In this document: in pieces, positions 1 to 64,000 of the stretch
Position numbering within the stretch: position 1 is the first letter of the stretch
Layout of the letters: each line of letters opens with the position of its first letter
NCBI GenBank assembly: GCA_963971425.1
Contig: OZ020520.1
Location: forward strand, 27,621,535 to 27,685,534
Source: Bryoerythrophyllum caledonicum
Lineage: Eukaryota; Streptophyta; Bryopsida; Pottiales; Pottiaceae
DNA: 64,000 bases
Direction of reading: 5' to 3'
The notes under the pieces: generated by a model
What the model was told of the DNA's origin: nothing
Database searches by the model: none
The model's input: the letters and a program-made list of their open reading frames with translations, nothing else
Translations under genes and position numbers: made by a program

Positions 1-301
1 AGCTATAGAGAGCAGAGAATATTCAAATATGCCAAGAATATTTGTGGTATATTCAAATATTCTTAGAGTATTTGATTTATTTTTAGAAACGTTTACATTT
101 TTACTTTTAAAAGTAATATCTGGGACCTAAGACCGTGGAACCATTTTTGCTAGGATTTTTGAAGTTCCTAGTACTTCCTCCGCTCTTCGCCTTAAATGTT
201 TATTTTTGTAAGCATACATGACTACTTTTTTTGGATTTGAAAACCCATAATGATTGTCTCTCTCTGTCAATGATGCTTAGTTTTTAGAAATTGGAAAGAC
301 A

Positions 302-772
302 TTGGCTATTACAATTGTTGGGATAGCGAACACTAGTGAAGATGAAATTGTGTCCTCAGAAAATGTCTACATACTATCAGGATTGATAGAAGATGAGAAC
401 GATAGGGAAGAAGAGGTTGTTGTACCTACTGTAGAGGACTCTCATGATACAGATTGTGGTACCTTAATCAAGCTTAAGAGGGCATGAGCGGTGATGATTG
501 ATTTGAAAGACGCGGAGCCTATTGTCGAGGAAGGAGATGAGGATGTAGAAGTTCATATCAAGATACTCACGGCATACCATAGAGCTATTCTTCCTCCACC
601 AAACATCACTTAGTTGATGATTCCAATACAAGAGAGGAAGAGAGACTACTCATGCCCAAATTCTACAATGTGTATTCCAGAATCACAGCATATTACTAGA
701 TAGTATGAAGAAACTCCCTCATGGTGTCCATGTAAGGGCCTTGTGCCATCTAAAAAGAGGCCAAGGAAGTAG
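302..772 (+). pseudogene. Decayed acidic ORF of unknown family
   Basis: One reading frame can be followed from 302 to a stop at 770-772, about 157 codons. It is interrupted only by in-frame stops at 485, 611 and 701, with no frame change. The product is rich in Glu and Asp in its first two thirds. It then carries scattered cysteines (CPN, MCIPES, CPCKG) and ends with the basic stretch SKKRPRK, which resembles a nuclear localisation signal. There is no ATG at the left end, so it may be the tail of a longer gene. I do not recognise the family. Retention of a single frame over 470 bp in AT-rich DNA supports former coding; chance is the alternative. Confidence 0.35.
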
Positions 773-862
773 AAATAAAATAATAATCAAAATAATTGCT
801 CCATACTAATGTAGCTCCCATCTAAATCCCACTTCACGATAATAATGTAACTTCTACAAATA

Positions 863-1380
863 ATTCTTCTTCTTCTTCTTAACCTTCTATTCTTCCTCTT
901 CTTTTCTTCTACATCTTCTATTCTTCTATTCTTCTATTCTTCTTCTACTACTACTTTTCTTCTTCTTCTTCTTTTGCTTCTTCTTCTTCATCTTCTTCTT
1001 CATCTTTGTCTTCTTCAACTTCCTCTTCTTCGTCTTCATCTTCTTCTTCATCTTCCTCTTCTTCATCATCCTCTTCTTTGTCTTCCTCTTCGTCTTCTTC
1101 CTCATCTTCTTCTTCTTCTTCTTCATCTTCTTCTTCATCTTCCTCTTCTTCATCATCCTCTTCTTTGTCTTCCTCTTCGTCTTCTTCCTCATCTTCTTCT
1201 TCTTCTTCTTCATCTTCATCTTCTTCATCTTCCTCTTCTTCATCGTCTTCTTCTTCTTCATCTTCCTCTTCTTCTTCGTCTTCCTCTTCTTCATCGTCTT
1301 CTTCTTCTTCGTCTTCCTCTTCTTCTTTGTCTTCCTCTTCTTCTTCGTCCTCATCTTCTTCCTCTTCTTCTTCGTCTTCT
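863..1380. repeat. TTC/CTT pyrimidine array (first of three GAA/TTC-type arrays)
   Basis: Nearly pure pyrimidine on the plus strand, built from TCTTC, CTTCAT and CCTCTT triplet variants. An 87-bp block starting at 1037 is repeated at 1124, showing local tandem duplication. All three frames are open (poly-Ser, Leu/His-rich, or Lys/Met-rich on the minus strand) because stops cannot form easily, so these are not genes. It abuts the foldback element that begins at 1426. Confidence 0.9.
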
Positions 1381-1425
1381 TATTGTTCAACTCTTCCACA
1401 TCTACTTCTATTTCTTCTACTCCCG

Positions 1426-3250
1426 ACAAATGACCCTCTCGGAAACGAGACGTACACATCCAAAAATACTTGGAAGACAAATACAAACAATTTTTTTAAT
1501 TCTCACCAAAAATACCGTTGCCTCTAACTTCCAAAATAGGACTTCGATTCCAAATCCAAGGATAGGTTTGGATTCAAAAGTGCCTAATTACTTGGTTTTG
1601 ATATATGGTGCCAAAAATTTTGAAAAATAAAAAATAAAAAAATTTGAGAGGAACTCTATGAGACAGGACCTCATTGCGGCCCAACTCTAAGGAATGACCC
1701 TCTTGGAACGAGAGGGTGACATCCCTGAAGTTAGGCCGCAATGGGGCCCGACCCCACGGTGCCCTCCTCGGGTACAAGAGGGTCACCATAGAGTTGGGCC
1801 CGATTGCGGCCCAACTTTGAGGAATACCCCTCTCAGAATGAGAGAGTTACTTCTCTGATGTTAGGCCACAATGGGGCCCCACCCCACGGTGCCCTCTTCG
1901 GGTACAAGAGGTCACCATAGAATTGGGCCCCATTGCGGCCCAACTTTGGGGAATACCTCTCTCTGAACAAGAGGGTTACTTCCATGAAGTTGGGCCGCAA
2001 TGGGGCCCCACCCCACGGTGCCCTCCTCGGGTACAAGAGGTCACCATAGAGTTGGGCCCCATTGCGGCCCAACTTTGGGGAATATCCCTCTCGGAACGAG
2101 AGGGTTACTTTTGTGAAGTTGGGCCGCAATGGGGCCCAACGCAACGGTGCACGTCTCGGAACGAGAAGGTCACCATGAGTTGGGCCCCATTGCCCAACTC
2201 TTGGGAATGCCCTTCTCGGAACAAGAGGCTTTCTCCTCTGGAGTTTGGTCGCAATGGGGTCTAACCGCACGATGTGCACATTATGAGACATGCACATGAT
2301 GAGGATGAGCCCCATTGCCGCCCAACTCCATAGGAATCACCCTCTTGTTCCGAGAGGGAAACTCCCGAGAGTATGGCCGCAATGGAAGTGGTATGTTTGT
2401 CAGATTAGTTTGAAGAATTACCATGATTTTGCTTAAAATGGTTAGGATTTATTGTGATATCAGTATTTGACTTGTAAAATTACTTCTTATAAAGTGCATA
2501 TCTCATGTTGTATTCATCTTGGGTTAGTGCTCATTGCGGTCCAACTCTTGAGGAGTGACCATCTCGTTCCAAATGGGTATTCTCCAAAGTTGGGCCAGAA
2601 TCGGGCCCAACTCTATGGTGACCCTCTTGAACCCAAGGTGGGCACCGTGTAGTGGAGCCCCATTGTGGCCCAACATCACGGAAGTAACCCTCTCGTTCAG
2701 AGAGAGGTATTCTCCAAAGTTGGGCCGCATAGGGCCCCACTCTATGGTAACCTCTTGTACCCGAAGAGGGCACCGTGGGGTGGGGCCCATTGCGGCCTAA
2801 CATCAGAGAAGTAATCCTCTTGTTCCGAGAGGGGTATTCCTCAAAGTTGGGCTGCAATCGGGCCCAACTCTATGGTGACCCTCTTGTATCCGAGGAGGGC
2901 ACCGTGGGGTCGGGCACCGTGAGGTGGGGCCCCATTGCGGCCTAACTTCAGGGATGTCACCCTCTCGTTCCAAGAGGGTCATTCCCCAGAGTTGGGCCGC
3001 AATGAGGTCCTGTCTCACAGCGTTCCTCTCAAATTTTTTTATTTTTTATTTTTCAAAATTTTTGGCACCACATATCAAAACCAACTAATTAGGCACTTTT
3101 GAATCCAAATCTATCCTTGGATTTGGAATCGGAGTCCTATTTTGGAAGTTAGAGGCAACGGGATTTTTGGTGAGAATTACAAAAATTGTTTGTATTTGTC
3201 TTCCAAGTATTTTTGGATGTGTATGTCTCATTTCCGAGAGGGTCATTTGT
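1426..3250. mobile_element. Foldback (long inverted-repeat) element, about 1.8 kb
   Basis: The left end reads ACAAATGACCCTCTCGG and the right end (3234-3250) is its exact reverse complement. The match continues inward: the outer ~215 bp of each arm (1426-1640 and about 3036-3250) agree at roughly 95 percent by eye. The following GC-rich block beginning GAGACAGGACCTCATTGCGG is also inverted. Frames across the two arms give the same peptide (NDPLGNETYTSKNTWKTNTN) on opposite strands. A unique AT-rich core lies at about 2390-2520. No transposase is present and I could not find a convincing target-site duplication. It is best described as a non-autonomous foldback or long-TIR MITE; a Mutator-type origin is possible but unproven. 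Confidence 0.8.
1660..3010. repeat. About 129-bp direct repeats inside both foldback arms
   Basis: In the left arm the core GGCCGCAATGGGGCC recurs near 1733, 1863, 1992 and 2121, a spacing of about 129-130 bp. Between copies lie CTCGGGTACAAGAGG, TTGGGCCCCATTGCGGCC and CTCTCGGAACGAGAGGGT. The right arm (2525-3010) carries the same units inverted. Each unit contains its own small palindromes (GGGCCCCATTGCGGCCC against GGGCCGCAATGGGGCCC; CTCTCGGAACGAGAG), so the element can fold at several scales. Confidence 0.8.
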
Positions 3251-3261
3251 GGAGCTTTGGC

Positions 3262-3440
3262 CGACTTTTTTTTTATTTTTTATTTTCAAATTTTTTGGCA
3301 TCACATATCTAAACCAAGTGATTAAGCACATTTGAAGTCAAATATTTCCATAGTTTTTGAATCGGATTTTTAGTTTGGAAGTTTTAGGCAATTTTGTTTT
3401 GGATGGCAATTTGGAATATGTTTGTTTTTGTCTCTCTGTT
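3262..3440. repeat. Diverged extra copy of the foldback outer arm
   Basis: Immediately outside the right end, the sequence with TTTTTGGCATCACATATCT, ACCAAGTGATTAAGCACA and GTTTGGAAGTTTTAGGCAA is a diverged direct copy of 3036-3210 inside the element. This suggests nested or tandem insertion of the same family, with this copy the older one. Confidence 0.65.
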
Positions 3441-5054
3441 GTTGGAGCTTAAAGTATTGTTGTATGGGTCTTAGAATAAGTGAGCATGTGGAAAGGCTCA
3501 TATTCTTAAGTTTTTTTGCAAATGTAGTTCTTAGTTGCTTTCTTTTTTACACCTAAAAAATACATGGAATACAACTAGTTTTATATGTTCCAAGTCAAAA
3601 TCTCTTGAAAGTTATTTTTTTGGAGTTTTACCTTGGCTTGAACCGTTATGGAAGGGTTTTTGTTAACTTTCAAAGACAATACCCCCTCACAAACCTTCTC
3701 AATACCAATCAAATATCAAAAGAGTTACAAAGGAATTGGAATAAGTCTACATATTATCGATTGTAAATACAAAGACGTAGTGACAATAAATCAAAATCTT
3801 GGACTTTGACAAGTTTGGTTACCAAAAAGGTGAGTATACTTCAAATCTCTAAACGAAGATCTATTGGAGAAGAACTTTGTTTCTAGTAGTTGCACTTAAT
3901 TAATTTCAATTTTAGTAGCGTATATATAAGTTTTTGCAGGTAGAAAGCTTGTGTTCACTTAGCTCATGTAGTTAGAGAGGCAAAGGATAATCCGCCACTC
4001 GTCGAGAGGACGGAATTATTGTATATAAGAGGGCATATATGCTCAATAGGCATCATTATTCATTTATCTCTTTCTCAATTTTTGACTCACTAAAACTAGA
4101 TAGGACAGTGGAGAAATCAAAGTGTGGTATGGAGATGAATGAGGTCATCTCAAAGTTCATTAGTTTGGGGATTGCAAGTAATTTTGAGGTAGAGCCAAAA
4201 TGCTTTTCAAGAGCTCAAGGTTGATTTGCATACCTACAATGAGGTCACTTACAATGCAAACGAGGATTCGTTCCAGGCTCTCAAATCATTGTTAATAGGC
4301 ATCTCACACGTCTTTAAGAGGATAGGGAGTTAGATCCATATGTTTGGGTGACTAATTGTTTTCTGACGTCCGGCTTCAAGTGATATTGCTTTCAATCACA
4401 CCTTCTTCAATAAATTAGTTGAAAACTAAAGTATGTTTTGTTACAATTTGATTCATAATCTTCCCATGTCTTTTTGATATGGATATCACATGTAAACACA
4501 ATATTATAACTAACTAGTGGATCCCCATTGTCTCCAACACTTCTAGGGTATTATCCATTGATTTAAACATATTAGTTGAACTAAAGTTATTATGATCTAA
4601 ACAAAAATAACTTAACTTAATCTAAAATTGCAATTTAGTTAAAACTAAAATTGTAACTCATCTTACATTTAAGGAAGGGAGAAACACTCGGTCATCGTTG
4701 GATTTCCTCATCGGATATATTCCGTAATATGATTTATTAAGTTGATCATAAAAAATAGAGGTATGTATAAATGATAATGTCACTCTTTATTAAATCGTAG
4801 ATGATGACGCCAACCCTAATTTCTACTAATATATATAAAAATATTTTTGAATTAAAAATTTTCTAATTTTCTAAAAATAAACCATGGTAATAGGGGCCTC
4901 CTAGTTCATTAAGTCCACAAAAAACCCTTAAAAGTCTGCTCTCTTTTTCTGCTCACTCCTCTTCGCTCTCTACTCACCGCTCACATACGAGCTTTTCCCG
5001 GTAGACACTAAAATATAAACACATGAACCAAGCATAGAAGGAAATTGGAGGTTT
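3441..5054. other. Gene-poor AT-rich spacer
   Basis: No supported gene. A 61-codon frame at 4039-4224 has no recognisable domain. A pyrimidine-rich run (4939-4990) precedes the 3' end of the LINE. Confidence 0.5.
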
Positions 5055-5084
5055 TTTAAGATGCTATGGCGATCTTGATTGGTT

Positions 5085-6608
5085 TTAATAGTTATAAGGA
5101 TCTGGTAGAGGTTGGTTGTTTTCTATTCTTCTCTTATGGAGGAGGATGGACATAGCATGTTGGATAGCTATGGTATTAAAGTTTTTGAAGGTATTTTTAA
5201 TAGAGGTCATTGGAATTTTAAATGTGGTTTCCAGTGCTTTTATGGAGGGAATATGGGTGGTAGCTCTAGCACCGACCGTGATTACAATCAATGGGTCCAC
5301 TTTCCATCCTAATGAGCTGATTCTGTCCAGAAGGGGTTGATATTTGTTTATCTTGTGTGTTATTGTGTCTTGGGAGAATCGGTCATTGCAGTATGTGAAT
5401 TCTATGAATTGTATTGTGATGGTTGGATCTGGGATTATTGGTGGGGGTGATTGTGTGGCACTCCTCGGATACACAATAGGTCGGGCTTAAATCTGGCATT
5501 GCAGCGGCATCTTTGGATGTTGCATGTGCATGGAAGTAGCCATTGTGGGACAATGTTTTCTGGTGGGTTGTTGTGAAAGGTATCGGCGTTCATAAAGGTG
5601 AGACATCTAGATTTACTAGAGGATATAAGCAGTTTTCTAGTTTCCCGTATTGCTTTGTCATGTCTTTTGACAATCAGTGTATGGATGTGTGGTTGTTGAC
5701 ATTTGAGTAGTACATGCAACCAAGTATCTCGTTCATTGGAATTGCAAATGGGACATGTAATAGAGGGGAATCTTTCTCTTCCAAAGAATAATTGTTTATG
5801 GGCATTTCCCATGTATTGGCCTGTTCTGAATTTTATAATACACGTTTTTTGTGAGTCATTGATAACAGGATTTGTCCAAAATTCATTGGAGAGTTCTTTG
5901 TCAATGTTTCTATTACTTGTCCATTTATCTATGTTTGGAAATTTTTGAGTTAGTTCTGTTAAGTTGTTGTCTAAATCATGTTTTTTAAGGTATTTGGGTA
6001 GGAATCTTATGGGACCTTTGTCTGGGATGTCTACCATGGCCGGCCATTCTTTTCTTTGATAGTAGTATGGTGTGGGGTGGGCATGTTCAAATGGTTTCCT
6101 AGCTTCTCTATGTCCTTTTTCTCTTTCAAGTTTTGCTAATTCATCCGCTTTTTCATTGCCATCAATGTTCACATGAGCTCTTACTTTGTGTAATGATATG
6201 GGTTGGATTCTTGCTTGTAGTAATTGTACCATTGATGCTAAAATAGTTTTATTCGGGTGGCCATTGTGCATAGCAGGATATTGAATTTGTGTATTTATGA
6301 GGTATAGTACATTGATGAAGTCTGTGAACACTGAATATGTATGCCGGCTTGTCTGGGTATTTAGCATTTAGAATTCTTAGTGTTTTGTGTACAGCCATCA
6401 TTTCGACTCTGATGATGTTTTCTAGGCCATGTAATTGTTTTGCTATTTTTATGTCTTTAGTCTCATTATAAATGCCAAAGCCGGCTTTTTCTCTGTGCCA
6501 GTGTTCCGGGTTAACTTCTTCAGGTTTTTTAAATGATCCGTCACTGTAGTAGCTATACTGTGGTTTAAATTTGAGGGTTACATTTGTGTTATAGGTTGGA
6601 AGTGGCAT
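5085..6608 (-). pseudogene. RNase H domain, zinc knuckle and C-terminal tail of the LINE
   Basis: Frame 6608-6249 begins the RNase H domain with YYSDGSFK (first Asp) and IIRVEMMAVHKTL (Glu). After a frame change near 6310, frame 6367-5435 carries VFTDFINVLY (second Asp) and HKVRAHVNIDGNEKADELA (His and last Asp). Further on, CPICNSNERDTWLHVLLKC is a Cys/His knuckle commonly found after RNase H in LINEs. Frame 5474-5085 supplies the end of ORF2 (HAMSILLHKRRIENNQPLPD). RNase H would remove the RNA strand after first-strand synthesis. The same segment, better conserved in places, recurs at 47.2-48.5 kb. Confidence 0.8.
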
Positions 6609-6619
6609 TGGAGTAGTTG

Positions 6620-7460
6620 GTGGTGTTTCATTTGGGTTTGGGTATTTGGCTTTAGACCATTGTTTGTTACGGTTAATCTTGATAGGGGTGGGTGTTGATG
6701 GGGCTAATTTGGCATATATTTGTTTTATTTGAAGGATATTGGCTAGTGATTTTAGAAGTTCTATGTTTAATTGGGTCCCTATTGTGTTGTTTTGTTGGTG
6801 TACACATATTATTTGTAATGTGGATTTTCTTGTTCTGGGTTTTTTATTTAGTTCTTCTAGTATGGTTGGTTCAAAGTAGGTTATAGTGTCTGCTGGGAAT
6901 AAATATATAATGTGAGAGTCTGAGTATGGGCCATTATCGGGGGTAAGATTTTGGTATCAGCCTTCATCGGGCATTACGAGATAGGTTATGTTTCTTGGGT
7001 TATGTTTTGCTGCCAATCTAGCCCAGCCTAATGTCTGTTTGGCATCTTCTATAATATGTGGGTGTGCGTATCCAATGCCATCCCATTTATAGTCAAAAGT
7101 TTTGCCGAGTGAATCAAAAACTTGGTCTCTAGAGAAGGGGGAGAAGAATTTAGATAATTTCGTAGAGCATGTGACTAGAGATGAGAAGTATGATTGTTGA
7201 ATATTATATGTAGTAGTGAGGAAGTCTAGTATTTCTGTAGATAGGGTGTATTGTGTGCATTTAAGGGGGTCAATTTTAGGAATTCTATATTTATATCTTT
7301 GGTATAGCCATACAACTTCCATTTCGAATGGTTGAGTTTTTTATTCTATTTTATGTGGAGCGTGTAGAGCTAGGTGGTACTGATTCCAAAGCCATTCTAG
7401 TCTATTAATAGGGATGGTTATAAGGTATTTTCCATTTTTTTCATAGATGTGTGCTTCTTT
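6620..7460 (-). pseudogene. Unrecognised domain between RT thumb and RNase H of the LINE
   Basis: The frame 7322-6957 reads through SKFFSPFSRDQVFDSLGKTF, DYKWDGIGYAHPHIIEDAKQ and LGWARLAAKHNPRNITYLVM. After an in-frame TGA it continues YQNLTPDNGPYSDSHIIYLF and ADTITYFEPT. Upstream, 7460-7330 in the same strand gives NGKYLITIPINRLEWLWNQY. It looks like a folded alpha/beta domain with conserved aromatic and acidic residues, not a linker. I do not recognise it. A methyltransferase-like or nuclease-like fold is only a guess, and no catalytic motif is claimed. Confidence 0.45.
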
Positions 7461-7748
7461 TTGTTGAATTTGTATGGTATGTTATTGTGTTGTAATGTCT
7501 TTCTGTGGATTGCATTGTATGATTGAGATCTGTGCAAGGAGAATTTGCGTAGGGGGTGTGATTGCCCGTGTATATATATCTTGACTTTGTGGGTGGTGTG
7601 CTTGTATGATATTTTGGTAGAATTTGTTAGTTTTGGTTTGGTAGAATCGCTTAAGGCATGCTATCTGGTGAGATGCGATACTAGGGTCATGCCATGGGAA
7701 TAGGTCTCGTTGGGATTGCCATTTGTTATATATATTACCATGGCAGTT

Positions 7749-8980
7749 CTATTGGCAATGGAATGTTGTACTTTCTACTTTAATATCATTAGTGTCATAA
7801 TATGTACGATGTGCTACGTCTATTATGTGTTGTATAGGGTATATTGTGGGATTTTTGAGGATATGTGAAGGTGGCTTGGGATACCGTGGTTGCGGTAGGT
7901 TGGGTGGATGGATAGGTGGGATAGGGATGTTAGGGATTATGTTGTTGTTAGGACAAATATATTCCTCCTTAAGTGTGCGTGGTTTTGCATGTAAGTTACA
8001 GGTATTAGGGCATGTGTCTAGACATTCCGGGAGGCAAAAAAGTTGTTTTGCAAGGTTTAATGCACTTTTTATTAGCTTGGTGGGTTTAGAGTTGTATATT
8101 TGGAATTCATCTTCATTCATTAGTTGTGTGTCATTTGGTAATGTGATTTGGCTCAATGTAGTGATATTTGCTGTAAATAATTTTTGTAGTAATTTTAAGG
8201 ACGTTTGTTCAGTTAAATATGGAAGTGTTGGGGTTTCTATTCGCCATATAATTTCTAAAGGTGCAGGTGCTACTAAAAAACTGTCTATTGTGCGTTTTAG
8301 GTATGAATTCCCTTCTGACTTGAGTAGGAATAATGTGCGAGTAATGGAGGATCTGTAGCAGTCTGGACTTTTTATTCTGGGTACCGATTCGGCACCCCCA
8401 TATTTGGCTAGCATGAAGTGTAGTAGTCCATTAAATATCTTTCCTAGTCTTCCTTTGTCATTTAGAGCATTCAGAAGTTGTTCACCAATACATCGTAAAT
8501 AGTTGTTTCTTAATGACAATGCTTCAAGACCAAAGCGGTCATGTGGAAGTTGTGTTATTATGTTTGGTGTGCATTTTGGGAGACCACATATTGTTTTTTG
8601 TATTGGTGTAATTTTTTGTCTAACTTTTTTATTGTTGGCATTGAGTATGGTACAGTGTAGAAGCTGCATGACACCCCGGGTCTGATAACAGTGTCAATCA
8701 TGTTGATTTTTTGTTGCATAGTAGCAGGTCCATTGGTCAGTGCTAGGCATTGCTTGTTGAGTTTAGTGGTAGTAACATGTATTTGGATTTTCCATTTTAA
8801 CGAGGGTACCATTTGAGCTTCTAGATATGCATATGCTTCATTTTGATGTAATATTGGGATAGCTTTGTTTCTGTAGTTGATATTTATTGCCTGCATCTGT
8901 GCTTTAAAGGTTGTGGGATTCAATTTAGATTTGTTGGGGCAACCAGTGACTGCGCATTTTGTTACTCCAACATCCATTCC
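7749..8980 (-). pseudogene. RT thumb and post-RT region of the LINE
   Basis: Two overlapping frames (8977-8558 and 8669-7749) continue ORF2. The first has ILHQNEAYAYLEAQMVPSLK and a thumb-like helical stretch. The second contains ICGLPKCTPNIITQLPHDRF and GLEALSLRNNYLRCIGEQLL, typical of the region after the palm in LINEs. It ends with Pro/Ile/His-rich sequence. The frames join by a shift near 8600. Confidence 0.6.
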
Positions 8981-9016
8981 GGACCCCGGTCCATTTACAA
9001 TATCTGTCTATTTTAT

Positions 9017-9770
9017 TTAATTGTATTTGTAGTGATTTTGGTTTGCCAGATCATCTGCGTATGCGGCAAAATTGATTGTGATTCTTGACGTGTTTAGTCT
9101 GTATCCATAGTTTCCCCGTTGTAACCATCTCAGTAGAGGTTCCAAGAATATTATAAAAAGATATGGGCTAAGGGTGTCACCTTGGATTGTGCCTCTTTGT
9201 ATAGGGATTGGGTGAGTTTTATCAAAATGTTCTCCAGTGAATGAAGTTGTGGATTGTGCGTAGATATTTCCAATAAGTGTGGCTGCGTCTCTTGGGTATC
9301 CGAGGTCAGTCATAATTGCGAGTAGTCTGGCATGGTCTATAGATCAAAATGCATTTTTGAAATCTACATATAGAATGTATAAGTCTTGATTTGTGAAATT
9401 AGCGTCTTCTAAGGCAGCGATCATTGTCTGTATTTGTCGAGCAGTACTACGCTCAGCTATAAATGATTCTTGACTATCGTGGAATATATTTTTTTTTCTC
9501 CATAAGAGGACAAGATCGAAGTTTATGTACTTGTGTATAGTTTGTAGATGGTATTTGCTAGGGCAATGGGTCGGTGATTAGATAATATGAAGGGGTCTCC
9601 TTTTTTATAAAGTAATATAGTTAGGCTAGTTTTCCACATTTTGGGAATTCGTTTTTTTCTGTAGTAGAGTTTAAAGAAAAGGTATAGGAGCATATGAAAA
9701 ATTTTGGGCATATTTTTTAGTTCTGAGTTTGGAATGCGATCCGGGCCAGGGCTTTGTTTTTATTTAATTT
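9017..9770 (-). pseudogene. Reverse transcriptase domain of the LINE
   Basis: The blocks appear in the expected order. Fingers: KTSLTILLYKKGDPFILSN and HRPIALANTIYKLYT (9711-9523). Palm: LYVDFKNAF near 9370-9345, followed by an in-frame TGA where SIDH continues. Then RGTIQGDTLSPYLFIIFLEP and AAYADDLA (9313-9017), the last carrying the two catalytic aspartates. The spacing and RGTxQGDxLSPxLF motif are typical of LINE RTs with APE endonuclease. Frame changes separate the blocks, so no intact enzyme is encoded. Confidence 0.85.
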
Positions 9771-10290
9771 TTTGAGGCACATATTGAATGTTTATTGGTT
9801 AAAGTATATGTATAGTAGAATATCAGGCTCACCTCTTCTTTCTAAGATAAATCCATCTACATCATTCGAGGGATATTGTCTAATATTGCATCATATGTAC
9901 CATGGTGTGTATTTTGGTATTGGCATGAGGGAGTAGTTGGTTTGTTTATTTGCAATTGTTGTTTATATATTTCATTAGGGATGTCTTCCGGGCTTGTAAG
10001 GATGTTACCTTGTTGGTCTATGATGCAATCAAGTGTATGTGTAGTGTTGTCTTTGAAAACCTTTTTATTTATCTTTTTTGGACTTTTGTTGTATAGTTGT
10101 CTATATTTGGATATGGCCTTCTTTATACATTCTTTGTTGTATTTTGTTGTAATTTTGCGGGCTTGTTTGTTGGCTTGTTGTGCAAAATTGAGCTATTTTT
10201 GCAATCCATGGTTCTACTAGATTGTCTTCTGTTGGTGGCTGTGGTATGTCTGTATGTCTATGGGTTTGTAAGTTGTGGAGTATGGTATGG

Positions 10291-10641
10291 TTACGCCAGT
10301 TCACATTTGATTTTACTATGCGTATGGTTTTGCGGATGAGGTGATATGTGGACAAATATTTTTTCCATGGTTTTGCTAGCTAGTTTACGAGGCAAGAATC
10401 CACCTTGTTGTACGGTTCTGGGGGTAGGTTGAGGTAGCGGTTGTGCTCTGCAAGTTTGTTCAAGTGTTGCTGATATATCCTCACTTAGTGTGTCCAGTGT
10501 ATCACATGCTTCTAACCATTGTGTGTCTGTAAGGTTGACGTTATTTTCTAGTGTGTTGGTAAGTTGTTGTATAAGTAATGAGTTTTTCTCAAAGTAGGCA
10601 CTATGGAATTTTTTTAAGCTGTCTGGTGGGATAGGATTCAA
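10291..10641 (-). pseudogene. Linker between endonuclease and reverse transcriptase
   Basis: An open frame of 116 codons, largely helical by composition (PPDSLKKFHSAYFEKNSL, LEACDTLDTLSEDISATL), ends near QNHTHSK. LINEs commonly have a helical linker of about this size before RT block 0. No catalytic motif is seen. Confidence 0.4.
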
Positions 10642-10899
10642 TATTCTAATGATGTTATTGTTTGTAGGTTGCGGTGTTCTACTAATTAATGTGTTATTTG
10701 GTATGTGTAGTTGAAGAGGGTAATGATTAGAGTTAAAATTGTTGTCCGTGTTTGTTGTGCAAGAATATAGGTGTTGATTCTGGGTCTTTAGATAAAATCC
10801 ATTAATTAAGCTAGTTTCCGCATAGTTGTTTCCACCTTGTCTCTAGAAGGTAGTGTTAGTGTGAATGTATGTCATGTGTAGAGTATCAGTGTATGTTTT

Positions 10900-11260
10900 C
10901 CATTCAAAATCTATGTCTTGGGGGGGTGATATGATTTCCATTTGAACGACCGATAAGGGCAATGTCTCTGTTGAAGTCGCCTATTAAAATATGGGTGTGG
11001 TTTCGGTGGTTTTGAATTTGATTTGTAATGTTTGTTTAAATTTCGTTCAAAAGTCCAATATCTTCTGGGTGTGAGGGCATGTAGAGATGTATGAGTAGCC
11101 ATAGTTGGAGTGGATTATTTGTGATTTTTATGATTTGTAGATATGGTGATATGTTAGGTATTTTAATTATATTATCGGGGAAGGCATATGTTTTGTTGAT
11201 GAGTGTTAATAGTCCACCTCTTGCATATGTATAGGGTCTTCTTTGTTGCATACATCTCGT
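10900..11260 (-). pseudogene. APE-type endonuclease domain of the LINE
   Basis: The frame 11251-11036 contains RGGLLTLIN, LQIIKI and LWLLIHLYMPSHPEDIGLL, the pattern of strands in exonuclease-endonuclease-phosphatase domains. In another frame 10981-10970 encodes GDFN (HTHILIGDFNRDI), the conserved catalytic motif of LINE endonucleases that nick the target site. The two motifs lie in different frames, so the domain is broken here by at least one indel. The C-terminal SDH-type motif was not located. Confidence 0.65.
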
Positions 11261-11465
11261 AAGCCCTTGCGTGTTGTTAAATACTAATTTATAATCTGGG
11301 AATAATCTTTCAATATATTTTGTTGATTTTGTGGCAGTTATTTTGGTTTCTTGTATGAAGTTGAATGTTGGAGTAGTTTGGAGTTCTGTAATCAGGTTTT
11401 GGATGTTGAAGAGTGTAGTGTTTAGTGATTTTGCATTCTAGGTAATGAAAGTCGTGTTGTGTTGA

Positions 11466-12416
11466 TTAATTGTTGGAGTTTGCGGTGTTGGGGGTGTAGT
11501 TACCGACCGGTGGGTGGGAGTAGTCGGGGATGGGTTCTAGGCATCTTAGTGATTCATTGATCATATCGTGAGAGAGGAAGGGGAATTGATTTTTTAATAT
11601 ATGGGGGGTTATTATTGTGTGGTATTTGTGTATATTGTCATAGAGTTTGTTTTGAATTAGGTCTGGTGGATTTATTATGTTTTGGTTATTCGTTTGAAAT
11701 TGAGTAAGTTTGTGCTCAGTGGCAATCTGTCGTTTGGGAGGATTTTCTAGAGTTGCGAGTGTGTGCAGTAAGTTAGTTGCCCAAGTAGTGTTTGAGTCTC
11801 CTTGGGTGTTTGGAGAGACTTTGTAGTTGGCCAATTCTATAGATGGGCTAATTGTAACTATGATGGCGTATATAATATGTATTGAGGGGAAGTGTTGTAT
11901 AGTTTGGATGTAATGATGTAAGTGTGGATATCTATTGTTGTATTCATTATGAAGTGTGTGGGAGGTCTTTATAAGAGGGGTGTGTAATTTTGCGAGATGT
12001 TGGTATTCCGGTTGGAACTTGATAGTACTTGGAATAAAGTACATTTCTTCTCTTTTCTTGTGTGCTAAGGGGTGATTGTGTAGTATATTAGGCATTGGCC
12101 CTGGATTTTGTTCAATGTCTCCACATAATAATAGAAGGGGAAATTCATCAATATTTTGCGGTGGTGGATATTTATATTTTATTTTTTGATGTGGGGGTGC
12201 CATTGTATTTATAATTGTTGGTGAAATGTGTGTTTGTAGTTGTATTCCTATTATATTGAGGTTTTGTAGATATACTCTATTAGTTGAGTTTTGGTATGTT
12301 ATGATATCATCACCGGTTAGTAGGATCAATTTATAATATTTGTTTTTGCCAGTTGGCAAGGAAAGGAGTGTAAAATGCAGATTGTGAGTGGTGTGGATGA
12401 TTTTTATGTAGTGCAT
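11466..12416 (-). pseudogene. LINE ORF2 segment carrying a 2A-like motif
   Basis: An open frame of 316 codons. Residues 94-107 read PLLLLCGDIEQNPG followed by P and then Met, matching the 2A consensus D-x-E-x-N-P-G-P preceded by a Leu-rich stretch. The residues before it (1-93) have no recognised fold. The residues after it (108-316) are His-, Thr- and Ile-rich and lead into the endonuclease region. In known 2A proteins the ribosome skips the Gly-Pro bond, releasing the upstream peptide. Here that would split about 107 residues, plus anything upstream, from the enzyme part of ORF2. Confidence 0.7.
12096..12137 (-). other. 2A ribosome-skipping-like motif (LLLLCGDIEQNPGP)
   Basis: The codons for GDIEQNPGP occupy 12122-12096, followed by ATG at 12095-12093. 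All core residues (D, E, N, P, G, P) are present, as is the usual run of leucines and CGD upstream. 2A-like motifs at the N-terminal side of ORF2 are established in trypanosome L1Tc/ingi LINEs and in sea-urchin LINEs. Activity in this copy is inferred from the motif only. Confidence 0.8.
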
Positions 12417-12465
12417 GATAATAGTATTATAATTATTTTGAGTAGTGAGGATTGGTGGTTGGTTC

Positions 12466-13335
12466 TTAGTGTATAGGTGTGTGTTGTTTTGGGGTATTTC
12501 CTAAGATGGGTGTAGTGGGATATTGCGTACTTGGTTTGCAGGTGATTATGTGAGGGTTAAAAATAAGAGATGTATTCTTTAGTGTTGGTGTTTTCTGGGA
12601 AGAGCTATGTTTAATAGTTGGTGTGATTAAGATGTAGTACGTACTCTTAGTGGCAATTTTTGTGTGGGTGGATTTGTGGAAGTCAACGTAATGCTTTAGT
12701 GGAGTGAGAGTGACGGCATAGGGTAGAGGATAGGGCAATTCTTTTATGAGTCTAGTTTTTGTTTTGTAGTATATCCAGGTGATAAAATGACTAGTGGAGG
12801 AGGATTAATACGTGATGGTTTCTAGAGGTAGGGAGATAGGAATGAACTGTGGGGTAATCGTAATGTTTGTGGTATGTATTTTTTAGTTTGAGGTTGAGTT
12901 TGTGTTGTTGATGGTTTGGTGTGGATTTTAATATATTAGTACAATATCTGGATTTTGGTTTGGTCTGATTATTCTTGGTTTTTGATGTTTTATTTATGTC
13001 GTTTTGATTTTTTCTTACTTTATTATTTTTGTTATGTAAGGTGTATAGATATAATAGCGGATTTACCTTGTGTTTATTATTGTTAGTCATATGTTTGGAA
13101 TTTAGATATGATTTATCATTTATGATTATACTATGGTTGGTGATTTTTAGAAAATTATGTAGGTGTACTTTTACATACATGGGTGTGTTTTTTTTGTTGG
13201 TTTTTGGGGTAGTATATAAGTATACTATTGAATATAATATTATGGCATTACTATTATATTTTTGGATTTTGATATTTGCTGGTAAATGAGTATATAAATA
13301 TACTTTTAGGTATTTTATCGTGTTGTGGGTTGAAG
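12466..13335 (-). pseudogene. N-terminal part of LINE ORF2, Asn/Thr/His-rich
   Basis: Two minus-strand frames (13180-12791 and 12738-12466) give Asn-, Thr-, Lys- and His-rich peptides with no recognised domain. They lie between the end of ORF1 and the 2A-bearing frame, and share the A+C-rich strand bias of the rest of ORF2. They are probably the divergent amino-terminal region of ORF2. Confidence 0.35.
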
Positions 13336-15021
13336 CTAGTTTAACGAATCAGGTCGTCTATCAACCATGGATGTCTCTTTCAAGGCTTCCTCTTCGTGTT
13401 CTTGGATTATTTGAACAAGGTGCATGCGAAGTGAGGACATCTCTCCTCAAAGTGTCTTTGCTGTCTTGGAAAGTACATTGTCCGCATATACTTTAGCTTC
13501 CTGTACGATCTCTGTCTTTAGTGATACCATCTCCTTCTGTACCTCTAGAATAGTACTGATGGTTCCTTTCTTCACCTCCTCTTGGACTATCTTATGTAGG
13601 TCTTTTTTGCTATATCCAGTCTTTGGTGGATATTCTAAGGCAATGACCGTGTTAGCTACTGCAGTGTTCACTTCGTTAAAACCCCATTTTGCAACACATT
13701 CGTCCGAAGGGGCGCTAATTCCGTCAAGGCTTTTGAGGTGAGGGGTAAATTCGACCTACTTACCTAGGATTTTACTGCTGGTTTTTACTAGCTTCTTGTA
13801 TACTGCAGCATTCAAGCACTGGATGTTACATATTTCAACATGACGACCATGTTCCAATTTGAAATAGGTGTCCACAACATTTTTCTTGCCCATAAATGCA
13901 TTGATACCCAGTTCTAACGCACCAGCTGTCTTTGTTTTGTTTAAGTTTTTAGCAATCAAGATGAGGGCATTCTTTTACGCTTTATCATTTTCACTCAACT
14001 TTCCCTTGCTAGAAAAATAGGGATTGAAAATCTCATTTAAGAAGGCAATTTTTTGGACTTTTACCTTTTGAGCTTGTTTTTGGGAGGGGGTTTTCATCCA
14101 AGCAAATTCTAGTTCTAGCTTCTTCTGAACATTTGTTATCTCATACTCAAACCCTCTAGCAAACCCTTCCTTCACAATTTCCTCATGCAAGACATACTAT
14201 GATTTTTGTGCCAAGTTTGATCCAGAGATTTTTACGGATAAGAGGTTTGCAAGAGCTAGGGAATCATAACTCTTACACACCTTCCCTCTACAAGGGATGC
14301 CTTCATTGAGATTCAAGATGAACGGTCTTGTACCTTTGAGAAGTCCTTTAACATCCACTCTAGGGTTTTTGAGTTTGATGATGCCACTCCATCTGTCCGT
14401 CTTGTGGTGACATAGAATTGCTATTGGTTCACCTAACAGTTTGCCTAAGCCAATGTCCATGTGGAGAAGTCGTGTTTTTACCATGCCATAAATTACATCT
14501 CTAGACAAGATTTGTTCACCGATTTCAAAGAAAATCAAAACTTGGTAGTCTGATGCAAATCCATATTCATCAATCTCCACCTCAGTGGGTAACTGGGTTA
14601 GGTTAAAGTGATTAGCTTCTTTCTTATTTGCCCTTCGCGAAGGCCACTCTTCTTGGACGACAAAGGCGAAGGAAGGTAATGCAACAACTCTCTTTTGTGC
14701 TTATGTTTCAGTCAATCCCAACTCAATCAATTCAGGGACTGTTAGGACACGTTCTTTGGCACTTCCACTCTGCATAGCTATAGTATTGAGCATGTTAAAA
14801 CCCAGCCAATAAGGTGGACGAAGCAACTTTGATGCTCTAACCTTCTTAAGATTGGGGGTATTATCCACCGCATCAATGGTCCTCTCATGCATTGAAACAA
14901 CCTCACATGTGCTCTCCTCAAAAATTTCCATTAGTACTGGGCCGTTATGAGAGGGGGCAGTAAGATCAACAAACATACGGTCTGGCCCTTTGAAAGAAGA
15001 GGCGGTGGTATCTTCTGCCAT
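13336..15021 (-). pseudogene. Probable LINE ORF1, broken by in-frame stops only
   Basis: A single frame of 562 codons runs from an ATG at 15021 (MAEDTTASSF) to TAG at 13336-13338. Five internal stops (about 14701, 14197, 13975, 13756 and 13447) interrupt it, but there are no frameshifts. The first third is acidic to neutral. The middle contains WSGIIKLKNPRVDVKGLL and GTRPFILNLNEG. The C-terminal part has a predicted coiled coil (EEVKKGTISTILEVQKEM...VSLKTEIVQEAKVYADNVL). A single ORF with a coiled coil directly upstream of ORF2 fits a LINE ORF1 nucleic-acid chaperone, but I cannot point to an RRM or zinc knuckle. The frame is open upstream to 15582, but MAEDTT is the likelier start because the upstream residues look non-coding. 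Confidence 0.55.
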
Positions 15022-15600
15022 TTTGCAAGTCAAGAATAACACGTTGTTATTGATAATTTCTACAGATGTAAGTATTGAGTTGCTTTGAAGTACTTTTCTA
15101 TCAATTCCATCCCACAACTTACTTTGTGGATTTGTAGGTCGTGATATCAAGTAGAAGCATGTGAAAAGAAAAAATGGCGCATCATATAGAAAGGATTTCG
15201 AAGTGGTAGAGTGTTTACCTAACTGAGTGAGGGACGTTTGATGGAGGGGAAAGGAGCCTGTATGATGTTCGCCTCGGTAGTGTGCGCTTACACTGTTGGG
15301 CTTGGGGCAGCTCCAGGCAGGAGCCTGCTTCTCTGTTGGATTTGGTGAGGACAATCCTTCCCTGATGTATGTCTCCAATCTTGGGTGATGGCTTGCGGCT
15401 TGCTTCACACTCTGCTGGGGCTGCCGACGCTGTTGAGAGCAGGGGCTGCCGATATTGTTGGCGTCCCAATGTCTATCTGCCAGGTTTCGAAACTTCTTCC
15501 TATGCCTTCGGAGTGTGTGGGCATTCCTTCTTCCTGGTGTCTCTTGCTTTCTTAGTTGAGTAAGCTTCTTCGGTAACCCCAATCTCTCCTTGGCAGCGTC
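15022..15600 (-). other. Putative LINE 5' leader with a tRNA-like patch
   Basis: The sequence between the ORF1 ATG and the GC-rich 99-bp repeats has no stop in the ORF1 frame but shows no domain. On the plus strand, 15199-15245 contains GTGGTAGAGTGTTTACCTAA, followed by a T-arm-like TTTGATGGAG. This resembles the A-box and anticodon arm of a decayed tRNA or tRNA-derived SINE. Too degraded to call a tRNA gene. Confidence 0.3.
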
Positions 15601-15682
15601 GCTCGGGGGTTCTAGAAAGCGAGCTCCACTCGGGGGCTTGTCAAGATTGGGCAGTTGGCTCTACCGCAGAGCGACTCCCCCG

Positions 15683-15882
15683 ATCGGCATTGGTGTTGGC
15701 GTTCTCCCTTCTTCGGCGCCGCACGAGGGTTTTGGTAAACCGCACCTCCACGATGCCACTTTGTCCACAGCAGCTCCGCCGACCGGCGTTGGTATTGGTG
15801 TTCTCCCCTCTTCGGCGCCGTACGAGGGTTTTGGTGAACCGCACGTCCACGATGCTACCTTGTCTGCAGCAGCTCTGCTCGG
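15683..15882. repeat. Two tandem copies of a 99-bp GC-rich unit
   Basis: CGGCATTGGTGTTGGCGTTC at 15685 recurs as CGGCGTTGGTATTGGTGTTC at 15784. Both copies continue through TTCGGCGCCG, ACGAGGGTTTTGGT and CCACGATGC. The 99-bp length keeps frames open on both strands, giving spurious ORFs of 160-200 codons (15590-16213 plus, 15641-16135 minus). Tandem GC-rich units upstream of a LINE can be promoter repeats, which is possible here. Confidence 0.75.
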
Positions 15883-16265
15883 GGGCTTGGCGAGAATGGA
15901 CGGTTGGCTCTTCTGTGAAGCGTCTCCCTCGGCCGGTGTTGGAGTTCAGACTAAGAGTTGTTGCACAGTAGAGCGGCGTAGTGCGGTGTGGTACTTCTGT
16001 TGTACTTTTGTTGACGTCGCAGCTGAGTCCTGGAGCTGCAACAAGGAAGGGCGGTGTAGTAGAGTGCGGCTTGGTGTCGACGGTGCAGCTTCCTTGGGCT
16101 TCTACAAGTTGGTGTGGCGCATTGCAATGCGGCACAATGTGTACAACTCTGGAGCGGTGCGGCGCATGTACTGCTACAATATTCTTCTACTTGCCTACTC
16201 TCAAGAGACTTAATCTCCACTATCTACTTATCACGGCTATTGTAGTAATATCTCTGGAAGTCTAA

Positions 16266-18900
16266 GCGCTGAGAGGCAAGGTGGGAGGATGAGCGGTAGG
16301 ATTTGTAGTGAAATGTTTATACTTATTTGCTCGATGTAGGGTTTGGTTGGGTGAGTCATGGGGGGAATCGAGGCGCTGCTCCTCCACCTCCTTTGTTCTA
16401 GGGTTTGTTGGTGTGTGGATCAATCTAGTGCCTTCAATTAAGAATAGTCGGCATCTTAGTTGCCAGGCTGATTTGGGCCAAATTTGGGGCAGCACATGGA
16501 CGGCGCTTTGTGAAAACTTGTCCGTTGACAAAAAAATCTTGGAGCGGAGCATCGTGGAGTCGTGGCTAGCAAAGATGCTGCTTGAACGGCGGTTGGATGC
16601 TTTTGCTTGGCTGTTTTTGCATGAATGAGCACTGCAGCTCCTTCCCTTGCGATTCAGCTTGAAATTTACTACACATGTTCTCCATGGTAATAATTTATTA
16701 AGGAAGTGAAATTCAAGGGAGGTTAGGGAATTTATCTCGTTGGTGATGATGTTGTCCGTTGTTACTTGTTTTCGTCTCCTTGTTGATGATGACTGCTTCA
16801 TGTGTTGTTGGGAGTGTTCTTGACAATGCTTTTGCTGGTGTTTGTACGTCGCAGGTGAGGAGTATCTTGACAGGATTTTGGCTGAAGCCTTGTGTGTCCT
16901 AGGTGTTTGCGGCAGAGGTTCCATCAGCTAGCAGGTGCGTAACCTTTACTTCCGTGTTCGGGTGTGCTTCCTTGTAATTCTCATTGTTGGTGGACGACAT
17001 TCGCGTTGCCATGTCTTGATCGGTGCTCCTGAGTCAGGGTTGTCTTCATTGTTGACGATGGTATATATCAATTGCTTTGTATCCCTAATTTGACTTGCGT
17101 TCTTTGTGTGCAGGATGCCTCAACTATTTTGAAGCACTATTTGCGACAACACCAACAATTCTTCCACGACGTGTGAGTAGTTATATGTACATTGAGGGGG
17201 CATATGTTTACAACTACATTTTTGTTTGTTTTTGTGTTTATATAACTCGTGGAGCTGCTTTTATTGTGTAAGGTGTTGTGCCTTGTGTAGGTGCTATGAA
17301 CATTAATTTGAACGCTATGTTATCTATATGAATTTTTAAGATGTAAGAGATTGTACAACAATATGAAGTATATGAGATGGGGGTAGAAATGTACGTATCT
17401 GTATGGAGTTGCTGGAATGTTGAAGAGGGCTTGTCCTTCTTTGTTGTGGCACTCCTCTTGTGAAACCTACGACCCTCCTCTACTCCCGTTTGTAGCTTCG
17501 TTCTTATAGTGTCTCTGTCTGCGGTGTCCTCGATGTCGGCAGGATACTGCCTTCCAGAGTGTTGCTTGTAGATACATGTTGGGGTTGCATGCAGTCCTTG
17601 CTCAGCATGCAGTCTTTTGTACACAATCAATACTGCATAGCAGCTTGTGTGATGTTTGCAGCGTATTCGATGTTGGCTTGATACTCCCTTCAGGGATGGA
17701 GCGCGCTGGTGTTTGCTGAAGTCGTTGTGCGTGCAGGCAGTTCTTGGGCGGCAGCTTGTGCGGCGATAAATTCCAAGGGCCACAATACGACCACTTGTAT
17801 GAATCATTCCAGGAGATTTGAGTTGATAGCCTAATGTAGGCTGTGGTCCTTGACGTGCTTGAGCAGTCTGCTTCCGCCATCTTCTTACCGAGGCGATCGG
17901 GTTTTGTTTTTTTGCATGAAGCTTCCTCTTGACGGACTAGCTTCCTCATCTTGTCGTGTCTATAATCTAGGCCGCCTTGTCTAGTTGGTTTTGGCTGTGT
18001 GGGACATGGTCTGGATCTACTAGTTGCTGAAGTCTAATGTTTGTGTTTGGATCTCTATGCTTATGTTGAGGTCTAAGTGTTGCGGTGCGCTACTTGCTAG
18101 TTTTGTAGGACTGGATTTTTGGATGGGAGGTTGCAAGGGGTAATGTGAGTTGTGCACGTAGTTTGCTACTAAAGGATCAAGTTGGTCTATGAATGAGCAT
18201 GCCAAGCATAACAGTGAATGTCCGTTTCCAACACACTAGACCGCTCGCTTTCAATAGATCTAATATGAGATATCCCTGTTATGCAGTAGCATTGTCTCCG
18301 TCGACCAAATCTGATCCCCTTGCGTCCGGCCAACACTCTTAGTGCACACATCTCACTAGTCATGCAGAGAACACAAGCAAAAGGGACGCTCCACCAAGCC
18401 CAACCATTCTTGGTTGTTCAAGTGTGTTCTCTACGGCTAACTCCTCACTCCGTCCTCACCTAAAAACACAGAGTTCTTAGTTGCCCATCTCACTTCTCTG
18501 GTGATAAGTGCTAAAAAGGGAACACTTAAAAGATTGTTTAGGGAGATGGAAACCTCTATATTTCCACCGGTTTGGGACCAAGAAATTATATAATTCTCCT
18601 CTCTTCTATGTCACCATCTATGATTATTATCACAAAAAACCTTGGATTGAATGTACATCCTCAGAACTGTGATACAAAGATGTGCATCCTCAGAATGAAG
18701 TGAAAACAAATCATAGGTTACTCAAATTAACGTTGGCAAATACACAAGTAATAAGTTTCAGAAAGGTAAAGAAGAGGATTGCACTTATATGATACATGTT
18801 CATGTTTGCCGGAAGGAAGAGAAGACAAATATCATAACATTACATGGTTTCTTCAATTTATTCTCCCAAGGAGTACGAACGCAGAGGGACACGAGTTGGC
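16266..18900. other. Moderately GC-rich region without a recognised gene
   Basis: Minus-strand frames of 220 codons (16924-16262) and 189 codons (17807-17238) are Ser-, Thr-, Arg- and His-rich with no domain I recognise. Their plus-strand counterparts look no better. This could be an extended LINE 5' region or an unrelated decayed element. Confidence 0.3.
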
Positions 18901-18914
18901 GTTCTCATGCAAAC

Positions 18915-20225
18915 GGGCCACGGAACAAAAGAAAAATCAACAAAAAAAGGAACAGAAAAGGAGCTCCAGGGAAAACAAACAGATACCAGCTCTAGATGAC
19001 ATGTGAATCAGCATGAAAAAAACTCTCAAAGCCATCCTGGAAAACCTAGGAAAACGATGATAAATTCAAAGGTTACTGTAAAGGTAAGTAACTAAACTTA
19101 GCCTGCGGTACTTTTGGAATCATATGTACAGAGAAGCCCCACCAACCTCACTTTCATTTTCTTAACCCTTGATCATCACAAATTGGTACTGGTGGTCACA
19201 ATATTCTACATGTATGGTATCATATTTGAACATCATAAGTTTCACATATTGAATTGAGCTTCAAATGAAAGATGTTAGTTGAAGAATCTTTGATACAAAG
19301 TTATAAGTCTTGCTAAACGTTGAACATATTTTCTACATCATACAAGGTACAATATGTGTATGCATAAACGGCTCCCGACTGACGTGTAAGAAGGCGAAAC
19401 AAAGATCATGATCAGTCATCGTGCATACATGCACAACGCCAAAAGGTCAAGACCACAAAGTGGACAACAGTGTGGAAAATTCCACAGTGCATACCTCTGC
19501 AATTAATGGTGTAGACATTCTTGTGACTTCGCTCTTATCGTTGCTGACACTCTCTTCTTTGTTGATTAACTTAACTGCCTTGAACCACCTTACTTGCATG
19601 GAGTGGGGGGAGTGGAACAATTAGGACGTGCAACAAAAAAACAGCTAAAAAGGAACATAAAATGAGCTCAAGGAAAACAAATAGATACTAGAGTTTTCCT
19701 GAAAGTACTCAGGGTTTAAATCCTGACTATCACCCCAAAACACTAATAGGGGTTGTACACCTGAAAGTCCACTTGTTTTTTAGTAACATGGTGGTTTGGT
19801 TAACTTTGGGGTTTATTCCATGAATTATGGTCCTTTGTCAGCCAACGAACATGCTACAGGGTTAATCATCTAGGCACACTCACCGTCCAAACAAAGATGC
19901 AAGGTGGCATTGGTGACTCCAAATTACTAATTTGGTTACATTAGCTTGTTCCATGCGCGTGGCCCATAAAGTATGGAGGGTGAGAACTTTCACCCTACAA
20001 ATATTGCCGTATTTAAATCTCACCCTGCTTTGATAAATAGAGAAAGACACAAGGTCGTTAAAGGATGTTGCATCGGGTCTTTTTGGCTAACACAGGGTAG
20101 CCACCCTTTAAAACTCAGACTTTCAGGAAAACTCTACTAGCTCTAGATGACAGGCCAATTGGCACTAGTGGTCACAGTATTCTACACGTATGGTATCATA
20201 TTTGAACATCATAAATTTTGTATTG
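18915..20225 (+). repeat. Direct duplication of a host segment, one copy interrupted by a MITE
   Basis: The first copy (about 18940-19240) contains GGAAAACAAACAGATACCAG, CTCTAGATGACA, GGTGGTCACAATATTCTACA and TGGTATCATATTTGAACATC. The second copy (19625-19689 plus 20136-20225) has the same landmarks with small changes. It is split by the 446-bp MITE and also lacks about 170 bp present in the first copy after CTCTAGATGACA. Confidence 0.75.
19690..20135. mobile_element. 446-bp MITE with 17-bp TIRs and 3-bp target duplication (ACT)
   Basis: The left end is AGAGTTTTCCTGAAAGT at 19690-19706; the right end (20119-20135) is its exact reverse complement. ACT flanks both sides (19687-19689 and 20136-20138). 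The paralogous sequence at 18981-18995 (AGATACCAGCTCTAG) shows the same locus without the insert, giving an empty site with ACC in place of ACT. No coding capacity. A 3-bp duplication is compatible with PIF/Harbinger or CACTA groups, but the TIR does not begin with CACTA and the target is not TWA, so the superfamily is left open. Confidence 0.8.
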
Positions 20226-21317
20226 AAAGAAATTAGGTGGGAGGCACTTTCCCGCGCACATGGCACATGAAGAGTTTAGCTAGTTAGAGCTACTACGAAT
20301 TTAGAAGATAGAGGCGGCGTGTCAGGCTGAAGGCGGCAAATTAATGGCTTCATGCTAATTGAGGCAAAAGAGATAAGTGCAAGGCTGGTGACATGGGGAG
20401 GAAGAGAGCTGTTGGAGTGGAAGTACAACAGTACGCGAGGTCGTGGGCGGCTGAGTCTGCAACCCTATTTTTTGTCTGGTCAAGAAAAGAAAAAGAAAAA
20501 GAAAAAACCCCCTTGCTCCAAGGAATCTCTAGCGACACTAGGTTTTTGCAGGGTTAGCGCTATGAGGCTGTCGGGCTGTTTTTAGTCGTGGAGTGCAAGG
20601 AGTGGGATGGCGAGTAGACGGAGGCTTGTGGCTGGCGGTTTGCGGGGGTGGACTTCTTGTCTGTAGAGGCAGGTGTGACGGAGGATTGTGATGAGTAGAA
20701 AATTCCCAGTAGAGTGTTTGGAATTTTGGACGTGGTCCATTGGTCCAAGGATGAGGCGTGGGCTGCAGGAGGCAGCGGCATTTTGTGGAGGAGACGGTTG
20801 GAGAGAGTGCCGTGAGGTTGAGAGTGGTTGGGATTTTTTTCGGCAGTTGGAGTTTTTTTCCGTGTGTTTTTTTAACACATTTGGTGAACTGCAAATGTTG
20901 AGTTAGTCTGTAGGGTGCAAGTCGTGGAGTGTAGAGTTGGGTCGCGGTTGAGCGGGATGACGGAGTCCCATTATTTTTCCTTTTTTTGGTGGCAGATGCA
21001 GAGTGTTTTTGTGGGTGTGCTCATTTTCAAACTCTCAAGGAGAGGAGTTTGGTTCAGGGAAGTAGTAGGGTGAAGTCAAGGTGCAGGAGTTTTGACGGCT
21101 AGGGTGGAAGAGAAGACTTCGTCGTGTGGAATTTGAATTTCTCCATAAGGCCGTCAAACTTGATTTTCGTGGAAGAATACTACAGGGTGGAAGAGAAAGG
21201 TCAGTCGTGTGGGGAGGAAAGAGTAAGTGGAGCGTTTAGAGAGGTTGTTTTGTTGTTTCTAAAGCTTCATTTTTGTTAAAGAATTTGAAGTGGTTGTACG
21301 CGACTGCTGGATGTGTG

Positions 21318-21447
21318 GTGTGCGAGCAGCTGGCAGAGGCGTGCAACGCGCTGGGATTGGAAGTCTACGTCGATGTTGAATCAAGTGGACGCGGTGCCGG
21401 TGGCGCTGCAGGGCCACGACGTCATCGGGCTGGCAGAGACGGGGTCT
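21318..21447 (+). pseudogene. DEAD-box RNA helicase fragment (Q-motif to motif I)
   Basis: The plus strand encodes CEQLAEACNALG (21321-21356). After one extra base at 21357 it continues as WKSTSMLNQVDAVPVALQG (21358 on), then HDVIGLAETGS up to 21447. This closely follows the Q-motif and motif I region of plant DEAD-box helicases of the DDX47/Rrp3 (RH10) type. There the segment reads about LGWKxPTxIQxEAIPxAL, then xGKDVIGLAxTGSGKT, and binds ATP. The GKT lysine motif is lost: the frame runs into unrelated VFSVGKHGSGRT. No later helicase motifs (DEAD, SAT) follow. It is probably a captured or duplicated exon fragment and cannot encode a helicase. Confidence 0.65.
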
Positions 21448-23393
21448 GTGTTCAGTGTTGGAAAGCACGGGTCGGGTAGGACTCTCGGCCATCACAGCGC
21501 AAGCCAGCGCTTTTTGCAGCCTAGTTTGTGGTGCTCCTACTCGGAATCACCACATGCTCACCTCATAAAAGGATCCATTTCCACCCAGCTAGATTCACTT
21601 ACTAGCGCAGCAGCGCGGATATGCTTGTGGTGTATATGCCATGCTCACAGCCTCACCTTCCTCGAGATCTAGCTGCATGCCTGCCTGCTTGCTTCTTCCG
21701 TAGACGCGCGTGCGACGTGACTATTGATTGCAGCTAGTTGTATCAAACCTGCTTCTTCACGTGATCTCCTTTGGGTTTATATTTGGGTCTGTCTGTGGCG
21801 TCGATTTTAGGGCGGAAGTTTTGAGGTTGCGGAGGTCTATTTTCTGTTCGTTTGGTTTTGGTGAGAGCTGGTCGCTAGAGCATTTCGGTAACGTTGGTCG
21901 AGAAAGAAGATAGCGGCGTTGTGCAGAAAGAAGGACGTGGATGTGTGCCGTGTTGTCTCGGTACAGAGCTGTGGGAGAGTCGGCGCCAAAGCGGAAGTTG
22001 AAGTACGAGTATGCTGGTCGGTTGTAGGTGCAGAAGGCTGCGACTGCAATTTTACGTGCACAAAGCTGCAACCTTGTGTGTGCTGCGACCTAGACTCCTT
22101 GTGTGTGTGTGAGATGTTTTTTTGTTCTTGTTCTTTTTCCTCCATTGTGTTGAGCTCAATATTTTAGTCAAGTAAGGCCCAAAGAATTTTGAATTTGGCC
22201 TTTGCATCATTGCATGTAAAAGTTATGGATGTTCGAACTTGACCTTGCCTAATGCCCTACTGCAGTAGATTTCTAAGGGCTGGAGCAGAAGTATGATGCA
22301 TGCAACATCATAGTTGAGTAGGAAATTAAAAATTAAAAAGGTTAAACTCAAAAAACTTGCAATTCCGACGTGGGGTGAAGGAGTTATGAATTAACGAATT
22401 TTGGGTTAATTTTTTAAGTTTTTTTTAAAAATAAAATAAAAAATAATAATAATGTAAAATAAAATGTAAAAATAATAAAAAATAAAAAAGTATTTACCTT
22501 TCGGGTTACTTAAAGTGTGCATGGTAAAAACTAATTATTTAATAGGTAAGATTAATTAACACTTAATTTCGATGGGGTAAAATATTTTGGTCTAGTAAGT
22601 AATTAATTCAAGGGGTTAAACTGAATTTATTTATTTAGGTAAAAATAATTAGGGTTGAGTCAAAATTGAATAGTAAGAATCTGAACTTAGTGAAAAATAA
22701 AAGTGAAGGGTTAGCACATGGCGTGGATAAGAACTCAACCATAGGACCTTGGGAATTGAAGATTAATTTCTATAGGAGGTTAGTTTTTGGGTTCACAGTA
22801 CGCACGTTGCATTCCCTCCTGCCATCTGCCCGATTGTTGATTGTGGATAGATCTAGATGTTAAAGATCAATGTCTTGTCTTGTTGGCAGGTACTTGCACC
22901 GAAGCTTTCTGCAGAGTTTCTTGGAGGGTGTTATTCATGTATACTTACCATATGACTGAACCTTATCTTGCACTTTTAAGAAGACTCCTCTTTTTGCTTG
23001 ATCATGAAACATAAACTATTTCTAGTAAGGATGTCAAAGCTATTTTCTTGCTATTAGTGCAAAGGAAATGCAACCTTCTAGAGAGGAGTCTGCGATGAAG
23101 AACAATCTTACTTCTAGGCTGTCATTGTGCTAAATTGTAGTGTACTCTACGGAAATGTGTAGGTAGTGCTGTGGTTCTTTGTATAGCCTCGAAGCGGGAG
23201 TTAACAGACAATATGTGAACGCTCCTGCGACCTCCACAAAAGGTGGTGATCTCCACGAGCACAAGGTTGTCATGCATTCTTTAGAGAAAATCCAGAGGTA
23301 TGGCAATTAAGGGGGCTTGCAGCAGCAATACAATTCTATGTTGTGCTTTTAGATTTTCTAAGCTAGGCTACGTTGATGAGAGCTTTTCATCTG

Positions 23394-23625
23394 ATGGTGA
23401 TCATTTTTGAAGTGTTCAAGTTCTAAATGCCATCAAACAGTCACGAACTAAATATTTGACGTTGGCAATGGTGATCAGTTTTGAAGTGTTGTTTTAAATG
23501 CCATTGAACAGTCACAAACTAAATATTTGTCATTGGCAATGGTGATCAGTTTTGAAGTGTTGTTCTAAATGCCTTCGAACAATCACGGACTAAATATTTG
23601 ACATTGGCAATGGTGAAGCATATGA
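23394..23625 (+). repeat. About 71-bp minisatellite, three copies plus partial
   Basis: TTGGCAATGGTGATCAGTTT occurs at 23462 and 23533 and the third copy starts at 23604, exactly 71 bp apart; a diverged first copy starts near 23394 (74-bp step). Each unit includes TCTAAATGCC, CAGTCAC and CTAAATATTTG. Confidence 0.85.
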
Positions 23626-26600
23626 AGTATGCCTTATCAAACTTCAGATATGCTAGGCGTGATTTCACGATCATGAGTGGTATGAACAAGGTTGTCACTA
23701 AGTGGCTCCCAAGCGTCATTAACTGCTTACGGTCCATGGTGTGAACGAGAATTTAGGTAATCGATTCCAACACATCAAAGACTTCCAGTGACTATTGTAG
23801 TGTACTCCTCATCTGCACACATCGGGCATAGTTGCAAAATCACAGCACATCCAACGATGCGGTCTTCCATCATGTCGATAAGAATAAATGTGGTAGAGTG
23901 TACTTACGCAACCCAATTTTAACTTAGCTGTTCTTTCATTTTCTGCAGTGGAGAATTAAGTCAACAGTGTTCTTGATTCTTGATTGGACATGCGCTCATG
24001 AGATTTTGAACATGTTTCCTGTGTGCAGGCCATATAAAGCAGATGGGTGCACCTGACCATCAACCTTACAAATCCGGGTTATCAAATATACAAAGTGTTG
24101 TGTGAGTTTATGGTACGGAGTTGGTCTAGGCACCCTCTTCGACAAATCTCCCGACACACATTCGGATGGATGTTTGAACCGCTCACCACACTGGCCACCT
24201 CAATAGTGAGTTGCACATTTGTATCATTACTTTAGTGGAGCGTATATTACGCATATAGAAGAGGAGCAGGAGGGCTTGAGTTCTTAAATGGTTGAGTTTT
24301 GTATTGAGAGGGTTCTCGCTGAAACGGAGATGGGGTTTTGGCTAGGCGAGAGTTTAAGCTAGGACGGCACATATTGAGTTTAAGCTAGGACGGCACATAT
24401 CCTCGGCTCAAAGCTAACCCCACTTTCAATAAATGAAATCCACCACAATGTATGACACAATTATGTAAGTGTATCACATATTCACCACCTAATGATATAA
24501 AGCTTCATCCTTATTAACTAATCCACTTTTGAATACTGGGATCTAAAAATCCCTAGGAAAAGGAATTCTGATCATTATTTTGATGTAAACAATTACTAAA
24601 ATCATCAATGGTATACGTTAAATGATCTGCAAAGTTATCAGATGCTTGTTGTAAATCAAAACACTCAGATTGTGATAAGTTTGAAATATTTGCTTTAACA
24701 ACTTCACTCTTGGTGATTTCGAATAACAGTAAAACAAGCTCATTAAATTGTTTTTTGTAAAAAAAACAAATTTACGTAATCATTTTTTCTTAATCATTCT
24801 CTTATTATTTGACCGCCAACTTTGTTTTCAAAGAACTAAAAACATATCGTCTTAATGAATAACTTTTATCGATTCCTTTATAATAATATTTAATTCATAA
24901 TTAAAATATTATAAATAAATATAAATAAAATATAAACATATACAAAAAAACTTTAACAAATTTTACCTCCACTTCATCTAAACATATATATATTCCTGTT
25001 CGATGAGCCTTGTTTTCTTTTACAATTATTGGATTTTTTTAAGATTATATGAAATAATAGTTAAAAATTGAAATTCTAGTTCAATTTTTTCTGACATTGT
25101 ATCTAATGGACTAAATTTTACCATCAAACAACATATTTTGTTGTTTTATTCCAAATGACAATTTTGCCTTTGTAAATACGAAAAAATTCATGAAGGCATT
25201 TATTCCATTGAATTCCTTGAAAATTCTATTCTACTCAAATTCTTGGCAATGAGAATAAATCGCCTACAAATCAATTTATAAATACATATTTTTTAAACAT
25301 CAATTTGTAAATATTACAAATAAATATAGTTCAATAAGTACAAAAATAAAATAAAATTAAAAATATATACGTAGAAAATCTTTACGTATTTTTAACATTT
25401 TTTTTTTCTTGGCTTTATTTGCATTAGAAGAGTTGTTCAGTTGTCTCTTGTTGACCATTGGTATTATAATGGTGATGATTATAATAAAAATAATTATTTC
25501 AATAGCTATTATGGAATTAAAAAGTATTGAATAAATAAAACAATGACTTACAATCTAGTGAGATATACATAATATAACTTTTGTCAATTAACAATGAAAC
25601 TACTTTTGTAGAACTTCACTTTTTGCACTCATATCTACCACACGCGTACCGGGTCAATAATAATTAGTAGTGAAACAAAGTAAAAATCTTAGACAGTGTC
25701 TAGACATCATCCGCCTGCCCAAAAAAAAAATGATTATAATAATCTCGTTGAAATACTCTAAATTATTTTTTAAAACCATGTCTCCATTTGCTTTAAATTC
25801 ATCTTAATATCAAATCAAAACATCATATACTATAATTTAAAATATATTGACAAGAAAAAATACAATCCAAACATAAAGTAGAAGACCTTTGAAAGCTTGA
25901 TTATAAGACTCCTAATTATGCTTTAAATACCTTCAATAATATTATAAATTCTTTTATATTAGAGCACATTTTTTTTTTCATGTTATGATATAATTTAAAT
26001 TTAAATTTTGCTTATAAAATTTATGAAATTTGAAGTAATGGCTTAAATTATTGTTTGAAATTTGAAATTGATTTTTTTGTTTGACCAACTTTATTGAACA
26101 GATTCTCAACTTTTGTTAAATTATTTTATCACTTATACTAAATAAAAATTTAGTTATAATCTTAAATTACAATATGTTAGTTGAGTTTTTCATTAAATAT
26201 GGATTCATTTCTAAGATAAAATATTAAGTCGACGCTTGGAAATGATGTTTGAATTTGTTTCATGATAAGGAGTTCGATTTTAACGTTTCAAAGGTTAAAA
26301 ACGTTTTTGGAAGATGCATAGAATTGTTCGATGAAATAAATTTCATGAGAATGACGGATTTATTTTTGAAGCTGAAAAGGAGACTTACAAAATTATTGAA
26401 GAACCATTAGAGCTCATCGAATGCGTTGAGAATTGCGTCACACTTTTTAAGCATTTTATAATCTCAAATGAGTTGTGTGGAAAATTGTATAAATTGCACT
26501 GGAATTGATGGTTAAAGTCTTGAAATCCAAAGTGAATGATTAAGACAAGCCTTAAGAATGGTGATGTATGACATGAAAAATCGAAGGTACTATAGTTGGA

Positions 26601-26635
26601 AATAACTGTCTTTTTTTTATTTGCACCAAGAAGCA

Positions 26636-28205
26636 AAATATTATCTTCAATAATCCCCTTTGTAATCTCTTTGCCATTCGAGCATTGATATCCCTCAACT
26701 GATTTTCTTGCCTTTCTTTTCTAATAAATTTGCTTTTAATTTTAAACTCTCTAATTGCTCTTTCGCTATGGAAATAAATAACAATTATTCTTTGGTGACC
26801 TGGGAATAATTTTTTTTAAAAACTTAAAGCAATATTTTCGTAGTTTTTTAGTCGGACATACATTCGTTTTTCATATGTCACAATATATTGTTTTTGTAGA
26901 AACAGTGAGGATTATTTTAGAGGTTTATCGAAAGCTTCTGTAAAATACCAAATTTCAGAAAGAAACTCGTTTTAATGAAGATAGACATAATAGACTTTTG
27001 AAATATTTGTGTAGAAGCGCTTAGAGGTTGCCATGATGCTACCCACCTTAAGTCATCTTCTTTGTGGTAAATGCTTTAAAAATATCAACTTTTACATAAA
27101 CAAATTTACAAGATAATTGGCAAAAACATTTAAGCATGTTTGCTTGGAGACTCTGCATATCTTCTATGCGTGAAATTATTGAAATGTTATCATAATTTTA
27201 AAAGCGGAGATTCAAAAAAAGATGAAGTTAGATAAGAAGTGGAGAACTAAATCTTAAATCTTACATCCGAAACTCCAAACCCCAAATCGTCTATCTCGGT
27301 TGAACTCAACACCTTGGACATGGTCCAGAACGTTTAAATAGCCTCCAACCAGAAGGTGATCCGGCCAGGCCTCAAGAACCGCCACATGAAGAACTTGACA
27401 AATAATTATTTACACTACTAATTGCGCCTAAATTTAAAAACCGAAGACTTCTGTAAAAAAGTCAATCCCCAAGTGGCGAAATTATCTTTGACATAAGAAG
27501 AATAATAAGGCATTTTCGAAGCAAGAAACATAAAAATTGTGCCGCTCCTACGTTTATAAAAAATTCGATATTCATGTAAATAAAAGAAAGTCGAATTCTG
27601 ATTGTCACTTTCAATTGCAACAAACAAAGTAAATTAATAAATTAACTCAAAATTTGAACATAAATAATATAATTTAAAATTCAAAGGGAAGCAAACAAAT
27701 TAAAATCAATAATCATTTACTTTCGTTTAATCAAATCACAAATAAAAAAATCAACATGACTTTTGTTCACATGAAAATAAGCGTTATAATTTTTTATGAT
27801 TAATGTAGTTGTAGAAACAAAATTTTTAATTCAAGCATCTGAATTGAGAATATTTAGATCTTCTTTCTAGGTATTTCACCCATGAAAGTAAACATCTAGA
27901 TCAACCTTCTGAGTCTTCATTGACATATGCGTTTTTAACTAAATTCATCTCATTTTGGACTCTATCAACATATTTGCAAAATAATTAATTATCAACAATT
28001 AAATATGTCACCTTACACATTATGAAACAATAAAAATAAATTACCATTTTCGATATTGTCCTTTGAGATCTCTCCGCCATTCAAGTATTGTTATATTTCA
28101 TCTGATTTTCTTGCCATTCTTTCCCAACAAACTTGCTTTTGATTTTGAACTCTCAAATTGCTCTATCGTTGTGGAATCAAATAACAATAATCTTTAGATA
28201 CTAAA
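26636..28205 (+). repeat. Pair of dispersed direct repeats (26636-26800 and 28037-28205)
   Basis: Shared blocks in the same order include TCTCT-GCCATTC, CTGATTTTCTTGCC, AAACT/TTTGCTTTT, TTGAACTCTC-AATTGCTCT and GAAT/AAATAACAAT. The copies are diverged, suggesting an old interspersed element or duplication about 1.4 kb apart. Confidence 0.6.
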
Positions 28206-30004
28206 GATAGATTTTTTTAACAAAAACTATAGATGAAGTAATATCTCTACAATTTTTTGAACAAAGTATATTTTTGTTTTACTATATCTCACGATATAGC
28301 AAATGACTTGATGTAGAGTTAATCAATTTTTATTCACAAGTTCGGCATGTCCTCCTAAAAAAAAAAAAAATCACATTAATTTAAGAACATATCATTTAGA
28401 TGCCATAGAGCAAGCTTGGAAGCACCAGAATTACAAGATTCACAGCATTATAAGGTTACCAAATAATAACGATTTTTTTTTATAAAAACGTGCATTCAAC
28501 AATTAGGATATAGGCCGTTGAGGACTACACTGAAATAAACAACTCATACCCTCTCACGAATGCACTGCATTTACATTCCCTTAATCTATATGCGTACACA
28601 AGCAATCGGTGGATGCATAAGAACAACCGATGATAACGTAGCAATAACAAGTACACGCATTCGGGCAACAAATAGATCTTCATTAGAGCAGCTGAGATTT
28701 ATTACGGTGAATGTATGCCTAGCACACATCTTAACAAGCCTATGATATACGAATTTTTTAAAAAAAAATTAATCATTAATAATACTCTAAACATTTACAT
28801 TGAATAAGTACAACTTCTTATAAACCCAAAATTCTAGATCAGCATAACTTATTATCTGTAAATATCTACAAAATATGCAACATATCAACGAATTTGTCTT
28901 TAAAGAATACACAATATATATATCATGCACGATCACATTGGAATGAAATTGACAAAATTATAAAACCTCAGGATTTGACGTAGGGAAAATAACCGCCAAT
29001 GAAAATTTTCCGTAGTTTTTTTTTACGGAGTTATAAAATATTTAGTATTATAAGCACAATCAAGAGTCTTGTAATCAAGTATGTAAAGGTCTTGTGCTTT
29101 ATGCTAAGATTATTTTTTTGTCATTATATTTTAAATTATAGTATATGATGTTTTAATGTGACATCAAATTCATTTTGCTGAACTTCATTTCACTTCACGA
29201 CCACAATTGAATATTTTCCTTCTAATCTCTTCTATGATAGTACATTTTTGAATTTTTCGAAAAGAATATCATCAAAGGTAAGAATTGCAATAATATTATC
29301 ATTCAATGTATAATATATTGAAGTTTTCAATGTATTTGAAGCATTGTACAGCTTCATCCAAATTGAAATTTAAGATTTCCTCTTCACTCAATTTATATTG
29401 CGACTGAATTTCAAAAAATTTCCATTCACTTATAAATACTAACCCCTTGTGCCTTAAAGTTTTTAATCATACAAAACTCCACAAGCGGCTCCTTATATAT
29501 GATAATATCACAATTTTAATTGTAACAAGGCACTTGTACAAACTTTTCACAATAATCAAACTCACCATGATCCTATGAAAGTCCTAGCTCTAATTGTTGA
29601 TTCTTGTGTCTTTTTACTCCATACTGCTAGTGAAGATTGATTAAATCATTAGAAGCGGAACAAGAAATCTTGCACCAATGTCTTTTGTCATCCTTGTACA
29701 GAATAAACTTTCCAGGTCGAATCTCAACAGTTCGTTGAACAAAGTACTGTAAATAAAATTATTTCAAACCTAAGGTGAGAAATACATTAAATTTCTTAAG
29801 TACCTTGATGTGTGAGGTACTACTATAATGCCTATCTAACAAGGCTGGGGTTTGACAAAATACATTTCAAAGCCCACAAATATATTTTACATTCTTCATT
29901 TTGGCCCCTGAATTCAACAATTTCTAAAAATTTATGTAGAATCTTAAATTTATTATAATTATATATTATTGCATAAAATATATTTAATTTTTTTTATATA
30001 AGTC

Positions 30005-30445
30005 ATTCCTAATACCAGTCATGTTGCTGTGAGCTTCCATGTGGAATAAACACAACCACATCAAAGTATAAACGAGTATATTCAATACACCAAAGACCCC
30101 CTCAAGAATGATAAGAATACAAAACATTCACAATAATCTTAAAGAATCCACAGTTATCATAAGATTCACATAAAAATCCATGGATAATCTATATACAATA
30201 ATAGAGTAAATAATGACAAAAACTATATACTTTTGCACAAAATATATTCAAATGAAATTATATAAATTATTCTTAGTATCACTCATGTTTCCATGGGCTC
30301 TTATATGGAACAAACACAACCATATGAAAATGTAATCGAGTATATTCAACATATAATAGAGCCTCTCAAGAATGATAAAAATGCAAAACATCCATGGCAT
30401 TCGTGAGAAGCTCATGGTTACCATAAGATCTACATAAAAAAACCA
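30005..30445 (+). repeat. Old tandem duplication of about 245 bp
   Basis: 30005-30195 and 30250-30445 share GGAATAAACACAACCACAT, CGAGTATATTCAA, CTCAAGAATGATAA and CATAAGAT-CACATAAAAA in the same order with moderate divergence. Confidence 0.65.
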
Positions 30446-30794
30446 TGTTGAACTCATAAAAATTAATATAGTAGATAGTGAATTAAAGTAAGAAAGAAGT
30501 TCATGGATAATAACAATGTAAGTAAGAGATCAATGCAGCTTAAGAAGTCTTTAATCACTTCAAATGAACGTATCAACTTCTTTTGTAAAATTTCAATAAC
30601 CACACAATACTCTCTTTGCCACCATTTTGCCCAATTCTAAGAAACCTCCAATCCATGGTTACTAATCTGACGTCCTCAGTTGTCTGAGAGCGTCCTAAGA
30701 TGTCGTCCAGACGATGACCTCTCGACGTTTCGTCCGCGGAATAAAAATCAATTACCCAACATGTTGGTAATTTTACTGAACCGTTAGATTCTCC

Positions 30795-31130
30795 ACGCGG
30801 CCGCATCACAGCCGTGAAATATCGGTCGGCCGTCCGATCGGTCGAAAGCGTTCACTTGATCGGACGACCGTCCGGCCATCTGCCTGATTAGACAGCAAGC
30901 GGGTTGACCCGACGGCTGCAATTCGATCGCACGGCGTGGGACGGTCATTTGATCGGTTGAATGGCCCGCCCACCGTATGATCGGGCGGCCGTTCGATCGA
31001 GCATCAAACGAAATGGCCGTCCAATTGGCCGTCCGATGGGGCGGACGATCGGCAGACGGCCCGGCGGTCGTCCGATCGGGCGGCCGATTAGTAGACGGTT
31101 TACCGGCTGTCCAATCGGACGGTGTGAGCA
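30795..31130. repeat. CpG-dense cluster of GGCCGTCCGATCGG-like motifs
   Basis: At least a dozen variants of CGTCCGATCGG, GGCGGCCG and CGGACGACC in both orientations lie within about 340 bp, in otherwise AT-rich DNA. Because the motif is partly palindromic, frames are open on both strands. Related motifs occur at 43885-43940, 46690-46805 and 50165-50380. No gene start or TATA box is evident here. Confidence 0.75.
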
Positions 31131-32670
31131 CAAATGTACTCACGAGGTTGTAAGTGTATAATCCAAGGTTTCTCTCGTACAATTCTTGTGAGCCGCAAAA
31201 ACGGCTCATGGTGATGAATGGACCTCACATCGTGTGCATTAAGGCTATTAAACGGTAAAAAGGGGTTATCCCATTGGTTAGTTCATGGCTTTCGATTGAA
31301 TTGGCCGAATTAGCCTTCCCGTGCACTAAATCTTTAATTGGGAACCATATTATGGTAACCAAAAATTTTAATGGTTAACCAAAAAATAAATAAATAAATA
31401 GACAAAAAGGAAAAAAATAAAGAAAAAAACCGGGCAAAACAAAAAAAAAACATCGGGAAATGAAGAAAAGAGAAAGAATGAGGACAAGAGGGAAGAAAGG
31501 AGAAGGAGATTTTAAGAGCCCTAAAAGAAAGGTGGAAAAAATAGTTAAAGAGGCCAAAAGGCTTGGGCAAAACCCTCACCATCACTTGGCAAAGTAGCCA
31601 CAACCCAAATCAAGGGAAATTCAAGTTATGCTAATTAGGTAGTTTTTGCATTTATGAAATTCTATTAAGAACTCACTTATTGGAGATCATGCACACCCAT
31701 GTGGCATGGAGTCAATGTTTAGATTTAGATATTCCTTGGTAAGTGGGACACCCACTCTTGATAAAAACAAGGAAGGCACGGAATTAGTAGATATAGGTTT
31801 AATAGGCTTTCTAAGAATGAAGCCATTAATGGAAGAAGGCCAAAGGCGGCAGGCAACTTCTTTAGGAACTCAAGGAGAACAATTGGCTACGGGGTTACCC
31901 CTGGAGAGGTGGCATTCAGTTAGGAGTGTGGGGAGTGTAGACAGAGTGCGAGGAGAGAAACACGGGACTGAGAGCCGGAAGCCCCGGCCACTAGAAGTGC
32001 AAGTAACACGAAGAAGAGGATCACGAAGAAGAGGACCAGCATACAAAGAAGAGGATCACGAAGAAGAGGACCAGCATACGAAAAAGAGGATCGCGAAGAA
32101 GAAGACCAGCATTCAAAGAAGAGGATCCCGAACAAGAGGACCAGAAGACGAAGAAGAAGATCACGAAGAAAAGGACCAGCACACGAAGAAGAGGATCGCG
32201 GAGAAGAGGACCAGCATACGAAGAAGAGGATCACGAAGAAGAGGACCAGCATACGAAAAAGAGGATCGCGAAGAAGAAGACCAGCATACGAAGAACAGGA
32301 TCCCGAAGAAGAGGACCAGCAGACGAAAAAGATGATCACGAAGAAGAGGACCAGCACACGGAGGAGAGGATCGCGAAGAAGAGGACCAACAAACGAAGAA
32401 CAGGACCAGCATACGATGAAGAGGATCACGAACAAGAGGACCACCATACGAAGAAGAGGATGGCGGAGAAGAGGACCAGCATACGAAGAAGAGGATCACT
32501 AAGAAGAGGACCAGCACACGAAGAAGAGGATCACGAAGAAGAGGACCAGCATATGAAGAAGAGGATCACGAACAAGACGACCAGCATACGAAAAAAAGGA
32601 TCGCGAAGAAGAAGACCAGCATACAAAGAAGAGGATCCCGAAGAAGAGGACCAGCAGACGAAAAAGAGGA

Positions 32671-35600
32671 TCACGAAGAAAAGGACCAGCACACGAAGAA
32701 GAGGATCGCGGAGAAGAGGACTAGCATACGAAAAAGAGGATCACGAAGAAGAGGACCAGCACACGAAGGAGAGGATCGCGAAGAAGAGGACCAGCAAACG
32801 AAGAACAGGACCAGCATACGATAAAGAGGATCACGAAGAAGAGGACCAGCATACGAAGAAGAGGATCGCGGAGAAGAGGACCAACATACGAAAAAGAGGA
32901 TCACTAAGAAGAGGACCAGCAGACGAAGAAGAGGATCACGAAGAAGAGGACCAGCATAGGAAGAAGAGGATCACGAAGAAGAGGACCAGCATACGAAAAA
33001 GAGGATCGCGAAGAAGAAGACCAGCATACAAAGAAGAGGATCCCGAAGAAGAGGACCAGCAGACGAAAAAGAAGATCACGAAGAAAAGGACCAGCACACG
33101 AAGAAGAGGATCGCGGAGAAGAGGACTAGCATACGAAAAAGAGGATCACGAAGAAGAGGATCAGCACACGAAGGAGAGGATCGCGGAGAAGACGACCAGC
33201 ATACGAAGAAGAGGACCACGAAGAAGAGGACCGGCAGACGAAGAAGAGGATCACAAATAAGGGACCAACACACGAAGAAGAGGATCGCGGAGAAGGAGAC
33301 CAGCATACGAACAAGAGGATCACGAAGAACAGGACCAGCACACTAAGAAGAGGATCGCGAAGAAGACAACCAGCATACGAAGAAGAAGATCACGAAAAAG
33401 AAAACCAGCATACGAAGAAGAGGATCGCAAAGAAGAAGACTAGCATACGAGGAAGAGGATCACGAAGAAGAGGACCAACACACAAAGAAGACGATCACGA
33501 AGAAGAGGACCAGTACACGAAGAAGAGGACTAGCATACGATGAAGAGGATCACGAAGAAGAGGACCAGCACACGAAGAAGAGGATCACGAAGAAGAGGAC
33601 CAGCACACAAAGAAGAGGATCGCGGAGAAGAGGACTAGCATACGAAAAAGAGGATCACGAAGAAGAGGATCAGCACACGAAGGAGAGGATCGCGGAGAAG
33701 ACGACCAGCATACGAAGAAGAGGATCACGAAGAAGAGGACCGGCAGACGAAGAAGAGGATCAAAAATAAGGGACCAACACACGAAGAAGAGGATCGCGGA
33801 GAAGGAGACCAGCATACGAACAAGAGGATCACGAAGAACAGGACCAGCACACGAAGAAGAGGATCACGAAGAAGAGGACCAGCACACAAAGAAGAGGATC
33901 ACGAAGAAGAGGACTAGCACACGAGGAAGAGGATCGCGGAGAAGAGGACCAGCATACGAAGAAGAGGATCACGAAGAAACGGACCAACACACGAAGAAGA
34001 GGATCGCGAAGAACCGGACCAGCATACGAAGAAGAGGATCACGAAGAAGAGGACCAGCAGACGAAGACGAGGATCACGAAGAAAAGGACCAGCACACGAA
34101 GAATAGGATCGTGGGAAGAGGATCAACATACGAAAAAGAGGATCACGAAGAAGACGACCAACACACGAAGAAGAGGATCGCGGAGAATACGACCAGCATA
34201 CGAAGAAGAGGATCACGAAGAAGAGGACCGGCAGACGAAGAAGAGGATCACAAATAAGGGACCAACACACGAAGAAGAGGATCGCGGAGAAGGAGACCAG
34301 CATACGAACAAGAGGATCACGAAGAACAGGACCAGCACACGAAGAAGAGGATCGCGGAGAAGAGGACTAGCATACGAAAAAGAGGATCACGAAGAAGAGG
34401 ACCAACACACGAAGGAGAGGATCGCGGAGAAGACGACCAGCATACGAAGAAGAGGATCACGAAGAAGAGGACCCGCAGACGAAGAAGAGGATCACAAAGA
34501 AGAGGACCAACACACGAAGAAGAGGATCGCGAAGAAGAGGACTAGCATACGAAAAAGAGGATCACGAAGAAGAGGACCAGCACACGAAGGAGAGGATCGC
34601 GAAGAAGAGGACCAGCAAACGAAGAACAGGACCAACATACGATAAAGAGGATCACGAAGAAGAGGACCAGCATACGAAGAAGAGGATCGCGGAGAAGAGG
34701 ACCAACATACGAAAAAGAGGATCACTAAGAAGAGGACCAGCAGACGAAGAAGAGGATCACGAAGAAGAGGACCAGCATAGGAAGAAGAGGATCACGAAGA
34801 AGAGGACCAGCATACGAAAAAGAGGATCGCGAAGAAGAAGACCAGCATACAAAGAAGAGGATCCCGAAGAAGAGGACCAGCAGACGAAAAAGAGGATCAC
34901 GAAGAAAAGGACCAGCACACGAAGAAGAGGATCGCGGAGAAGAGGACTAGCATACGAAAAAGAGGATCACGAAGAAGAGGATCAGCACACGAAGGAGAGG
35001 ATCGCGGAGAAGACGACCAGCATACGAAGAAGAGGACCACGAAGAAGAGGACCGGCAGACGAAGAAGAGGATCACAAATAAGGGACCAACACACGAAGAA
35101 GAGGATCGCGGAGAAGGAGACCAGCATACGAACAAGAAGATCACGAAGAACAGGACCAGCACACTAAGAAGAGGATCGCGAAGAAGACAACCAGCATACG
35201 AAGAAGAAGATCACGAAAAAGAAAACCAGCATACGAAGAAGAGGATCGCAAAGAAGAAGACTAGCATACGAGGAAGAGGATCACGAAGAAGAGGACCAAC
35301 ACACAAAGAAGACGATCACGAAGAAGAGGACCAGTACACGAAGAAGAGGACTAGCATACGATGAAGAGGATCACGAAGAAGAGGACCAGCACACGAAGAA
35401 GAGGATCACGAAGAAGAGGACCAGCACACAAAGAAGAGGATCGCGGAGAAGAGGACTAGCATACGAAAAAGAGGATCACGAAGAAGAGGATCAGCACACG
35501 AAGGAGAGGATCGCGGAGAAGACGACCAGCATACGAAGAAGAGGATCACGAAGAAGAGGACCGGCAGACGAAGAAGAGGATCAAAAATAAGGGACCAACA

Positions 35601-36070
35601 CACGAAGAAGAGGATCGCGGAGAAGGAGACCAGCATACGAACAAGAGGATCACGAAGAACAGGACCAGCACACGAAGAAGAGGATCACGAAGAAGAGGAC
35701 CAGCACACAAAGAAGAGGATCACGAAGAAGAGGACTAGCACACGAGGAAGAGGATCGCGGAGAAGAGGACCAGCATACGAAGAAGAGGATCACGAAGAAA
35801 CGGACCAACACACGAAGAAGAGGATCGCGAAGAACCGGACCAGCATACGAAGAAGAGGATCACGAAGAAGAGGACCAGCAGACGAAGACGAGGATCACGA
35901 AGAAAAGGACCAGCACACGAAGAATAGGATCGTGGGAAGAGGATCAACATACGAAAAAGAGGATCACGAAGAAGACGACCAACACACGAAGAAGAGGATC
36001 GCGGAGAATACGACCAGCATACGAAGAAGAGGATCACGAAGAAGAGGACCGGCAGACGAAGAAGAGGATC
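32671..36070 (+). repeat. Higher-order duplication in the satellite, 1821-bp shift
   Basis: 32671-34250 and 34492-36070 are near-identical, including shared rare variants (GGACCGGCAGACG, AATAAGGGACCAACACACG, GAATAGGATCGTGGG). Frames at 33076/34897, 33126/34947, 33585/35406 and 33914/35735 correspond with a constant offset of 1821 bp, about 52 units. The copies separate after GGATCACAAATAAGG versus GGATCACAAAGAAGA. Confidence 0.85.
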
Positions 36071-38518
36071 ACAAAGAAGAGGACCAACACACGAAGAAGA
36101 GGATCGCGGAGAAGGGGACCAGCATACGAACAAGAGGATCGCGAAGAAGACGACCAGCACACGAAGAAGAGGATCGCGAAGAAGACAACCAACATCCGAA
36201 GAAAAAGATCACGAAGAAGAAAACCAGCATACGAAGAAGAGGATCGCAAAGAAGAAGACCAGCATACGAGGAAGAGGATCACGAAGAAGAGGACCAACAC
36301 ACGAAGAAGAGGACCAACACACGAAGAAGAGGACCAGCATACGATGACGAGGATCACGAAGGAGAGGACCAGCACACGAGGGAGAGGATCACGAAGAAGA
36401 GGACCAGCACACGAAGAAGGGGATCACGAAGAAGAGGACCAGCACACGAGGAAGAGGATCGCGGAGAAGAGGACCAGCATACGAACAAGAGGATCACGAA
36501 GAAAAGGACCAGCACACGAAGAAGAGGATCGCGGAGAAGAGAACTAGCATACGAAAAAGAGGATCACGAAGAAGAGGACCAGCACACGAAGGAGAGGATC
36601 GCGGAAAAGAGGACCAGCATACGAAGAAGAGGATCACGAAGAAGAGGACCGGCAGACGAAGAATAGGATCACAAAGGAGAGGACCAACACACGAAGAAGA
36701 GGATCGCGGAGAAGGAGACCAGCATACGAACAAGAGGATCACGAACAACAGGACCAGCACACGAAGAAGAGGAACGCGAAGAAGACAACCAGCATACGAA
36801 GAAGAAGATCACGAAAAAGAAAACCAGCATACGAAGAAGAGGATCGCAAAGAAGAAGACCAGCATACGAGGAAGAGGATCACGAAGAAGAGGACCAACAC
36901 ACGAAGAAGAGGATCACGAAGAAGAGGATCAGCACACGAAGAAGAGGACTAGCATACGATGAAGATGATCACGAAGAAGAGGATCAGCACACGAAGAAGA
37001 GGATCACGAAGAAGAGGACCAGCATATGAAGAAGAGGATCACGAAGAAGAAGACCAGCATACGAAGAAGAGGATCGCGAAGAAGAGGACCTGCACACGAA
37101 GAAGAGGACCAACATACGAAGAAGAGGATCACTAAGAAGAGGACCAGCATACGAAGAAGAGGATCACGAAGAAGACGACCAGCATACGAAAAAGAGGATC
37201 GCGAAGAAGAAGACCAGCATACAAAGAAGAGGATCCCGAAGAAGAGGACCAGCAGACGAAAATGAGGATCACGAAGAAAAGGACCAGCACACGAAGAAGA
37301 GGATCGCGGAGAAGAGGACTAGCATACGAAAAAGAGGATCACGAAGAAGAGGACCAGCACACGAAGCAGAGGATCGCGGAGAAGAGGACCAGCATACGAA
37401 GAAGAGGATCACGAAGAAGAGGACCGGCAGACGAAGAAGAGGATCACAAAGGAGAGACCAACACACGAAGAAGAGGATCGCGGAGAAGGAGACCAGCATA
37501 CGAACAAGAGGATCACGAACAACAGGACCAGCACACGAAGAAGAGGATCGCGAAGAAGACAACCAGCATACGAAGAAGAAGATCACGAAAAAGAAAACCA
37601 GCATACGAAGAAGAGGATCGCAAAGAAGAAGACCAGCATACGAGGAAGAGGATCACGAAGAAGAGGACCAAAACACGAAGAAGAGGATCACGAAGAAGAG
37701 GACCAGCACACGAAGAAGAGGACTAGCATACGATGAAGAGGATCACGAAGAAGAGGATCAGCACACGAAGAAGAGGATCACGAAGAAGATGACCAGCATA
37801 CGAAAAAGAGGATCGCGAAGAAGAAGACCAGCATACAAAGAAGAGGATCCCGAAGAAGAGGACCAGCAGACGAAAAAGAGGATCACGAAGAAAAGGACCA
37901 GCACACGAAGAAGAGGATCGCGGAGAAGAGAACTAGCATACGAAAAAGAGGATCACGAAGAAGAGGACCAGCACACGAAGGAGAGGATCGCGGAAAAGAG
38001 GACCAGCATACGAAGAAGAGGATCACGAAGAAGAGGACCGGCAGACGAAGAAAAGGATCACAAATAAGGGACCAACACACGAAGAAGAGGATCGCGGAGA
38101 AGGAGACCAGCATACGAACAAGAGGATCACGAAGAACAGGACCAGCACACTAAGAAGAGGATCGCGAAGAAGACAACCAGCATACGAAGAAGAAGATCAC
38201 CAAAAAGAAAACCAGCATACGAAGAAGAGGATCGCAAAGAAGAAGACCAGCATACGAGGAAGAGGATCACGGAGAAGAGGACCAACACACGAAGAAGACG
38301 ATCACGAAGGAGAGGACCAGTACACGAAGAAGAGGACTAGCATACGATGAAGAGGATCACGAAGAAGAGGACCAGCACACGAAGAAGAGGATCACGAAGA
38401 AGAGGACCAGCACACAAAGAAGAGGATCGCGGAGAAGAGGACTAGCATACGAAAAAGAGGATCACGAAGAAGAGGATCAGCACACGAAGGAGAGGATCGC
38501 GGAGAAGAGGACCAGCAT

Positions 38519-41160
38519 ATGAAGAAGAGGATCACGAAGAAAAGGACCAGCACACGAAGAAGAGGATCGCGAAGAAGAGGACCAGCATACGAAGAAGAGG
38601 ATCACAAAGAAGAGAACCAGCAGACAAAGAAGAGGACTAGCATACGAAGTAGAGGATCACGAAGAAGAGGACGAGTACACGAAGAAGAGGATCGTAGACA
38701 AGAGGACCAGCATACGAAGAAGAGGATCACGAAGAAGAGGACCAGCACACGAAGAAGAGGACCAACACACGATGAAGAGGACCAGCATACGAAGAAGAGG
38801 ATCACGAAGAAGAGGACCAGCACTTGAAGAAGAGGATTGCGGAGAAGAGGACCAGCATACGAAGAAGAGGATCACGAAGAAGAGGACCAGCACACAAAGA
38901 AGAGGATCGCGAAGAAGAGGATCAGCATATGAAGAAGAGGATGACGAAGAAGAGGACCAGCATACGAAGAAGAGCATCGCGAAGAAGAGGACTAGCACAC
39001 GAAGCAGAGGATCGCGAAGAAGAGGACCAGCATACGAAGAAGAGGATCACGAAGAAGAAGACCAGCATACGAAGAAGAGGATCGCGAAGAAGAGGACCAG
39101 CACACGAAGAAGAGGACCAGCATACGAAGAAGAGGATCACGAAGAAGACGACTAGCACACAAAGAAGAGGACCAGCATACGAAGAAGAGGATCACGAAGA
39201 AGAGGACCTGCACACGAAGAAGAGGATCATGAAGAAGAGGACCAATACACGAAGAAGAGGATCGCGGAGAAGAGGACCTGCATATGACGAAGAGGATCAC
39301 GAAGAATAGGACCCGCACACAAAGAAGAGGATCGCGAAGAAGAGGACCAGCATACGAAGAAGAGGATCGCGAAGAAGAGGACCAGTTCACGAAGAAGAGG
39401 ACCAGCACACGAAGAAGAGGATCACGAAGAAGACGACTAGCACACGAAGAAGAGGACCAACATACGAAGAAGAGGATCACGAAGAAGAGGACCAACACAC
39501 GAAGAAGAGGATCACGAAGAAGAGGACCAACACACGAAGAAGAGGATCGCGGAGAAGAGGACTAGCATATGAAGAAGAGGATCGCGAAGAAGAGGACCAG
39601 CATACGAAGAAGAGGATCGCGAAGAAGAGGACCAGCATACGAAGAAGAGGATCACAAAGAAGAGAACCAGCAGATGAAGAAGAGGACTAGCATACGAAGT
39701 AGAGGATCACGAAGAAGAGGACGAGTACACGAAGAAGAGGATCGTAGAGAAGAGGACCAGCATACGAAGAAGAGGATCACGAAGAAGAGGACGAGCACAC
39801 GAAGAAGAGGACCAGCACACGATGAAGAGGACCAGCATACGAAGAAGAGGATCATGAAGAAGAGGACCAGCACTTGAAGAAGAGGATCGCAAAGAAGAGG
39901 ACCAGCACACGAAGAAGAGGACTACAAAGAAGATGACCAGCAGACGAAGAAGAGGATCACGAAGAAGAGGACCAGCATACGAAGAAGAGGATTGCGGAGA
40001 AGAGGACCAGCATACAAAGAAGAGGATCACGAAGAAGAGGACCAGCACACAAAGAAGAGGATCGCGAAGAAGAGGACCAGCATATGAAGAAGAGGATGAC
40101 GAAGAAGAGGACCAGGATTCGAAGAAGAGCATCGCGAAGAAGAGGACCAGCACACGAAGCAGAGGATCGCGAAGAAGAGGACCAGCATACAAAGATGAGG
40201 ATCTCGAAGAAGAGGACCAGCATACGAAGAAGAGGATCGCGAAGAAGACGACCAGCACACGAAGAAGAGGACCAGCATACGAAGAAGAGGATCACGAAGA
40301 AGACGACTAGCACACGAAGAAGAGGACCAGCATACGAAGAAGAGGATCACGAAGAAGAGGACCAGCACACGAAGAAGAGAATCACGAAGAAGAGGACCAG
40401 CATACGAAGAAAAGGATCTCGAAGAAGAGGACCAGCACACGAAGCAGAGGATCGCGAAGAAGAGGACCAGCATACGAAGAAGAGGATCACGAAGAAGAAG
40501 ACCAGCATACGAAGAAGAGGATCGCGAAGAAGAGGACCAGCACACGAAGAAGAGGACCAGCATACGAAGAAGAGGATCACGAAGAAGACGACTAGCACAC
40601 ATAGAAGAGGACCAGCATACGAAGAAGAGGATCACGAAGAAGAGGACCTGCACACGAAGAAGAGGATCATGAAGAAGAGGACCAATACACGAAGAAGAGG
40701 ATCGCGGAGAAGAGGACCAGCATATGACGAAGAGGATCACGAAGAATAGGACCAGCACACAAAGAAGAGGATCGCGAAGAAGAGGACCAGCATACGAAGA
40801 AGAGGATCGCGAAGAAGAGGACCAGTTCACGAAGAAGAGGACCAGCACACGAAGAAGAGGATCACGAAGAAGACGACTAGCACACGAAGAAGAGGACCAG
40901 CATACGAAGAAGAGGATCACGAAGAAGAGGACCAGCACACGAAGAAGAGGATCACGAAGAAGAGGACCAACACACGAAGAAGAGGATCGCGGAGAAGAGG
41001 ACCAGCATATGAAGAAGAGGATCACGAAGAAAAGGACCATCACACGAAGAAGAGGATCGCGAAGAAGAGGACCAGCATACGAAGAAGAGGATCACAAAGA
41101 AGAGGACCAGCAGACGAAGGAGAGGATCACGAAGAAGAGGACTTGCACACGATGAAGAGG
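38519..41160 (+). repeat. Further higher-order duplications in the satellite (1050- and 1440-bp shifts)
   Basis: 38519-38827 matches 39569-39877 (offset 1050 bp, exactly 30 units). About 38990-39565 matches 40430-41000 (offset 1440 bp, e.g. 39284/40724). Diagnostic variants such as GACGAGTACACG and CAGTTCACGAAG travel with the blocks. This end of the array is more regular than the left end. Confidence 0.75.
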
Positions 41161-41639
41161 ATCGCGGAGAAGAGGACCAGCATACGAAGAAGAGGATCAC
41201 GAAGAATAGGACCAGCACACGAAGAAGAGGATTGAAGGTGCACTGCTGGTCGCTGGCTGCGAGGTCCAGGGTCGAGTCAAATGAGTAATTGAAGGCTGCC
41301 ATCATGTTAAGCATAAAAAACTAATAAGAATACAAAAAACAATCGTAAAAAACGGAGTCATAATCACGATAATAATGAAGAATTAAACTTTTAACATATG
41401 AAGAGGAGCCTGTCTGCTGGTTGCTGCTGTCAGGGTCGCACTTGGGCCTGGAACTGGTGGTTAAGGTGCTAGTCAAGTTCAGAAGGCGAAATTGAACCTG
41501 ATGGAGCTTTAAAACATTGGAAACGGAGCTTTGAGGCGGAATTTATGCTCGTCTAAAGGTTGGACTCAACCTAAGGCTGAATTCAGCCACCACATCACCA
41601 ATTATTATCGAACCCTCTTATGTGACCACGCCTTGGGCA

Positions 41640-41775
41640 CCATGCTCGTTTGAATGGTTAAAGTATGTTTGCACTAGGGGCTGCATCCCATATGTAGGGT
41701 CTTGTGTTCAAGGTAAGCCACCCATTAGGGAGTGGTTTATTTGGCTCACAATTCTCTTTTATTTTTTTTATTTTT
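41640..41775 (+). mobile_element. Possible tRNA-derived SINE remnant
   Basis: TGGTTAAAGTATG (A-box-like), an anticodon-arm-like GCATCCCATATGTAGGG and GTGTTCAAGGTAAGCC (B-box-like) are spaced as in a tRNA head, followed by a T-rich tail from 41757. The B-box departs from consensus and no target duplication was found. Confidence 0.25.
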
Positions 41776-42780
41776 TTAAATTTATCATTTAATTTTATTA
41801 TTTTTTATCATTTTTATTTTTTATAAACTTTTGAGCTAAGTGGAAAATAATATCAAAAATTCACAATGAAAACATCAACTAACAACAAAAAAATAAAATT
41901 TGACAATACTTTACAATTGAACAAATTGCCTTCCAAGCCGTGGACTCTAATTTTTTATTACCTTTTCCGTTGAGGCGCTTGTAGCTTCCGCGTGGTTGTC
42001 TTGAGCCATTTTTCATACTCCAAAAAAATGAGAGAAAAAAATAAAAATATAAAAACTAAAAGATTAATAGGGTGGAAATAATCATAAGAACTTGAGATAA
42101 ACTTTGGAAAGGGGAATGATAAAAGATGTAAAAGTGAAGAAGTCAAAGGCGAAAGGTAGAAAATAGATGAAAGAAAGAATTGAAGTAAAAGATAAAAAAA
42201 CTAAAAAAAAAAAACTAAAAAAAAAATTCAACTATAAGACAAGTAAAAAATCAAAAGATAGAAAGTAAAAAGTAAAAAATAAATAAAGATAAAAAATATG
42301 TTGATAACAAGTAAAATATAGAGATAAAATATGGAAAAGTAAAAAGTAAAAAGTAAAAAATAAAGATGAATAGGTGAACGTAACAAAATTAGTAGTAAAA
42401 GGTAAACGTAAGAGGTAAAAATAAAAGCTAATGGATCAAAGTCAAAAGTAAGGCTCTAAATGGAATAGGAAACAAAGGTGGATGGTAAAAGAACAACTAA
42501 AGAAATGGAATAAAGAAAATAAAAATACAACAATTAGTAACAAGATAATTTGAGATTATTATGCAATGATAAAAAGAGCTTTTAACAAGATAAGCAAAGT
42601 AGCAACAAAGAAAATTCGAGGTCTTGTACTCCAACAACGGCTCCTCCGTAAACTACTAAGGTATCAACAACTAGAGCCTAACAAAAATCTCTAGAGACCA
42701 ACTAAACAAAAAAAACAAAAAAAAAATAGTGAAAGAGAGAGAGGAAGAAAAGAAATGTAGAAGTGTACTTTGAAGTGTTG
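41776..42780. other. A-rich low-complexity spacer
   Basis: Dense runs of AAAGTAAAAA and AAATAAA-type sequence (42180-42440). No supported gene. Confidence 0.5.
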
Positions 42781-42810
42781 CACGTGGCCCTTTTTATAGT
42801 GGCCACGTGG
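42781..42810 (-). promoter_or_regulatory. TATA box between two inverted G-boxes
   Basis: CACGTGGCC (42781-42789) and GGCCACGTG (42801-42809) are perfect inverted arms, each containing the G-box CACGTG. On the minus strand the loop gives CTATAAAAAGGG, a good TATA box. Minus-strand DNA just downstream (42780 down to 42715) is CT-rich, as in plant 5' leaders. CCAAT-like sequence lies upstream (42820-42845). No convincing ORF follows within 700 bp, so this may belong to a non-coding transcript or a decayed element. Confidence 0.5.
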
Positions 42811-43879
42811 ACTCCTTATCTACCAATTTCTAACCAATAATCTAGATAAAAACCTAGTAGTTTTGAAGATTTTAGGAGGAAAGTAGGTCATTGACTTTCA
42901 TGGCACCTAGATTCTAGTGTAGGTGGTTGACTTTGATTTCTTTTACTTGTTCCTATCCTTAAATCTTCCAAGATTGAAGATTATTTTCACTAAATTTCTC
43001 CTTAATTTTTTACTTCAATCTAAGCTAGTCCTCTTATCTAACTTTTGCGTCGAAAGTCGGATGAACAAATGGATTGTGCCATTGATTTTAAAATGGCCCA
43101 ATTAGCCCAGAGATCCCCTTACTTCCTATTTTTAGCAATTTCTGCCATAATAGAATGGTTAGGACTCCTACTTCGCTCGTGTGCAAATTCCGCTTATTCT
43201 AAGCATTTTTTGGTAAAATTTCTTTCACCAATGATCTTAGAATGTCCAACTACATGAGATAATACTGTCTTCCATCTTCGAATTGATGTAGGATGCTCTA
43301 AAAGTAGGTTGTAAGGCCTCAGCAAAATGATTCTATTTATATTAACCATCATTTCTACCTTTGTTGCTCCTAAGATTCTATATCTGGACTAATACTATTT
43401 TGAGTCATTCAAATTTTTTTTCCGAGATTTTAGGAAAGAATCTCGATTTTCTACCATTTTCTAAGCTTCTATGGCTACAAAAAAACAATCTGTTGCTGTC
43501 TAAAAAGTTTTTTTTTTTTTTTCTAGTAAAAATCTTCACTATATATACGCTAGAATTCTTACTTTTGACTATAGTAATTCTGATAGTACTGGCTTAGGTG
43601 GGCATTCCCACCTAAGTAATATCTTGGATCTTACAACATCTCATCACTTTTACTTCTAGATACACATTTTGTTTCTTTTACCTCCCATATTTATACTAAT
43701 TACTGGCAGCTGCGCTACATCACTTATATTAGATTTTAACCAAATCTCACATTGGCAATCCAAATTCTAATCTTCACTAACATCTAATTTCAAAGTTTTG
43801 GAAATAACTCTAATATTTTTCTATCTAATATACTTCAAGTAACAGTTTAACCACTAGAGTGTAAATCTGGTGATTCACA

Positions 43880-43935
43880 GACGACCGTGGTGGCGGTCGG
43901 CTTGATGGCCGTCCGCCAACCTATAAAAGACTGTC
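43880..43935 (+). promoter_or_regulatory. TATA box in CpG-rich repeat upstream of the kinase-like gene
   Basis: CTATAAAAG at 43921-43929 follows GACCGTGGTGGCGGTCGG and GGCCGTCCGCC and precedes CTGTCCGCCC. It lies about 210 bp upstream of the ATG at 44141, with a CT-rich leader between. The arrangement parallels the cluster at 50165-50380 upstream of the minus-strand zinc-finger gene. Confidence 0.55.
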
Positions 43936-44140
43936 CGCCCTCTTTCTCTCCTAGATTTTTTTCTCCTCTTTCAAAAATTTATTTTTGGGTGCATGCGGAG
44001 TGGCTTTGGCTGACAATTTTTCATCCATTAGCTCTTCATCTTTGGGAGGAAAAAATTATTCACATTAGGGGTGGGTTTTGTCTTTTTTTTTTTTTAAATC
44101 TAAAAATTTGTACCATTTTCACTCCGTACGTTGAACAAAG

Positions 44141-45612
44141 ATGTCGAAGGACAAGAAGAAGTAGAAGCTTGTGGACTTCGATCCAAAGTTTTATCCCATC
44201 CGCGACATTTTATTTGAGTCTTGCAAGAATTTTCTCATTGAATTGATTGTCAAATTCTTTGAGGTAAATATTCTTCAATCTTTGGAGAGCAAGTACGTGA
44301 GATATTGGGATGAGGGCCCCGAGAATTTCCGGAGAGATATGTAGCGGCACATGATGGACGCGCTTCAAGCTTTAGTGTGGATTACGGAGACCAAGAAGCG
44401 AGGATTTTCAAAGTTCGTGGATGATAGAGTGCACGATGCACTTTGGAATGCCAAGAACTTATCGATTAAGTTTGGGAGATTTAATCGCGCGGCTAATGGA
44501 GATTTTAACGACATGGTGTTGAAGGCCGATTTATTTGTTGCCCAGATGAAGCCGTTCGCCAAAAATCAAAATAGACGTGGCTCCGTGAGATGGTGGAACT
44601 CGACGAAGGGACACCAAAGGGACTTGCTGCGGAAAGCTCATCTGATTGTCATTCCGCAGACAGCCACGGTTATACGGATTGACAATGCCAAGCGGAAAGG
44701 TTGATACGCCACCATTCGCAAGGTCTGCATAGAGGGTGCTCCGGGCATCTAACCATTCTGGGAATTTGCCGTCAAATTGTTGAACCGATCGGAGACACGG
44801 CCGGACTTGGCAATAGTGGAGCATCAAAATGAGTCGATGGCGGTGAGGATTCCACATCCGGGTGTCATCCGATTCATGGCCATTGATCCGGACAAGTACA
44901 AAGGCTATGCATATTGGTGGAATGGCGGGACAATTCGAGAGATGTTGAACCGAGATTTCGAGTATGGTGACGATGTGTACGTACGTTTGAACTATGGGAA
45001 TTCTTCCAATGATGAGGTTATTCGAGCTCATCAGTTGGTTTGTTTTCGCAAAAAACGAACCGAGCTTGGGTGGGCGTTATTGTGCATCAAGAACGGGGTC
45101 CACAAGAGCAACAATCTCCACAACGACTTGTCTCCGGACAATATCCTCCTCCACTTCTTTTTAGATGAACCGCGAGTGTATATTGGAGTATGCGATTGGG
45201 GCATGACCACGAAGGTTACTGAATCAATGTAGTCTCTGAATACGTTCACGAATCGTGAAGACATGACCGAGACTTTGCGAAGGCGATGGTGGGTGGATCC
45301 GCGGGTTGCGTACTTGTACAAACCGGATGTGTATGTGCAAATTATTCCGAAGTTATCGAGGAGTACACTACGGCCCGGATAGCGCAACAAATCAATCGGC
45401 AGACAATGTCCATGGACTACGAGAAATTGCAACGCGGATCTTGGAGTTCCGTAGTATTCTCAAATCAGGAATTTGCGAATACACTTCATATGTATATGGA
45501 CATGATCTGTAACGAAGGCCGAGAGGGCGCTGGAGGATTGTTTCATATCATAACACGCTTCAGCGACACATACAATTGGCCCACGCCCCATGAGCATTTT
45601 TGGTCCACATAT
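44141..45612 (+). pseudogene. Protein-kinase-like gene, broken
   Basis: One frame runs from ATG 44141 (MSKDKKK) to about 45340, with in-frame stops at 44162, 44342, 44702, 44750 and 45230. One frameshift near 45340 then leads into the frame ending at 45612. About 200 N-terminal residues have no recognised domain. They are followed by a kinase fold: WEFAVKLL (beta-3 Lys), HPGVIRFMAI, hinge YWWNGGTIREML, catalytic loop HNDLSPDNILL (H-x-D-L-x-P-x-N), CDWG in place of DFG, and WVDPRVAYLYKPD as the APE-like region. The key Lys, Asp and Asn are present, so the ancestor was probably an active kinase. It may be host, or cargo of a repeat element given the CpG-rich promoter shared with the convergent gene. 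I do not know the named family. Confidence 0.6.
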
Positions 45613-45939
45613 TAGTAGTATATAGGTTTTATTTTATTCCTTCCGGCATTATAAGACTGTATTGGATAGCATGCACGTTTTAAAGTGACTATAGCAATGG
45701 TCTTAGATTAAAATGTACTGCATGCCTTTGAAATTTGGGCACGACAAGTAAATTTTTTTTTTCATATAGCCGTGCAAAGAGGGACATTTATTGTATTTTA
45801 TATGGTTTTGCTTGTGGCATAGTTCCGATTTTTTAACTTATCAATGTGTTCTATTTCAAAATTATTGTAGAATTTTTTTTAAAAGAAAATCACCTCAAAA
45901 TATCCAAATCCAACCTTATGATCATTGATGATATTTCCC

Positions 45940-46130
45940 TACACACCAATTTTTAGAGGTAGAGAAGAACTGTAGCATATTCATAACAAGTGCGCAAATT
46001 TTGGAGTTCAAAAAATGCGATTCCACGTTTTATTTTTTGTGAACTAAATTTGTTTCCAAATGATAATCCAAACTATGAATAAGAAGGTTTTCACTACATG
46101 TTGTTGAAAAAGCAAAATGTAAAAAATATG
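45940..46130 (+). repeat. Solo copy of the arm repeat of the 51-53.5 kb element
   Basis: CCTACACACCAATTTTTAGA, GTAGCATATTCA, TTTTTTGTGAACTAAAT and AGAAGGTTTTCACTACAT match 53330-53520 (same strand) and, inverted, 51150-51440. This makes three diverged copies of one dispersed family in the window. Confidence 0.6.
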
Positions 46131-46456
46131 ACGATCTCTAGGTTTTATGTAGAGAAGACATATTTCAAATTTTATTAGTTTGGATTTGAAATTTTTTTAT
46201 TGTGCCCATGGCACTAAATCATAGATAACCTCGACCATTTTATGCTTTTTCAATATAATTTAGCATTTCTAGAAATTACCCCCATTTGAAACGCCTCCTC
46301 AGTCCCTACTCATACAACATGTCTCATATATACTTAGTTGCCTTAGAACTTAAATATCCGTACTTCAACATTTTTACTCTGTCAAAATATACTATTTTTA
46401 TGTCTATTTATCAATTTTTCAATACACGTCTAACTATACGAGAATTTGATCTACTA

Positions 46457-47231
46457 TATGGAGTAATTTCCACACCCATTTGCGTCTATAGAAGTTTAGT
46501 AGCGGTTCGCGCTTGCTTTGCAACGCGTTAGAACAATCATTTTAATGCGTTTCCTATATTTCAAAATAATTTTAAAAATTATTCATTTAAATTCTTTATA
46601 GAAAATTGGAAGAGTAGAGAAGGAGCGGGTTACAAACATTAAGTGTTTGTTAATAGTGTTGGTGATGATTCTTAACTCTTAGTCATAGTCATCCGCGGAC
46701 GATTTTTCATCCGCAGACTGTTTTTCGTCCACGGACTGTTTTTCAACCACGGATTGTTTTTCAACCACGGACTGTTTTTCCATCCATAGACTATTTTCAT
46801 CCGTAGTGGATGAAATTGTAATTTGGCCAGATTATATTAATAGTCAGTTAATATCTCCTAAAATAATCATTATTTTAGAATTCCGACTTTGGATATCGGC
46901 TCTCTATGGGGGATTTCATTTAGTAGAAAGAAAAAAAATCGCGTGAAAGGTTTTTCAAAAACCACATTCTTGTGAGTGTTTATGAATCATTTTAAGGAAG
47001 TTCAATGCCTAACTTTGTAGGTAGATTGCTAGGGCATATTTACTCGGTTTTAAACATCTATAACAATTTGAAGCAATGAAGTATATGCAATGATTAATAC
47101 AAACATGCATACATTGAAATGTAGAGGCATCCAAATATGAATAGAAAAAATGCTTATAAGAAGATTTGGTTGTATATTGTATAATGTATTTGGTCTACTA
47201 TTTGGTGTACTCTATGGAGTAATTTCCACAC
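46457..47231 (+). repeat. 19-bp exact direct repeat flanking 737 bp
   Basis: TATGGAGTAATTTCCACAC occurs at 46457-46475 and 47213-47231. The second copy abuts the start of LINE-related sequence at about 47230. A target-site duplication of this length would suit a LINE-mediated insertion between them, but the interval itself has no recognised element apart from the 21-bp repeats. Confidence 0.5.
46690..46805 (+). repeat. About 21-bp tandem repeat (TCCGCGGACGATTTTTC type)
   Basis: Six units of the form CATCCGCGGACTGTTTTTC, with CCGCGGAC degrading to CCACGGAC and CCATAGAC towards the right. The CCGCGGACG core is shared with the CpG-rich clusters at 30.8, 43.9 and 50.2 kb. Confidence 0.75.
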
Positions 47232-48550
47232 ACTAAAATATCCTTAGAGCAGAACTTATGGCCATACACAAAACACTACAAATCATCACAACAAAATACA
47301 ACAATGAACCCGCACACATATTCACTGATTGTATCAATGCACTTTATCTAATAAACATCCAAATATCACACCCTACCCTCCACAATAGCCACCCCGACCA
47401 AACTATTTTAATGTCGATGGTCCACATGTTACAAAACCGAACACAGATAATAGCCCTTCACAAAGTTAGAGCCCATGCCAATATTGATGGAAACGAACAA
47501 GCAAAAAAACTTGCAAAAGAGGGCTGCAAAAAATCGCATAAAAATGCCAAAGACTCGTACGAACATGCACATGCTACCCCATACTACTTCCAAAAAGATG
47601 ATTGACCCTCCAAAGAAGACGCCCTCGATAAAGGCATGGTTAGATTCTTGAACAAACACCTCAAAAAACAAGACCTCTATAGCAACCTTGACACAATCGC
47701 AGAAAACTTCCCTAATATAGAAAAATGGGCTGGCAACAACAGAATAGACAATGAACTCTCTACGAATTTTTGGAAGAATCCCATCATCTTTGACCCACAA
47801 AAAACATGCCTCATCAATTTCCATACCAAACGATATACGGGAAACGCCCGAAAACAGCTCTTCTTTGGAATAGAAAGATTTCCATCTATAACATGCTCCA
47901 TATGCACTTCCACAGACCCCGACACATGGCTCCATGTTCTACTTAAAATGCCAAAACCATCACATACACTCCTTAATTGTTGAAAGACATAACAAAGCGG
48001 TATGGGGAATTCAAAAACTAACTACCTCCCATAACAAATCACGATGCTTTATCTTCATGAATGCCGGCACCTTTAATAACAACCCACAAGGAATACAGCC
48101 CCTCTTGGCTACTCCCATGTACATGTGCAACTCAGTGCTGTCACTGTAATGCTAGACTCAAACCAGACATACTTTCCATTCAAGGCCTACCATACAATGA
48201 TCCCGCACCCGACCAGTCACCACATTATCGAAGACTATACCATTCAATTCATCGAATTCACATATTGTAATGATAGATTCTCCCCAGAAACACTTAAAAA
48301 CAAAATGAATAAATACCAACCCCTTATTGATGACATCATTGCCCTGGGATGGACCCTCTTATTGTAATCACAGCCGGTGCTCGTGCCACCACCTTTATCC
48401 CATCTATAAAAATCCTTGAAGATACCTTTAAAATCTCCATCAAAATAATTTCACACACTTTCAATAACATTAACACCATTTCCATTCAACATGCCATGTC
48501 CAGTCTACTGCACAAACACAAAATTGAAAACAACCAAGCCCTCCCCGACA
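47230..48550 (+). mobile_element. 5'-truncated LINE copy (RNase H to C-terminus), opposite orientation
   Basis: The plus strand begins inside RNase H (AELMAIHKTLQIITTKYN), then HIFTDCINALYLIN and LHKVRAHANIDGNEQAKKLA. After a short break come NFPNIEKWAGNNRIDNELST, ERFPSITCSICTSTDPDTW and the C-terminal HAMSSLLHKHKIENNQALPD. These correspond segment by segment to 6420-5085 on the minus strand. The homology stops at about 48550 without a poly-A tail. Frames change near 47610, 47945 and 48350. 5' truncation is usual for LINE copies. The middle domain confirms the conserved order seen in the longer copy. Confidence 0.8.
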
Positions 48551-49009
48551 CGGTGTCTGGTAGGCATGGTCTTAGTGGTGGAACAAATAGATCCTTTATT
48601 CACGTCGGCCCCTTCGCAGACCGGCGTTCTTCTTCTTGCTTTAACTTTTTGGTGAAAAATACTCAAGGAATTCTAGGGGTACAAGTTGTAAAAAGAAATT
48701 TGTTGAAAATGTAGTGATACAAAATTTTCTTGAACTTATATGAGGTGAATGAAATGTTGGAATGTGTAAAAATTTCTCATTCTACACATCCACTTATACT
48801 TAAAAACCATCAATAAAATTCATTTGGGAACGTGTAGCATGCATTGTACATTCATCATTCACATTGACATGGCCGCAACATAAAAATATTTAATAAACAT
48901 CCAGTTGAAGATCTTAAAAAATGACCTTCTAAATTTATAAAACAGTCAATATTGTTCTCGCACGAAGACATTATCCACATGGATTACATTACAACGTGCC
49001 CATGTATGA

Positions 49010-50023
49010 TTAATCTTCATCTGAATCAGTGTCACGTCTTTGACTTGGCCCAACGCCACTTGACTACGGCCCGCTTGAATTAACATCATACAAGTTATTG
49101 TACTGCCTGTGCATGTAGCGGAATTCATCTTTGAGCCTGCGGATGTACTCTTCTTGGCTCTGTATTGTGGCTTCACGCATTTGTCTTTCAAACTTAGCAT
49201 CTTCATCCTCACAAGGTCAAAACGTTGGTGGTGTATTGTCACTCTCATATGTGCTCCGGCCATATCCATCGTACGAGACGGGTGCATAGTTTGGAGTGTG
49301 GTGTTCCTCTTTTCTCAGGGAATTACGACAAGACTCGTACTTATCCCTTGGATGCGTTGGCGTATAGCTCTAAGGGGTGTTGGTTCTTGTACCACATTGG
49401 TCGCCTTCGTAGTAATGGATGTCACTTCCCCCACCAAATGATACTGGCGCGGAACCCATATCATTGCCATAGTTGTAGTCATTGTAGTTATAGCCCTCGT
49501 ACTCCTGTGGAGGTGTCCGCCATTGTTGCTGGGCATCGGGATCGTCCCCGGATCTCTGGTTTGACCAACGTGGCCAACAATCACTCAGTTGATTCCAAGT
49601 GGTTGGTATAAAATGTTGGCTTCGATCCAAGAGGCTGACATTACGACCCGCCATTGTGCGCCAATCCACATCCTTGTGTAGGACAATTTCTGCCCAAACC
49701 ATCGCCATGTTTGAGTACAACATGATCTTCGGCCTCGAGTTGCGCACACCCACCGCAACTGTGACTTCATGATATCGATGCAAGAAATGGGCACTGCTCG
49801 CAAGACCTTCGCACCGCGGCCCTGATATCCTCGCTTGTGCCCTCAGCCACAATTTCATGAGGTGCTTCATCTTCACGTACCTCTTGCACATGGTGCAAGT
49901 CCAGAGCCTCTCTTCCTCATCCTGCCATCCATATTCTACGACAACATTTGCATCGCTCGTTGCGTTCTAATCCATCTCGGGGGCTTTCCCCTGTGGAGCA
50001 ACGGGGCGGTTAGACCTTGGCAT
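49010..50023 (-). pseudogene. Zinc-finger/coiled-coil protein gene, broken
   Basis: From ATG at 50023 (MPRSNRPVAPQGKAPEMD), an early in-frame TAG is followed by WTCTMCKRYVKMKHLMKLWL, a C-x2-C...H segment like the start of a BED-type finger. The frame stays open to about 49372 and includes the low-complexity EYEGYNYNDYNYGNDMGSA. Further on, in a second frame, FERQMREATIQSQEEYIRRL and KDEFRYMHRQYNNLYDVN form an amphipathic coiled coil ending SQRRDTDSDED and a stop near 49010. Length is about 340 codons. BED-like finger plus C-terminal coiled coil is typical of small DNA-binding proteins related to hAT transposons. No transposase core is present. It faces the kinase-like gene. Confidence 0.5.
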
Positions 50024-50149
50024 CTTCCCTAATTAGAACAAATAATTAAATTAATTTTAAAAATTAAATGAATTAAAAATTAAAGAGTGCACTCAAGGGA
50101 GTGCAAGCGATAAGGCAGAAAATGCCAAAGCGACAAGCTCGTCCACTAA

Positions 50150-50385
50150 AGTGTGGGAGAATGGTAGGCCGTCCGCCTTTTATGCCGACCGCGGACGGCA
50201 TTGGCGAACAGTTGGGAAATCGTCCAGGCCATCCGATGGCGGACGGCCTTGGGCGCATCGCCTAATCGGACGGCCGCGTTGTTGCCACCAGCAGCCGCAA
50301 CCGTCGGATCGATCGCGGCCGTCCAATCGGATCCATCTGCCGAGTCCGTCCGCGACCGTCGGATCGGACGGCCTCCCCTCTTCGC
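50150..50385 (-). promoter_or_regulatory. CpG-rich repeat cluster with a minus-strand TATA box
   Basis: Dense GGCCGTCCGCC, CCGCGGACGG, GGCGGACGGCC and CGTCGGATCGGACGGCC motifs, mostly in palindromic pairs. On the minus strand, GCATAAAAGGCGGAC (50170-50184) supplies a TATA-like box about 150 bp upstream of the ATG at 50023. This mirrors the 43.9-kb cluster in motif content and in position relative to a gene start. Confidence 0.5.
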
Positions 50386-50599
50386 TCTTCCACTTCTCTA
50401 CGCTCCCTCCCCTCCCAACTCCCTTCCCTGTCCTCCACTTCCTTTTCTGGGACGGTTGACATTGCACGTGCACTCCAAATCAGGAGATAGAGTCACGTGC
50501 ATTATTGGTCGGAGGAATGTCGGGAAGATTTTATGCACATACATGTGGATATTCCATTGTGCGCTTGGAAGCACATGAAATATATAATTTCTTGATAAT

Positions 50600-51119
50600 G
50601 GTTTCACTTAAAATATCCTACATAATATATTAGAGATGCTCTTATCCTTTTTTTTATCTTTGAAGAACCAGGAGGAAATTGGAATGGCCCATGGGCACAA
50701 TGTTCCAAGGGCCAAGGGTACATTGCCCACGGCATAGGCATAACTTTGTATGGGAGGATTTTTGGCCCCTACAGGACTAAATCTCCTTCGCGGCGAGTTT
50801 TCAATTTTGGGCAGGTTTCTAGAATTCGAAAAAAAAAAAATCTTTTAAAATTTTTATGTTAGATTGTCTTTGGGAAGAGCTATTTGAATGTATAAATTTT
50901 ATTTTTTTGGATTTGTGGTTCCAAATTTAGTAGCACTCGTAGTGAAAGATTGAGAGCCCGTGCATCTAAAAACTTTTCCTAGAATTTTCTATTGACATTG
51001 AGGTTTTTCATACTCATGAAAAATATTACCTTCTTGAAAGATTTCCAAAAAAATGATTGTCTTTATTGTAAAATCGCATTTTATTTCAAGTAAAAAATTT
51101 TCACCCTTTTTCGAGCAAT
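50600..51119. other. AT-rich spacer
   Basis: No gene, repeat or structured element recognised. Confidence 0.5.
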
Positions 51120-53540
51120 GTGCAATAAAATTTCTTCTTTTCCTCATAAAACTTACAAATTTTTATATTTTTCACTTTTTGTTTTGTTCTACTAAAAGAT
51201 GTGCTCTACACCCTTTTACTGACCGATTGGATAAGCATTCTAAAAGATATTTAGCTCACAAGTAATTGTAACGTGAACTGGCTATTCTTAAGCTTCCACC
51301 TGTTTTTTTGAAGATGCTATACCCCTCTTTTACCTCTAGAACTTTTCCTAGAATTTTTTGATGATGCTATACCACTCAATTTTTTTGAAGATGCTATACC
51401 CCTCTTTTACCTCTAGAAATTGGTGTATAGGGAATGGACATGATGCTTAAGACAATGATAAAAGATTTGGAACTTTTGTACTTTAAACATTTCATAAAAA
51501 GCGAAGTCAAAGTCTACGGACCCGGGAAGAAAACTCAACCTTTGTTTTCACGTTAAACACTATAATCTATCAATTGGTGCGGTGGATTGCAACTAAAAGA
51601 GTATGGCGTGTTCATATAGAAGTCTTTTCTAAGATTTTATGGCTGAAAATCCAAACCTAACTTTAAAATGTGATTCATTGCCTCTTTTTTTACAGTGATG
51701 GCTTTGGACTAGTTTTTGAGCTAAAGGCTCCCTGGTCCTTTATGGGTTAAAACACCATCCATGCCATTTTGTGGAATATCAAACATGGATGCAGCCTTCT
51801 GCAAGATTTGTAGGAAGAGAATGTGGTTATGGAATGGACTGTTATATGATAAAGGGTTGGATATCAAGCACCTCCAACAACAATGACAAAAGTTTTCATA
51901 GATTTTGGGTTTTTTCATGGTGATAACTAATAAAATTTTACTTTGAAGCGTCCAATAAACATAAAATTGACAACTTTGAAAGTTTCAATTTACATGAACA
52001 GGAAAACTAAAACGTGTTGTACATAAAATCCACGAGATAATCAGACCTTTTCACATGTGGAATTTCTTATTTTTGATTCGTGTAAAATGCGATGAATATT
52101 TTCGTGTAATTTTCAATTTTATTTTGAGCTTTCATGTTTATTACAAGAAAATTTATCGATTTTTTAATTTTGTTCCAGTATTTTCCTTGCGTCAAAAACA
52201 AAATACAAAAATTAGAAATACCACATGTGAAACTCCATCAGAAAAATACGAGGCCCTTGATTTCATATGAAAAATATTTAATATTCGTCTAAAAAGAGCC
52301 ACATACAACTTGCATCCAATGATAAAAAAAACTTAATACAACATGTACGTAAGGATGTTGTGTACAAAAAAAAAAAAAAAAAAACTCTATATAGTATCTT
52401 GTATGTAGAGACAATTTGAGAAATATATAGAAATCCTATACACGTATAATATTTGCATAAGAATGTAACCTATGCTTGTATTTTAATGTATTATGGGCAC
52501 ATTACCAACTTTGTACTACTAATAACATCATTTATTTGAAGACTAGGGTTGGTACCCATCGTCCCGACGGGGAAAGCGGAGGGTGGTGTGTTAAATTTAC
52601 GTTTGTATGTTTTGTATTTTAAAACCTATAAGCTCAAATTGAATCTAAATGGAAAATTACTTCACATCAAGAGGTCAAAATCAAGAGTCATTAGGTTACT
52701 ACCTAATATCAAGAGTCAAGAAGAGTGCATCACTGTGCCTCACCCTTCACATCAAGAGGTCAAAATCAAGAAAGACAGATCACGTGATCGGGAGCGGCGG
52801 ACAGACAGATTGACGCCTTTTATATAGGTAGATGCCATATACATTTGGTTCCTATCGACCCCACGGATTGATAAATCATGGTGTTTACAATCCAAACAAC
52901 AATTCATTATCTTCCCTGCGTTGATCCATATTCATAAGACTTTGACAACACTTCGTATCATATTTATGTAATATGCAAGGTCTAAATCTTTTACCCCTGT
53001 CTTAAACTCTCAAGGAACATGGCCAATTCAGCTAAAAAATTAGTCCAAAACCGTCATATTGAAAAGGAGGCATAGCAATCACATTTTTCAAGTGATCTTT
53101 AGATTTTCAACCGTAAGATTCTAAAGTAGACTTCTATATGAACACACCATGCTCTTATGGTTGCAATCCACCGCATGGATTGATAGATTATAGTGTGTAA
53201 AGTAAAAACAATGGTTCATTTTCTTCCATCGTTGACTGGTACCCTAGACTTTGACTTTGCTTTATATAAACTTTTTACAATCCAAAAGTTTGTAATTTTA
53301 TAATATTCTGTGAAGCATGATGTTAATTCTATATACAACAATTTGTAGAGGTAAAAAATGGGAGTAGCATATTCAAATAAATTTGTGCAAGGAGTGGAGG
53401 TTCAAACAAGGCCAATTCACATTTCATTTTTTTGTGCACCAAATATCTTTTAGAATGTTTATCCAAACAATCAATGAGAAGGTTTATAACACATCTTGTA
53501 CAAGAGAAAACAAGATGTGACAAATTTAATAAGGTGTACA
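51120..53540. mobile_element. Long inverted-repeat element, about 2.4 kb, arms about 0.55 kb
   Basis: The left arm (51120-51740) and right arm (53000-53540) are diverged inverted copies. Matched pairs include GATTGGATAAGCATTCTAAA with 53452-53476 inverted, GGTGCGGTGGATTGCAACTA with 53155-53180 inverted, GAAGTCAAAGTC with GACTTTGACTT, and GGACTAGTTTTTGAGC with 53030-53050 inverted. Both arms translate to DKHSKRYL on opposite strands. The left arm also contains two direct copies of GAAGATGCTATACCCCTC. The core (51740-53000) has no recognised gene. Probably a non-autonomous long-TIR transposon; the target duplication was not resolved. Confidence 0.65.
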
Positions 53541-54090
53541 TTTATAAATGTCCCTCTCTCTCTTTGGTTCTCTTCTCCTTCTAGTTTACTTGAGAGTTTA
53601 ATTTTTATTTGGTTTTCCCTCTCTTCCTTTTGTCTTTTTAAAAAAAATTGGGATGTTCTTCCCCAAACTCACACCTTCTAAATTACTTAATATCTAAATC
53701 AATAATTTTCCCTAAAGCCTAAACCCTCTTCCTTCCCTTCTAATTTAATGAAGACTTCATTTATAATTGTCCGTCTCTCGTTTTTGCCTCCCAATTTTTT
53801 TTGTTTTTTGAAGAACCTTCTTTATTTTTATTAATAATTTTTTGCATTCTTCACCACTCCTTCTAGTAAAAAGAAAATGGAATTCTTTTGCCTTGGATCC
53901 TCTTCTTCTAATTTAACTAAGATCTTCCTGAACGATTGTCCATCTCTCCCTTCTCCACTCACTCCATCTAAATTAAATGAGATCTACATTTGTAAATGTC
54001 CCTCTCTCTCTCCCTCTCTTCTCTTTCCGTTTTAGTTCAGATCTCGAATTTTGTAGATTGTCACTCTCTTCCTTTCGTCCTCTTCATTTA
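53525..54090 (+). repeat. Diverged pyrimidine-rich repeats
   Basis: Four to five copies of a module ACATTTATAAATGTCCCTCT followed by CTTT-rich sequence (53535, 53755, 53925, 53975, 54050), at irregular spacing. Confidence 0.6.
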
Positions 54091-54307
54091 TTTAACTGTT
54101 TTTTTTCCCTGTTTTTTTTTAATTCCTCCAAGCTCCTTTAATCCCTAATGGTCCAAGCAATTTTAGATTAATTTCTACTTCGTTGATTAATAACTACGAA
54201 GAAGAACTTATTGAAATTGTAACCATAGGATTTTCTTCTAAACTCATATGAGATAATGTGATCAAAATTTTGTGAATTCTGATTATACAGACTGAAAGCT
54301 AATTACT

Positions 54308-54760
54308 TGTTAAAGTATACATTTCTGTACCCCGGAGACACTTGGGCTAATAGGGGTTAAATTGGCAAAAAGAAATGAAAGCCTTTGTGCCTTTTGTTAA
54401 AGTTAAAGTCAACTTAGAAACGATTAGTAGATTCTATATCCGCATAAGGTAAAAAGAACTTATGTTTCTATATCCGATCAAAGTAAAGTGAGCTTGTAGT
54501 TTACTTTACCTTCTATGGTGGGAGGAAAGTATATAAGGCAACTCTTCCACGGAGTTGAAAAAACTTCTCCATAGCTAATATATTTCAAATGCATTTGTGT
54601 TATTTGCTCTCTGTTGCAAGTCGTAGGATCAGTATTCCTCCGGAATACACTCAATCGTCACTAATTGCTTCCAAAGTAAACCGCTCTAAGTTCGTTCCCC
54701 AAGAGACCTGTCGTTTCTTTTAGAATCACTAAATAATCCACAAACACTAAGCACCAATCC
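54308..54760 (+). other. Promoter-like segment, possible fossil solo LTR
   Basis: The segment begins TGTTAAAGTATAC and has a strong TATA box GTATATAAGG at 54529-54538 followed by a leader-like region. This layout is seen in plant LTR promoters, but no second LTR, primer-binding site or internal coding region was found, and the right end is unclear. A plain promoter is an equal alternative. Confidence 0.25.
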
Positions 54761-54771
54761 ACCGGATCCTC

Positions 54772-55130
54772 ATTCTCACTCGTTCTCCAACTATTTCCGG
54801 ATCCGTCCGGATTTTGGATTCTAATAATAGTTTCCAATTCCTTCTGGATTCCGGACTTGTTACCTTAGTTTCCGGATCCTTCCGGATTCCGGATAACTTT
54901 AGACGGAGTTCCTTCCGGACTTTTTAAGTAAGTGGTCGGGTGCCACTGATCCTGTTTTGTGTAAGTGGCCGGATTCTCCACTGTCTTGTGACTTAAAATG
55001 GCTAGACACCCACTGCCTTGAAACTTATAGTGGTTCAACAACCACTCTCCCTACTACGCCAACATGTAGTTGATTGCTGCTGCTAGACCCACGCTCTCAC
55101 AACATCCGGATGGCCATCCGGATGCGGTCA
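54772..55130 (+). repeat. CCGGA-rich short-motif cluster
   Basis: TTCCGGATCC, TCCGGATTCCGG and CATCCGGATGG recur about fifteen times, many of them palindromic, interspersed with AGTGGCCGGAT and CCACTG motifs. It leads into the TTC array. Confidence 0.65.
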
Positions 55131-55289
55131 CTCAGAGGTTGATCCGGACTACAACGACATTCCGGCAAGTGTTGTCGTGATTCTACCGAGTGAGTATTAC
55201 GGTTTGCAACAAGGACTCCTTCTAGACATACACATCACGTTTTTTGCTATCGTAGGGGTCGATTCCGGCCTCAACTGGAATCCGGGTTC

Positions 55290-56245
55290 ACACGGATTCT
55301 TCTTCTTCTTCTTCTTCTTCTTCTTCTTCTTCTTCTTCTTCTTCTTTGTCGTCTTCTTCTTCTTCTTCTTCTTCTTCTTCTTCTTCTTTGTCGTCTTCTT
55401 CTTCTTCTTCTTCTTTGTCGTCTTCTTCTTCTTTGTCGTCTTCTTCTTCTTTGTCGTCTTCTTCTTCTTTGTCGTCTTCTTCTTCTTTGTCGTCTTCTTC
55501 TTCTTTGTCGTCTTCTTCTTCTTTGTCGTCTTCTTCTTCTTTGTCGTCTTCTTCTTCTTTGTCGTCTTCTTCTTCTTTGTCGTCTTCTTCTTCTTTGTCG
55601 TCTTCTTCTTCTTCTTCTTTGTCGTCTTCTTCTTCTTCTTCTTTGTCGTCTTCTTCTTCTTCTTCTTCTTTGTCGTCTTCTTCTTCTTTGTCGTCTTCTT
55701 CTTCTTCTTCTTCTTTGTCGTCTTCTTCTTCTTCTTTGTCGTCTTCTTTGTCGTCTTCTTCTTCTTCTTCGTCTTCTTTGTCGTCTTCTTCTTCTTCTTC
55801 TTCTTCTTTGTCGTCTTCTTCTTCTTCTTCTTCTTCTTTGTCGTCTTCTTCTTCTTCTTTGTCGTCTTCTTCTTCTTCTTTGTCGTCTTCTTCTTCTTCT
55901 TTGTCGTCTTCTTCTTCTTCTTTGTCGTCTTCTTCTTCTTCTTCTTCTTCTTCTTCTTCTTCTTCTTCTTCTTCTTCTTCTTCTTCTTCTTCTTCTTCTT
56001 CTTCTTCTTCTTCTTCTTCTTCTTCTTCTTCTTCTTCTTCTTCTTCTTCTTCTTCTTCTTCTTCTTCTTCTTCTTCTTCTTCTTCTTCTTCTTCTTCTTC
56101 TTCTTCTTCTTCTTCTTCTTCTTCTTCTTCTTCTTCTTCTTCTTCTTTGTCGTCTTCTTCTTCTTCTTCTTCTTTGTCGTCTTCGTCGTCTTCTTCTTCT
56201 TCTTTGTCGTCTTTGTCGTCTTCTTCGTCTTCTTTGTCTTCTTCT
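55290..56245. repeat. TTC array with TTTGTCGTC spacers and a ~72-unit pure TTC run
   Basis: The left half is an 18-bp higher-order repeat (TTCTTCTTCTTTGTCGTC) with varying numbers of TTC. From about 55929 to 56145 the sequence is uninterrupted TTC, roughly 72 units; the GTCGTC variant returns after it. The plus strand has no purine except G in GTC. Frames are poly-Ser, poly-Phe or poly-Leu and are not genes. Confidence 0.95.
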
Positions 56246-56399
56246 TTAGTATAAGTGAAATGAACTTTGCAATGACCAGGGGTTTAGAAAGTAGTCATTT
56301 GCTAAAGAAAGCTATTTCATTTTTTAAATCAGAAAATGATCTTTGGATATTAAATCCAAGTGGTGGATAGAATCATCATGCCTTTTTCTAGGACGAAGC

Positions 56400-56482
56400 T
56401 ATCTTGCGTGCGGTGGCATGTGAGCGGTGAGCGTTGACACGTGAGCAGTGAGCAATGAGCAGCAATCGGTGAGCAGTGAGCA
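56400..56482 (+). repeat. GTGAGC-type short tandem repeat
   Basis: GTGAGCGGTGAGCG, GTGAGCAGTGAGCAATGAGC and GGTGAGCAGTGAGC, a 7-bp unit with interruptions. Confidence 0.7.
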
Positions 56483-57048
56483 AAATTTTTGAGTAAAGTT
56501 TAACTTTTTTTCAAAAAGTAGGGTTTTTTTTATGTTGCAAAATGCGGTATAGGGTAAAAATAGTGCATAGAAAGGCACCTATGACCGTGGATGCGAATGC
56601 AGAGCAAAGGAAACAAGGTTTGTAATCAAACACCTATTACCGTGTAAATTAAGAATGCTGGTGAAAATTAGTACTAAGCACGGTGTGAGAGGAACCTAAA
56701 CTACCTGGATCATGGTGTGCATACCAATATTCAAGAGGGTTACAGTTGGATGAAGTGGTGAAAAAAAATCATCCACGTCCCAGCATGTGGAGATGTTGCT
56801 AGTATGATAAGTCTTGGGCCAAAGCTCCAAAAAAAAAAAAATACCAAAAACGAAAACTGTACAAAGTATGCAATATATGATAGTAAGGTTGAAGACAATA
56901 TGAAATAAAGACAAATTGACTAAAAACGATGCAGAGTACGAAATGTTGACTAAAGTGGTCTTTTCATATCATGATGGTGGCCCTGTAGTCTCACCATCCT
57001 TTTGTACTGATAGAAATACGTACAATGTCCACCTAGTCCAATGCTTCA

Positions 57049-60000
57049 CTAAACACTAGCTTGCTTCATGAGCAATAGCTGCAAAACACGTCTTATCTCA
57101 TTGAAGCTAAAACTAGGGGCGTGCATAAATGCATCCAATTCCGGATCCAACCCACATAGTATGGTAAATATAAAGTACAGATGTTTACAGTTCGAATACT
57201 GAGGGCGCTTGCCAAGGGACTTGTTGCACATTTCCTTGAAGAACGGACAGCTACAACTTGGAAACTGGCTGATTGATATCATGTAGACAGATACTTGTGA
57301 AATGTTTTTTGATTGGAAGGAGAGAACGCATCCAAACGCTGGGGCAGGAATCATACAAACCTGCAAAACTTTCCCAACAATTGAAAGAGCGGATGCGCAC
57401 GTATTCTGATGTTTCGTTGTCGGGGCCTTCGGATTGCGACGAATGTTCTTGCCAAATCTGAGCTTTGGATGTTCGTCAGGGTTTGCCGGGGTGGAAAATG
57501 AAGACAAATCAAGTGTTGAACCATCCTCAGTAAACAGTTTCCGAGGGGAAAGCATCACTCGCTCTGGAAGTCGGAAACCGGCCTCCTCTAAGGATAGAAT
57601 CTCTGCCTTTGTTAGAGAGGTACCAGCTTTTACGGGCCACACATCAGGTACTGCAGGCTTAGAAACCACCCACTCCCTTCTACTTCCCAATACACAACGA
57701 TGGATGTCATCAGAACAATAAAAAAACTGCATCTTGACCAACGTTTTCTTCTTATAATTTTTCATCATTCCTGTGTATGTTGGTGCTGCAGTACTTTTAT
57801 TGTCCTGGACAATGCGAGCGACACACTTCTTCCCAGTAAGAGACTGAAGAGCAAAACATTTCTTCGCTGATGTTTTCGGAAGCCTTGAAATATGCCATTC
57901 CCTTTCGTCACAAGATGTTTCCATGACTGCTTTAACATGAGGAACTCGAAAAGATGCTCTTGCCATCTTCGGAGGAACACTTACATCCTTCTGGGAACCG
58001 CCTGGAAAGTCAATATCCTCATCCGCAACATGGAGAGTATTCTTCTCTGACGCACGGGTCCTCACCCTAGGGCGGGATACACTAATTCTGTCCGGACGAT
58101 GGGAGTCAAACTCTGAACCTGGAGGAATATCTGCCTTTCGTTTCAGAGATAAGAACTCCTCTTCGCCTTCCAAATGCGGGGGCCTCGTGCAGAACTCAGC
58201 AGCTCCTGGCAAATCGGAGAGCGCTTCAAGAAATGCCTTAGAGTTTCCGGAGCGATGAGCTGTGCGTTGAGCGACTCGAAGGCGAAGTTCTTCTTTCCCA
58301 GGACCCATTCCTGGTCGCTCACCTTTCAAGTATTGATAACATGACACGACTTGCAAGAAAGCGCGAACCATGTCATCAACAGTGGCCACATACAAATCAT
58401 TTCCACGTTTCCCAGACTGTTGCAACCACTTGTTGTGCACAGTTTCAGCTAAATTGCAAGAAGGCATTTCTGCTAATTCGGAATCGGACAACGCCTGAAA
58501 AAAGAGGAAGGTTCAAATAGGATAATGATTTTAAAAGATTCACAGAAATAAAACGATGTTTGATGACTGTGCCACGAACGGCTGAATCATAACCAAATAT
58601 AAAAGCGACAAGGAGGACCCACTATCTAGGTCTGCCGGCAACGGCAGACTTATTATGGATCACAACTACAAAATGAGGTGTGTTCTAAGGTACGCCAGCC
58701 AGAAAACCAAACAAAATACGGTCTAGAAAAGTTACGTACCGATACCATAAAACCTCCCCACTGACGGTACCGAAAGTGCCAGAACGCAAGCCACAAGTCC
58801 AGCCGCACCACACCCTCATTTGTGGATGCCCCAGATGATAGCCACCAAGCTTTGATCGCCAAATACTTTGCCTCGGCCTCCTCCATGGACTTTGCGTTCT
58901 TGTACTGTTTGCAAAGTTGACGATGTTGTTCTTGGAGGTCTGCTCTTATATCCGCCTTTGTATGTTTCTCCAGTGATTGTGTCCAATGGAAAAGGCAGGT
59001 TCTTTCGCGATTTTCCATTGGGATAGCGGAATCGCCGGAGCCATAAACAGTCCGCACCGCGTTCCAGTTTGCCTGCGCGCTGTCTGCCATGAATCCCTTG
59101 AAGTTTACAGTGGTAATATCGTGACGAAAAGCAACTGCATTCAAATTTTTCCAAAAAACTGTTTGCGCTGCCACATCTTCAGACTGCATATCGCAAACCG
59201 CAATGGTCAGCACTCGACAGTACGTAGAATCGTAAACATGGCAACCCATAGTTGTCCAACCCTTCACTCGCTTCACATGATCAAACATGATCCAACATTC
59301 TTCTAAGTCTCCTCCTCGCTGCATTCGTTTCACCAAATCAACCCCGCTAGCAGAACCAATCTCGGACATTTTGAATACGAACACCTTGTCAGAGTCCGCC
59401 CCCTGACCTGGAAACCTATTTTCTTGAACGAAGGCCCATTTGCTCAAACCTCTGAGTTTCGTGATGCTGTCCATGACACCAAACCTACGCAGGTACCTGA
59501 ATGAAGAGACGTCATTTCGAATGCTCGCCGATGACATCTGTTTGAACTTTTCTAACACCGGAACTAGTTCCTCCATATGAAGGGGCTTCTGCTGAACCCC
59601 GTCCGGGCCCAGTAACTGTTCTCCAAGGAATTCCTTGCTGGCCTCAAGAATGATGGCTGAGTTAGTAGCTGAGGGTGTCCTCTCCACTTGTTCCCCGATA
59701 AGTTGCTTAAGCTTTGTGGAGGAAACTCTACAGTTCCCTAACTTAACGGGGTGCAAGTGGTTACCAAGATGCACACATCCCCTAGTCATACTCTCCGGTC
59801 CGATAACATAGTAAATTTTGGCTGCGCAAGTACTATGACAAGACGGAGGAACTCTACATAGTCTGCAAACAACAGTCGAACTTGCTGGAGGGTCCTCACT
59901 CACTCGAAACACTGAGGACGAAGTTCCCTCCCACTCGGTTTCATTTAAAAGGGAAGCCCTATGCTCTCTCTTTAGGAAGTCACAGTTTGGATTATCGCAC

Positions 60001-60854
60001 CGAAGATGTCCCAGACACGAAGACATCCTAAACGTAAGGTTTGAGTCATTTGCAACATGAGTTGTCACTGTCCTTGTCCACGCATGTCCATCGTGTTTTT
60101 TATCCATACCATGCAACAATCCGGCCTGCGTTGATTGAGATCCCCTTTCTAGAACTGGAAGTTCGTATATAACGTCTCCATCGAAAGAGACAGGTAAATA
60201 GTCAACCTTCTCAATTCTAATAGAATTAAAGTCGACTTTGTTTAAGAGTGATTTGGATCGGGACCTAGTAGTCACACTTCGCAAGCAGTCCACAATGCTA
60301 ATAGGGGCTGAGGGGGTAAGGGGAGGCCCAGAATTACTAGGAGCAGCAGCATTGGACAGGGCAGGTGCAGTATTACAAAGGAATGATGAACCGTCCACAG
60401 GCGTCCTGGAAGCCGGAACTTTTGGAGAATCACAATCAGAGTCATCACTAAGCAAGTGCACTACGCTCTTAGGAGGCTCTAGTTTAACATTCTGAAGCAA
60501 CGGTGTAACTTGGGTTGCGGTCGTCGATTGCTTTGGGGTCAAGGAACTACAAGGGACTCTCTCAAGACTGTCCTTCACATCGTACACTCGATACCTTCCA
60601 GACTTAAGCGACCATACACTTCCGTGATCAAGGGAAATAGTTGCCTGAGCGACAGTGTGCGTGAGCTCTCCAGTATCTGGATCAAACTCTTCCTTGTCAA
60701 TATGAAGTGACCCCTCCTGAATTCGAAATCGCTGACTTAATCTAACTCCACTAATCATGGCCAATCCGTCATCTGCAACAGCAAAACATATAGGGACTCC
60801 TGTGGAGTCTCCATGAACAACTACAGTATCGGGGAACTGACCCAAAGAAACCAT
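57049..60854 (-). CDS. Mutator-like protein with zinc finger, DDE-like core and SWIM finger (two exons)
   Basis: Exon 1 is 60854-58740 (705 codons), exon 2 is 58494-57049 (482 codons with stop); the product is about 1186 residues. The intron 58739-58495 has donor TCG|GTACGT and acceptor CCTTCCTCTTTTTTCAG|GCG, and phase is kept. Residues 280-368 form a Cys/His cluster (CDNPNCDF, CRLC, VHLGNHLHP), like the WRKY/GCM1-type fingers of Mutator transposases. Residues 515-635 resemble the MULE core: MFDHVKR, GCHVYD, GFMADSAQA (D591) and CLFHWTQSLEKH. Residues 1119-1143 form a SWIM finger, CSC...CKH. It has no internal stops and is GC-richer than its surroundings. Function: a transposase or, like FAR1/FHY3, a domesticated DNA-binding derivative. 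No TIRs were found around it, which favours domestication, but catalytic Asp/Glu assignments are uncertain. A minus-strand TATA-like ATATATG lies near 60960. Confidence 0.75.
58495..58739 (-). other. Intron of the Mutator-like gene carrying a hairpin motif
   Basis: The 245-bp intron holds, at 58630-58649, GTCTGCCGGCAACGGCAGAC. The stem GTCTGCC pairs with GGCAGAC around a GGCAAC-type centre. This is the same core (TGCCGGCAACGGCA) as the 62.4-64 kb hairpin array, but the outer stem bases are changed on both sides so that pairing is kept. Confidence 0.75.
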
Positions 60855-61456
60855 TGCAGAGCATTAAGAAATCAATAAAGGGAGAGGGGAGGCAAAACTC
60901 AACAACATGCGCTAAGTTATCGTGATTTGAGAGGTTAACGTAAAGAACAAAGTTAGCACATATATAGATGAAATTTAATTTATCCGGGAAAGTAAAAATG
61001 AGGGCAATAAAGATCTCTTCACTTTATGAGAGAGAAAAGCAAGTTGACAGCACTATTTATTACTTGTCGTTAATGTGCAGGCATGGGCGGAAAAGTAAGT
61101 ATCAACTAAGACAGTATGTCCAATATTCTTAAGAATTAGGGTGGTTTAGATTTCGTTCAATCAAAATCATGATCAAGAAAGATATTCTGTTGGCAGCGAA
61201 TCTGCACAAAGATATATATATGGCGGCTTACTTTAAGGAATTTACCTGTTATCTGTTAGTAAATTGACGGCCTAGAACAGTTTGTCTGAGTCGATAAATT
61301 GATCATGCTTGGACCAGGGCTGGCCATTAAATATAGCAGCAGCCACAGAACTAAATGCCACTCCAGGGCAGGTAATAAGGAAGAGAAATTAAATGGAGCG
61401 TGCATATATACTGGAAACATAGAGGTCGGGATCAAACCGAGTGAATGTGGTGAAGA
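60855..61456. promoter_or_regulatory. Divergent intergenic region
   Basis: About 600 bp separate the start of the minus-strand Mutator-like gene from the plus-strand gene model. TATA-like sequences point both ways (minus near 60960, plus GCATATATACT near 61402). Shared regulation is possible but only inferred from layout. Confidence 0.35.
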
Positions 61457-62309
61457 ATGAAAAAAAGAAGAAAGTCACAACTCTACTTCAGTTCCATTAG
61501 AACTTCGAGAAGAACTAGAGAGATGAGGAGGAAGGTATCAAAACTGATTGAGGGGGATTGTGGAATGACTCAAAAAACACTGCAGTTTCAAGAGGATTGC
61601 GCTTTAGATGCAGAAGAGACTTTCGCTAGTAAGGAGTGTTTGATATCAATTCCTGAAAGCCGTCTATCTGCAGAGATTAAACATCTGGAAACCAGTGGAA
61701 TTCATTTGGATGGAATTGCAGCGCAGGACCTCGATTCAGGTATTTCTTAGAAGTCATTATCTAGTTCTTTGTTGGGTGAATCATTACTTCAATTATCATG
61801 GTCTATAGAGAATTAGTATCATTCGTGCCTAAAAGCAATGTCGATGGAGTGATAAGTTGTATTGTCAATTTCACTCTTTCTTGCACTCAATTAGCACCTA
61901 GGTTTAGGTTGGCTATGAAAGGCTGAGTGTACAGCGGATGGTATAGGTAGTGATCAGTTCCCCCCTCACGGAGGAATTTCGACATTGCTTCGCGAGGGTA
62001 TGCGCACTAAACCCACAGGCGGCCACTTCTAGGTTAACACACATCAATCGTATTTCTCGCTGGTCTTTGCGTCGAAGGTCCATCGAGCTGTGCGAGGGTA
62101 TTATGATCCTTGTTGTCTGCGTAGATTTCTCCGAGGTCAGGGTCAGATTGCGAGTTAGACTGATATTACAATGCAGAGAAGACAATCTACAAATCCGATT
62201 CTAAACAGTTGTGCGTGTCTGTGTGCAGGGCAAGACAAGTGCGAGGAAAGGGACATTGAGGACATGGCGATATCGATGAGCAACGCTACAACAGATTGCA
62301 GCGCGGAAG
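61457..62309 (+). CDS. Hypothetical spliced gene, first two visible exons
   Basis: The first exon, from ATG 61457 to 61739, ends CAG|GTATTT; the second, 62229-62309 (81 bp), follows TGTGTGCAG and ends GAAG|GTAAGT. Both junctions are phase 1 and the joined frame stays open (LDSG then QDKCEERDIEDMAISMSN). The first exon starts basic (MKKRRKSQ, SRRTREMRRK) and turns acidic with Cys residues. I do not recognise the protein. The gene must continue past the hairpin array, beyond the window, or end in an exon I cannot see. Upstream exons are also possible, since the ATG context is unremarkable. Confidence 0.45.
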
Positions 62310-62421
62310 GTAAGTCCAATACACATTGGTGAATATGAAAAGTACGTCTAGGTTAGGGTTTTTCAATCTCGAAAAATCTAAGCTGTAGGATCGTGATGGT
62401 GGTGTCACGGGCGTCCATGCC

Positions 62422-64000
62422 GCGCTGCCGTTGGCGGCAGTGCTACCCAAGATAGCCGGTGTCTGTGATGACACCGACCTCATCACCGCATATCTAAGTA
62501 CTGGCCTTCTTCGAAGCAATGCCGGCAACGGCAGTGCTCGTGAAGTGGATTGCTTTTTTTTAGAAATTGCTCTGTACGATGCATTGCCGGCAACGGCAAT
62601 GCAGTCGGAGTTGTTGGTCTTTTTTTAAACTTTGCTTTTTCGATGCACTGCCGCTGCCGGCAGTGCCATGGAAGTGCCCGTTGTCACAAATCTCATCGAC
62701 CACTACATGAGCACTGCCGGCTGCGGCAGTGCTCGTGATCTGATCTGCGATAATTTATCACTTGAACTGTTTAAAGCACTGCCGTTGCCGGCAGTGCTCA
62801 AGGAGTGGTCGGTATATTTTTTCATCTTTCTTTCTACGAAGCACTGCCGTTGCCGGCCGTGTCCATGAAGTTCCCGGTGTCACAATTTTAACCGAGCACT
62901 TTATGAGCAGTGCCGGCAATGGCAATGCTCTTGAAATGATTTTCTATTTTAAAAACTTGGTCTGTTGAATGCACAGCCGTTGCCGGCAAAGCTCATGAAG
63001 TGCCCTGTGTCACAAATTTCACCGAGCAGTTCATGAGCTTTGCCGGCAATGGCTGTGCTGACGGGATGATTTGCTGACAGAAAGAACTTGTTTTGTTTCA
63101 TGGAATGCGGTTGCCGGCAGTACTTGTTCAGGGGTCATTTTATTTTAATCTATCCTCCTTTGAAGCACTGCCGTTGCCTGCAGGGCTCATAAAGTGCCCG
63201 GTGTCACAAATTACACCGAGCAGTTCATGAGCTATGCCGGCAACGGTAGTGCTCAAGAAATGATTTGTTGTCTTTTTAAACTTGCTCTGTTTCAAGCATG
63301 CCGTTGCCGGCAGTACTATTACGGGGGTCATTTTATTTCAATCTTTCCTCCTTCGAAGCACTGCCGTTGCCGGCAGTGCTCATGAAGTGCCGGGTTTCAC
63401 AAATCACACCGAGCACATCAAGAGCACTGCCGGCAACGGCAGTGCTAACCAAATGATTTGATAATTTTTAAAACTTGCTTTGTTTCATGCATTGCCGTTG
63501 CCGGCAGTACTTGTACAGGGGTCATTATATTTTAATCTTTCCTCATTCGAAGCGCCGGCAACGGCAGAGCTCAAGAAATAATTTGTTTTTTTTTATACTT
63601 GCTCTAATGAGAGCAATGGCGTTGCCGGCAGTGCTCTTGGAGTGGTCAATATTCTCTTTACTTTCCTCTTTCGCAGCACTGCCTTCGCCGGCTCTGTGCA
63701 TGAAGTGACTGGTGTCAGAAATCTCACCTAGCACTACAATAGCACTGCCGGCAGCGGCAATGCTTGTGATCTGATTTGCTATTTATGATTACCTGCTTTG
63801 TTCAAAGCACTGCCGTTGCCGGCAGTGCTCGTGATATGGTTGACATTTTTTTAGATCAGGCTTCATTGGAGCACTGCCGGCAACGGCAGTGCTCGTGATA
63901 TGGTTGACATTTTTTAGATCAGACTTCATTGGAGCACTGCCGGCAACGGCAGTGCTCGTGAAGTGGTCAGTTCATTTTTTTTTCTTTCCATCACCGAAGC
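62422..64000. repeat. Array of 24 hairpins at about 65-bp spacing
   Basis: The unit core is a 9-bp stem GCACTGCCG/CGGCAGTGC around a TTGC or GCAA loop. Copies start at 62422, 62516, 62581, 62645, 62711, 62776, 62841, 62907, 62971, 63037, 63104, 63165, 63231, 63296, 63358, 63424, 63489, 63552, 63613, 63676, 63742, 63807, 63872 and 63933. Most steps are 61-67 bp. Core orientation alternates (TTG or CAA), with a three-unit period of about 193 bp visible from 63104. Linkers are themselves conserved (CATGAAGTGCCCGGTGTCAC, CACCGAGCAGTTCATGAGC, CAGGGGTCATT). The array begins 113 bp after the donor site of the upstream exon and runs off the window. Confidence 0.9.

Follow-up and report, generated by a model that had tools for sequence, protein, structure and literature searches.

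Target-site duplications of Mutator-like transposons range from 8 to 11 bp. Tm1, of the Mutator/Foldback family, makes a duplication of 9 bp according to the excerpted text of its report (PMC3169594). Repeats inside transposons have also been described in Drosophila, where the excerpts at hand portray Galileo as carrying extra sites bound by its transposase, as demonstrated with the THAP domain in two of four long repeats (PMC3688188), and Tetris TIR-220 of Drosophila virilis as carrying tandem repeats whose number varies between alleles (PMC4079207). As far as those excerpts go, the repeats of Galileo lie in long terminal inverted repeats, whereas the array described here is internal and its binding by a protein is something that we infer; Tetris has terminal-repeat units of about 220 bp that spread as satellites, whereas here the array sits in a probable intron of its element in 20 loci. 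Satellite DNAs with dyad symmetries, to judge by titles and opening lines of abstracts, resemble our array in combining higher-order tandem repeats with short palindromes, and differ from it in that ours travels on a mobile element and measures 1.8 kb in the copy studied. Judged by titles and the opening lines of abstracts among the matches listed, no description of such a layout was found in the literature. A young transposon with dozens of probably intronic palindromic sites, in one position throughout the loci compared, would offer a natural test of the role of internal repeat arrays in mobile elements.

The array lies at the end of the 64-kb stretch of DNA that was analysed, which we call the window:
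62422..64000, and onward to the equivalent of 64195, plus strand: palindrome array, in a probable intron of the transposon's second gene

A preliminary description of this DNA had reported near-perfect palindromes phased at about 65 bp in both orientations, and this held up. At 62422-63955 there are 24 near-palindromic 22-mers matching the consensus GCACTGCCGTTGCCGGCAGTGC or its reverse complement (0 to 5 mismatches, either strand), 13 plus and 11 minus, the first gap being 94 bp and the others 60-66 bp, with an average of 64.5 bp over the last 22 (sd 1.44). Followed beyond the window, the array comprises 27 cores at up to six mismatches. The part inside the window contains nine perfect hairpins with a 4-nt loop and a stem of at least 8 bp, where 200 first-order resamplings gave 0.025 on average, and 12 of the 24 window cores have at least eight stem pairs; the 9-bp stem that had been ascribed to every copy is fully Watson-Crick in only 9 of the 24, or in 10 with G-U pairs on the plus strand. 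The exact core had no match in viral_contigs or genome_contigs, its 16-base centre matched 37 viral stretches once apiece, plasmids yielded no match, and a spurious frame spanning the array, used as a protein probe, gave no matches.

Whether other loci carry the motif in arrays had been treated as decisive in the preliminary description, and in the organism's own 437-Mb assembly arrays stand at many loci. Nine near-full-length array matches at 97-100% were found, the window copy included, with at least 174 matching pieces once diverged ones are counted, and cores at no more than one mismatch number 203 in the genome against 0 in a reversed-letter control. In the 20 loci of up to 10 kb that were taken for comparison, similarity extends far past the array in either direction. 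Long aligned pieces of the other eight young loci are approximately 98.5-99.7% identical, and eleven diverged loci retain 83-92% identity across the 3 kb before the array. The boundaries of this similarity are as follows:
56391..64000, and on to the equivalent of 68776 outside the window, no strand assigned: transposon holding the array, 12,386 bp in total
56381..56390, plus strand: left 10-bp target-site duplication, CCTTTTTCTA, with its counterpart after the right terminus in locus L046
56391..56415, plus strand: left terminus, 20 of its 25 bases equal to the right terminus reversed, followed by short GTGAGCG-like repeats

The first 7.6 kb of the element are inside the window. Its right terminus, ending in AAGATAGCAATCCCC, is common to 14 of the 20 loci, in flanks that are unlike, and the other six end before that point. 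An identical 10-bp target-site duplication, own to each copy, was found in all eight young copies whose two ends could be seen; the ninth, C124, ends short of its right terminus and stands outside this count. Left flanks of the young copies are likewise unlike, except that those of C124 and C14 are identical over 120 bases, so that these two represent one insertion. Because there are two termini with an inverted repeat (20 of the first 25 bases shared) and duplications of each copy's own, the window copy is a 12,386-bp transposon; dispersed copies with target-site duplications and terminal inverted repeats together mark it as a DNA transposon. The array belongs to this element, of which we are nearly certain. 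An earlier suggestion of a transposon-end array was right as to the transposon and wrong as to the end, as in the window copy the ends lie approximately 6.0 kb and 4.6 kb away.

These ends also bear on the idea that the array is the arm of a foldback transposon, comparable to an inverted repeat at 1426-3250 (339-nt arms, 96%) that likewise holds phased palindromes, 19 in number. Both ends of the present element are visible, with short inverted repeats, 10-bp duplications and the array well inside, and the repeat at 1426-3250 is a separate family that has no sequence match to the array. The chance that the array is such an arm is negligible, and for the copies examined the reading is ruled out, the array being outside any long terminal inverted repeat.

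The 10-bp duplication falls within the Mutator-like range, and, besides duplications of about 9-10 bp, the element has in common with Mutator-like transposons the short repeats close to its ends. Together with the look of the first gene, the duplication length suggests that the element is in the Mutator-like superfamily, with no Pfam match. It differs from such transposons in having its array inside a probable intron of the second gene and not in terminal repeats, and in the first gene's Pfam results given below. The genes and the two solitary cores found among them are:
57049..60863, minus strand: first gene, which we take to be transposase-like, in two coding blocks
58629..58650, minus strand: solitary core in the first gene's probable intron, the intron placed by eye
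61523..61739, plus strand: putative exon 1 of the second gene
62229..62309, plus strand: putative exon 2, its frame open from exon 1
Equivalent of 64277 (L046:4856), plus strand: putative start of exon 3, placed by eye
L046:4856-8900: remainder of the second gene, with many exons
L046:7456: solitary core in one of the subsequent introns of the second gene

The residue pattern of the first gene looks to us right for a MULE-type transposase. In Pfam, 58653-60863 has no family and 57049-58512 only a sub-threshold one, and the MULE family is absent at E ≤ 0.1 from the first-gene ORF tested and from 22 relatives. The structure model for this gene is weak (mean pLDDT 61.8). At least 88 proteins among 7991 scored candidates are relatives, named at most hypothetical protein, and no relative was found in IMG/VR. 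For the second gene, residues such as DGNHRLQA and DVIVDAFASTG look to us like ParB-like and DNA-methyltransferase parts; six ORF pieces gave no Pfam family at E ≤ 0.1, and three of them no PHROG.

As had been proposed, the array begins after a putative 5' splice site, GTAAGT at 62310, which precedes the first core by 112 bp. The second-gene frame is open from exon 1 to exon 2 and, by eye, into exon 3, and the array lies between exons 2 and 3 in all 20 loci compared. Across 13 aligned loci, exon 2 matches at 60-80 of its 80 bases; for exon 3 the eleven diverged loci match at 66-81 of 90 bases. The intronic position is thus backed by splice signals and by in-frame exons on both sides, and less well by the acceptor, whose AG is absent in two of the 12 aligned loci (L056 and L057); on this footing the array is probably intronic in the second gene.

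The preliminary description had set the array apart from an ordinary minisatellite, a distinction that does not survive the finding of direct repeats, 193 and 196 bp in length, and of a core orientation that mostly tracks the class of the neighbouring linker. The features concerned are:
62971..63553, plus strand: higher-order block of 193 bp in three copies, from direct-repeat finding
62971..63058, plus strand: inverted repeat made of a plus core, linker A and a minus core, with 39-nt arms that are 90% complementary
63807..63828, plus strand: core 22, a plus core in the window copy but a minus core in each of the eight other young copies

Pairwise identities allowed 23 of the 24 linkers to be sorted into classes A, B, C and D, linker 1 being left out; this sorting was by judgement, class B is loose (0.35-0.79), and linker 3 is equally close to linker 6, of class C, and to its nearest B. 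Mean identity within classes is 0.79 for A, 0.64 for B, 0.68 for C and 0.95 for D, against 0.48 for shuffled linkers. The order, B B A B C A B A B C A B C A B C B C A B D D C, is that of a three-unit block with losses, and the direct repeats just mentioned were detected independently of it. A trimeric block of approximately 195 bp is therefore the higher-order unit of the array, which has the fixed multi-monomer block and the whole-block changes in number of a higher-order tandem repeat. Within the block, orientation mostly follows linker class: four recurring slots that take in 17 of the 24 cores keep a constant orientation (AB, six minus; BC, five plus; CA, four plus; BA, two plus), and the majority orientation fits 20 of 22 window cores by the preceding linker and 21 of 22 by the following one, in blocks that share descent. 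A strictly fixed orientation was rejected, as core 22 differs among copies. The reversed end of linker A resembles the starts of linkers A, B, C and D at 0.70, 0.50, 0.56 and 0.52, against a null of 0.27, and the reversed ends of linkers B, C and D mostly have no likeness to linker starts (0.22-0.35; D with itself, 0.41). The minus cores likely arose by a past inverted duplication.

Between the young copies, the exon-to-exon length is 2133 bp in three, 2071 bp in one, 2329-2330 bp in four and 2314 bp in one, the steps being 196 bp (one block), 62 bp (one monomer) and a 15-bp loss inside core 1. Even C124 and C14, at one insertion site, differ in array length by 196 bp. Whole-block differences of this kind, found even at one insertion, fit what unequal exchange gives, and the array would grow and shrink by whole blocks of approximately 195 bp through such exchange. 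An alternative is that cruciforms, by loop inversion and template switching, alone sustain the changes in the array, a view that we consider unlikely. The opposite orientation of core 22 in the window copy and the three non-consensus bases common to cores 9 and 10 are in its favour; the core 22 difference, however, also alters an arm base, in a region where unit number differs between copies, and exchange within a core therefore explains it equally well. The flip of core 22 could have come about by either exchange within a core or loop inversion.

It had also been claimed that several stem changes are paired, and that the reading would depend on such pairing being commoner than chance, which it is not. 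Among the 216 stem cells of the window there are 178 Watson-Crick pairs, including a single double change, along with 35 one-sided changes and three two-sided unpaired ones; that single compensated change compares with 1.08 expected when arms are re-dealt at random (P = 0.70), and the pairs with 177.6 (P = 0.50). The same holds for 147 distinct cores drawn from 458 array cores in the 20 loci (up to six mismatches, with a neighbour within 140 bp), which have nine compensated changes against 9.00 expected (P = 0.55) and 1041 pairs against 1037.4 (P = 0.29). The stems evolve without pairing, and there is no sign that they are preserved as RNA. A higher-order repeat with palindromes is easily mistaken for a covarying RNA, and the apparent pairing among the 147 cores is of this kind, at chance level.

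A structured or small RNA from the transcribed intron, which had been listed among possible roles, is accordingly unsupported, since compensatory stem changes, the mark of a structured RNA, are no more frequent than chance in the 24 window cores and in the 147 distinct cores, and we hold this origin to be very improbable. What speaks for it is folding: treated as DNA, 62640-63620 reaches -251.9 kcal/mol against a mean of -136.5 in 20 shuffles, with cores 9-10, 12-13 and 15-16 paired as plus core, linker A and minus core, cores 5-6, 7-18 and 8-17 also paired, and cores 4, 11 and partly 14 folded on themselves. Against it, the changes shared across the pairs of plus core, linker A and minus core are not significant (P = 0.085), and the array has no Rfam family at gathering score.

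We put at about even the chance that this probably intronic array of a young transposon of approximately 12.4 kb consists of palindromic protein-binding DNA sites that are turned over by unequal exchange. Each 22-bp core would be bound by a protein that the element or the host encodes, and the bound protein may help transposition or control the gene. Protein binding is the function that we favour, with a close rival in the possibility that the array is a neutral passenger, that is, a chance tandem repeat in the intron of the ancestral element whose cores were homogenised by conversion or exchange; this is a serious candidate with somewhat less than an even chance. At the left end of the array, where each unit has a single clear counterpart in the other loci, cores 1-3 differ in three related loci at only 3-5 of 66 sites against 43-50 of 225-226 other intron sites (P 0.0014-0.0042), exon 2 differing at 3 of 80 in the same loci. 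Such slower divergence counts against a passenger, as does an array at one place in 20 of 20 loci with flank identity down to 83%. Toward the right end, the nearest loci show core divergence only slightly below that of the intron (12/88 vs 44/250); in distant loci it is far below (18/88 vs 141/248), but there the aligner may have used the cores to pair units that are unlike. In the nine young copies, variation is greater in core columns than in the remaining intron columns (16/594 vs 17/1368, P = 0.033), so that no recent selection on the cores is seen, a result that suits a passenger, as do the shifts of array length by whole blocks and the likeness of window cores, which is 0.82-0.84 within slots and 0.83 over all pairs.

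The solitary cores divide in a similar way. That at 58629 is unremarkable, as a neutral origin would have it: divergence is equal or lower in 128 of the 211 windows of its intron, in a comparison of nine loci of which five are partial and one, L055, is badly aligned. In contrast, the core at L046:7456, which is not part of the array, is better kept than any other stretch of its intron, and this counts against neutrality. Over 10 of the 11 diverged loci (L057 left out), only 4 of 189 intron windows are as little diverged, all of them the core or its shifts by one or two bases; locus by locus, P < 0.05 is reached in only 4 of 10, and related loci are not independent. This core is recognisable in 18 of the 20 loci at up to six mismatches, with a more changed version in L058. 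Over longer times the short palindrome itself seems to have been retained, perhaps because a protein binds it. Against the binding-site reading, gene conversion could preserve the likeness of the cores without any function; the evidence for constraint is mixed, and selection on DNA sites and conversion among cores are both possible sources of it. More speculatively, and with only a small chance of being right, the second-gene protein may bind or mark the intronic array as a landing platform, governing silencing or movement of the element, with the number of sites tuned by gain and loss of whole blocks.

The window holds several other repeats and reading frames. The foldback-like inverted repeat at 1426-3250 belongs to a separate dispersed family that has at least 314 genome matches; its 19 cores, at 1664-3012, alternate in orientation except at the centre and are spaced 60-67 bp apart, interrupted by gaps of 78 and 219 bp (the mean being 65.2 bp if the largest is set aside), and 18 of the 19 show no covariation (0 compensated changes vs 0.62 expected). 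An older inverted-repeat structure occupies 51183-53510, with arms of 117-142 nt that are 73-81% complementary. At 11466-12500, on the minus strand, an ORF containing GDIEQNPGP, which we take to be a 2A-type peptide, stands before retrotransposon-like ORFs, in which 5435-6367 gave a sub-threshold RNase H match. A tandem repeat of approximately 9.2 kb at 32022-41232 has a purine-rich unit of 35 bp and is open in several frames. Long TTC arrays are present at 864-1381 and 55297-56246, the second of which stops approximately 150 bp before the transposon.
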